A program made the translations under genes and the position numbers. Positions 1 to 64,000 of a stretch of 64,000 nucleotides of DNA are shown one piece after another (the first letter of the stretch is position 1; the number at the start of each line of letters is the position of its first letter). Source of the stretch: Branchiostoma floridae (lineage: Eukaryota; Chordata; Leptocardii; Amphioxiformes; Branchiostomatidae). The notes beneath the pieces were generated by a model. The model ran no database searches. It was not told the DNA's origin and saw only the letters and a program-made list of their open reading frames with translations. The stretch covers positions 13,671,822 through 13,735,821 of the forward strand of contig NC_049982.1 in NCBI RefSeq assembly GCF_000003815.2. Direction: 5' to 3'.

Positions 1-347
1 TGACAACACAAAAGAGACGACATCAATCTGGCAGTATTCAAATGTACACAGAATGCTGTACAACATGGTGACAACATTTGTTGTGAGTGAAATCATGAAC
101 ATAATTCAAACTGGTCTACTTCTTAAGCAGGCAGGAATGTATATGGCTTATAGATAAAGGGAGTCATTCTTGTAGATATAGTCTTAAGAAATTTGTTTTC
201 AACAACTACATTTGAAACAAACTTCTGCCCTTACTTCCAGCATTCTTTAGGGACAGAGGTGGTGGAGGAAGATTTGTACACAAACATGAAAGTAAAGACT
301 GAGGCTGCACAAACCATGCTAACAGACAGATGTGCAGTTACACTCAC

Positions 348-3300
348 CTTAACTGACAAATAGTCCCTAGAGATGAGGTATCTGCCACTATGGGAGAATT
401 TCACATCGGAAATGGATGATATAATCTCTGAGAAGAAGGAACGGTTGCTTGGGTCTTCTGGCTCTTCAAACACTGCAGGGGAGATAACAGGCATCTCATC
501 ACACGTTTTCACAATATTGCACTGGTGTAGAACAAGATGAGATACACATGATCTATTCTGTTTTCCATGCATTCTTGTTGTTCATGAATACATACAAAAA
601 TCACACATGATATGAGCAAGTTTGAAGAGGCACACTTAGCCTTACATAGTGTACTTGTACAAGTTCTTGTACAACATACAACATGCAGCAACTACTTGAA
701 ATACGTCAGGCTCTGTAAATGTAATGGGCTAGAATTCCCAAGAAGCCATTCTGCTCACTTTTTGAATGTTGATCGCACAGTGCCCTTTGCCTCATGTCAC
801 ATAACCTAATGGTGCCTTTGCTGCTGCTATNNNNNNNNNNNNNNNNNNNNNNNNNNNNNNNNNNNNNNNNNNNNNNNNNNNNNNNNNNNNNNNNNNNNNN
901 NNNNNNNNNNNNNNNNNNNNNNNNNNNNNNNNNNNNNNNNNNNNNNNNNNNNNNNNNNNNNNNNNNNNNNNNNNNNNNNNNNNNNNNNNNNNNNNNNNNN
1001 NNNNNNNNNNNNNNNNNNNNNNNNNNNNNNNNNNNNNAGGAATAAGCACACAAAAAGGTTTATCATCACAGTTTATGACTTCACATGTACACATCAAAAT
1101 ACATGTATTACTATGTTAACGTCAAGGAGAAAAATGTCATTTGACAAAAATGGCCACATGTATTACTTACAACAAATGCTATCGACTACTTTAATAATTT
1201 CTTTTCAAGGCAAGAGGAGCATTATAGTATCACTGTAAACATCAGAATTAAGAGCAACAGCAAGGGGGAAATACACAAAACGTCACACATTTCTTCTCAG
1301 AAAAGGATACTAAAACTTCGGTCTGTGATTTCTAGATGCCAGAGGTTGATTCTGAGGTCGTCTCCAGACAGGAAGGTTTCATGGTCACTATTTAGAGATA
1401 TGGAGTTTATGTGGTATGTGTGCGCATTGGCGTACACCCGGCGGGGGCTGGCTTCTACTATCAACTCCGTGGGCTTGAAGAACGGTACCTGCAACACAGT
1501 CAGGTTATTCATCTTAATTTCGTAAGAAATAGAATAAAGGCTAAATCAGTATTTCACCAGCAGATACAGCATTCCCTTGGTAACTGTGCTCAATTTATGT
1601 GGTTGGGTGGTGAAAAGGGAACCTAGAGTTTTGAGTACTGAAAATTCATCCACTGGGACTCACACAACTGAACCCAAATGTCACAGCAGAACAGGTGATG
1701 GGACCAAGACAATTTCCCATCTGATGAGAGAGGGACCTCTCTAGAGAAAACCAACCTACCCGCAATGCCGTGATGTCATTTGGATTCTTTATCCGACCCT
1801 CATCGTCCTTCAGATTGAAGCCGTCTGGGCGCTTGTCTCGCTCAGTGATTTTCCACAATTTGACAGTTTTATCTGGAAAGGAAAAAAAGACATCTCATTG
1901 GTATATTCACTTCAGGACATCATTTTGTACATTTTTTTGGTTTTTAATTGAGCACACTGCTACAGCTGCCAAATAATTTGGATTATCATGAAAACTGGAC
2001 TGTGCATAATTGGCTAAATGAGCACAATTAAAGTAAGTCCTGTTGGGTTTATCTTGCAAGATGCCTTGGTTACCGTCACAACCGCAGGGATGGGTAAAAA
2101 TTCATTCCAGACTTCCAGTCACCCTTGGTCCCTTGTCTATTGAAATCAATAAGAACTTAATACATCTTCTGAGGTAGCACAAGGAATCAATGAGACTTAT
2201 CTCCAGTGTCTATGTCACACATACTAATCAAGCTAACTTTCAAGACTTTGTGTCACATGGCCTGAAATGGCATCATGAGGTCAGATAAAATGACATCTTT
2301 TCTTACATGTTTAGATGCTGGTGATATGATGGTGAATGATAATGTGAAATCTACTTAATCAGATGTATTAGATAATGCATATAATTTAGATAGACACACT
2401 TGTCATATAGTGAAGCACTTTCTGTTTTATGCCATTTGTTGCAAATATGTGTACAGGGCACGGAATACCACCTGCATATGCAGGTTAGTGCAGGTAAAAT
2501 TGGAGCTGAGGGGGTATCTTTGGTGTCTACCTGCACCTAGCCTACACTGGTCCATGAACTGGGTTTTACACACACATGTCCTATGATGAAGGTGTATATG
2601 GATTGTTATTAGCTTCAATGACTGTTACCTCCTATGAAGTATAAAAGAGAAAATAGCAATGGTTCCTGAACAATTTTAGTATGATCCATACTTCCTAAAT
2701 TCAAAGTGGTGCAGGTAAAATTTGTCTGGTGCAGGTAAGTTTCAGCGTTACCTGTACCAGTGCAGGTATGCAGAAAAAGGATTTCGAGCCCTGCAAGTAA
2801 GTGAAAATAAACATCCAACTCCTTACATTACTGTAAATGCAGAAATGTTTGCGGTGGATTAATGTTCGCGGTTTTCGATGAAATTNNNNNNNNNNNNNNN
2901 NNNNNNNNNNNNNNNNNNNNNNNNNNNNNNNNNNNNNNNNNNNNNNNNNNNNNNNNNNNNNNNNNNNNNNNNNNNNNNNNNNNNNNNNNNNNNNNNNNNN
3001 NNNNNNNNNNNNNNNNNNNNNNNNNNNNNNNNNNNNNNNNNNNNNNNNNNNNNNNNNNNNNNNNNNNNNNNNNNNNNNNNNNNNNNNNNNNNNNNNNNNN
3101 NNNNNNNNNNNNNNNNNNNNNNNNNNNNNNNNNNNNNNNNNNNNNNNNNNNNNNNNNNNNNNNNNNNNNNNCAAAACAGGTGATGAATCCTCTGCTGACA
3201 ACAACTGGCATTACACACAAGTTTTCTGCCCTCAAACTCGTGGACGAGATAGTTCCTCTAGAAACTCCTGTATGGCAGACTAGTTTCTGGAATTAAATGT

Positions 3301-6300
3301 GGAAGTGAAACAAATTCCTAAATTCCGTGTGCAAGCAAGCCTGTACAACTATGACTGATAAGTGACCTGTCACCTCTACACAAGGAATACCTGGCCAATA
3401 TGAGAACTTTTTGTTGGTACCTGATAATTTCTTTCATCATAAGATTAAGAATCCTGTCTATACTATAACAACTAGCTGTCCACATACACCAGTATTCATT
3501 GATCCCGAGAGGTCGTCTTGGGAAGTTTGTGACTTTTTCCACTCCATGATTTCATCATCCTGCAATTACTAAAATCTATGTGCTTCACTCCCTTAGCTCT
3601 CCACACACAAGTGTTCTCCCCTGTCACCCACACAACCTCCTTTAGTGCAGCATATTGAACTTCCACATGACCCTAAATCTCCCAGTAGTCCATGTTGTAA
3701 ATTTCGAACATATAGTGGCTGAAAATGGAAAGAAGATGAGTACCCAGGGAATGGATTCCTTTGCCAAGACCCTGCTGGTAACTCATAACATGACTGATTA
3801 TTCCCTTGTCAAGACCCTGCTGGTAACTCATAACATGACTGACTAGAGTTCAACGAACCCATCTCTTCGCCAAATAATCATGCCTTTATTCAAGACTTTA
3901 AGGTCTTATTCATGTATTACTAAATCATGCCTTTATTTAAGACTTTAAGGTCTTATTCATGTATTACTAAATAGTACCTACCCCCAAACCCCACAAATGC
4001 TACCAAAACAAGACCTGATTGTACAAGATGACCTGATAGCACCCCTGGTCAATCAGAATTTCAAGCTTTTCAGTGTCCAGCTCACGGCTTGTCAGTGTTT
4101 CCTCCAGCAAAAACATCTGTCAAACAGATGTGTCCATAGATATAGGTCAAGTGAGATACATGTATATACAAAACAGTTTATTTCTGTTAATTGGCCACTG
4201 ATTACAATTAAATGCATCTTTCCATGTAGATTATTATTTTAAGTACTCATTCTATCTACATACCAAAAAATCCTGATGATCCGTCAACACGTTCTCGAGT
4301 TATTCTCGTTCAAAGTTTGAAAGGAAATCGGTGCCTGCAGTTCCCAAAAAGCCGCTAGGGGGTCCAAACTCACAGCACTTACTCTCTGCCCCAAGGGCTA
4401 TCTACCACTCAAAAATCATGACCACAGCATATCCAAAACACGAAGTGTCAAAAATAAAAGTTTTGCTGCAGTACCTTAGGCAGTCACTAGGGGGCCCATT
4501 ATCGAACTTGACCTTCGTTTTCTTGACCCCCACCCACCTACCAAATATCATCAGGATCCATTCAAGGGTTCTCGAGTTATCTTGCTTACAGACAAACGCA
4601 CTTACATACAAATCCCGCTACAGCGCCGTAGGTAAGAGCCAGGTAAACCATTTTCGCACTTGACCTTCCTCTCCAAAACCGCTACACACCTACCAAGTTT
4701 CTTGAAAATCGCCCAGCTAGATTTTGACTTATGCTGCCCAAAACAAACTGCAAAAAACATACCAAGCTCGCTGCAGTACCGTAGGAAAACGCCAGGTAAA
4801 TCGTTTTCGAACTTGGCATTCCTTTCGACAACCGCTACACACCTACCAAAAATCACAAAGTTCCATCCACAATTTCTCGAGTTATATGCTGTTGACCTAC
4901 ATACAGACCCAAGTCGACAAAAACATACTCATCGCCATTGGCGAAGAGAATTATTCACTTTCAAATGCAGACCTCCCAATCCCAGTGAGTAAAATTGTTA
5001 GATGATTACTTGGCTCAACTTCCAATCCCCAAAACAGAGCACCCAATATCTTTTGCTGTTAAGGTTCTATTTCCATGAGAGATAGCCAATGATGTCACCA
5101 TCGTGCTGGTGTGTAGGTTCACAGCAGCTAAATACTTTGGCATTAATCATTTCAGGACTGATACTGTGATGATGACATCAAACAAGGATGTTTAATCTGA
5201 AAGACATCAAAAGCTCTAAGCCATAATGGTTTTGATTGGCTGCTGCATCTAAGACCTTTTATCTGGGATTTATCCTGAAGACGTCCTGTTGAATATATGG
5301 ATACATATGTTTATACCACAATGATGTTGAGTGATGGCATATGTCATTGGAGTATATGTGAAATTTGAAGATTTTTAGCACATGTATGTGTTATACTATT
5401 GATGTGTCATACTATTAATCACTCTTTTTATAACGCTATGATGTTGAGTTATGCCCAATGCCATTACTGTTAGTACTTTAAGAGTATATGTGAATGTTAA
5501 AGATTTTTTGCACAGGTGTGTGTTTTACTATCAATAATATTTTGGCTCGTTTTTCTGTTCCATTAAGCAATAAAAGACACAAATGATTTTATATGATAGG
5601 CAATCAGCATGCATGGGTGGTGGTGTCAGAAGGTGTAATGAGGAAGATATAGGGAGTATAACCTACCATTAGTAGATAGAAGGCTATACGCAGCATTCTG
5701 TCGAGGTAACCATCTTATTTTGTTGATTTTCTCTTCTATTTCTAAGCTCTTCAGGTAGTCGAACTCTGGTTCATGGCTCTGGAAAGTGCTGTACACGTTG
5801 TACTCTCCTCGTCTGGGCAGGGACTGCTTCGTCTGGTGGCAACGGAGATACAAAGGTGTGTTAACAACAGCAAGACATGGCACTTTATGGCAAACATCTA
5901 CACTATCTCTCTGTATAATAGGTTTCCCTGATCATTCATTTTGCACCTGAAAAACAAAGCACCTGTGGACTTTCTCAATAGATGATAGCCTAGATAGTTC
6001 CCTACAATTAATGGTTATCTGTTGACTAAAGTTATGTATTTACATAACTTGAATTTCATAACCATACCTGATAATCCATAATCTTAAAACCAAGTGAAGT
6101 GTACTGAGACTGTCTTTGTATACTTGTTAATCTAAGATAATTGAAGTAATGTCTGTATAAAAGGGCATATGTCCTTCCAGTAAACTGATGGACACATCAA
6201 TGTGACAGACGAAATTTTCATGACCAGAAAAACAGTTCCCTCCTGGAATTCATTAGTTTAATCTAAGATAATGCTATAGCCAATGGTCAAAGGTGAACAA

Positions 6301-9300
6301 GATGTAGCAATCTTAGTTATGTAACATTATGTAACATGTAATAACAGTCAACATTTTTCCATTCTTGTCAGGTAACTATCAGTTTAAATGTACATCCCCA
6401 AATGCATTGGACAATTGAGACATATGAAATCTGTAGTTTTCTGAGTCTCGCGCTTTGACTACCTAGGCATTTACCGAATAATTCACAGTGCAAGACTTTA
6501 TTGGGTATTTCAGTGTTCATCACAGGGCCTTTAATGTTGCAGCATGTGGGCTGATGACATTTGCATAGGCAGTAACCCAGATGGCAATGGCACCAGAGGG
6601 AACATATGGCTGTCGTCATTACCCTAAAATTTAGCCAATATCTATGTAAATCACTCCTGCTTTGTCATGCCACCTCTGCAGGGCTGCACGCTTGACATCA
6701 CACAACTGAAATTTCTTCTTCTTTTTTTTTAATAACAGGCAATCCTTTTGCCTGGTGTAAAACCATTCAATTAGAAGGTGCTGTTTCATCCTTTAAGAAA
6801 ACACTAGAGGAAAATCCCTTCATCTTTTAATTTATTTATTTATTTGCAAATTCAAATAAATAAATAAATCAAAAGATGAAGGGATTTTCCTCTGGTGTGT
6901 TCTGAAAGATTTTAATTGACTTCCAGGCAATACAGTTCAATGATACAGTATGCCAGTGCAATTCAAATTTCCTGGATTAATGATAAAAAGCATGAATTGG
7001 GAAGGTTAAGGTTACAGTTGTTGGTTACATATACTGATGGGACATGCCATTACCCTCATACAGGTCATGATTAAGCCAATGGGAACTCAGACGCAATGTC
7101 AAAGCTATGTTGATAGAAATCCATTCATCTATGTTTTTGGTTGGGGCCAAGAAAAATCAATTTGTTGCTTTATAAGTCTTTCTGCTGTCATCTTTTCAAT
7201 CTCTCAAAATCTAAAACTTTGATAGACCCACACTCACACAACTCACCTGACATTGAATGGGAATAGACAAAAATGGCAATGGTTACATGACCTTTTTAAA
7301 AACATATCTACTTCTGCCTTTGATAGGATCATCTCTTTGGCCTACATGGAATACTACAGTAACTGTGCTTATCACGTTCCGCAAATATCAACAGCGGGAA
7401 TGGATGCAGGAAATGGGGTCAATAAATCTCCAGCCTCCATCAGGCCTGAAACCTTTGCAGACTTCTACGCCCACGTACTCATGGACAATCAGGACAGGTC
7501 GATAATGCAGACCTTCTCAGCCATGAAAACAAAAAACACCAATCTGATATTCACAGCCATGGAGGAAATGAGGACACTGCACTCTCTCTCCAAAGCTCTC
7601 TTCCTCCATTATCATCTGCCATAGCTTACAGTCAGAAGACTCAGATCCATACACGTTGATTGAGTTTATACTTCATGATGTGGGAACATGAGGCGAGAAT
7701 TGAATCTGGGTCTCCGAGGCACATGCTGGCTTTTCAATGGGTAATTAGGCTGCACTTAGGTAGAACCCATCTGACTCCATCCCTGTCATCAGTGAATGCA
7801 CAGCCTCCTGATTTTCAACTGTTATTCACTGCCGTTCCTACATTCTTCATCAACATACTGCAAATTAAAATGAGATGTGCATCTACCTTATGATGCATGC
7901 TTTATTGTGCCAGTATAATCAGAGTATGATGAGACTCTGGAAGAATGAGCCCTTCTTTTTGCAATGTACATAAAAATGTCATACTCTGATTGGTGGTGCT
8001 GCATAAAAGAGAGTCATAACAAGGACCTGCCATAACAGCATGTTATCACTTTGAAATGGGATTTTGTAATCAGTACTCTTTTTAATGATCAACCACATTC
8101 TAACAGTCTATTTTATACAATGGCCATTAGTCTTTGTTTTCTTTTCTTTTCAGTCCTTCCTTTTCCTTGAATGAAAAAAATGCTAAATTTTCAGACTCAG
8201 ATTCATGACGGATGAATACACAACACCAAAATTAGTCTGGCAACTGAACCTATTGTCAATCATGTAGCCATCTTGAAATTGTTCTTAACTGATTGTGTTT
8301 GTACATTTACGCTTTACATCTTAGGCTTTACTGCTGAACCCACAAAAACCTTGTTGATAAGTCAATGTGATTTGACCAAATGACTGTCAGGTAAGGTGTT
8401 CATTCCTGCCTGCAACATGTGTATGGAAGGTGACAGGTGTCTTTGTGAGGGGTCACCTTCACAGCCATTCAAAAATTCAATGGTAGCTTTTAAGACGACA
8501 AGATGACGTCAATGTCTTCAGGCCTGTGCTTTGCCGCATTTGCTGGTTCGTTTCAACTTATCAAGCTTACCATATAAGCTCACAGCAAGTTGACGAAGAT
8601 GGTGAAAAAAATCATATCATATAAAGGTTGCAAAGCATACATGTATTGTAATATTCCTGGTTCTGAAACTCAAGTTCTTTGCACAGAGTTGTTCAGAACC
8701 GTTTTCATTTCCATATCATAAAGATGGCTTAGCAGAACATTTCTGGATGTTTCATGACCAGACATGAGGGAAGACTGCGCCCGCCATGTTGGACTAATCA
8801 GCTGGGCCTACAATTGGTCTACTTGTACCCATAATGTCTGCCAATTTTAGAGTCCGACAAAGGTCAAACGGTGATATTTCCAGTTGTGAGAATTAGTGTC
8901 ACTAGAGACATGATTACAACAAAAATGACATCATTAGGCACAAGAACGGTGCAAGGTTGCTGCTTTAGCACGAGGACTAACTTAACTAGCCGTACTATCA
9001 TGTAAAACGGCATGACCTCACCTCTGGCGGCTCCCTCTTGAATATGACCACACGGCCTCCCTTGTCTCCCGTGGCCAGCAGCTCGCCATCCTGGTTGAAC
9101 TCTACAGTGGAGATGATGTCGGCTGAAACAGACACACAACAGGACAGGTTAAACAGGCTGAATGGCTGGTCACAGCTACCCGCACGCTTCCACATTGAAT
9201 CACCTTGTGGGACGTTGGGCCCCATCCGAAGTGTGGCAATTTCCAAAAATAACGGCGTTTCTAGCAATTTCACCAATTATGCCCTCCTTCTACGGAGCAC

Positions 9301-12300
9301 CTTCATCCGATTTCGCCGATATCTTAATCTAATTTCTGCACCAGCAAATGCAATAAGCCCCACGTCCGACGCTGACGTAGGCAGGAAAACTCAGCTGGTT
9401 GTAATAGTTCAACATCTCTGGAACCCAACCAGACACTGATATTACATTCCCACATTTCATGAGGCCCATGGATGCTTTGATCACTCATGAATTACATCTG
9501 ATAAAAAAAATCATTTAGCTCCAGCCTCGTCTAGGCCAGGAATAAATACAATTGTGAGGTTTATGTTTTGCACTTTTATGCAGAATTTAACAACACACAC
9601 CAGCATTTGTATGCCACTACATCTGTAGAATATATAGTTATTAAGGTATTAATATAGTTATTATTATAGTTATCATAGTTATTAACACGACGAAGAAGAA
9701 GAAGGTACCAGAAAAAAACATGGAAAATATTAAATATGTATATATTATATATATGTACTGACAAGAAATAAAAATTTGCTTTCATGACTCCAATGTAAAC
9801 AAAGCAACATCAATACCATCCAATGCACCAGACTCAATATGTTACAATATCATTCTACTATATTCTTTGACGAGATCTTCAATACAATATATAAATATGT
9901 ATTAATTAGGTACAAATTCATAATCACTGTTGAAAAGCATTCAGCCAGCTAACCCAATCGACACAACGATGCAGCAAGAAAACTGGCATACAAAGTAACA
10001 CATAATTCTCTAAGTAGCAAATATTACCATGTATCAACGGAATTACATCAAAACAATCTGACAGACATTCATGACAGGAGATCATTTGGTTGATCTTTGT
10101 CTACATACAGCTATTAGTGGCCATTACAGTACCTACATGAATAATGAAGCAGTGTGGAAGGTTATTGGTGACATCCACACAGATGCACTTCATTCCCCAG
10201 GGAAGACTTATGCTCTGTCTGACAGTATCACCTTTTAGTTTAAAAATAAACAACAGCCAAAGCTTTCTCATGAACAGGAATGTTTCAAAAAATGTTTTCC
10301 CTACTTCACTTCAACTTACAAGTAATCTCTCTACATTATTCATTAGGGGACTTCCATCTGTTTGCTGTATGTGTAGACTATCTTTGAGCTGATGAAGCAA
10401 AATGACTCATTTATGTTGACTGATTAATGAAGAACTGATTGCATGGACTGAAATAGAAATATTACAGGCCATGGTGGTAACTGTACAACTTCTTAATCAG
10501 AAACAATCTAACAATCACAGTACGATACATAGCAATATCCAACATCATTATGGATAATTTGTATTCTAACACACGTAGCCAAAGCATTGTGCTGGTTATT
10601 TTTTTTTTTTAAGTTTAGAATTTAAGCATGACATTCCCTTAAGGACATTGGTGCAATGAAAACAAAATTTTCCATTTTGCCCATGTCAAAACTGACTAAG
10701 AAGTTGTCAAAATGACGTATCTATATTGTATGGTGGGATCTTGCTACAATTGTGTAAAAAAAGCATATAATTTTACATGATTAGATGATAAATCATTGAC
10801 TATCATCAATATTTTCAAGATGTGGTCTTCTTAGACCTACAATCCATGGTACAGTTACCAATGGTCGCAAACAGGTGGCAGCACGGAAGCAGGGGAATGG
10901 GTGCGGAGACACGACCCATTTCTCAGGTGTGTTTTTTCATGGAGATGTTCACCCATCCCAATCAAATCATGTGGCAATGTAGTAGAAATCATTACTTACT
11001 CGATGATGAGAAAGGTCATCACAATACCTGTAGTAATGAATGTACCATATGCGCATTTCTACTAAATTTAGCTGTAGAACTCTTCGTTTATATCTATCAG
11101 GATAAACGACATGTAGGATAACACCATACGTCTATTCCATGGGTGACATTGCATGACACTGGGTACTTTACAGGCATTAGTTTTCAGCAAGCCAACGCTA
11201 AACCCATCTTTGGAGTCTTTACATGGTGACCTTGACATGCCTGTTACAATACTGTCCATCGTTTATCCACCTCTGCAGGACCATACATTATTCAGACTTT
11301 CATAGCCGGACAGATTAATGAAACCCCCACCACACCTACAGTTATTATCCCAGCACGACTGACAGGAGATCCTACATGTAATCCAGTAGCTTCTTATTGG
11401 AGAGACAGCCAGTCATTTGGAGGTATTCAGAGGAAAGCTGCCCCATATGCAAAGATTATTATAACAAGAAGAACATGGCTAACAGAATTTCAATCTTTAC
11501 ATGGACACAGCTGGAGTTAAAATTTACGATGGTAATTAGTGATGCACCTAAACATACTGAAAATACATTACTTATGACAAATACATACACTTGATATGTC
11601 GAAGCTGATGTTAGTGGCACCCGAGGGAGACGAGTCTTTGCCTTACATTATGGCTAGCATTTCTCCTTTTTATCAAAACCGCAAACCAAGCCATACACAG
11701 TATGTTGGACCAATAAAACAAGCCAATGAATATAAGGAACATGAACAGGCCGGGCCTTACCATTGCAAATGTCGCCGTCTTCACAATCTGAGCCTACATC
11801 TTCACTTCCTGGCAACATGTGCTCAGTCTCGCGAGTACCGTTTTCTTGAGGAAAAGATAATTATTGGCACTCATTTCTCAACAGAAACACCACCTAGGTA
11901 TCAAACCACACACTGATATAGTACCAGTCTTGACGTAGGCATGACATTTTCCACGAAGAACATCCAATTAAAAGGTAATATATTTGCTTGCCCAGCAGAC
12001 ATCCATCATTCACACAATGCTGTTGGTCCCAAAGAGGGGAGCAGTTCTCCTTCATCAGAAATTTCCTTTTGTGGTGGGAACAGACTCATGCAGTGTGTAC
12101 TCAACAATACCAGCCTCTTCTGTCAGGGGCCCAGCCTGGTTAGTGTTTTTCCCCCCATGGTATAATCAAATACCGGCAGGCTAGAATGGCTGTCGTTATC
12201 CATACATCAATGCCTTCATAAAGCCACTGTAGATTTATCTGCTGGGTTTTCCACATGGCCAGGGGCTAAAGGCACAAACACAACACCATGCCTGGGAGCA

Positions 12301-15300
12301 GGTAGAACACAGATGTGCATGCAACATCAGCCAGGAAGATTTATCTTTGGAAATGCACAAAAATGGATTAGTCATGACTAACATGCCCGGTAATACATAA
12401 ACGTTGTCGCCACAGATCAATTTGATTAGATGCACAATTGCCCAATAAAACTACCCACAATAGAATTACTCTATATACAAGAAATCACCATGTGGACAAG
12501 AAATACATGCCCGTCCTGTTTTCTTGAAGATCTACCGGTCACCTGTGCAAAAATCTGCCGCATCTCTTCAAATCCATGATTAACTTCTTACAGCCTATTG
12601 ACCTCCTTTACTGGCTCTACCCAAGCGCAGCCTGACACTGGTGGAAAAACATCATTGCCTATTCATCAGATGCATCCCTCATCATGTACACAGCATCCTC
12701 CTCCGCCTCCCTCCCTTCCTCTGCATACAAAAATCACTACCTTCGCTTTCCTCCATCGTATCCAAGCACATCTTGAGCCTGTTTTTCCCAAAAGTTGCAT
12801 GTCCAGGTGGACAGGGGGAATGCCTGATCCAAAGTGGCCTCCCTGGGTGAGAATGTCCAAAGATACAACAGCCCCTCCACACTCACATAACCTCCAGTGC
12901 ACCTCCACGTGATCCCACAATGCCCTGGGCCTCTCCAGCCTCTTGGGGGCTTAGCAATCGATATGCGGCAACCGTGGCGCATGCATACCGCTACTTATCA
13001 CCACCCCGAGATGGGGGCCAAATCAGTAAACAGGACACAGTAATGGCCAAGCCACGCTCTGCACCTGCCCATCTTGAATATGGAGCACAGCCCTATTAAG
13101 CTCTTTCTAATGTACCAAAATCAGGGCACCGGTGACGACTGATATTTAAGAAGAAACTACCTTTTGGGAAGACCCAGATAGATCTGGATGGTGTATTCCA
13201 ATGGATCTACCTTGCACCATATCATATATCTCGAGCACTATAACCAGACCTGCTTTATGTTCTCCAGGGAGTTCATAAAAAATATCTGCTAGGATTTCTG
13301 ACATACTGACAATCTGACAGGACTGACTCTGTGGGTCTTCCTCAGTGAACAAAATACTTCTTTTAATTTCAAAAGCCATAAACATCCTCAATCCTGATCC
13401 ATTATGTATGGCATTTAAGCTATCCTAGAAGGCAGAGCTATACAAGGAGTAATTCATCACATTTCTTGTGAGAATGGCATGTTGCAACATGCCCACTTTA
13501 TCTACATTATCATATCTGTACAAACTGTACCAGTAAATTGCTCAGGTTTGTAATCAATATGCAGAAGAAACCTTGCTTTTTGCCCCTCCTCTTTGGACAA
13601 CGATGGTCTTCTCTGCCACTATCCATCTTTATTCAGTCTAAGAAATCAAATTTAGGAGAGCACAATCTGACCATGTCTGTAATTGAGAGGAATTCATGGA
13701 TAAGGCAGGTTGCCAATTTCATGTGAGGACAGTTGCTCCCTATCCTCATCAGTTGCAATTAAATATTCGAACATTCTTCCTATTAAAAGAATCACAATGC
13801 TGATTTATTTCTAATGTAGTTAAGGTTTAAATTAGACTGGTATCCCTGCATCAGCTTTGTCATAAGCAACCATCCAATTTTCCATTATGTTCTGGTGAAG
13901 CCAATAAAATATCTGTGTCATTTATTACTAACAACTGCTCAACTAACTGGTATTAAAACAAGGCAAATTTATACAAAACTTATCATAATTCATGTGACAT
14001 GTCACATCCACGCAAATGTATGATATAATTCAACATCTTCTTGAAGTTGTCAACACTTATAAATGGATTATAGAAGAATTGTTTTTTTTCCTCCCAAACA
14101 GAACATAATTTATTGGCTTATCCACGATCCTTTAATCCATTATCTTTACTATATGATCTGTAATGTCCTCCTGGCAGTAGTGTGCAACACAGTTATGGGG
14201 TTACAGCGGCAACTTAAGGGACCGATATTATCTTTACCCTGCACAACTATGCTAGTGATATATTTTTCAGGTTTAAAGCCCAGTGATGCAGGCCACATTA
14301 CCATCAACCTAAAAAAAAATGGCCTAAAGCTGTTGAACATGGACCAATGCAGACAATTTTTTCAGGATATAGGCACTGTCTTTTATTCAAACTTTTCATT
14401 TATAATGCTGGCTTCCTTTTTTTAGAAGAAATACAAAAGAACTTTTCCACATTAGCTTTTCCTGGAACATTTACAAATGCAAGTAAAGGTACAACCCACA
14501 TTTAAATCAATAACACGGCTTTGATTTCAACAGTGGGAAAGTTGTTTTATACAAACAAGGACCGGGCCCAAATCCACTCTTTTCTTGATTTTATTTCAAA
14601 GGAATCAGAGACTTTGATCAGAAAACAAGATTCTTTTTTCAATCAAATCTGGCAATGGCATATGTGCTGTTGTTGAATAAAGCACAATATTTTGAATCAT
14701 GGCAGATCTGACATACCATAACTATACAATCTTGTACATAGCCAAGATATCTAACAGAAGGTTATTATACATAATCTAGGCATGTAATGTAACTTTTCAT
14801 TTCTAAATTTACACAACTGATAAACCTTTTTCTCATTCTATATGTAGGTAGCAATTTAGAAGTTAAAACTATAGATTAACTATAAACCACAATGCAGCCA
14901 AGGTGGGTGTCTTATTTATCATGATATACAGATCTCTATGTACTTGCTCACATGATGCATTTATGACAATTGTTCACTATAGCTTAAGAAATGTAACAGA
15001 CAGTGCCATCAGAGACAGCTGTACTCTACATATCATGAGCATAACTTTGCTTCCATGCGGTATCTTTTCATTTATCAGATGTCGCTTGTGATTCATGACA
15101 GGCCAGAGTCTATGTTTTTTAATGTTTTATGTTCCACTTTGTGCTCCTGCCTGTTTAAGAGACATCAAAAGATTCATTATCGTGAGGGCCTTCTTTACAG
15201 CAGCTTAGTCAATCATCCCCTGACCAGGCACAATTCCATGCCCTTGACATGAAGGTCAGAGGAAATGGCAGAGCTCAGTGGAATGGCCTGTCAACAGTGC

Positions 15301-18300
15301 CTCTTCTCAATCAGACTACAACTATGGATGACAGTCTCCATCTCCTGCTGATTTACCTGTCAGCTGCTACAGTTCACACGCTCTGCCTGATAAGATGACG
15401 GCTGGGATGGTCAAAGGAACTACTTTACCTAAAGCCTATTCCTGTGGAAATATCCATCCTCTACCCATTGAGAAGTTGTGCTGTGTATCCCCTTCAAGAT
15501 GAGATATACAATCTTCTTACTTCTTTTAAAAGTATCTATTGATAAAACATATAACGTATGAGCACCAGCTATAATGATCAGGCACAAAGCTTTGAAAAGT
15601 TATTCTAAAACAAATCAATACCTTGACAAAAATGGATCTTAGCTTTACACAACCAACACTAGCTTACTTGGCATGTTTGTTCCATTTCCCAACATTCAAA
15701 TTGACTAAAGCTCCAATATCCATTTAAGTCCTTGCTGTTTCCAACTTACCATTAATGGGTCTGTTATATAAGATTCCCTGAAGTAAAGTGAACATATTAC
15801 ATTAACTCACTCCAAAGGCTTGGATTTCCCCAGCTCCCATTAATAATACTGGCTGTCACTGATTCTGACATGATTTCATCCAGCACTAGACAATACGCCG
15901 CTACATCAAAACCCAATAGGCCTAAAAAAAAATGAGTAGAGCGATTCTATGGATCAAAAATACTGCCTAATTGAAAACAAAAAAGATAACATTTGTCAGT
16001 TTCTCTGTAATTTCTTTCCCTTTCTGTTTCCAGAAGAAGGAACCAGTCGCTGCTAACAATCAAGGACTGGAATTTCATGGCTCATGTAGCACAATTTCAT
16101 CAAACCATAGCAAGCGTTTTGACCCCACCCCCTCATTCCTTTTCAGACAGTGGCCATTCTACTGATTATGGGTCTCTGGGGTCACTTATTGCTCAATAGT
16201 GTACCTAAGTCGGAGATGATGAATAATAGTATGGACAGCAAGTAATTTGCCAGATATAAATGTGTGGTCACATCCTGACCTTTCCTACTACATCTCCTCT
16301 TTAAATGCACTCACTTTCAATGTGTCATTTCCAATGACTACCCAGAGAATGCTACAGTACTCAACAGTAATTATCTGCTCAGCAGAGGAAGGGCACCAAT
16401 ATTGATTAAAAAAAAGTAAAGATCATTTTCATCCTATGATGGACATTGGCTTACTGTAAATACTTTTTTAAGTTCACAATGATCTTAATTTCTTAATCAT
16501 GTGGTAGTGACAAAATGTAGTATTCACTGTGATTGTAATTTCTTAAGTAGCACTAGTCACATACTGTAAGTCTCTTTATTTCCGGGGTGTTTTTAGATTC
16601 GCGGTATTCGCGGAGACCTTCGTACCGCGAATCTACTTCTCCGCGGATGTGTTTGGTGCAAATGTGCCCCCCTCCCCAAATTCACGGCCGACCTCGAGAT
16701 ACTAGTAAGATAAAAGCAAGGAGTGATGCAAAAACAACACACATGCGATCATGTAAACGATATCAAAATTTTATTCAAAGTATACATATGTACACAAGTA
16801 ATGCCTGGCTTCAATAATTTAGTTACTTCTTACAAAGAACAGTAAAGGAAAACAAAATCGGCCGTATACCGCGTGCCGAAAAAAAATAATACGAGGCCAC
16901 GCGCAGCATAATTTCTCGTAACATCGGATCACTTTGAAGTTCTATTCCAGCGTTCTCTTCCATAACTCCGGTTTACACTCCATCATATTCGTACTAAAAT
17001 ATACTTAGTAGCTGCCGTTGACGGTGACTGTTTGATTCACAGATTTCGAAAATGCAAAGCTACAAAGTTGTCTGAAACCTCGATCGCCATAATCCTTTGT
17101 TCTCGACGAGCTTGGCTTGGAATCAAGACGCCGAGAAAAAGACAAAAAAATCATGCCTACAGTTTCTATAAAATGTTCACTCTGTGCTCCAGTTGTCAAC
17201 CAACCTGTATTTGACCTTTTTATTCCTGAATCCATGTTTGCACTTCCATAGAAAGGTTCTTTTAAACAACCGAAAACCGACGCTTCTACAAGCTTGTTGT
17301 GACTAGCTTGGGATTTCCCAAGCAGCATGGGCGAACACTTTTTTAAAAGAAGATACAAACACCTTTACTTGTCAAATGAATAAAGTATAAAATCACACAC
17401 TCCTTAAATATATGTCCTTTATAATCATACAACATATGTGATAAATAGTTGTGCATTTTTTTATGGTTAAATTAGAGCACAATTGCACTGCTGGAAGCAT
17501 TTTCACCCATACTATAATCGACTGTCCCGATGACCCTACATGACCTCCAAGGCGCCATCTTGCCAATCTGTGCCGCCGTCAGAACTAAACACAAACTTGC
17601 CAATTTCTCCTTGATTTCTCGCTAATTAACATTGTCTCAACATTTTCGAGATTTTCCTGACCATGCAAAAGTGAAATACTATCGAAAATGATTAATATTG
17701 CCTTACGGACTGTCGGTAAATTCGCCGAAAATATATAGTTCAACCCACGTGTTATTACGCGTAAACTTGCGCTAGCGCTAAGTACTCGGTCGCGAACTCT
17801 TTTTCCCACACATCGTCCACCGCGAATCTGAAGACAGCGCGGATTGGTCATTTGACCGAAACCGCGGATTTTAGGCGCCGCGGATCTAAAGAGACTTACA
17901 GTACTCTGCAGTATTGCAAACACTGGTTTCACGGTCATGAGTTCATCACAAGAACCAGTAACTTAAGAAATTAACAGGTTCAGGACCAAGGACAGGTTCA
18001 GCACGAAGGACAGGGTCAGCAGTAGGGGCAGGGTCAGCACCAAGGACAGGGTCAGCACCAAGGACAGGGTCAGCAGTAGGAACAGGGTCAGCACCAAGGA
18101 CAGGATCAGCACCAAGGACAGGGTCAGCACCAAGGACAGGTTCAGCACGAAGGACAGGGTCAGCACCAAGGACAGGATCAGCACTAGGAACAGGGTCAGC
18201 ACCAAGGACAGGGTCAGCACCAAGGACAGGATCAGCACCAAGGACAGGGTCAGCACCAAGGACATGGTCAGCACCAAGGACAGGGTCAGCACCAAGGACA

Positions 18301-21300
18301 GGGTCAGTACCAAGGACAGGGTCAGCACCACGGACAGGATCAGCACCAGGGACAGGATCAGCACCAAGGACAGGATCAGCACCAAGGACAGGGTCAGCAC
18401 CAGGGACAGGATCATTACCAAGGACAGGTTCAGCACCAGGGACAGGGTCAGCACCAGGGACAGGATCAGCACCAGGGAACAGGGTCAGCACCAGGCCAGG
18501 GACAGGTTCAGCACCAAGGACAGGTTCAGCACCAGGGACAGGGTCAGCACCAGGGACAGGATCAGCACCAGGGAACAGGGTCAGCACCAAGGACAGGATC
18601 AGCACCAAGGACAGGTTCAGCACCAAGGACAGGGTCAGCACCAGGGCAGGGTTAGCACCAGGAAGGCTGTCTTCTGCACCCATTTGGTCATCGCAAGATA
18701 GGAATTTGCTCGATGAGATGCATCCCATATGTGGCATGAAATTGATGACTATGTATTTCTTAATCTAAAAATGACAGATTATCCCAAAGAACAGTGAGAG
18801 ACTATTTCTATGTCATGTATTCCTTTGCGATCAAAATACTTGTCCCAGTTTTCTCTTGGATTGTAATCAATCAACATCTCACTTTTTCCCAATAAATTTG
18901 CCACTGGAAAATCACCCAGAATAGAACTTGTAATGACTAATTTTTTCAGCGACAGGATTATCTTGCCGTATACAAAATTCATAACAGCATTTGCAAAAAT
19001 TGATGTTAGCTAGTATCACTAATGGCTGTGCCTTCCTGATCAGAAATGCTATAATGTACCTATTAAGTATTATCATGAAATTCTCAACTTCTCATATTCA
19101 CCAAAGTAGTTAACATGAAAAAACATAAAGGACATCTGGTAGCTTTTTTACACTTGGTATCTTTTTTCAGACAATGGACACAATGATTGATGATGATACT
19201 GATGATGACAAGACAGATAAACATAAACATAACTTAGTGTCAATCCTGGCTCAATTTTGTAACTGCTCTCTGCAATTACAGCCTAAGATTGAATTTTCTT
19301 CAATGTCATTACAAAGTAGTTTACAATCAAATTTAATAGTAGACTACTTCATGCCAGGATGGAATGCCAGCTTTCAATTCACCTTTATCTGCCTTTTCTG
19401 GTTGTCATGTCTATTTTACATTCATTGATTCCAGGGATTTTGCATAAGTCTTTAAGTCTAAAAATTACACCTGTTTCCTTTGTGGATTTGGTCCAAACCT
19501 ATCTGGTTCCTACTGATTTCAGCAATTTCTGGGGATCCTCATCTGTCACTGTTAGACTTGGATATTGGAAACTGTGTCACCTGACAGTCTGGTCTGCCAC
19601 TTCATCAATAACAAAACAACATCTAGCCTGGATACCAACCTTGCGACAAATCAAATTTTAATTGCGACGCTATTTCCATATACACTAGTATGAACAATTC
19701 CCCCAGGATAAAACAGTCGACATGAAAATAGCTTGAGAAAGGAGTATGATACTCAGCTGTCAAAAAACTAATGAGTCCCTTGTAGGCCTGATGTCTAAAT
19801 GAATGAAATATTACCTGCTGTGCTAATTGCCAATGGCTGTTTTAAACCTGGCAAGGAGAATACTAAAAGCCCACTGGAACCTTGCATGGCATAAATAGAA
19901 CATATAACATTGTCTTTGTCACATAACAAGATATGATACTTTGTATTTGTAGTTATGTTCTTCAGCAACATGATCACTCACAGCAATTATCGGCACAGGG
20001 TTCAAAGGATGGGGTGGGGGGATTCTTTAATATCCTCAAAGAGTAGATAAATGCTGAATGCTGTTGTTGACTATTTTTCATCATAGCACATTTACTTTAT
20101 AATTCTTACCTTGCTTTGCAATACATTACAGATAAGCTACAAATGACAATATATAGGATTTTCGAATACAGGTAGTAATTCTACATGTTACTGACAGGAT
20201 TTTTCATGTCTCGTATTCATTCTTATAAAAATAAACACACTGAATCAACACACAAACATGATACTTCCTTTTCCCACTGTTTGGCAATTTGAACCAGCAA
20301 GATGAGAAAGTACCATGTATATATATGCATTAACACTTCCTCCCACTGAAATACTAATAAGAAATTTCATCTTTCCATCCATTTATCTTGGGTGACAGGA
20401 CATGCCAATTTCCGATACTAAGCACTGCCAGGGACTGGGATCTGTCTTCTTGCCTGAGTGCAGTGATCCATCAAGCTCCATAGCTGTAATCCAACCAACA
20501 ACCTACAGAGGCTTCTCCCCATCTTATATATCATAGCACTTTGGTAGATTGGACATAGACCAAGTAACTTTTGGGTCTATAAGGGTTTAGATCTAATCAT
20601 ATGGAAACAAATTATCTGTTCAAAGATGTGTATTTCTAAGGACCCCTTTAATCACAAAATATTTGAGGGCATTTAAATAAACTGTACCATAACTACAGAT
20701 GGTGAATAAGCAATGAAATGAAAAACCATATAACAATCATTTAATGGCAGTTTCTCCTTATTAAAATCAAACCAGTTCACACCAGCAGCACATGACTGAA
20801 ACATATGACATACAAAGTGCAATAAAAAGGTACAGTCTTCACCATTTCAGTGAGCAATGCTGTTTGGCATTAAGCCAGACTGTACTGGAGTACTTGGAAA
20901 GCACAAAACAACCTTGGTTTACTCAGAAGTTAACATCTTCTTGATGTTACAAATGTACTGGTATTCACAATCCAGTGTTGAAATTACAACAGAAGATCAG
21001 CAGCACAATGAAGAAGTTGGCAGTACAAAGTCTTTAGATTTCAGTGGTGTGGGACAGATTCCTTTGCATGCCATCATGCATAATACATAAGGGAATTGAA
21101 ATAGCTTTGAAAGAAATTTCTTTCTCCTTGGCTACCCATGACTACATAATTGTATTGCATTCAAGGAGACTTGTTTCTTCCATTACTACGTCTTTGTAAA
21201 GCAAGACCTTAAAACGCCTGGACTGGATGTACCATATTTTCTCTATCAAAGTACGCACCCCTATCAAAGTACGCACCTCCATCTTGGGGAAAGACAAATT

Positions 21301-24300
21301 TGCCTGGGTTAAAAGTAAAATGCAAAAACTCCAATGAAGTATGCCCCCCTTCTCCGCCGATCTTGAACATATTCGGATTTATGGTGTTTTTCTCCCTTCC
21401 CAGGTATCTGTACTTAAATCACAATTATCCAGGGAAAATAAAATAAATACGCTCCACTGAGATATATGAAGTTACATTGTGCATGCAAACTTTCCGTTCA
21501 CATGCTGCTGCGTGACTTGCATCAGAAATAGGACACACGACAAAACTTAGCTATCTAAAATTGTTACAATAATTAAAATCAAATCAATCGATAAATTTTC
21601 CATATTGGAAAGGAGAGGGACCGGTGTTATTTGGAATACAATTTGTGATGCAAGAAATTCGTAAGCTGAAACGCCAGGCGTAAAATAATCTGATAAACGT
21701 ACTTTGGAGTTATGCTCTTGTCTGCGTTTCTGAAATTTTTCATAAATTTTTGTTGGAAAGTTACAACAAGTGTGTACTTTATTTGAGAAAATACGATTAT
21801 ACGAAAAATTTTACCGATGAAGGCATAACCTATAAGCCACAATGATAATTACTGAATCTATTCCCTATGCAACATTCTTTTTTGTCTTGTTCAAATCATC
21901 TGGTTGAGCTTAAGATGTTGTTCCATTGATACTAAAATTTCCAGTACAAATCAATGGACATCAACAAAGGATAACTAAAATCACTTCAAGACAGAAAAAT
22001 ATCCCTTTATCAAATATGACAAATGTTTCAGAATAAGCTTCAGTTCTAGCATTGCTACTGAGACAATAAATTGAAGAAGGCTCACCTTCACAAAACCCAA
22101 TCAAACAGCTATGTTGGTACTTCTTAATAATTGATTGCATTTTCTGATGTACTTAACTTGAAGAAATAACATGTATCCCTAAGGAACTTGCACAGTAAGA
22201 CTGCCAACAATGTACATCTGAGTCTGAGGATTCTGTTAATACCAGACTAGGGGTGGGTGCCGGTACAGAAAATTCAGGTACAGGTACAGTTCAGGTACAG
22301 GTACGGTCCAGGTCCAAGTCCGGACCTGAACCTGAAGCTAATTAACTGTGAAAACTTGTGAATGGGCGATACCCAAAACTATGGTCCATTTCACTACAAA
22401 GGATTCTGTTTGGTTGAGTATCCAATGTCCATTGCCGTTTTAAAATCATATCTTCATGTAAACAACACAAACTGCCTCTGTTTTATATCAAGCTTGACTG
22501 TAGAAACTCGGCAAAAATGACTATCAAGTACCAACTATTCTCTAATTCACTCGTTATTTTCTTGGACTTGAAAGCCCTTAAATACGTGAATGCCTGTCGG
22601 TATGATTTGTTAAATTGTTTATTTATCAGTACCCACCATTATACAGGACCATACACCTCCATGACCTGGACAAAAATACATGTATAAGGCCTCGTTCATG
22701 ATGCAAAAATTAATACAGATGCATCTGCACTGGTAGGTCAAACGCTGATAAATTTGTCATAATGAACGCTCCGAAACTGCTTCGGTGCGGATTTTTCNNN
22801 NNNNNNNNNNNNNNNNNNNNNNNNNNNNNNNNNNNNNNNNNNNNNNNNNNNNNNNNNNNNNNNNNNNNNNNNNNNNNNNNNNNNNNNNNNNNNNNNNCTT
22901 GATTCCAAAAGCATAGTAGGTATCCTGTTGTTAGTTTGTTGGAGGCCATATCAAGCTATGATACAGCATCGATATGAAATTGGCAAGGCTGAAAGCCATA
23001 TATGGCCTAGTTCCTTGGGCCAATATAAAATTGGCGTAGAGCTATCAAATCCTAAATTTGACTTTAAGCCACCTTCCAATTTTGGTTTCAATTACCCCCC
23101 AGCAGTAAGGTTTAGAACTGGGAATAGAATGCAATTTGAACTTTAATTATCTTCGTCATTGTGACATGCTTCTTGTGATGATAACACTCATGTCTGTAAC
23201 AAGTGGTTGATAAATTTTTTCAGAGGGCATTCTACAGTTAATACTTGAAACATCATGTTTGGGTACTAGGTCTTGTATCAGGTTTTAGACTTTACTGCCT
23301 AAAAAATGGCTGTTTACTGAATATCTAAAGATATCTGAAAATGCGCTAAATCTTGAATAAAGCTGATAATGCATCTCGAAATATGATCAGTGTAAAATTA
23401 AAATTAATTTTAAGATGAGGCATGACTGAATCCTTATAATTTTTCTTGTTCGAAGCAGTGACTTACCGTAGTGAGACAGTACAAGGCCATGTTTTATGGC
23501 CACAGACAAACAACCCTCTCGCAGCCAAATTACGTCCATGCACAACGCCAGAATAACAATGAAGAGCATGTGACTCACATGCGTGTGCCATCTTGTAATG
23601 TACATGTAGAGTGTAAGCACAAAGCCAACTGCTGAAATATGAGTATGCCTCCTACACGTCTATAGTTACATACTCAAGACAGGTAAACGTACATGGTATG
23701 ACTTTTTTCCAATGAAAATGAAGCAAAAGTAAAATTTTATCTAAAAAAAAAAAACAGGACAAAGATACAAATCTTCAGTACCAAAAAAATTGCCATCAAA
23801 ATTCCTACAAACACATAAAAGATTCCAGCACTTGATATACAACTGTACCTGAGGCGTCTTATCAATATACACAAAGAATCTCCATTGTCTTATCGTCAAT
23901 CTCTCTTTCTGCCAGCATTTTCTAGGTCACGGATTTACTGGTCTTATCGTATTTCTTTGATACTCTGAGATGCTATATTTTAGTACATGGCCAAGAGGAA
24001 CGATATAAATAATACTTGCCTGTGTGCACCATATCCTCCAGTTGTAAAGCCACCAACTCACTGACAGTTCTTTTGTTCCACAGCACACTGTATCATGTAT
24101 TTCTGCACTAATATTATATCCCACAAATTCTCTCGCAAAGCCTGACCGCTCTTGTACTTGAACTATATTAAGAATCTTGGTTGAGCATTACCTGAACACC
24201 AGGTTACCAGTCAATGGCGCCTGTCAAGAAATCTTGGCTAGCTCTCAAAAGAACCCCCCCCAGGACTTGATGTTTAATAGAGCAACCATCCATGAATACC

Positions 24301-27300
24301 AGCAACATCATGGAAGTAAGTTTGGAAGGGACCAATGTTTGCCACGGTAGGGTAAAAATCCAGATATTTTTGTACATTTTGATAATTGTGTAAAACAAAA
24401 TGTATGGTCAATTTCAAGTGTCTTGCATTCAAAGCACAAACAGTATAAAATGAAATATTTTATTTTGAGAAAGATACATTTAATTTTTCAGTTAGGCCAC
24501 CCTCTCCGAGAATCCAGTGTCCCAAATCCCTTAGCCATCCATGTACGATATAAATTGGACATGCAAATGAAGTGAGAAGGCATCACAAGTGCCTGGGGAA
24601 ATCTGCAGAAGGAGGATCAATAAGGGAATGAGGACTGAATGGCTGAAACCACTGCCAACCCCGCCTGCTGACATTTTGATAGCTTTTAAGTTTTACGCTG
24701 CCGCCAAGTCCCCAGACGTATATCTCAGAATAGCCTGCAATCTGCTTTATGTACCGCTCTGTTATGCCAAGCCCAAGGAATTTTCACAGTGAGAATAGGG
24801 GTCTTGATCCAAAGACCTCTTTTTGACACAAGCATCATTGGGAAGTTAGATCGTAATTCTGTCAAAATGATTTTAATTTAAGACAAAATCAAAGTAAGGC
24901 ACAGCTGATTTCATTTACAATCTAGTCATATTTTTTCATTAAATCCCAGCTTGTTTCTTCTGTAAGTCCTCTTAAATTTGATTAAAATATATTTATAGTT
25001 ATACATATATGCACAATGCTGGCATTATTAGGTCTTATGAAAGTCAGCCCACAATCGTTTTACATTTGCATATCAAAATCTAGACTTGGGGAGATCTATG
25101 TCTTTGCATCTGATTGTTCTCCGAGATTAAGCGCAGCAGAATGCACGTCATGGCTAATATAGAATGTGTCACAAGTAACTGATGACTTTCTCAGATTTTA
25201 CCTACATATCTACGTCAATGTTGCTTCCACACCTCTACTGATAATCAGAGGAATTTAAGGCCGGCCCCATTTGGCTTGCTAACTTTATTACTTGCACTGG
25301 CAGCTTTCACTTATCTGTGGGGAGCAAAATGCTATGACGAATGGCTGGTGCTTTAATGGAAACCTCTCCCCATTCAAGGTCAACCAGTGATGGAAGTACA
25401 TGTTTCCTGAGTATCAAGGTTAGCATTCTCCTCAGCAATCTTATTACAGCAGTATGCAGCTAGAATGACAAATAATCCTTTGTATTACTTTCATTTATTG
25501 ACAAACAAGGTACTTAATTAACCTTCTTGTTGATATACAGATGACTACATCAGTCATCATCTACAGTAATTCTCAAAGACAAGTGATCAAAAGTCACAAT
25601 AATTCATTGACCAAATTGAAATACTTTTTTTCTTTCTGCCAAGTCATCCTGAATGTCCTTTGTAAGTTTTACCATTTTATCTGTGATCTCAAATTCTTTT
25701 CTGCAAAGTGCTAGTGGCCATTACGAGCCCTGTAGACTGATTTTAAAATTGACAAATCTACTTCAAATTCTCTATAGTTCAGAAATCTAACAACCAAAAA
25801 GTACATGATTTTCATTTTAGTGACACTGAAGAGGAGTAATGGATGTCACTCGGAATGTCTGGAAGTAAATCTCAAATTGTTATCCATTTGCAGAGATGGA
25901 GTTGCCTCTATACATTGTTTAACTGGACATCTAACGTTCATATAACGTACATGATTATATGTCTTAACTGCATTAATTGTGATTGAATGAGGTAACACAG
26001 GCTACAACTAGTAACAGCTTTTCCACCAACTGTCAGCCGGACTAGGTAGTATCTATTGCATCTTCACTTACCCAGGCAGTGGAGGAAGTGTAGCTGACTG
26101 AGTCAGTGAGTGGGGTGCCAATGCTATTAGCCTAGGGGCACTCCACAAATTTGTGTGAGAACATCACTCAGTTTATGTGCAGTAATGAGAAACAGAGAGG
26201 CAAAGGCCAATACATTTATCAAGTTATGCAACATATTTCCAATAGTTCCCCCACTAGCCATGGAAGGGGCCTACCATTGGGATACTGCTGTCAGAAAGAC
26301 AATAAGCTACAGGAAAGCTACAGGCTGCATTTCAAATGTTCTCTGAAATATCTTTGAGGATCCAGCTGTTATTGTATAAAATATACAACCATCAAAGGTC
26401 AAGATAACAGAAGAAGTAACAAAGAATAATAGGGTTCTTTCACGAAGGGTTGCCTGGGGCCTGCTATAGGAAGAACATGATAAAGGGCCAAAATAGTGGG
26501 TCTAAATCATCATATCATGACCATTGATTTCTTCAGACATTAAAGATAGCACTGCAATGCCACCTATCTGTTAAAGCTAGAATTACACTTCTTAGAATTG
26601 TATACAGACAACAGTCAGAAAATATGCAATACGGACTACCATTATCAAACTGAAAAGTATTATCACAATCTTGTACATTACAAAGTACTTTATCACACTT
26701 AATCGAATACAACATGTACTTTGGTAAGGCTGGATTTTCTTCTGCAAACAATTGCAGTCACAAGCATAAAACATATGTTAGTGAAGATGTGCGAGAGAGC
26801 CCCCTGGCAGATAAAGAAAAATCACAGGTTGACCTGGCTACTTCAAACTGCAGCCAGTTCACTAAATATTGTATCTAAATCAACCATGATAATGTTTTCT
26901 TTTACTGGTTTTAGTTATTAACTCTGATTGGGAAGAACACTCAGAAAAGAAATTGAAGCAATATTTGGCAAGAAACTTAACATGCACAATCAGACTTGTC
27001 TAAAACTCCAACTTGGTTTTAGACTCCACAGAGGCATGGTTCATTTTACATTACATGAATAAGATAGGCACAGTTTTGTGATATACAGGTGAAGTCTTGA
27101 TGGAACAACCCTTACCTACCTTTACCGTTACCTTACTGTTAGGAGATTTCCTTTCTACTTAGGGTTCCCAAGCAATGGCAAATGAACACAAATTTAGATC
27201 CATTCATAGATTCTGCTATAAATAATTCATAGAACCCTAAACATTCAACAATACACCTGTCTCCTGCCCAAATTGCCTGAAAATCTGAATTTGGGACAAC

Positions 27301-30300
27301 CATCACAGGGGCATACTATGATACAAGACCACCATAAATTAAAAGCTTGAAATACACCAGCGTAACCTGCAATATATTTGCCAGCTTTATCAATATTCAC
27401 AAATAATCATCATATTTTTCTCATTTTTCCCAATCCCGCCATGTTTTTTACCAGCCCAGTATACATCTGTTTCATCCTCATCAGTTGTCAAAATATACAT
27501 GCAGCAGCCTTGCCTCAACAAGCAATTGTAACCAAATGGTGCAAGAAATGCAATCTGTCCAATGTGAATCCCAAGGGACAGTTATAGAGGGAATGACTTT
27601 CCATACATAACAGGATAATAGAATTTCAGAAAAGAAATGACGGACATTGCTTTAATACATTTGCCATATTCTGTATTCTTGCTAAAAAATCTAAACAAAT
27701 TGGAATGGTTATTATTCCTCTTCTATTCCCTTTAAATTCTAAAACTAAATACATCTACTAGGAAATCACGCAAGCTGCAAGAATCACCAATGTTGTGGCA
27801 CAATAAAACATTACTAGTGCCAACAAATAAATCCATGCTACATTGTATACACACTGACAGTGGACTCAAAGACCTCTGTATCTATACGACAAAGACAAAG
27901 CATATTCGCCAGTAGAATGTTGCTTACCTTCAGGAACTAGATTAAGGCCCACAAGGAAAATTTCTGGTCGGACAATGGCATAGGACAAAGTCGTACGTCT
28001 TTGGCATACAATGCATCAGGCGACAGCTATCATATGAACCTTCATACGTCAATTAAAGGGTGGATATACGCTAAGACGCTCTCACCTCATGTGGATGCAA
28101 ACCTTGACATTTTGACGGATAAGAAATCATGAACGACCATTAAATCAGACAAAAATTAGACATTGTTACACACAGAAAATAAACCAGAATAGTGTCTGAC
28201 CCTGGTAGTCGTGAAAAACTGCACAGTTTGCAAAATACAAGTCTCCAGATTATAATGGGGGGGGGGGGAGGGGCTGCAAAATGTGCTGTCAACTTTTTTT
28301 CCTTCTAACTTTGCAATCAAGGTCCCAGGGATTGAAATTTAACCATACAAACTTGAAAAAAAAACTAACACTGACGAAACAACTGTGGGAGCAGCTGACA
28401 ACAACAACCAGCAACAAAACAGCATAACAGAAGCATGTTATCACATTCAGATTCTAATGACGATTCACCGATAATACATTTAAAAATTTCGACTGTACAC
28501 CATTGCAATGTAACATGAATTTAACTCCACGACAACAAAAAAATATGAACATGCAATTTATCAGCATTGGTCTGGGATTATTTTTTCTACCAATTCGACA
28601 GGAATTACTGTTGCAATCTTACAGAAATGACACCTGTTTCTTGTGTTGTCTATTTCAAACCCTGTTTCCTGTTAGACTCATGCAGGTGGACCAACAGAAC
28701 AATAAAAACAGAAAGGGGCTTGTTATAATTACCGTATTCCCAAGAGTCCCCATCTGAAAAGCAAAACCAGGAATTAGTGGCAGCTTTGCCTTTGGACCAG
28801 AACATCCTTGATTCAATAACAAAATATTTGTAATACACTGAAGTAAAACAAAAGTGCACTAATTACATACCTATGCTATAGATTTGAATAGGAAAGAAAA
28901 CTCTGGAAAGAGAGGACATTAAGAAATTAGCAACAGTCCAAGTGTTCTTATTTGATTAAACAAGACAGGAGCATGACTAAGTATAAACTACATGTATGCA
29001 TGGCTCCACAATGATATTAATTGTTCCAACAGTACTGGTACAATGTGGCAAGAAGAACCTTGACAACTTGACCATCCCAAGATACGTAGCTCCTACATAT
29101 AAGTACCAGTAAACTCGAACAATAATTTACTACAATCTTCCCTTTGGTACAGTTTTGATAATACACCTGAGCAAAGTCTAACAGCAAAAACCACACCAAT
29201 GTAAAAGCATGTAATTTCACAGCACATCTTGCAGAGAGTGGAACGTACATTTGAGATTAGAGAGTCGCCAAATGTTACCAAACCGTAGGGAGCAGCTGAT
29301 GCATTTACAGTATGTCTTGTTCAGTGAATGCAAAAGACAGTATGGGCCTGCAGCCCTGCACTGAGTAATCTTCTCCTCAACCGCAATTTCAGTTACATGT
29401 ACCTAAGCACAAGACAGGAAACTTTGATCCCATTACTTTAGTGATATTATGCCACGTGGTACCGAATAGGTTGTCTTCTTGAGGATCAAAGCCTGATCCG
29501 TAAAATGCCAGAACACTATTTGATGTTATGTTTTTTTTCACAACTTCACGGTGTCATGTTTTTATCTTATGTAGGGCATAATCAGTATCAACACGCACTC
29601 TATAATTACTTAGAAAATAACCCCACGATGAAAATGTAGATAAAATTATCAGAAACATGTAGCAAGGCACAGGCAAGGGGACAAGGAATAACTTAACCAA
29701 CTGGGTTTAATATGCGAAATACTTTTGTTAATAGCCTACATAGCAATCCATGTACAAGGTCACGTTTCTCCCAATGCTGATTGGTTTAAGATATGCTAAA
29801 ATCCATCAAAAATTGATTGGTAAGAAACCTGAATATACCATGGTGCTAGACTTCTTACTTACACTGTCAGTATATTCGCCAGTACAAATTCTAAAAATGG
29901 CTATACAAGTTGGAAAAATAACACTATTGTAAACTTTGGCTCAAAGCCAAACTGTCCCTAACTGGCCTTAGGTATCTACACTTTATGCACCCATTTCAGG
30001 ACATCATGACGGAAGGTAAATAAGATACATGGCTAGGTCAGAACCAAGATCAGAATCACCCCATCTTATCTCCTACAATGTAACACTTGGCCTTTTGGAT
30101 TGTTTTATTCCAGGCTAGTTCAGGCCACGCTGGCTAGAAGCCAAATAGAAAAATAAAAACCACACCCTCTGGACATAGGGTTTGCGCTATTGGGGATAAA
30201 GAATTACAATGTATAATGTTTATTATAAATGACCCAAAATGTCAAAGGTAACCTGTGGAAAATTTTACTTTGGCTAATATTTGATATATTTGTGTCACTT

Positions 30301-32055
30301 ATTTTAATTATAGAAAAAGTGTTAAACATGAAGTGTTGACTATTGCATGTGACAAGTATGAACCAATAAATATAACACCTTCTCTGAGAAGGACAATACT
30401 TAATTGTGAATTTTACCTTTTAAATTCACAACACTGAAAGCTACTTCTGGACTATTTGTAACCAAACATCATGTGCATGTCCTTCTGCAAGGGACTCTAG
30501 TTTAGTTCCACTTGGATCTAAATGTAAGGGGACTGTTGAACAAGACTCTCTCTAGACCAGATTAGAACTTGTGCCTTCTGGAGACATACCAGGATCCACT
30601 CTCACCTGTGCAAACCACCTGGTGGCACTAATGATTAACTGGCCTTGATATTTGCTCAGCTTTACCTACTCAGTCTATAAAAGCTCTATGAGTTTTCTAA
30701 CTTTTGTATGTGACTCCAGTCAATGAACTTGTCTGTTACATGATACAATCTCCAAACAATTTCCCACAACTTGAGGAGACTCTTAACGTAATTAGGATCT
30801 AAGCTGCGAGCTACTGAGGAAGACCACTGCTTGTCAGATAGCATCTGTTAAATTGCAGACTTTGTTCAAACTTGGAGGCATAGAGATGATCACAGCATCC
30901 AAAGCTTATTTCCATTGCAAGAGACTATAAGTATAACAATTTGATCAGCCAAGGTAATTTCCCTATAACGATCCTTCTGAAACACTGATCTTTGGTCTTC
31001 TTATACAGATTCTATAAATCTACGTTGGTAGTAGGTACATGCTGCATATGCAAACAAACCTTAATAACATTAATATATGGCAACTGTCACTTTATTCTAT
31101 GCAAAACTGTGCTACATTAACTTATGCATGGTCCATGACATGGACAGGATGTCCCTGTCCTTGATCCAGACTGTATGTTGATGAGGTGCATAAAAATAAA
31201 CTTCACATGATACAACACTAACAACAGCCATCAAAATGATTATGGATCAAAGTTGAAAGTACATAGCAAGACAAATAATGAACTTGTGACATCGATGCAA
31301 TACACATGACATATGTTTTTTGCAACCATGTGTCAAATTATCAATTAGCAAAACAGACCACTTCTTGTTGTATTGTATTTGTATACTAATAGTAATACAA
31401 TACGCAACTGCGGGTACTATGGTAGCAACAAAATTTATTACAAAATTTTTCAAAGTTTGGTCTAGCACAAAGACCAGTGTGTCACAATGAGAAAATGTTA
31501 CTTTTAAGTTTGACAATTAAGTTTTCACACCTCGCTCTTACAGATACTGTTGACAGTTGTCGAATGCGAAACGAGTTTACCAGAAACAAGGTTTGAAGAA
31601 CGTTACATGACATAACACAAAAGATGGGGGAGGGGGACGTTGGCTTGTCCAGTTGTCAACTATACTGTGGCGTTATTTCCCAGCATAACAAATGAGCTGA
31701 CGACAAAAAATACACATGTGTTAACATACGATTGATTTGACAGACGGGTACATGGTCACAGTAATGTTATAACGGATATGTGTAGCTAGGAAGTACCTGG
31801 GTCCACTGACAGGTAGTGATGGGGAGGGGCCTCACCTTCAGTAACGTCCTCTTCCACAGTCCCTTTCACCTGGGAGAAGCACCACTGTATGTCACCACCA
31901 CCTGAGGAATAAACACGATATTACATTAGATATTCTTGTATTCAATGTAGCATGTTGCAAACACGTACCTGAAAATGTGATCACCGCGGTTTGTCCAGGT
32001 TGTTGGCTCACTGTCAAATACGGTATTGTTTTTGTACTAGACACCTACCAGCCAT
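348..32055 (-). CDS. PPP2R2: PP2A regulatory subunit B55 (PPP2R2), 5' and central exons, 3' end outside window
   Basis: B55 is a seven-bladed WD40 propeller that brings substrates to the PP2A scaffold/catalytic core (mitotic exit, tau and kinase dephosphorylation; cytosol and nucleus). Coding exons in transcript order: 32049-32055, 31836-31901, 9022-9122, 5667-5832, 1760-1872, 1311-1488, 759 into the N gap at 830, and 348-472. All joins keep phase. Family hallmarks seen include [94 protein letters not shown] and [19 protein letters not shown]. About 300 of roughly 447 residues are encoded here; about 140 C-terminal residues lie left of base 348. The start ATG-GCT-G sits in a 7-base coding exon ending in phase 1, as in human PPP2R2A. 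The exon crossing 831-1037 is partly N. The A/B/C/D paralogue cannot be assigned, as expected for a pre-duplication chordate. Confidence 0.96.
831..1037. other. Assembly gap (207 N) inside a PPP2R2 coding exon
   Basis: The run of N removes the 5' part of the exon whose 3' part (759-830) encodes the [14 protein letters not shown] region. By family comparison about 30 residues between RSF and YSSSKG, including the expected ITAAEFHP segment, are missing. This is missing sequence, not a broken gene. Confidence 0.95.
2830..2885 (+). mobile_element. Terminus of a DNA transposon/MITE, body lost in gap
   Basis: The sequence starts ACTGTAAATGCAGAAATG and continues with GTTCGCGG motifs. That layout is typical of an invertebrate inverted-repeat element end (family knowledge, not a search). 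The matching end was not found because the N run begins at 2886. Confidence 0.4.
2886..3171. other. Assembly gap (286 N) in a PPP2R2 intron
   Basis: The gap begins at the end of a transposon-like terminus (2830-2885), so the gap probably covers the repeat body. Confidence 0.95.
3761..3842 (+). repeat. Tandem duplication, 45 bp period
   Basis: Two nearly identical copies (3761-3805, 3806-3842) share AAGACCCTGCTGGTAACTCA and differ at very few bases, so the duplication looks recent. Confidence 0.85.
3876..3972 (+). repeat. Tandem duplication, 47 bp period, with an inner palindrome
   Basis: Two copies (about 3876-3922 and 3923-3972) each contain the self-complementary core AAGACTTTAAGGTCTT. 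They differ at about one base. Confidence 0.85.
4265..4990 (-). repeat. Old dispersed repeat with internal subrepeats
   Basis: The motifs CTAGGGGG(C/T)CC, CTGCAGTACC and CTCGAGTTAT recur several times at irregular spacing with much divergence. The same vocabulary in the opposite orientation (GGGCCCCCCTAGCGG, GGTACTGCAGCG, ATAACTCAAGAACGG) occurs at 58151-59222, so both are probably one family. Confidence 0.6.
6801..6898. repeat. Fold-back: 46 bp arms, 6 base loop
   Basis: Left arm 6801-6846 and right arm 6853-6898 are inverse complements with two mismatches. They include GATGAAGGGATTTTCCTC and an (ATTT)n run. It lies in the PPP2R2 intron 5833-9021, where nothing else of note was seen. It could be a tiny MITE or could fold as a long RNA hairpin in either strand's transcript. 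Confidence 0.9.
16562..17903. mobile_element. DNA transposon/MITE with TIRs and TA target duplication
   Basis: The left end (TA then CTGTAAGTCTCTTTA) is inverted at the right end (TAAAGAGACTTACAG then TA). Subterminal CGCGGAT/ATTCGCGG motifs occur at both sides. Length is about 1.34 kb. The longest ORF inside (17005-17358, minus, 117 codons) has no transposase motif I recognise, so it looks non-autonomous. Confidence 0.75.
17976..18661. repeat. 18 bp minisatellite, about 37 copies
   Basis: The unit is GGTCAGCACCAAGGACAG with variants (CACCAGGGACAG, GATCAGCACC, AGCAGTAGGAACAG). Because the unit is a multiple of 3 without stops, several frames stay open. The minus strand reads (G-A-D-P-V-L)n inside a 263 codon ORF (17946-18737), and a second minus frame and one plus frame are also long. 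Irregular units around 18470-18500 shift the frame. It begins about 75 bp past a TIR element. Repeat-generated ORFs are the simplest explanation. Confidence 0.92.
22257..22345. repeat. CAGGTACAGGTAC array with inverted half
   Basis: Repeated (T)CAGGTACAGGTAC is followed by GGTCCAAGTCCGGACCTGAACCTG, so the array contains direct repeats and an inverted segment. Similar TGCAGGTA motifs occur at 2455-2775. Confidence 0.6.
22798..22897. other. Assembly gap (exactly 100 N) in the large PPP2R2 intron
   Basis: A run of exactly 100 N is usually a placeholder for unknown length. Coordinates across it are therefore not physical distances. Confidence 0.9.
28256..28270. repeat. Poly-G tract
   Basis: Twelve or more G interrupted once by A, in the PPP2R2 intron. 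Such runs are prone to assembly error. Confidence 0.8.
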
Positions 32056-32290
32056 AATTGTCCTCTACCAAGAATCTTTGACTCCTTGAGATATTCTGTA
32101 GGTGCAGTGTTTGCTCCTAGGGCGACACTGGGCAGAGGATGTGAGCCGATTGTGGCGGGATCCCTCCCAACAAGAAACCCCCGGGCCACAGAGATTTCAA
32201 AATGGCGCACTTCTTGAACACTGCTCGGTGATGACGTCAACAGCACAGCATGTTGGGTAATTCTAACTTTCACTTGCACAGTGGCGGCTG
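32049..32290 (-). promoter_or_regulatory. PPP2R2: PPP2R2 first exon, 5' leader and proximal promoter
   Basis: Read on the minus strand, ATGGCTG is followed directly by a GTAGGT donor at 32048-32043. This gives Met-Ala plus one base, which joins in phase to the GGT-GGT-GAC exon at 31901. The open stretch upstream (to 32279) is in another frame from the start codon and is best read as leader. A palindromic CRE (TGACGTCA) lies at 32232-32239. A five-codon upstream ORF (ATG at 32251, stop at 32237) overlaps it. The transcription start is unknown, so it is unclear whether CRE and uORF are promoter or leader. Confidence 0.7.
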
Positions 32291-32625
32291 CGCCACGAAA
32301 TCCGAAATTCAGAGGAGAATGCTACAGAATAGTCCTCTCTTTGTTGGCCCAGTTTAGTTTCTTTGCTTCACTCCCTTTCTTCCTGTGTATATTTTCTGAT
32401 TTCCCAATACACTCAGCATTTAAACTTTACTGCATTTGGTCCCCAGGCAGTAGACATAGCGATACATCATAACCAAGGAGCTTTAGAAGCTCCTTGATCA
32501 TAACGTAGGCTACCATAGTCCCCGACCCTCCTGATGAGGATGGGACTAGGTGAGGTGAGGTGATCATAACGTAACATGATCCTCCTAGTTGCTCTTTTGC
32601 TGATATAGTCGTCCTACTACACGGT

Positions 32626-32665
32626 GGTTAAAGTTTAAAGTTAAAGTTTAAGGTTAAAGTTTCCG
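32626..32665. repeat. Short AAAGTTTAA/GTTAAAG repeat
   Basis: About five tandem, slightly varied copies of an AAAGTT(T/A)A motif just upstream of PPP2R2. No function is visible. Confidence 0.7.
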
Positions 32666-33648
32666 GCTCATAGTCCCAATGTTCAAGTTTTTCGCGTTTC
32701 TTACGTATACGCACCCGTACGACTGATCACGACTCCTTCGAGCAGGACAGCAGTGAATCGCAACTCAATGAAAGTAGATATGTCGTCATGCATATATTCA
32801 TTATTGCCTGAAATCTACATGAAACGTCACTTCTTAAAAATCAAGGAGGTTTAACCAAGGACAAGAAATTGACTGAGGGAGTAACCAATTTGAATCGGTC
32901 AAAGACTCAAACCAAGGAGCTTTTATGATCTCAATTGATCACGTCACAGATCATTGCTCACAGAATGTACCGAAACATTATTCCAACGAAGTAAGAATAA
33001 GTTCATTGTCCTGTATGTTCATAGCGCTGTTGTCTATCAATTAAAATCCCGAGTTGTTCCCTGATAATCATTTTTCTATCATTATTTTTTCGTGATTTTC
33101 CTGATCGCTAGTAGCGTGCGCGGTTTCAGCCGCGCACTTCTTACCATTTCCTGCGTCTGCAATTGCCCATTCGGATAAGACGCCTCTCACTCTCCGTCCC
33201 ACGTCTTCGCCCATTCTATTACACATTTCGTACGTAGCGGCCAACATCGCACATCATACACAGGATAATCAGATCACTTCAACTTGAAATTTTTCCATTT
33301 CATATTTGTTACATCATTACTTGTCATCTGTTCCAGAACGGCTGCCCTTAAATCACCCCAGTTTAAGTTAAATCTCTATTGAGGAACGTAAACGTTCCCG
33401 TCACTTGGAGTCGCTGAATACGGATAGAACGGGTTGTTAATGTTATGTGAACTTATTTTTCACTTGGCCATCGCTGTCGGTCGGGCATGCTGAGCTGAGG
33501 TACACGATACAATTGAGCACTTGACTGGGAAACTCGGGTGGCTGCTCGATAGCCTCTTTCGCAGACTTCGAGTGTGGCTGGCCGGGCTTTTATTTGGGCT
33601 TGTTCGGCAGTTTCAAAGTTGGCTTTGGTGCTCTAATGCAGGGAAATG

Positions 33649-33712
33649 TAGTTTGCCGAGGAAGTGAGTTTGCCGAGGAAGTGAGTTTGCCGTGGAAGGG
33701 AGTTTCGGGGCG
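33649..33712. repeat. 17 bp tandem repeat, about 3.5 copies
   Basis: AGTTTGCCGAGGAAGTG is repeated three times with small changes in a CpG-richer stretch. Confidence 0.8.
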
Positions 33713-34221
33713 CACAATTTGTACCTGCATGACGTCATGATATATTGTATCCAATCATGCCTAGTTGTTCTTAATCATATGACCTACTACTAGTCTAGTT
33801 AACATAGTTACTAAACAGTACGTCAGTGGTTACGTAGGCACACCCGGTTTATTTGGGGTTTCAATAGGAGGCGGCACACCCTCAACCCCTCAAGTCTAAC
33901 GACCATCTCTTCCAAGGAATTATCCTGAAGCAAAATAACTGTATATGAGGTGAGAGGATATTCCTTCAGCTACAAGACCAACTGAGTTCCGATCCTTCGA
34001 CTTCTCTAATTTTGATAAGTTAGAGGGACAAAATATTAAACATCAAAAACAATGCACAAAATCGGGCATTTTGGCATTGGAGACATGAAGATGATTTTCC
34101 GGCAGACACAACTGATACTGTTAGAAAGAGGGAAACCTAGCGAGTAACGTTACTCCAAAATTCTAGTACTACAGATCTTTTAATGATTTAATCATCCACG
34201 ACGCGCGGCATTGCAACTTGG

Positions 34222-34634
34222 CTTACTCTCCAAGCAGAGGTTGAGTCGCGTAGATATAGTAGTGTTGGAAGGAGGACCAAAGACGGAGACACACAGACAC
34301 ACGTCACACTTGTACGACGATCAAGACAAGACTGACTTTATTTTGAATCACATTACTGGTCGCGTTCTGGCGGTTCTAGAACACCCTTCTCCGAACGGGG
34401 CCACCGCCCGTTCGAGCACGTCGAGTTGTTGTTGTTTACTCCGAAGAAGGGCCGCCAGAACGCGACAGTTACAATAAACAAATTCAAATACAATTACATA
34501 ATATACGATACAATACAATACATAACAGTAGTACTACTAGTAGTCGGTAAAATATAAAATAAATTTTTCCCAGGCCCTGTGTAATTTTTCCGACTTCTAC
34601 ATCTACGCGACTCAACCTCTGCTTGGAGAGTACT
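34222..34634. mobile_element. Small TIR element (about 0.4 kb) with nested inverted repeat
   Basis: A 32 bp TIR (34224-34255 against 34601-34632) begins TACTCTCCAAGCAGAGG. The outer TA on both sides fits a TA target duplication. Inside, GTCGCGTTCTGGCGG (about 34358) is inverted at about 34452-34466, giving a second nested hairpin. No transposase is encoded; the 88 codon ORF at 34211 merely crosses the element. Confidence 0.8.
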
Positions 34635-35130
34635 GGCTTTCGCAGCGCCTCAGAGGTCAATCTAGCCTGTTTACAGCGCGCACGAAGTTTCAGAAATGGG
34701 AGTCGGGCCAAAAACACAATTTGCACCAAAAACCGAAAACACACCATTTCCCATGCGCTTTTCAGCCATGTTAGCGTTTAATCAGTTTGCAGTAAATAAA
34801 GAGAAATGTAAACTCAAACACAGACCCTCAGAAGTATTTCGTCCCTTTTTTTTGTCGCGCACCTCGCCCTTGTCGCGGGAGAACTGAGGTGTGCTCCGTT
34901 GCGGACTTTTACAAATTTGAAGGGGGGATCAGTCATACTGCTCAGAAAAAAAATCTGTACAGTAACGCTAGAAGGCAGATAAGAATAAAGCAGATAATCA
35001 TAATATGATAAATAACATATATTTATATAAATAGAAAAACAAAATAGCACCATGAGTTGAGAAATTTATACACAAACGTTTGATCACACCCATGTTGACC
35101 CACCAGCTGATCACCACATCGTCCGTTCTT

Positions 35131-35233
35131 TTGACGTCATTCGGAAATTTCCCGCCAAAAGAAAAGTTGCGGGATTGATTGCGATGGCTGTTCGAGGCAG
35201 TGCAAGGAGGTTAAAGAAAGAGCTCCTTGGGCA
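35131..35233 (+). promoter_or_regulatory. Promoter-like block (CRE + E2F site) and candidate first exon
   Basis: A palindromic CRE (TGACGTCA, 35132-35139) is followed by an E2F-type site (TTTCCCGCCAAA, 35148-35159) and, 24 bases on, an ATG (35184) opening MAVRGSARRLKKELLG. The ORF stops within 32 codons, so a real protein would need splicing. Using the GT at 35234 the exon ends in phase 2, which fits the Death-domain gene's exon at 37081. That donor (GTGTAA) is weak, however, and the next GT (GTAAAT, 35236) gives the wrong phase. Possible first exon of the Death-domain gene, not proven. Confidence 0.35.
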
Positions 35234-36023
35234 GTGTAAATTCTCTTTTTTCGCAAGATTTTGTCGAGCCAATCATTTATGAGGTAATTACCTCCTTGGT
35301 CGAGCAGAGCCAATGAAGAACGTAAAATGGAAAACCACGGAGGAACAAGGAGGTGAGATTACTAGTAGAGGTCTAAGTCATTTCCACCTGAGCAAAGTGA
35401 GAAAAGCCATGTACACTTTAATAAGTGTACAAACATCGGTGTCACGACAGGTTTTGAACCCAGGAATACAGGGTTCTGGTCAAACAAGTTGCCATTAATG
35501 CCATGTGACCCCAACCTTTTTGGTCACTATTGAACTTTGTATGGGGCTAAAACTTATAAGTTACCCCTTGAGAATAGTTTATTTTCAATACTTTTATTCA
35601 ACCGCTAGTCCTTAAAAGCACACAATGCAGCATTAGAGCATCAAATTGAAAATACTCTGGAGAAGACAATCGGTAGGGTATTGACATTTACTTCACCATA
35701 CTGCTAGCACATTTGTATATTATTTCACACTTTGGAAAGAATGCACAAACATGCCGCAAATGGCTCCCTTTATTTATTGTACCCCACAATAAATTGGCAC
35801 AGGAGCGAGCCACTAAGGATTTCCCATCAGTAATTTTTGGTGATTTCTGAATGTGTGAAGTCACTGAGCACATTGAATCTGATTCGCTTGTTCGCAAATG
35901 GAAACCTGATTTGATCAAGTGATGTTATTGGGTTTTTTGTTATTGGGTGGGCCGACTACTCACTCTTTGCAGCCAGGGGCTGAATTGCAAGGAGCTTACA
36001 ATAGGCGGGGCTAAATCCCAAGG

Positions 36024-36134
36024 GTCTGGAGCGAGCTGCCATTCGGCGCCACTCAGGTGACCTCAATGCGACTGTCGCAAGTGTCTGGAGCGAGCTGCCA
36101 TTCGGCGCCACTCAGGTGACCTCAATACGACAGT
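36024..36134. repeat. Tandem duplication, 59 bp period, beside the SINE
   Basis: Two almost identical copies of a unit starting GTCTGGAGCGAGCTGCCATT abut the 3' side of the SINE at 36130-36425. It may be a tail repeat of that SINE copy. Confidence 0.85.
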
Positions 36135-36425
36135 AATTGCCCCAGGTGCGGCCAAGGTACTGTAGGTTTTGAACCGCTCACACCGCACCATCGCACATGT
36201 GGCGGGTTCTTTAACGAGCCCGGGGTATGGCTCTCCCCAGACACGGGACCTCCATTTAACGTCCTATCCGAGGGACGACTCATTTTCACTTGAGTAAAGT
36301 GAGGAAAGTCGTGTAAAGTGCCTTTCCCAAGGGCACAAGATCGGCAGCACGGCAGGCGGATTCGATCCCGCAACCTCTCGGTCACGAGGCGAACACAATA
36401 CCACTGTGCCACGCGGTCTTCACAG
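36130..36425 (-). mobile_element. tRNA-derived SINE, nearly full length
   Basis: On the minus strand the head reads CGCGTGGCACAGTGGTATTG (A-box like TGGCACAGTGG). About 40 bases later comes GGGATCGAATCC (B-box like), the layout of a tRNA-derived pol III promoter. The body contains GGACGTTAAATGGAGGTCCC, which I believe matches the conserved central domain of a SINE superfamily found across invertebrates and lancelets (inference from memory). A degenerate related fragment lies at about 35375-35500 with TTTTGAACCC and GTGAGAAAAGCC motifs. Confidence 0.7.
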
Positions 36426-36785
36426 AGTCTGATGATATCTCTTGAAGTGGGAATCATCAGTCATGTTTGCATTATACGTCACATCTTTGCTCCATGAAGG
36501 TCCCTATGCAATAGGATAGTGTTATTTAAATTTACTGTGTGTAAAAATGACTTGAAAATGAATTTGAAAAAAAAATTAGTTTCAATGCCTTATTGCCGCC
36601 CTAATATTGCATTGGGTGCCTTAAATTCATTTATTGTGATTTGAAGCTTTTTTTTAGTGGCTAACTACATCGCTGATGATGACAACAAAATAAATTTTGA
36701 ATAACTTCAGTGAACAGTTTTGTGCTCATATTTTACTGCATGGAGGAAAGTTGGCAGCTAGAATAAGATTTTTCAATTACTTACA

Positions 36786-36963
36786 GAAGGAAATTTAAAC
36801 AAAATGCCAGATGAGAAGTACTATTACTTGTTGTTGCCGAATCACGGTGTTGAAGTGTCCAGACATCACTGGATAACTCAGACAAAGCCATGGAGGGTCT
36901 CAATTTTACATTACAGGAAGATCAGTGGCTCAGTTTACGTTGAATTAAACATTACATTTTTAG
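36786..36963 (+). other. Exon-like segment upstream of the Death-domain gene
   Basis: Between a TTACAG acceptor (to 36785) and a GTAAATG donor (36964) lies an ATG (36804) with 53 open codons, starting MPDEKYYYLLLPNHGVEV. Joined to the acceptor at 37080 the frame is wrong, with a stop at about 37151. Joined to the AG at 37087-37088 it stays open (phase 1 plus AA). It could be a 5' exon using that second acceptor, a leader exon with a uORF, or spurious. The peptide resembles nothing I recognise. Confidence 0.35.
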
Positions 36964-37080
36964 GTAAATGTATTTTCATTCCCTTGGTACTCACTAGTAG
37001 TGGAAGATCTTGTCAAAATGTTTAGATGGAGAACTTTAAGGAAATGTACATGTTGCTCTATTTTTATCTTTATTTTTCAG

Positions 37081-39968
37081 TTGTGGAGAAAAAAGAGCCC
37101 CTGATGACTATGACGTGGCAAACAAGAAACAAAGAACTGAACGTTTTATGAGCAAGAGTCAACTACAGGACACTAAGAGTTCAGGACAGTCTGAACCTGG
37201 CAATCAGCTGGTGCCCTACCAACATCTACCAATACATACCTTACATACAGAGAACTTTGAGTGCAGTAACCACAGCAAGATAGAGTTATATTCATTGATG
37301 GTAAAGAACATCAGCAGGAGGTGCACAGCAGTTACTTTAAATCCAATACAACCTGAAAGGATGATACATATCATCCTAGAGAGTGCAGAGGCATCAGATG
37401 AATTTGTACAGCCCTTAGTTGCTTCTGGCTTGATCGAGGTAGACAAGATACAAGACACATACTATTTTGGTGCAGCAAGGGACTGTATTGTTACTGTCGG
37501 TTGGGTAGATAATCTTGATCACAAGGATGATATGTATGGGTACGTTGCTGGACTGGAACAACTAAGCAACAACAAGGAATCCACTATCATAGTGCTTACA
37601 TCAGGAAAAGCAACCAATGCAGGGGTCAAGATGGGGCAGGTCGTACCAATTGGAAACCTGATTTCCTTCTCGAATGATGTTGAGTCTAGAACATCATTGT
37701 TGGGTCCAACATTCAATACCTTCAACCCAGAGAATAAACGCCTTATGGAGTTGTTACATGACCAGACCAGACCAGATGTGTGGTACAGGCAGCGACCCAG
37801 TGCTGTCTGCATGGATACAAGTCAGAATGTGCGGTGCAGTGTAGTTATAGACAGACATCCTATTTTCTTGAGAAAACTTTTGGAACATTTTCGTGGAAAT
37901 GACATCTGTGTGATAGTTGCTATCAATGAAGACATGGAGCATAATGGAGCCATGGACCACAGGGCAATGCAGAATGCCATCACCATGTTGCACACATTCC
38001 TGGCAGCTGGAATAGATACAGGTAGGAGCAGTTAAACAGATTTGTGTGTAGACATTTCACATTAACCCTCAAACCACCGTAGCTTTTTTGTGACGTAGAT
38101 TACCGTATGGGGTCAAAACTGACCCCAAAACGTTTTGTACAAATACAGCTTTTTGTGTGAATCTTTTTGTGATTTGTATATATGTATAGTTTCATTAATC
38201 TATGTGGGACAGTCTGACATGATTAGGTGAGAATACTTCTAGCTCATTATCATAATTTATGCAAAAGATCATGAGGACCACATCTTGCACCAACGCTATT
38301 CAAACCGGGAAGGAGGTTTTTGATGCCAGTACCAACTTCAATGCCATATAGTGCCTGAATGGCTTATGCTAGGGCCACCGAACTTGGTAACTTTTTAGAA
38401 AATGTTAATAGCAAACATTTTCAGTGAACAAAATATGTTCATCATTTTTTACGTTGCCATGGCAACGGAATTCTGACAGACATATTTATCACGAAATTCT
38501 CTAATTTTGTATTAAACATTTTAGTTTTAAGGTTTTCTTGGCAAATAACAATTATTTATCACATCTTACAAAATTCAACATAAATTTCAGGACTCAATAT
38601 TCATAATTTATGCTAATTTGATGACGTCATCAGGCAAAATCCAAGATGGCGACCGATATTACCTAGATGACGTCATAATGTCGTCATATGACATGAAAAT
38701 GGCACAAAAGTTGGTACAATAATTTTGGCTTACATTTACATCATTCTCTGAAAATTTCGTGATCCTACCGGAAGTAGTTTAGGTGTGGGTCGCAAAAGTT
38801 TGTTTAAAAAAACGCTGGGGTCAGTTTTGACCCCACTGGACCATGTAGAAACTTTCGAGGATAACTCAATCAACAATAAGTCAATCTCGGTAAAAACGTA
38901 CAAGAAGTTATAGGACAGATATATAAACAAACTCCTGGAAGGAAATTTGTTTTCAACTAGAAATGACATAATGGCACACATTGATATGTGCCTGGGGTCA
39001 GTTTTGACCCCATACGGTGGTTTGAGGGTTAAAATTGCTGAGAAAATGTTTCTTAGCTTGTGAAATTGTAAGTGTACTACCAGTAAGCCTAAGATTTAAA
39101 AGTGCTGAAAATTACATGTTATTGATAATGAAAGCCAGCTTATCACTAATTGAATATATCCTGTACTGTCACTTGTTCTAAGATTAAATATTTTTTAACC
39201 TTATTTTGTCATTTCAGTGTTTCCTCAGGTAGGGCTGGTCAGAAAAGAGCATACAGAAACAACCTGCAGGCAACTATGTAACACAGCCCACACTGACCGT
39301 ATACGTACCACTGCTGAAATAAAGGTATATTTTAGTTTTCCAGTGTTCTGATTTTGTTTCTCTATCATGCACTATATGTTCTGCTACTGCAGTGGTCTAT
39401 TTTCTATATGCTTCCTCAATTTGTGACCAGTGTAAAATGTGGAGCCAAAAGGCTACCTCAGTGGGTAGATTAATGTGAATTGACTGATGATAGCACCTGT
39501 CGACATGATCTTTGTAGCAAGGCTGATGACCTTTGTTGCATTTTCTCTTGGAGTGAATGGGTTTGAAATTTTGCTTTTCAGTCTCCAACCAGTTACCAAC
39601 TGCCTGAAACTCCGGACTCTCAGCGACAAACTAATACTACAAAGGACATTCCTCCATCAGTTGAGCCGGCACTTATCAGTTCAAACAAGCTTACTGACAT
39701 TCTGCTGCTGGAGGTGGCAAAAAGGTTACTAGCAAGTGATGCTATTGACTTAGGTGTGGCCCTTGGACAAGAACGGAGAAAAGCAAAAAATCTTGTCAAT
39801 TCATGTGGCCAGCAATCTGATGCGGCAGCAGTACAGGAAGTGCTGCATGCCTGGAGGGATTCAGTAGGGAGAAATGCCACTCCAAACAAGCTGATTGATG
39901 CATTAAGGGTCATTGAAAAAACTGATGTTGCGGATCTTGTCCTCTCAAGAGTTACTATGTACTCTTAG
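37081..39968 (+). CDS. Death-domain protein with unrecognised N-terminal region
   Basis: Three exons fit in phase: 37081-38021 (phase 1 out), 39218-39324 and 39582-39968 with stop TAG. The acceptor before 37081 is TTATTTTTCAG. The first in-frame ATG is 37148, giving 455 aa, but the frame is open to the acceptor, so a 5' exon is likely. Residues about 1-330 form a well-conserved-looking mixed alpha/beta region (GWVDNLDHKDDMYGYVAGLE, IIVLTSGKATNAGVKMGQ, DICVIVAINEDME) that I cannot assign. A polar linker rich in T, S and P follows. The last about 85 residues match a Death-domain fold: LLLEVAKRLL, LGVALGQERRKAKNLV, VQEVLHAWRDSVGRNATPNK LIDALR, DVADLVL. Death domains make homotypic contacts in apoptosis and innate signalling, and lancelets have many such proteins. 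No caspase, NACHT, TIR, ZU5 or kinase motif was seen. Confidence 0.8.
38062..39032. mobile_element. piggyBac-like non-autonomous element in a Death-domain gene intron
   Basis: TTAA occurs at both ends (38062-38065, 39029-39032), directly followed inside by CCCTCAAACCACCGTA and its inverse complement. TTAA duplication with CCCT termini is characteristic of piggyBac transposons. Subterminally the palindromic GGGGTCAAAACTGACCCC occurs near the left end and its relatives occur twice on the right (about 38818 and 38994). The left end carries an extra 26 base segment between two CCGTA copies. Length is 971 bp with no transposase ORF, so it was moved by an enzyme encoded elsewhere. Confidence 0.85.
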
Positions 39969-40020
39969 TTCAGGGGAATCAGTGCAATATTCCAATGTAA
40001 TAATATAGTATACAAATGTA

Positions 40021-40057
40021 CTATAGTATAGTATAGTATAGTATAGTATAGTATAGA
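40021..40057. repeat. (TATAG)n microsatellite, about 7 copies
   Basis: Perfect pentanucleotide repeat just past the stop of the Death-domain gene, probably within its 3' UTR. Confidence 0.95.
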
Positions 40058-40884
40058 TGCTTTAGTACCTGCTCACTGTACAGATTTTAATGGATAGTGT
40101 AATGACTTTTTAGAAGAAATATTGTAATGTTGCAGAAATATTATCAACTGCTCTCTAGAATGGTTTCTTTAGTGAATCGAGGGGGAGACAAAAAAGGTAA
40201 TGAGCTGAAAACATCTCATCATCATAGATGTCACACATGACAATGCTCAGGATCTCTAGACTTGAAATGAAATTTCAGAGGATCAAGGTCACTCCTCTTG
40301 CAGCTTTTGATACTATCCTATGCTACCGTAGGATCTGCTTGGAAATTACTGAGGTCTTCAAAGTAGTTCTCAATGGGTATTTGGTACTACCATTTTCTAT
40401 ATAATACAAATGAATCTATAGGATTAAAACTGCATTTTGATCATCAAACTTCATTTACATCTGTCATTTATGACTACTTCTCTATCAGAAGATAATGAGA
40501 CATTATTCACAATACACACTAGCAATTGACACTTGCAGACCTTTAATAATCATTTAGAACATAAAACAATTTACAGCTTTTCACAGATAGTGTAAGGACA
40601 GGTTTTGTATGTGTACTTGTGAAAGCAAAGAACATGTCTGTAAAATTATGTAACCTTCTTGCAGTGTATTTATGGTCATATAGAATGACTACAGTACTTG
40701 TATAGCTTTCCAACACATTTACATATTTTTTTCTGTAACAATAATACAACCTTTACAAGATGCACTCAAAAGCCAACATTTTTCTGCAAGACCCTCCCCC
40801 CCATCCCAACTGAATCATAATCCCTACTAACACCTTTATCCCCATCTATGCTGCAGAAAATCTTAACTTCTGTAGTGATCCCTA

Positions 40885-40890
40885 AATAAA
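40885..40890 (+). terminator. Candidate poly(A) signal of the Death-domain gene
   Basis: AATAAA lies 917 bases past the stop. A weaker ATTAAA is at 40423-40428. Neither is supported by transcript data. Confidence 0.3.
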
Positions 40891-42385
40891 AATCAACCTT
40901 GGAAATATTACATCGCAACTGCAATACTTTAAGTGCACAAGACTGAATGTTACGAATTGTACCTTTCTAAGATAAGGAAGCCAAGACAAACAGGTTTCAT
41001 TAAGATACAATGTGTATCAAATGTGTGTTTTCTTCACCAACCAGTGGTCAGTGGCTCACAAGGAAAACTTTCTACCACTTGAGCTAAAAATTGGCAGCAT
41101 GATGTAACCCCTGAACAGCTAGTAGTAACTGTAAATTGAGCCATGTGTTTAAGGCATTATGAACAGCCCATAGGTCATTATTGTTTCAAAGATGAATCAA
41201 AGGTTTTAGAAAGCCTCGTAATGTGCCTCTAATCTGGATATATTTACATGTGTAGATCGCTGGCCCACCTCTTGCACCCAAGGCCCTGTTTTGAAGAAAT
41301 AGGAAGGTGTTCTGCTAACTTGAAACATCAGGCTTAACAATTCACACAGTTTGGTTTCTTTCTAATTGGAAAATTATAAAAAAAAGAGTAAGCTAAACGG
41401 TTTGGAAGTATGTTCATGACTACCTTGTTAATAGCACTGTTAGAGATCTATCTATATACAATTCTAAAATTTTTTTTAGTGCACTTTTAACAGCAAGGAC
41501 TCTGAGAAGCTCTAAATCTAAGACAATGCTAGAATTTTGCAGCTTTCTCCTGCCATGATTTCGGAGATACAGTCAAAAGCAGTATGGAACATCGAAAGAT
41601 TGCAAGTTCCATGGTACATATCAAAAGCCAAAAGCATGTCAAAAGTTGTATTGGTGCAATTATTGAGAATTCTATCTCGAGTTGGACAATACAAACTTTG
41701 GCCTACCAAAGAAATGCCCCTAAGCTGGAAAATTACTTGTTTGAGAATACACAGTCCACAATTGGCTCCTGGCTGAGATTCAGTGAAAATAAATTGAAAC
41801 ACTGTGCATCGGCTTGTATTTCATCAGCCTAACCAGTTCCCCACCAGCACACCTACTGTAGTGGTTTCTTGCTGAGCAATTGTGAACTCAGTAACACAAA
41901 ATGGCCCTTCAAGTCATTTCTCCAATCTTTCACACCTCGCTACATCAGTAATATCCTCATTATTTGAGTGGCTGAACTATGCTTGAAAGTGCTTCACTGA
42001 CACATCTTAATCAGATGTGCCTGATCATCATCACTTGCTTCGGGTGCACTTCTGAGCTACCGCTTCTTCCAACACTTTAACAGCTTGTATAGCTTACAGT
42101 ACAGGAAGGATACAACTCTTTCCAACCTTACAGTACTACGTTTAACGCTTGTAAACATAATAGAATTAATAGATTTTGTTTTGAGCTAACAAAATGCATC
42201 CCAAGATGTAAGTCTATTGCTTTCCACTTATGTCCCTATGTTGTCTAAAGATTGCTTGACAAGGCTAATGGAGGGAGGACTAGTTTAACGCAGGTAGGCG
42301 TCTCTCGGTAGGCCTACAGGATATTCACACCAGCAGACTGGATACAAGATGCGCTTCCTGCGATCACGTGCTGTAGCAAAACACA

Positions 42386-42485
42386 NNNNNNNNNNNNNNN
42401 NNNNNNNNNNNNNNNNNNNNNNNNNNNNNNNNNNNNNNNNNNNNNNNNNNNNNNNNNNNNNNNNNNNNNNNNNNNNNNNNNNNNN
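42386..42485. other. Assembly gap (exactly 100 N) between the Death-domain gene and beta-TrCP
   Basis: A placeholder-length run of N in intergenic DNA. No coding signal is visible on either side. Confidence 0.9.
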
Positions 42486-42855
42486 CATACTGTGAAATTC
42501 ATGTTTGGATGCTGCTGCAAACATCTAGTAGATCAGCAATACACATAATGCACACTGCAACCACCACCAGAAAGACAATGCATATTAGACAGATAATTGT
42601 ACTGTCAAAGGAATATCCATCAAATCAATAATTGCAAGCAAAGCCAATCATACTGTCAATTTCTGACAAGATGACACCCATAGATTCCAATCTAGCACTG
42701 CAACCACTTTTCCTTGACTCCCTTAGCTTCAAGCAACAGAATTATATAAAGAGCACCCTTCTTTCTTCACAGCAAACCAAAATACATAAGATTCAGCGGG
42801 AGAAGTAGGCTTGTCCCACATGGGCTCTTATTTGTTGGATACTTTTGTGATGTTT

Positions 42856-43047
42856 TCACTCTCTTGCAAGACATGCCACAGTGACCACATACCCATCCTC
42901 GGTAGCATCCTCTGCAGGAACGTCTACTTGGTCCAAGTACACTTGTTCAGTGCTGTAGTCAACAAGGCCAATTGTTAACTTCATTGGTCGAGTCAAATTT
43001 CCACAGTAAATGACGATGCACAAAGTGAAAAATGGATCAAGCATTTC
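42856..43047 (-). CDS. Orphan terminal-exon-like ORF downstream of beta-TrCP
   Basis: A strong acceptor (seven-C tract then TGCAG, ending 43048) opens a 64 codon frame ending in TGA at 42856. It reads EMLDPFFTLCIVIYCG and later LTIGLVDYSTEQVYLDQ and DGYVVTVACLARE. It looks like a real last exon rather than chance, but I do not know the family. It starts in phase 0, and the penultimate beta-TrCP exon (44247-44325) ends in phase 0. It could therefore be an alternative last exon that would replace the last WD40 blade. It could also belong to an unannotated gene or an old element. Confidence 0.4.
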   Translation of the reverse strand, partial: EMLDPFFTLCIVIYCGNLTRPMKLTIGLVDYSTEQVYLDQVDVPAEDATEDGYVVTVACLARE

Positions 43048-43148
43048 CTGCAGGGGGGGCCAAGCTACCGAAGTCTGAAGGAGGGAAACAGTTGGTACAT
43101 TTTACACTGCACGCTCCCCTTCCCCCTGAACCATTTCTTTCAAGTTCT

Positions 43149-43154
43149 TTTATT
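43149..43154 (-). terminator. Candidate beta-TrCP poly(A) signal
   Basis: AATAAA on the minus strand, 631 bases past the stop codon at 43785. The stretch 43155-43784 would then be 3' UTR, and the orphan exon at 42856-43047 would lie beyond it. Confidence 0.35.
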
Positions 43155-43784
43155 TCTCAGGTACAAGATGTTGATCCAATGTAATTGTCCATGTTTTTCT
43201 AACTCATAAAAGCCATGAGAGCAGCTAAATTGCTTTTGAAGTCACAATGATTATGAGATGTTATACACAACAGTCATGCATTCTGCTTCCCTGCTTCAGT
43301 GAACTGAGCTACTGAGAGTGACAGCAGCCAGAATGGAGCGAGTAGGAAGTAGGAAGTCTGAGTTTTGCAGAGTTGGAAAGATATGGTGCAATTTTTCATA
43401 ATCAAATTGTTCAGGTCTGCTATATCCTTATGATACCCATACACAAGTTTGACTTTGAAAGGTTAGAAATGATTTAAACTAAAGAGATATCAGGTGAAAA
43501 TGTTGCTTCCACAACCTCCATAAAGAACCTTCTATTGTCATTTTTTGTCTTCCCATAGGTAATGTTAACAGTGAAGAATTGCACCATACATAGTTGCCCC
43601 CCAATTCTGCATAATCTGATCTGAGAGAAACTGTGGAGTACAAGGCAGGTGGTTGAAGAGATCAGTTGGACAGGGGATACTGATTGCAGTGTAAAGCCAA
43701 GCACTTTCCAGAAGACCACATCTGATCAATACTAATAAACCGACGCGCCACCAGGGGGAAGCAGAAATTGTTGTAAGCCAATAA

Positions 43785-46700
43785 TTACTTGGAGACATAG
43801 GTGTACGTCCGGGCAGGGGAGCGAGCGGGCGGGTCCGGCGGGGGCACATTCAGGAAGTCCCAGATCAGTATGGTGTCGTCATGGGAACTACTGACAATCT
43901 GGAACTCATCAAACTGTAGTCTGAACACCCTTCCAGAGTGCTCCTGCAGGAAGACAACAGATGTACAGCCAACACATTAGCTACACACTTGGGTTTGGTT
44001 AGATATGATGCTGTCATCTTGATGCTGTAATTTTCATCTTTGACCTCATCAACTAAAATACAATTAAACTGATCAACATTAAGAGGTTGACGGTCTACTG
44101 GTGATCATGACATAGTTAAGTAAGCTTCAAATGTACCTCCATGTTCTTGAAAAACAGAGAAGAAAACTTTACAAAAAGAAGCAATATCAGCACTGTCTTA
44201 AAATGTCAGAAGTTTGGTTTTTAGAGTGAAGCATGACATCTCTCACCACTAGGGTTCTAAGGCAAAGGGTGCCAGCTGGCGCTCGAGGGTCCAACGCTGC
44301 CTGCAAGTCCCACACCTTGATTTTACTGTGAGGAGATGGAAGAGAGATCAGCATGACAAAAACATGAAATTATCCTGAGTCTAGTAAATAAATACCATTA
44401 TCTTTTATCATTTGTCTTTTTCACACATTTTTTTTTCAAAAACTTTTCTGGTTACAAGCTGAGCACAACATCAGCAACTTATGTACGTCAATTATCTTTT
44501 GTAGGACACTGTTAGAAGATCAATGCACTGGTAATGCCCTTACCCATCATATGCTCCACTGACGATTCTCTTGTTGTCAAACCTGATACATCTCACCAAC
44601 TCCTCGTGACCTTCCAAAATACGCAAGCACGCTCCACACTCTATGTCCCATAACCTAGTCAGGAAAGAAAATAAATCAGGTCATATTGTAACAATACATA
44701 CAACATTCACTAACATGTAAAACTCTTTCAATGCCTTGACTTCATTACTTTCACATGAAATAACTCCTATTTCTGATTCATTTGCCATATTTGCCAACCA
44801 GCAAAGTTGTCAATTTCAGACACAAAAATTTTCAATTCAGTTTTCTCATTTAAACTGATCAACATCAATCTAATTTATGAATGAGTCAGTCAAATGATTC
44901 TTCCTTCAAGGCCATCATACTATTTGGAGTGCTAGCTCCTTAAAAATCAAGAAACACCAAGAAGCACAACTGACCTTATGGTGTTGTCTGACGAACCACT
45001 GACAACGAGTCTGTCTCTGTACTGCAGACAGGCGATGCCCCTCTTGTGGCCGTTCAGTGTTCTCACAAACTCACATGTTGATGTGCTCCACACCTACAAG
45101 TAAATCAGTACAATCACAGTCTGCAAGGTGTTCATACATACATGAGGGAAACACAAAGCAATGTGTCATTTTACAGCATGACAGAAATATTTAGTGCTAT
45201 AAACATTGAGATTCTGAGTTGGAAATATGAAACATTCTATTTCCAACAAACACTACTGATGGAAAAGTTCTCAGCCTCACCTTGATTGTCCTATCCCCAG
45301 ACGCTGATACGATGTACTTGTCATCAAAGTCCACCACATTGACGGCAGCCCGGTGCCCCACCAGGACTCTTCTGAGGTTGATGTCTGTCGGGGATTGCAT
45401 GTCCCACACAGCTATGGAGCGGTCCTGGATGGGAGACAAGGATTACATCTTCAACACAAGATTCAATAAAGGTGCTCTATTGTCTACTATAGCAATGGTC
45501 TGATGTGCACATAAAAAAAAGGTTCCCCTAAGTAATCTTTTGTCATAATCATGTGACTACTATGAGTCTTTTCAAATCTGCAAATACCACGGTACATTAA
45601 AATTATTTTCCTTCCCTGCATATTCATCTTGTATGACAAAAATGCCTTTACCTTTCCATTCATGTTGCACATACGTTGGGTTAAGTGTTTATGTGACAAG
45701 GACATGACCATGTTTTTGTTACCTTGGAACAGGTGACCATCATGCCGTGCTGAAACCTGAGATGCAGCACAGCCTCGCAGTGGTGGATCAGTGTGTTCAC
45801 CATCTCACCTGTGTGGACGTTCCACACCCTGCAGGAACATCAGGTGTTAGCAAACAGTGATACAGTTACATTACTTACAAGGGCAGGGATTATCAACCAA
45901 TCAGCACATAACATCATCACCACTCAAGCTGAAGAGGACTGAGCAATTCAGTTGAAAATTCTAGTGAGTCCAGTCTTTTAAGTTGACAAAGACTTAGGAC
46001 TTATCAATCAAGGATGGCCAAATCATGTTATAACTTATATCATATCCAGGCTCTGAAACAAAATGAGATGAGTTCACTTCCCGCACCTGACTGTTGAGTC
46101 GCTGGAACCAGAGATGATGACCTGGTCGTCGTACTGTAGGCACAGCACCGACCCAGTGTGTCCAGTCAGCACCTGCACACACTCCAGGTTGTTTCTATCC
46201 CAGATCTATCACAAAAGAGACACAATTCATTTGAGTACAAATCGTACAATATTCCATTTTTCAATTCAAAATACGCAGTGCATTTTTCGGATCTTAGAAC
46301 AACTAAGACTTTGAGTTATGGACAATGAATTTGTTTTCACATTTGCTTTGTTCCACTGAATGTCATCCACTTTTGTATCCACCAGACAGAATGTAACTGT
46401 CTATACTGGGCCCTCTTGGGGATCAACCTTTACAAGTTATAGGGGCAACCCAATTGCCTTCAAATAAAATAAATAGATAAGGTAGATATCAATAGCAATA
46501 CTTATTCCTAACTTCCTTGGTAGAGCCAAATATCATTATTTCCATCATTCTGCTTGAGAACACCTTCGGGCACCTGTTTAGGAATCTGTTGTTTTGTACT
46601 GACCTTGATAGTGTTATCTCTAAGTCCACTGACAATCTTGTTGTCATCATACTGGAGACAGTACACCCCCTTGCTGTTCTCACTTCGGCACTGTATCTTC

Positions 46701-49700
46701 TGTAGGTTATGTCTGCCACACCGCCAGTTTGTCTCTATTTGCTGCAAGGGGCAGATTGCAAAGGGACTTATGTTAGACTGACGTCAGATCATTCAACCAA
46801 AACAGTTTCTTTCAAGGTAAGAGACTGGAAAATGGAACAAGACATAAAGTTTATCTTAATAATGAAACATAATTCATCTAGGGCACAAAGATAAATTGAC
46901 TTGAATATGAATAAACTGAAGACCTTTCAAATTATTCATATCGACCCGAGGGTCTCAAAAGACACGAAGTTCTACAAATCACTTTTGCTAAAGAGAGGCA
47001 ATGATAAGTATACAATGTACCTCAATATCTTGTATAATCCTAGGGTACAGTTTGCGGTAGAACTGATGGTTGGGTTGCGTTTCCCCTGGCTTTGGTCTGA
47101 AGAGATGTTGTCCCCTGTGGAAAAAGAAAAAGTAGAATTCATTGACACGAATCAATATGTTCTTGTAAGCAGACTATGATTGCTTACTTTCCAACAATCT
47201 CTATTTTTGTGATCACCAGACAAACACTGTAAAATCTAAGGACAAAATTTTGGGCTAATACCTGTTATCTAACTCTTTCTCCAATCATATCTCTCAACAC
47301 TGTTAACTGAAGGGACTACCCTAAAGATCAATCAATAAATAAATAAACTGTCATGGTTAGAATCAGACTTGAGGGTATGATAAAACAAGGACAAGTTTTA
47401 CCTGCCCCAATTCCTAGCTTCATACAGGATTCAAACATTGAGAATAAAAAATGAAGACAATGTAAAGCTCCTCACCATCCCCTGCGCTCTGCCAGCCCTT
47501 TCCACAACGGATCCGTCAGCACCATTCTTTCTATTAGCTTCTTCCACAGCATCCCATCAGAGATGACCCGGTACCACTCCTTGCACACCAGCTCACAAGC
47601 TGACAAGGACTTGGCGTCCAGGTAACTCAGTATTTGTTCTGCTACATGGTCTAGGCCTTTCTCTGCAAGAATACAGTCACATAATCAGGACTACTGGTCA
47701 GCCAGTCATGAATATTTGTAACACTGTCATAGAATTCTAAGGAATCTAAGAGGGCATCTAAAAAGATCATGGGAATAGAAGGCATCCATTTAACAGACTA
47801 CAGTCAAACCTGCCCGAGCGACCACCTCTTCTCAGCGACCACCTGGCCATTTCGACCGCTTTTTCTCGGTCCCGATTTTTTTTCCTATTGACGTAAGCAT
47901 TAAGCGACCTTTTCTCAACGACCACCTGGCCAACGCGACCGCGACCAGCCCAAATTGGGCCCCTTAACGACCGCATCATTTTCAAAATTGAGGTTTTCAT
48001 CGATTTTTTATGATAACTAGCGTGATTTTGTGGCGAAATCGACCAGTTTGCGTCGGATTTTGACTGCCATTGCGATGTTATGTTTAGAATAAAGATTGCG
48101 GCGGTCAATGGGTGGGTCAATGGGGCAGTCTACTGTAATATGGGAAGAAATTTCTAAGAAAGATCTGTGTAGCTCATACCTTTTAAAGAAAGATCTGTGT
48201 GAGTGCTTTTGTCCAACTGTACTGTACATTCACCCTTGGGTAAGTACGCGATTGGGACGTACCAGGCATAGAATTCGTAGTTATTTCAGATACGGCGATC
48301 AAGAACACATCGACGCATAAAGGCTTGTATGGTAACTGACAGCATCAAAGTTCCCTTACTGTCTAAAACGTTAGTCTACAAATATTATACTGTATCGTAT
48401 AAAAGCTGGGGTTAAATTTACAATTTACAGTGTGCGTGTTGTATTTGACATTAAAGACCTCGCTTCTTTGCGTGCGTGCAGTGTGCTTGCTATTTGCCAT
48501 TAAGCACAACGGAAACCGTTATACTTTGCATAGGGCATGATTTGAGTCGATACTCTTCTCAGCGACCACCTGTCCAAATCGACCGTTTTTGTCCGGTCCC
48601 CCGGGTGGTCGTCTTGGGCAGGTTTGACTGTATTAGTTTTTAACATCAAATGCAGTCACAACAGTATCAACAAATACAAGGCTGTGAAAAGGCTATATTG
48701 GAAGGTTTCCCAGGGCTGTCACCAGCTTTAGTTTTTTCCAAGCTTACAAAAAGGTAGCATAAGCTAATAAAAATGTATTTTCATGTCATAAAGTTAACAC
48801 TAATGTATGTCAACTACTTTTGTCCATCCCCAAGCAAATTTCTATCTCGGAACAATAGGGCTGGTCCTGTTGACAGCCATGGGTTTCTCTCTCTAGCTAG
48901 GAAAATGAAGGCAGTTTAAGTAATGTAGACCTACTGGGTAATGCAGTAATGAAGTCTCTCTGCAGCATGGGCTTGAGGAAGGCATTGATATGTCCATGCT
49001 GGTAGTGGCACATTCGAGATATCAGTTGCTCCACAAAGTCCAGCTGGTCCTGTTCTGACCATTGTTCAAAGTACTTAACACACAAGTCTCGCTCCTCCTC
49101 AAAATTCTCGGGCCGCTCTCGCTTTTTCTGGATTGGCTGAGCTAGGATGGTCATCTGTCGTAACTGTGCATATAAAATAAATTCTACTATTAACAAAACT
49201 ATTCACAGTTTAAGCCAACAAGAATCAATGTACATGTATAACAATTACTGCAGAAAGACTTTGATACACATAAAATATTGTGTTGGACATGAACTGCACT
49301 TAACTTTAAGTCTTCTTTCACTTCGAATAAAACTGCTTGATATTATTATCAATGCTATGTTGAATAACTTGCATTTTATTCAAGCTGAAAGTAGTTGGTC
49401 AGTAGTATAAATTTTACTTAATTGTGATCATTGTTAGTGTTTAACATTCTGTTGTACTAGTGGATAACAGGGAACATAATCCTTGCAGACATTTTTAAAG
49501 CTTCAAGCCAGGCAGTCTATCTCAGAATGACTTCCATGCTGTGTCACCCCATGGACTGGCTGCATTTTAATCACTGAGTAGTCATGTGATCAATATTTAT
49601 CCAATCAGCATAGATCTACTTTGTTTACCAAGGTCTGCATTTTCATCACTGGTACTTTGATCGTCTTGAAATACAGTCCCCCTTTGATGCAGTAGAATAT

Positions 49701-52700
49701 CAGCATAATAGCTTTCCTTCTAGATTTTGAATACTACCATATGTATGCTGGACTCTTAACTTTAGTTGGTCTGGCCCAAATCTTGACTGATAGTGATAAT
49801 CACGGGTTATTAACCGGTGATTATCACAATCAGTCAAGATTTGGGCCAGACCAAACTTATATATGTTGTGGGCAGACTTCAGTGTTCAAACAGTTTCTTT
49901 GTGAATTACATAAAGTCTTTTACTCAACTCTTTTCCACAAATTCTCTAGGCAACAGCTTATAACTACATGTAGATTTACTGAAGATTTTCCATGATCGTG
50001 CATTTCAAGTCATTGCAAATGCACAAAATGTAGATCTTAAAACATTTACTGGTATACCTTTCAGTTTCCAGAGGGCCTTGTTTGTCGGATGTGAAAAACT
50101 GTTTCTATTCAGAATTCAGTCAAACGACAAGAGGTCCACAGACCACTGCAAATCCCCTCCATTTTATGCCATCTTGCTGCCCTAATCAATTGTTTCTCTC
50201 AAAATCAATAATATTGCCTGGGCAGCCTGGCACACTCCCACTGATAATTGAAAATCTATGACACAAGGAAACGTCTTAGCTTTTACTAGTTTTAGAAGCC
50301 TTCACAGAATCTAACTATTAAAGTTCTACAGAAATGCCTTTTCTCCTTTCCCCTTCCCAATATGCCTAAATCATGTCACAGTCTACAAATATCTCTTTTC
50401 ATGTGAGTAGAGCATCTGGCCCCTTAAATGGTCCACTGGGCGTACAGAAGTCTCCTTGTGGGCAAGTATTCTGTATTGATTCCACAGCCACAAAGGCTGC
50501 AAGTGAACCCAAATTAATGAGAGCCTTGGCACTGTTTCAAGTACTAGAAAACTTGAGTTTTCCCTGGGAAAGGCTCCAGTTTCAAAGAAAAATCCAAAGG
50601 CAAATCTATTCCAGCCAACAAACAGCCAAGTATCCCTTTTTACAGTTAAACAAAGGGATTGAAACGTGTCAGCACCAGCCAAATGGTGCACGTAGATTTC
50701 AAAGTGTTGAGGCTCAGTCTCCTTGGTAACACATCCACTGGTACCCAGTTGTGATGTTACGTGTTGTCTGTGCTTTGTTTCTTAAATGCAGGGTTCTCCC
50801 CAGAATTTTTTAGTATAGTGGAGGGGCTGGCAAAAATAACCTGAACCAACACGCTGCGCTTCCATGATAATAGGTTCATTTTGTAATGACAGAGGGTGTC
50901 AAATACTACAAGTAGAATGTATTATACTTATAGTGATTCCTTTGTTGTGAAGTGGCAAAACAACTATTGTTTTGATCATTCACAAGTTTTTGCAGACAAT
51001 GCTGACTGGAAAAGTGATGCCACTTGGCACAACAATATGTGAATTTTCATTAATTTTAGCAAAACTAACCAAGGAAATAGGGAAGAAACACACTAAATTT
51101 CAAAAGGAGTATAGTGGAGCTGGGCTAGAGTATAGTGGAGGGCCTCCCTTATTCCATCCTCTGGGGAGGACTCTGTTAAATGCAACTTACCACTGTAGTC
51201 AACAACTCTTACCTTCAGCTAGTGTATATATATTTGTGTTTAGAGTCAGCTTTCAATGAAGATATGTATTAGAAAGGACCATATGACTCACACACCTCAG
51301 ACAGAACACAATATTGACACACTGTCTGGCTCAATGGCCTGTAGCCAAGAACTCTAAGAAGACAACTACAAGTGCTAGTACTTCTTTCAAGGTGTAATGT
51401 ATCTGAGGACAAATCTTTTTTGCCATTCAGGAAAAACAAATCACATTTCTTAAATCCACTTGATTTATTACTGCAGTGCAAAATCTTTGATCTGGGCACA
51501 ATGTTGTGATTATTTGTGGGGTATCCCTATCAGGCCCAACATATTGCATCCAGTTTGAAGTGACATGTTGTTCATGTACTGTCCATGCTTGTACATGATC
51601 TCTAGAAGACTGAAAAAAAGCACAGCATGTAATGCGGCAAAGCTAAAGGTTAAAAATGTCATTATCAAACATGCTAGTTCCATGTTGTTCTGATTATCAT
51701 AATACAGGCTAATCTTGACTTATCTTTATTACAGGTTTCCATTTCATGTCACTATGCAAAATATGCTTTTCAGTAAACAACTTTCCCCACACTTTACAAG
51801 TCTACTTGGTCCTATTACTATATTCAGCACAGCTAATTGGGTCCTTGGAGAATCGAGAAGCAGCTACTGGGTACTTATCAGATCCTAGTTGAACATCCAT
51901 ATGAAATTTAAATCATGCAATGTTGCAAACAGTTACAGCCCTTTGTGACAATATGTATAGACATGTCAGCCAGATTTCATAGGCTCAAGGAACTGTAGAG
52001 AATACGAACAGTATTTTTCATTTTTGCTTTCAATGCTTTCACATTCTGGGAGACAAATCTGACAAAATACCTTTATAATCCAAGGAGGTTAACCTCCTTG
52101 TATATTTCTAACAATGTATCCAAAGTAAGTAACATGTAGTATAACTTTGCCGCAACTGCCTGTGGTCAATAGTGCAAACAGAAGCCATCTTGCATGACTG
52201 AAGGAAGAAAAAATACCACGAACACCTTTGTGGCATTATGTGGGGCTGAAAAGACAAGTTCTGCATGAGAAACAAGGGTAGGTACCTTTGTCAATTTGGA
52301 ATATCAGGCATTCTGAAGGAGTTTCATTGATTCATTGTAGTGTTTGAATACATCTATGGTATTCCAGAGAGAGGTATGGTTAATGTGCTGGAACATAGTT
52401 TCGAAGAAAACATTTATTCTACATTTTATAAAACCCTCTCTAAGGCTTCTCAATTCTTTCTTAATGAAGGCTTGCTCAATACAATCATAAGAACAGTGCA
52501 TATGTGCCACTGATTAATTTGACAATTGGGTAATTCTGTATCATCCCAGTATTCCTACAGCTTAAAAATTTGTAAAAATAATGTCTTTCCATCACAGTAA
52601 CCATGTCAACAACAAAATCCATCCCCTTTCAATCATCCAATTATTACTTTGCTGATTGAAAGGGGATGGAAATATGGTAATTTTTGCCATCAGAATACCA

Positions 52701-54695
52701 AATGGAATATTCAACTGTGCAGCCCAATCCCAAACTCTGAGCTTGTATTGAGGCAAACCACTATGCAGACAATGAAACAAGTTTGTTGCTGGATAATCAA
52801 GAGTAAACAAACAAAGTAAGACAACGGCTCATATACTAGTATTAAGGTGTTTTACACTGAAAAAAAAAGACATTCTCTTATGTATCGTAAACATATTGCA
52901 TTTGCATCTTTACCATGCATAATTCATGTAGCTTCATCCATTAAAGATGGTTATTCTGTAACTTGTCAGCTGATTATTCTCATTGTAACAATGTACACAT
53001 TCATGCAATTATACTACTGACAATAATTGATGGTAGACATTCCATTTCAATAATCCAAAAATAGTGCTGAAATTGGTTAAGTCCAACCAAATTTTTCTTT
53101 TTGTGTGAGGCAAACTTTACCTTAGAAATTCACTTTCAAGTACAGGATGTTCATGATTGTTCTGTTTTATGAGTAATGCCTGATGTTTGCCTTGTTTGGA
53201 AGTGGTCCCAGACAAAACTGTTTCAATTCCATCAGCTTGGATAATGCAATTATGTGATCGAACGATAGTAACTCAAGGTCTGACTTAGTGACTATCTGTT
53301 AAACAAAAGCAAGACTTCAGTCATAAATTGTGCCTGAGCCAGTCAACTGAAAGCATCCATTTGGTTCAGTTATGTCTTACGATTATTAATCCCCAGCAGT
53401 CTTTCAAGAGACACATTCAATTTGACAATGGTAACACTTCAAACAAACTGTGTAATTCAATAATATGTTTCGACTTCTACACATGACAAACTGTAATTGA
53501 ATTGGAAAATTGAAATAAAAAGAATGGTAGGTATTTCACCCAAAACAAGCGTTAACATTTTAAGACTGTTGTAGTCTATTTCATAAGCAAACTACAAGTG
53601 TCTGCAGTCATTATGAAGAGGCATGACTGCATAAATCCATCGGACTGAATAAAAGTATGGTATTAGACGGTAGACCTGTAAATGCCTTTGATGTGTTAAA
53701 AGCGGTTCACAATACAGAAACAATCTATACACACGAACCTGACATGGAAAGTGCCAGTATATCGTACATGAATCCCATTTTTGAAAAGGGCAACTAAAAT
53801 ATAGGTATACATACTAGTAATTTGCTTAAGGGAAACTACCACGTCACCCCCCAAAAAAATATGAAGAAGGCAAAATACCCACTGAGTCATTTCCTCTCTT
53901 AAGGTTTCCTTACATTTACACCAATGGACACCATGTGGTTAACCAACATTTGTGTTTTCAAACAATATGGGACCGAACACAGAAACCTAGCTCTTGATCA
54001 GTGATAGGGTCACATTAAACTCATACAATAGCGCATAAAAAAATTACTAGTATGTGATGTCTGGGTACTCCTTGGTTGAAGTCGCAGGTGTCCACATCAA
54101 GCAGAGTTCTCGTTTCTGACGATTGGTCGACAGACACAAATTCTGTCGGATATCTAACACACAGTGGTATAAAACAACATTTCTAAGACAGAACATTTGA
54201 AAAGCCTTTAAATTTTTGTTGTTTGAAGAGTTTTCGCCCAGCAGAAAGCACAGGCCACCGCCCTTTGTTTACCCCTACCATTTCCTGCAGACGGAAAATC
54301 TATCATGGCGGTCGTTGACCAACAGTGCGAAAACTCGGCAGAAATTTGGCGTCAAATTCTGGCGTGACATGGACAACTCACCTTCGTTTCTTCTATTTTT
54401 TCATCTCCTATAGTGTCTGTTTCCATGATATAGTCTTCCGGCGGCTCCAGGGTCACGGATTTGCGAACAAAACGGAGGAAACGGCAGCAAACAAGAACTA
54501 CAGGCGGTTTCTCCTCAGAAATGGCAGGGGAAGAACTTGTGACGTCAGAGATCTCGCATAATCTCGCACTGCCCGAGATCAGGATTACTTACCACATAGA
54601 AACCTTACCTCAGCAAACTTGCCATTAAAATCCATAGAACCCAAGTCGATTACTTTCGGAAGACTTTCCGCGGTTACAATTTCTATTATAGCCAT
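43785..54695 (-). CDS. BTRC: beta-TrCP / Slimb, F-box WD40 substrate receptor of SCF ubiquitin ligase, complete
   Basis: It recognises phosphodegrons of the DSGxxS type (beta-catenin, IkB, PDCD4) for SCF ubiquitination. Exons in transcript order: 54609-54695 (1a), 48935-49163, 47476-47662, 47021-47114, 46604-46741, 46087-46205, 45723-45828, 45281-45424, 44975-45093, 44544-44654, 44247-44325, 43785-43943. All joins keep phase, giving 523 aa. Exon 2 holds the dimerisation D domain ([44 protein letters not shown], residues about 50-105). Exon 3 holds the F-box ([39 protein letters not shown]). Exons 5-12 hold seven WD40 repeats (residues about 220-510; [62 protein letters not shown]). The tail ends RTYTYVSK, close to the vertebrate RTYTYISR. 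An alternative first exon (1b) lies at 54382-54426. It is one gene, as expected before the vertebrate BTRC/FBXW11 split. Confidence 0.97.
47801..48630. mobile_element. pogo/Tigger-like MITE in a beta-TrCP intron
   Basis: TA flanks both ends. The TIR begins CAGTCAAACCTGCCC and is matched by its inverse complement GGGCAGGTTTGACTG. Subterminal CTTCTCAGCGACCACCTG motifs occur near both ends. CAGT termini with TA duplication fit the pogo/Tigger branch of Tc1-mariner. Length is 830 bp. The 117 codon minus ORF (47767-48120) runs out of the element and has no DDE motif visible, so it is non-autonomous. Confidence 0.75.
49764..49857. repeat. Near-perfect 94 bp palindrome
   Basis: Arms meet almost without a loop at GGGTTATTAACC. 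GGTCTGGCCCAAATCTTGAC at the left is inverted at the right, with only one or two mismatches over about 46 bp. Confidence 0.9.
50789..51178. mobile_element. MITE-like segment with imperfect ends
   Basis: GGGTTCTCCCCAGA at the left resembles the inverse of TCTGGGGAGGACTC at the right. AGTATAGTGGAG recurs three times inside. Old and diverged. Confidence 0.4.
52618..52670. repeat. Hairpin: perfect 18 bp arms, 17 base loop
   Basis: TCCATCCCCTTTCAATCA (52618-52635) and its exact inverse complement (52653-52670). Confidence 0.85.
54382..54426 (-). CDS. BTRC: beta-TrCP alternative first coding exon 1b
   Basis: ATG (54426) opens [15 protein letters not shown], directly followed by a strong GTGAGT donor in phase 0, which fits exon 2 at 49163. 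The peptide resembles the start of fly Slimb (METDKIMDETN) and of human FBXW11 (MEPDSVIEDKT) from memory. Exon 1a ([20 protein letters not shown]) does not. The 1b product would be 509 aa, very near Slimb. A CRE lies 114 bases upstream. Exon 1b may therefore be the ancestral start. Confidence 0.65.
54540..54547 (-). promoter_or_regulatory. Palindromic CRE upstream of beta-TrCP exon 1b
   Basis: TGACGTCA lies 114-121 bases upstream of the exon 1b ATG, next to repeated ATCTCGC motifs. Placement suits a proximal promoter for the short isoform. It also lies within intron 1 of the 1a transcript. Confidence 0.5.
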
Positions 54696-54973
54696 AAATA
54701 AAGCTGCAAAATAAACTTAAGTCAAGAGTCACGTGATACGAATGATTTGGTTCAACCATTTCTATATTAGGGGTGAATTATTGGTATGACAAATTTATCA
54801 CGGCAATAACTGCAAATATTTGGATCAATAACCTGACATTGACCACAATGACACGCTTTTTAATAATCTTTGCTACTATTTTCGATTACATCTATCATAA
54901 TCTAGATTATTTACACATGATTCAAAGAATTCAATCCAGAAAACCATAATAAACTCTTCCACTTCAGCTCAAC
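54696..54973. promoter_or_regulatory. Bidirectional promoter, beta-TrCP (1a) / PBDC1
   Basis: Only 278 bases separate the two divergent start codons, so both leaders and both core promoters must fit here. The PBDC1 start sits in TCAACATGGCGGACT, a close fit to the YY1 start-site motif (AANATGGC) known from short-leader housekeeping genes. No TATA box at a suitable distance was seen. Confidence 0.65.
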
Positions 54974-57942
54974 ATGGCGGACTATGGACTCGGTTCTCTG
55001 GTGAGTTTCACGTGCACGTGTGTTTTTCCTCAGAAATTAATACCTGAATGTTTATCCTACTGCCCTGATCATCTATAGTTAGTGCTGTTATTGTGTTTGT
55101 GTCCCAAGAAACTAGGGTCTCGATGAGGACCTTGTCTGCCACAAGTTATGACTCGACTCATGGCCTTCAAAATTGTAGTATAAAATTGACAAATTTATTA
55201 TGAGTAACGTTAGTTAACGTTACGTTATTTATGTTTATAAAATTTGGTATATAGATTATCCCTATATCGTCCTTATGTTCAGTATGAAGAGCACCAATAC
55301 CAGATACTTTCAATATTTTGGTCAGATGGCATCCCCAGCAGTTTAACCAAAAACAATATTGTCGACTTGTCCACCCAAGGAGGTCAGGATCATACCAAAC
55401 CCAAAGGCTTGTATATTGTAATATCATGAAATCCGCAAAATCTATGTCATAGAATCCATTGGGAACATTTTCTGCATAATTGTGTGAGTGAAGATATGTT
55501 TGCGGTTAAGGAGCGTTTCGATTTTTTTTCATCAATTTTCCAATTCAACAGTTTGTCATGTGAAGCCTTTCTCTTTTAAACTGACTTTAGCCTGGTTTTT
55601 ATACCAGACCCCAGCTCGATCTCAAAAATATCTATCGTGCAGATAGATACTTTTGAGGTTGGGGCTGGTATCCAGGCTACCTTTCTCTTGGAAGACAACA
55701 GGGACGATATTCATAACTAATGATTTAACTTTCAGAAATACTTTTGCAAATGGTAGAATTAGGTTATTGCCCTTCTAGGCTGTCGGAAATTGAATGTTAA
55801 GTTTTATTCAATAGCAAAAGTCATCTTGATGACAGAGTACAGACCAACACGCTCCAAATGTATGTACAGCATGTTCTCCTGTGTACTGATCTGTAGGACC
55901 CTGCTGGATCACTTGCAGCTGCAGGAGCCTTGTCACAGCCAGCAGAGAAGTACGTCAACAATGTAAGTAAAGTTGGGATGTGTGATAGTGATACAATGTT
56001 GCCATCTCATCTGTGGTGTACATGGTATCTAGGGATCTCCCCATGATGACACCCACTCACCATCATGTACCCTTCCCTGACCAGGGTTCTTCCTGTAACA
56101 TTTTGACACTGCGACAGACAAAAATCAGCATGTTAAGACATTAATTGAACCAAGCAGGGTCTACCAGCAAACTGCCCCTCAAAATAGAAGAAATTGCATT
56201 TCAGGGGGTCTAGGTTTCACAATTTTCCTGGGGGAGCATGCCCCATAGGATCTTAACACCTTCAAAAGGATTTCCAATCAAAATTGAGGGGCAGAAAAAA
56301 AGTTTCAGGCTGGCTAGAACACTGCTCCCTCAACCCAGCCTCTGCTCATACCTATGTCATCCAAGGTTTCGTAAATACAGAAGTACTGCAGCCCATGTGC
56401 TGCACTGCAGAATTGGCTTACTAAAACAGAACAATCCACAAGTGGAATAATCTCCTGCCGAAATTGTATACTGCCCTCACTAAACACATTTAAGTGCCAA
56501 CTGCCATCTTGTATGCTGTGCCAAGTATGCATTATGTTCCTAACAGCAAATTTCTAGACTAAGCTGAATCCATGCACTAGGTGAACATGACTGTCCTGTC
56601 AAACCTTGGTCAAACTGTAAGGATCTTTGACTCAACTCTTATTGTTTTAATTTTCCATGCAGCCTGACCTTGAGCTGGCCTGGGCATCAAAGGCCTTCCA
56701 ACATGCAGAAGTCTATTTTAATGTAAGTCTATATACTTTTTTCTTTTCTTTAGGTAACTTTAGAACATTTTGGACTTCATAGTACAGTGTATTTGGATTT
56801 TCAAAATTATCCTTTAAAGACAACAAGGGTCACATTATCATGTACACTAAAATAAGTCACAGATGATTGATATTGAGAGCCTTTTTTCTTCTTTTCACAG
56901 CTCATATCAGCAGTGGACACTACATGTCTGAAACTTACTGGGAAGATGGATGAGGAAATCTACACAGAGTTCAGAAAAGACTTTCCTGACCTGCATGTAG
57001 CAGCTGTTACTGAGGATGAGCTGAAATCAGAAGAAGCAAAATCAGTGAGTTACCTTTATGTTCAGTTGTCACAGCTTGTGTCACTTTTGTTAAATTGATG
57101 GTTTGCTTACCCAGAAGATAAGATGGATTTCTGTCAACATTTGTTTTCTTGTATTTTTAGAAGTGGTCAATTCTCTTAAATTGATGGTTTGCTTAGGACT
57201 TGTGTCAACATTTGTTACGTTTCATTGTGTTTTTAGAAGTGGCGGCCTTTCTGCAACAAGTTTGAAGGGAAGGTGGAAGATTTTAACTACGGAACTCTTC
57301 TGAGACTTAGGTCTGATCAGGACTACTCAGAAGAAAATTCCTGTATAGGTGGGTATGAACAATGTATTTTACATCTCAGTGTGTTCATCACGTTTGACAG
57401 GAACTGGTCAAATGATGGTCTCATGACTGAAGGAGTTGTCCATATAACCTTGTGAACATTGTTAGACATAGAATGTACATGTACCCAGAACGTAATGTAC
57501 ATATGGTAAATAGTCCGGAACGCAAACCTTTCACAATTGCTGAGTCTCATTTCGTCCTCTTTTGTCAATGTTGCATCAGAGTAATAGCTGTTGCATACAA
57601 CCTCAAATTCTGATTTCCAGTTATTGTGTCATGGCTGGTAAGATTCTTGCCCAAAAAATTCTAATCAATTGGTAGTAAACTCTTTTAAACACCTTAGTAA
57701 CCACTTCTAAAATATGTGGCAAAAGTTTGCTGTATTCTTATGCTACTTACCCTCAAGGTGAATAGAAACTTACAGTACCTTGACCTAGTATTAAGGCAGC
57801 ATTGTTGTTTCTTTTTTCAGTGCCAAGAATCCAATTCTATGCCATGGAGATTGCCAGAAACAGGGAGGGTCACAACCTTGCAGTATGGAAGAAGACAAAA
57901 GAGAAAGGAACTTCAGAAGACACTGCACAGAAACAGTCATGA
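54974..57942 (+). CDS. PBDC1: PBDC1, complete
   Basis: PBDC1 is a small conserved cytosolic protein. Its yeast relative (YPL225W) acts at the ribosome as a chaperone for newly made eEF1A; that role is established for yeast and inferred here. Exons: 54974-55000, 55897-55962, 56663-56722, 56901-57044, 57237-57348, 57821-57942. All joins keep phase, giving 176 aa. Family hallmarks: PAEKYVNN, PDLELAWASKAFQHAEVYFN, LISAVD, KMDEEIYTEFRKDFPDLHV, DELKSEEAK, KWRPFCNKFEGKVEDFNYG, TLLRLRSDQDYSEEN, PRIQFYAMEIARNREGHN. The long acidic/lysine tail of the human protein is absent; the protein ends about 20 residues after the conserved block. It is head-to-head with beta-TrCP and convergent with PDCD4. A copy of the exon 5 acceptor lies in intron 4. 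Confidence 0.97.
55588..55679. repeat. Fold-back element in PBDC1 intron 1
   Basis: TAGCCTGG...ACCAGACCCCAGC at the left pairs with GGGGCTGGTATCCAGGCTA at the right. The arm tips are GATAGATA/TATCTATC with a five-base loop. The left arm has about 11 extra bases. It resembles a small MITE. Confidence 0.75.
57094..57245 (+). repeat. PBDC1: Tandem duplication of the PBDC1 intron 4 / exon 5 junction
   Basis: TTGATGGTTTGCTTA...GTCAACATTTGTT...TTTTTAGAAGTGG occurs twice, at about 57096-57166 and 57181-57242. Only the second continues with the coding CGGCC of exon 5. The first is a decoy acceptor plus six exon-like bases followed by TCAATTCTC. Use of the first acceptor would lengthen the exon. Confidence 0.85.
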
Positions 57943-58150
57943 CTAGCAGATATTACATGTGCTATAACTGCCTATTATGTGTGAATGTATTGCTAACTGT
58001 ACTGTTGTTTAGGATTCCACATTACTTTCCTAAATTAGCATAGCTAAAATACTGTTTTTCATTTTTAAAATATGCATCCACCATTGTATATGTTCAAACA
58101 GCAATCAACAAGTTTTAGTATGCCCAGTTACCTGAGTTAATGGCATTTTT

Positions 58151-58192
58151 ACCTCCATGAAATGTCATGGAGGTTATATTTTACCCCGCGTT

Positions 58193-58223
<31 letters not shown>

Positions 58224-59222
58224 AAACAAAATAACTCAAGAACGGCTGGGTGGATTGGTTTCATACTTGGTGTGTTGGTAGTGTGTGACAAAAGCTGGAA
58301 ATGATTAGATTTTGGGCCCCCCTAGCGGCTCCCCTTGGTACTGCAGCGCAACTTCCGGTTTTGCTATCTCGGTGTTCTGAACATACTATGGCCACGATTT
58401 TTGAGTATTAGATAGCTCTTGTGCTCAGGAAGAAATGACATAAGTTTGGGCCCCCTAGCGTTTAGTTTTGGGATAGCAGGGGCATTTTTGTCAAAAACTT
58501 CTGAAGAGGATAACTCAAGAAGGGAACAACGGATTTTCATCATTTTTGGTATGTAGGTACCTTAGACAATGTTTTACAAGATAAGATACTAATTATGCAA
58601 AATAGGAGCACATTTGCATAATTAATGAGAATATTATATCATAGCAGTTTTTTCAATGTATCTCTTGTTCCAGACATGCTATGGTCTTGACATTTAGGTG
58701 GTAGATAGCTTTTAGTGACATGAACAAGTGGGGCAAGTTTCAGGCCCCTAACATTTGATTGTGGAATTGCAGGGGTGTTTTTGTCAAGACACTCCAAAGA
58801 GGATAACTGCAGAAAGGAACGACGGATTGCCTGCATTTTAGGCATGCAGGTAGCTTAGGCAAAGATGTTCATAATGATATACATGTTATGCAAATGAGGA
58901 CATAATTTGCATAATTAATGAGGGAATTGTATAGTTCCATTGTTTTCAATTAAACTGGACCTCAATACATGTAACACATGTTAATTATGATAGGTGGAAT
59001 ATAAGCAGATACCAAATATGGTAATGAGGAACTTATTTGCATAATTTATCGAAAAATTGCAAAACCGCTTTATGATTGATAATGGGAATTTTATAATTGT
59101 GACATGTGTACGTTATTCAATAATGAACAACACCATGCATAAATTATGTTAATGTGTTAGTCAATTGCATGAAATTTACGAAAGCTCTCAATTTTCATGG
59201 AGGTATGAGGTCGCCGAACTCT
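58151..59222 (+). mobile_element. Non-autonomous repeat element with ACCTCCATGA ends
   Basis: ACCTCCATGAAA at 58151 is inverted at 59193-59204 (TTTCATGGAGGT). A GT-rich run follows near the left end. Two diverged internal copies (about 58440-58600 and 58690-58860) share AGGATAACT, CAGGGG(C/T)(A/G)TTTTTGTCAA and ATGTAGGTA-type motifs. No ORF. Same vocabulary as 4265-4990. Confidence 0.65.
58188..58222. repeat. (TG)n microsatellite
   Basis: GTGTGT run inside the ACCTCCATGA element. Confidence 0.9.
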
Positions 59223-62200
59223 AGTTTTGTATGTAACCTTAACCTTACATTTGCGTTGGGATGTTTTTCTATTCCCTTTGCGCGAAACTAGGCAAGACTG
59301 TGGTCTGCCTGAGAATACAACTATTGTTGAACCTCACAGTGACAAAAACAATGTCAGCCATCTCTGGAAATGTTTTATTTAATTAAGTGAAATGTAGAGA
59401 ATACACAACAGTGCAAAGGAGAACACCCTCCCACACTGCCCCAGTGACTCCACATTCAAACATGGGTGGTTTGGTGGTTGGTCTATATACAGCAAAATTG
59501 AGTACTGTCAAAGTATTAACCACAAGCCAGGCCAGGCAAAGTAAATAATTTGCTCAACAGAATAGCTCTACTATGGTATATAGAAAACATTACACATGGT
59601 GCAATTGATTTTGTCTGTTGCACAGATAACTTTCATTGAGTCCCAGTAAAGGAAAAAGTTGGTGCCAGGTTTTGACCTACCGGTAGCGGTTAATTGGTTC
59701 CAAGAAAACAGTTGGCATGCTTGCCTTCATACTGTGATGAAAAATATCCAATGAACAAATCATTTATTTTGCAGGGCCCAACAGAACTAGTGATACAAAC
59801 TTCACAATGCAGGCAAAGCACAATAGTCAATACATCAACATCAGCACTGCAAATGCAGGCAACCAGACCTTAGAACAGCATACTAGGAACAGCAGCTGTG
59901 TTCTATAAACTTGGCTAACCTTCCCTGTTATCTAGGGCCATCAATTAAGTTTATTGACTTCTTGATTTCTACTTAGTATGTTCTCTATCACATGATACTA
60001 TGTCATACAGGTGAAAGCCTTTTAAGCAATGTCAGACTGGAAGCTCTGGCTAACAGTGCCACCTGACCACCCATGTACATCTATCACGCTCAACTTGCCT
60101 GAGAAATTTTCCCACCTAAGAAATTTGTACTGGAAATGCCAGTCATCATATCTTGCCTCTTTCTCTTCATAGAGAACATTTACATTATTTGCACTTTATA
60201 ACATCTGAACAGAAGCATTCTGGCACAGCCCTGTAGTGGAACACTGCATCCATCTCATACACGCTCAAGTATTTTTGGACTCAAAAAAATCTCAACCCTA
60301 AAATTTGTGAAGAACTAGTATGCTCACAAAAGAATTAGAACGAAAAATATTTCCCCTTGTACTGGAAAATCAACTCAACAGTTAGCACTGACTGAACAAA
60401 ACGTACTGCCGTACATTTTTAACTAACTGTACCACAGATCTCATTCACCCTTCTTCAGATAAACAGATGCCCCAATCCTTTCCCAATGTTAAGCAGCATT
60501 GCATGTAGTTACATCTCCTTCATACCACTACAGGTGCTCAGAGCAGATCACATGGAAACCACACCTGTTGTGCAGATCAATTATATGAACTATGCAGTGT
60601 CAAACTGAAGGTGGGCTTCAACACCTTTGAATTTACTTGAGCTTTTTTCAACAGTTCTGCCCTGGTAGGTGGTCTTCACCTTCTGATCTCTCTGCAGCAG
60701 GTCACCTGTAGTTCTGGTAACATATCGACTTAGCAGTGTCTTCCAGCAACATTACCGTTATATTTGGCTCTGTACTTCAACATTTACATATTCTTTATAT
60801 TCTAGTAAAATAGTATCTTTGGGGGACACCATCCATAGGTGTGGACAAAGCACAGATAAAGAAGATGGCCTTACTTCACTGGTTGATGAGAAGGATCACA
60901 GTCACTATTGGCACCCAGGTCATGTGCACCTTACTGAACACTTTTCAAATTTCATCAATCGGGTAGCAACCAAACATTTAGCACTGTTTGTGTGGAAGGT
61001 CAAATTTTTCTCCAGGATTTATTTGACGCATGAAAATTTGGTATTGACCACTTCAATTTAGACATCTCTCCTGATCATCAACCAATTGGTGAAGACCTTG
61101 ACCCAAAGGGATGAGAACAGCACAGATTCGCTGCAGTTCTTGAACATGTACACTATAATAACTATATCAATGCACGTATGGTACTCATTTGTCATCCCAC
61201 AACACAGTAAACCTGAATCAACTCTTCATAGTTTAACATGGTTAGTTCTGTGGAAGTGAACAAACATTTCTCAAGCTTAGGTCAGCATTTTTCTCTAATG
61301 AACTTTTTTTTTTTTACACTGACTTTACACACCTGACCTAGCGTGTACTGTGGGACTATATCATGAAACAGCAGTGATATGTCTCTACTAGTAAGCAGAA
61401 CACAGGTTACAATTGGCCAGTTTCTTCTGTTCCAGGCATACAATGACAGGCATACAACGACAGGCAAACAATGACATACGTGGCCAAACGAATGGGTTTC
61501 TCTATAGTACTACTACTAAATTTGTGAGAAATTAACGTTTTCATCTGGAGTTATAGATTGATCTATTGATTTTTTTGGAGTTTTCCTATACTACTTTGGG
61601 GTACTAGGACAAAGATTCGTATAGCACCAGAGGCCAACTACATGCATTGCTGAACATCTTAGAGAAACCCATGTTTATTCTACCACATCTTTGTATGCCT
61701 GTCTTGGACCAATACCATTGAAACCAAAACATAATGTTCTTACATCAGCTGCCCTTTTTTTCTTGCTTTTTTTTATACATGGTACATCCATATACATATA
61801 TATATTTCCATCATACAACATCTTCCCAATTAAGGCAACAAAAGTTGACCCTTGGCCTTGAATTGGTGCACTCACGACCCAAGTACAGCTCTCCCTCAGC
61901 CAAGATTGACAGCACTGTTGCTTTGTTGTCTTCACAAGTCTTGTACATCATTACTTGTCCTGGCCTTCAGCAAACGTAACATCATCAAGCATTACACTGC
62001 CACACTATAAAGAACAACTGCACCAGGAAATGCATCATTTTAACAGAAAATTCTTTCTATTCTTTCTTGACAGCTTTTCAAATATCAGTGGCATCCTTAC
62101 AATCACTGTTACATGCACATGTTGACCTGTAGCACACTAAAGTAGCCATTTGGTTACCAATTCTCTACTGGTTAGGGAGAAGGTACATAGACACCAGCAC

Positions 62201-62355
62201 AAGTTGATGTTTCAGCACAGAAGACCAGGACAATTCTGTCATAAGTACATAAATTTTACACTTTGGCCCCCTCATAAACAGGTTTATCAATCAAGTTGAG
62301 GGCAACAGTATGCTGTGGGTCATGTGATGTGTAGCCAATCATGGGCCAGGTCCCC
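59223..62355 (-). other. Probable PDCD4 3' UTR plus spacer
   Basis: No coding exon is recognised in these 3.1 kb. AATAAA on the minus strand occurs at 61674-61679 and again at 59374-59379, so the PDCD4 3' UTR may be about 0.7 or 3.0 kb. Vertebrate PDCD4 also has a long regulatory 3' UTR (target of miR-21). No miRNA site was assigned here. Confidence 0.45.
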
Positions 62356-63733
62356 TCACTCCTTGATGCGGCCACCATCACCCTCGCTGACGAAGCGCTT
62401 GCGGGCCCTGAGAGAAAATATCAACAGGTGAATGCTGACTTTTGGCCCATTGAATAACAATGAAAGGTGGAATGGTACATAATTGGTTTTCTCCCCTTTT
62501 TTTTATCAAAATAAAAGGCATAAGAAGCTCACAGTCTGGAATAACATGCACACACACACACAAGAATGTGTCAAACTGTTAACTGCAGTATCAGTGACAC
62601 CCTAAAAAGGAACCAGTATGGAGAACTGCTGACCTGATGGGCACCTTGGCCTTGGTGCGACTGTTGATGACTCCCTGCTTGAAGCACTCCTCAGAGAACC
62701 TCTCCAGGATTGTGTGGGCATTGGGCACATCAAGAACTATGTCAGGCATGGACTCAAACACACGGTCAAAGCCCTGCGAAGGAAGAACATGCACACCATG
62801 AAACAACAACAACTGGTTGTCCACAGACATTCTTAAACTTAGCTCAATTTAAAGCAAACCCCACCCTTTCTACTGCTTTTCATTGAAAAGTTAATTGTCT
62901 TAGGTGAACTGAGAAGTGTTGCTCTTTTGAGTATCACATCCTAATCTCATTTATTTATTTATTTAGGGTTACCCCTAATCTCATTACTCTATGAACACTT
63001 GACAATCACTTCAAGACACAACTGTTCAACAAAACACTGTGTGGCTTGACATATCAACTGAGATACTCCTTTTCATCCCTATCTTATCACCAGTAGATAG
63101 CTATTTCAAACTTTTGTAAGCTATCACAAATGGCAGCATCAATGGCAACAATTGGAAAACCTACTCACCCTGTCCATCTGGTCCACGGTAAGAATGATTG
63201 CATCAGCGAGAGACTTAAGCAGCATGAGGATTGCAGTGCCCACCTGTTCCGACCCTGCCTCCAGCACAGTCACCACGGCCTGGAGGAAAACATTCATTTC
63301 ATTTCAATGTACCAGACCAATCTACAGAATTTTGTCCGTCACTCTCATTGTTTTGGAGACAATTTTGTTGATTTTAGTTGTTTTAACAATTTTATCATTT
63401 TGCTTGCACATCACTACTGCCCTCCGTAGTCATGTCTGTTATTCTTCAGCATATTTAAGACCATACTCGCATGAGCATGGATACATGTATCATTTCCAAC
63501 AGTTTGATTACAAATTAGTTGTTATGGTGTTGTGCACCACGGGCATGATTCTAATACAACACTGACAAACAATCCAGCATGAAATTGGATGAACTCCATG
63601 TCCATTACATAACAGTGGTGCCCCACCTCATAGACGAGCTCATGGTGGAAGTGTGGCACCTCCAGCTCCACCAGACAGCGGGTGGCCTCCTGGATGTCCC
63701 GGGAGGACAGGTACTCCCTCAGGAGCATGTCAT
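62356..63733 (-). CDS. PDCD4: PDCD4, last four coding exons; 5' part beyond the right edge
   Basis: PDCD4 is a tumour-suppressor-type translation inhibitor whose two MA3 domains bind eIF4A. Exons in transcript order: 63627-63733 (phase 2 start, preceded by an exon outside), 63169-63279, 62634-62773, 62356-62407, encoding 135 residues plus stop. They cover most of the second MA3 domain ([96 protein letters not shown]) and the conserved tail [15 protein letters not shown]. Human PDCD4 continues a few residues further (LKPESY in place of IKE). The N-terminal S6K/beta-TrCP degron region and the first MA3 domain are outside the window. The gene runs in the same direction as beta-TrCP, 7.7 kb away. 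Confidence 0.96.
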
Positions 63734-64000
63734 CTACAGGCACAACCACAGATGAAAACAACTTTATTTGGAATGTTTATTTACAGGCAAAACATTATTC
63801 ATCTACAGGTGAAAACACTAATGAAAATAACCTCAAACATCCATATCTGTACTGTTGTAGAACTGGATTTAACAACATCTCACATTTTTTTTGTTAATAC
63901 TGCACTTTCATGGTCAAAATTTTTTTGGAAAGCCATTCCTGTTCCTGCACAAACCTCTCACCTAGAAACATGCTTGACTTTCCATGTCACTAATGGAAGT

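Follow-up and report, generated by a model that had tools for sequence, protein, structure and literature searches.

A Lancelet Gene Predicted to Join an N-Terminal Part of No Recognized Family to a Divergent Death Domain

Death-domain adaptors connect sensing to cell death and inflammation. On the plus strand of a 64,000-nucleotide stretch of Branchiostoma floridae DNA (the window; C4:13671822-13735821), a Death domain appears to end a reading frame whose longer first part resembles no familiar module. What is this first part, does it belong to the same protein as the Death domain, and what might it do there? We analyzed the locus in terms of the following features.

37081..38021, plus strand: exon A, 313 N-terminal residues (open frame; acceptor TTTTTCAG/T, donor ACAG/GTAGGA)
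Exon A, residues 1 to about 80: polar tail; basic cluster spanning residues 4-18 (located by a pattern of our own definition)
Exon A, residues from about 81 to 313: mixed alpha/beta-like core
38022..39217, plus strand: intron 1, which holds an inserted element
39218..39324, plus strand: exon B, a linker of about 36 residues, required to keep the frame
39582..39968, plus strand: exon C, with the remaining linker, the Death domain and the stop codon (PF00531 match, profile test and alignment)
39687..39950, plus strand: Death domain proper (limits approximate, set by eye)
39747-39941, plus strand: Pfam Death stretch within exon C

Joined in frame, exons A, B, and C give 477 residues, lacking the 5' end, with canonical splice dinucleotides throughout. 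The open frame that contains exon A extends over 37040-38035; in the gene model, its first codons (about 14) and its last four are intron. From the local stop frequency, 331 open codons at this place have a probability of about 7e-9 per start. The A-B-C join was open in 12 of 96 GT/AG combinations, and a direct A-C join in none of four. The only Met of exon C is residue 475 of 477, and the Death domain must therefore be spliced to an upstream coding sequence. In a codon scan that was rough, because its training set comprised exon A itself and no more than six further open frames, exon A showed coding-like codon use and scored 43.5, and a stretch over exon C (39600-39944) scored 29.0; weaker plus-strand stretches lie upstream at 34202-34423 (17.1), 36020-36121 (14.4), and 36329-36439 (16.1). 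A 59-base tandem repeat (1.9 copies, 36019-36131) is also present upstream of the gene. Scanning of 30000-37081 for an ATG followed by an in-phase donor scoring above 5.5 did not yield a 5' exon; the two candidates obtained were just 9 and 2 residues long, and a frame at 36762-37022 had no match in Pfam. Downstream of the stop codon, hexamers resembling poly-A signals (AATAAA or ATTAAA) occur at 40423 and 40885. From these sequence features, we infer that the three exons belong to one gene. The preliminary description had given the N-terminal part as 330 residues; a long part is indeed present, its length now corrected to 313 residues from exon A and some 36 from exon B.

The element inside intron 1 (38062-39032, about 970 bases) has perfect 20-base terminal inverted repeats, inner inverted repeats of 26 bases, TTAA at both ends, and no long frame. 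It resembles an element of the piggyBac type.

Exon C matched PF00531 with an E value of 5.8e-7 and 30.0 bits (Pfam cut-off, 22.6), over profile positions 20-82 of 86. With a separate profile built from nine other Death domains of the same genome, exon C scored 31.1 bits and ranked first of 3001 sequences; the best of 3000 shuffles reached 15.3. The C-terminal Death domain of the preliminary description is thus confirmed. Its first helices align just loosely with lancelet Death domains (an alignment from which L001 was left out). No match to exon C was obtained in NCBIfam or PADLOC, and Pfam hits to DUF5797 (E 0.053) and NPM1-C (E 0.17) were taken as chance.

We searched the whole genome (513,431,437 bases, 431 contigs) for Death domains. 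A first look gave 588 candidates, and all 150 that were scored lay above the Pfam cut-off, in line with the expanded lancelet repertoire that had been claimed at the outset. A count published in 2007 is given as 139 for B. floridae (PMC2246300), and Death-type domains are described as widely recombined in lancelets (PMC2575513, PMC2246300). The exon C domain is absent from the 150 scored places, the lowest of which reached 50.4 bits; its own score is far below their range of 50-73 bits. In a single-sequence search, the nearest Death domain of the same genome was that of L011, a lancelet Death-domain/ankyrin protein (28% identity, E 0.007), whose other parts have no significant similarity to the exon A N-terminal domain. 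Among solved structures, a single-sequence search placed the THOC1 Death domain best, albeit weakly (E 0.03). Among 50 chains obtained with a five-sequence profile, made from the exon C domain and four other lancelet Death domains, FADD ranked first, followed by RIPK1, ankyrins, THOC1, and PIDD, and TRADD came close to last (E ~5e-4); because the exon C domain contributes just one of the five sequences, this ranking describes the group and not the exon C domain. We conclude that exon C, judged by its sequence, holds a true but divergent Death domain that is close to no particular family.

The proteins that this ranking brings up share little else with the lancelet gene. FADD and RIPK1 head the profile list, but no death-effector domain and no kinase was found in the lancelet gene with Pfam. 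A ZU5 followed by a UPA before the Death domain defines the group of UNC5, ankyrin, and PIDD, and neither has a Pfam match in the lancelet gene. NLR/STAND proteins differ in a similar way, as the modelled part (the frame without its 5' exon) has no NACHT/NB-ARC match and no Walker A motif (pattern G-x4-GK[ST]). THOC1 also carries a C-terminal Death domain behind a large N-terminal part; however, the lancelet N-terminal part has no THOC1 family match (Pfam, E up to 10).

The hydrophobic runs that had first drawn attention to the N-terminal part (TIIVLTSGKA, CIVTVGWVD, and DICVIVAINED) are all encoded by exon A. The impression that this part matches no known module held throughout the library searches. 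Whole exon A matched no Pfam family at E values up to 10; divided into four pieces, it gave MerR_2 alone (E 0.12), which is at chance level. NCBIfam, PHROGs, and PADLOC gave no match beyond chance, and a search against solved structures gave nothing convincing, hits to alphaRep (E 0.23) and dextransucrase (E 0.92) being taken as chance. Ideas formed by eye (FAM124/VOC, caspase, TIR, NLR, ZU5-UPA, DHFR-like, and nucleosidase) were set aside, as the Pfam and PDB searches brought up nothing in their favor. No relative of the N-terminal part was found in prokaryote, viral, phage, and plasmid collections; the viral collection was queried with residues 80-313, and the prokaryote and viral contig searches detect close relatives only. 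These collections hold no animals and are silent on animal relatives. Among the open-licence papers listed in literature searches, no title or beginning of an abstract dealt with this gene, which has no name to search by.

A structure model from the single sequence, without relatives, had a mean pLDDT of 35.8 and a pTM of 0.24, too low to show a fold. It nonetheless agrees loosely with a crude propensity plot in placing an alpha/beta core after the polar first 80 residues. A folded alpha/beta domain in the N-terminal part is no more than suggested, by the sequence and by the low-confidence model. The modelled part contains no membrane-like stretch (maximum 19-residue hydropathy, 1.25).

When the 513-Mb genome was searched with whole exon A, the exon found itself alone. 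The second half of the N-terminal part likewise gave one copy, a further match at E 8.6 being taken as chance. With one copy by either query, the N-terminal part does not belong to a lancelet expansion, as far as seen, and on these searches it would be an orphan module. The gene is flanked by two minus-strand genes, one for a PP2A B55 (PPP2R2-like) and one for a beta-TrCP (BTRC/FBXW11-like) protein. Several other features were noted in the window. The beta-TrCP-like gene (43788-49157) has an F-box and a beta-TrCP D domain above the Pfam cut-off; its WD40 repeats fall below the cut-off, yet are identified as FBXW11 by solved structures. About 13.5 kb from it lies a PDCD4-like gene (MA3; 62633-63749, minus strand); vertebrate PDCD4 is a beta-TrCP target. 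A PBDC1-like exon at 56910-57038 matches PF04669 (E 1.8e-10), with no match among solved structures. An 18-base tandem repeat (17974-18660, 37.8 copies) leaves several frames open on either strand; its long frames are probably artefacts of the repetition.

What, then, could the protein do? A Death domain at the end, behind a longer first part with no library match, points to an intracellular signalling adaptor, and the lack of a membrane stretch, a Walker A motif, or an enzyme match in the parts modelled argues for a soluble one whose N-terminal domain binds something else. We put it at about an even chance that a single gene here encodes a soluble intracellular Death-domain adaptor with a partner-binding N-terminal domain. 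The mechanism, which we derive from the Death domain alone, would be as follows. The Death domain would bind another Death domain, on a receptor tail, a kinase, or an NLR-like or caspase-linked protein, through the usual homotypic contact; the N-terminal alpha/beta core would sense or bind a different partner; and the protein would thereby recruit this partner to a Death-domain complex. It may also enter the nucleus by way of its short basic cluster. Of the two roles offered in the preliminary description, receptor or adaptor, the second is plausible and the first finds no support in the modelled part, which is without its 5' exon; additional domains, such as a membrane segment, may lie upstream.

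The N-terminal part may instead be quite ordinary: a conserved animal family, with relatives in other lancelets and other deuterostomes, for which the libraries searched contain no model. This possibility, which we would not bet on but take seriously, is compatible with the adaptor function. The gene stands as a single copy between conserved PPP2R2-like and beta-TrCP-like genes, as such a family might, unlike the clustered TRADD-N genes discussed below. The point against it is that widespread animal families are usually covered by Pfam. That the N-terminal part is a previously undescribed globular domain, confined to one lancelet gene and coupling a ligand or partner to Death-domain signalling, appears rather unlikely to us.

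A more specific proposal is that the gene is the lancelet counterpart of TRADD, a receptor-to-TRAF linker in which an RRM-like TRADD-N domain, diverged past recognition, would precede the C-terminal Death domain. TRADD-N followed by Death is the order described for TRADD (PMC8195603), and large TRADD-N expansions in lancelets are reported by Kaur and others (PMC8195603). The lancelet gene shows the same order of parts, as known here from sequence, with a mixed alpha/beta-looking N-terminal part and then the Death domain. In addition, the low-confidence model and the propensity plot can be read as a crude element order beta-alpha-beta-beta-alpha-beta, perhaps twice, which fits an RRM-like fold, and TRADD-N genes are abundant in the genome (77 PF20694 matches). 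Our Death-domain locus is missing from these 77 matches, however, and Pfam gave no match to the TRADD family; no TRADD-N domain is detectable in the gene. A two-fold repeat inside the N-terminal domain found no support, its self-alignment scoring 26 against a shuffle mean of 27, with 177 of 300 shuffles as good.

We also gathered 46 TRADD-N segments (30 of the 77 PF20694 matches and 16 further). Three profiles were made, two from sets of 11 and 19 segments, representing two clades, and one from 9. With one clade's profile, 24 of 500 shuffles scored above the N-terminal part, and the other clade's profile did not report it at all. With the third profile, it was outscored by 194 of 3000 shuffles and by 5 of 55 other open frames (a comparison made for this profile only, with frames from L001-L013, some of them of the same locus, L009 and L010). 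In two profile tests, the N-terminal part thus ranks among the top 5-7% of the shuffles, which is not significant; hhalign aligned residues 69-88 with the beta2-beta3 turn in one lancelet TRADD-N profile, again not significantly (probability 0.3%, E 0.21). Several TRADD-N registers drawn by eye along exon A were not supported. Unlike single-copy exon A, the TRADD-N genes are clustered, on C17 and C215. We regard a TRADD counterpart as improbable; TRADD-N domains diverge so widely that a structure could still reveal one in exon A.

In the course of these comparisons, we observed that open frames L011:1411-3210 and L015:1069-2568 (minus strand) have a segment in common, with 58% identity across 102 of the 119 residues queried. 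In L011, this segment lies after the Death domain and ahead of the ankyrin repeats; L015 starts with a Death domain, by eye. The segment looks TRADD-N-like by eye only, and Pfam makes no call there in L011.

Could exon A end one gene, and exons B and C belong to its neighbor? The frame of exon A stays open as far as a stop codon at 38033-38035, AATAAA or ATTAAA hexamers occur within the intron at 38511 and 39183, and a gap of about 1.2 kb with an inserted element separates exons A and B. The donor of exon B is also weak (score 1.2, compared with 5.3 for exon A). Against two genes, exon C offers no start codon before its Death domain, exon A is the best non-repeat stretch of the plus strand in the codon scan, and one frame is kept across all three exons. 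We consider such a split improbable as well, and prefer a single gene for a putative adaptor. Finally, a nuclear, THOC1-like role in RNA or chromatin biology, outside death-receptor signalling, likewise seems improbable to us: THOC1 is the best single-sequence structure match, if a weak one, and a basic cluster lies near the start, but basic clusters are common, the THOC1 N-terminal family match is absent, and FADD, RIPK1, and ankyrin stand above THOC1 with the five-sequence profile, which says little given its make-up.

The Death-domain gene is at present a lead, not a discovery. As a single-copy gene in which a Death domain would be joined to an N-terminal module without a family, it could reveal a new input to the pathways of cell death and inflammation; alternatively, it could reveal a piece of chordate signalling that has been lost or disguised in vertebrates.
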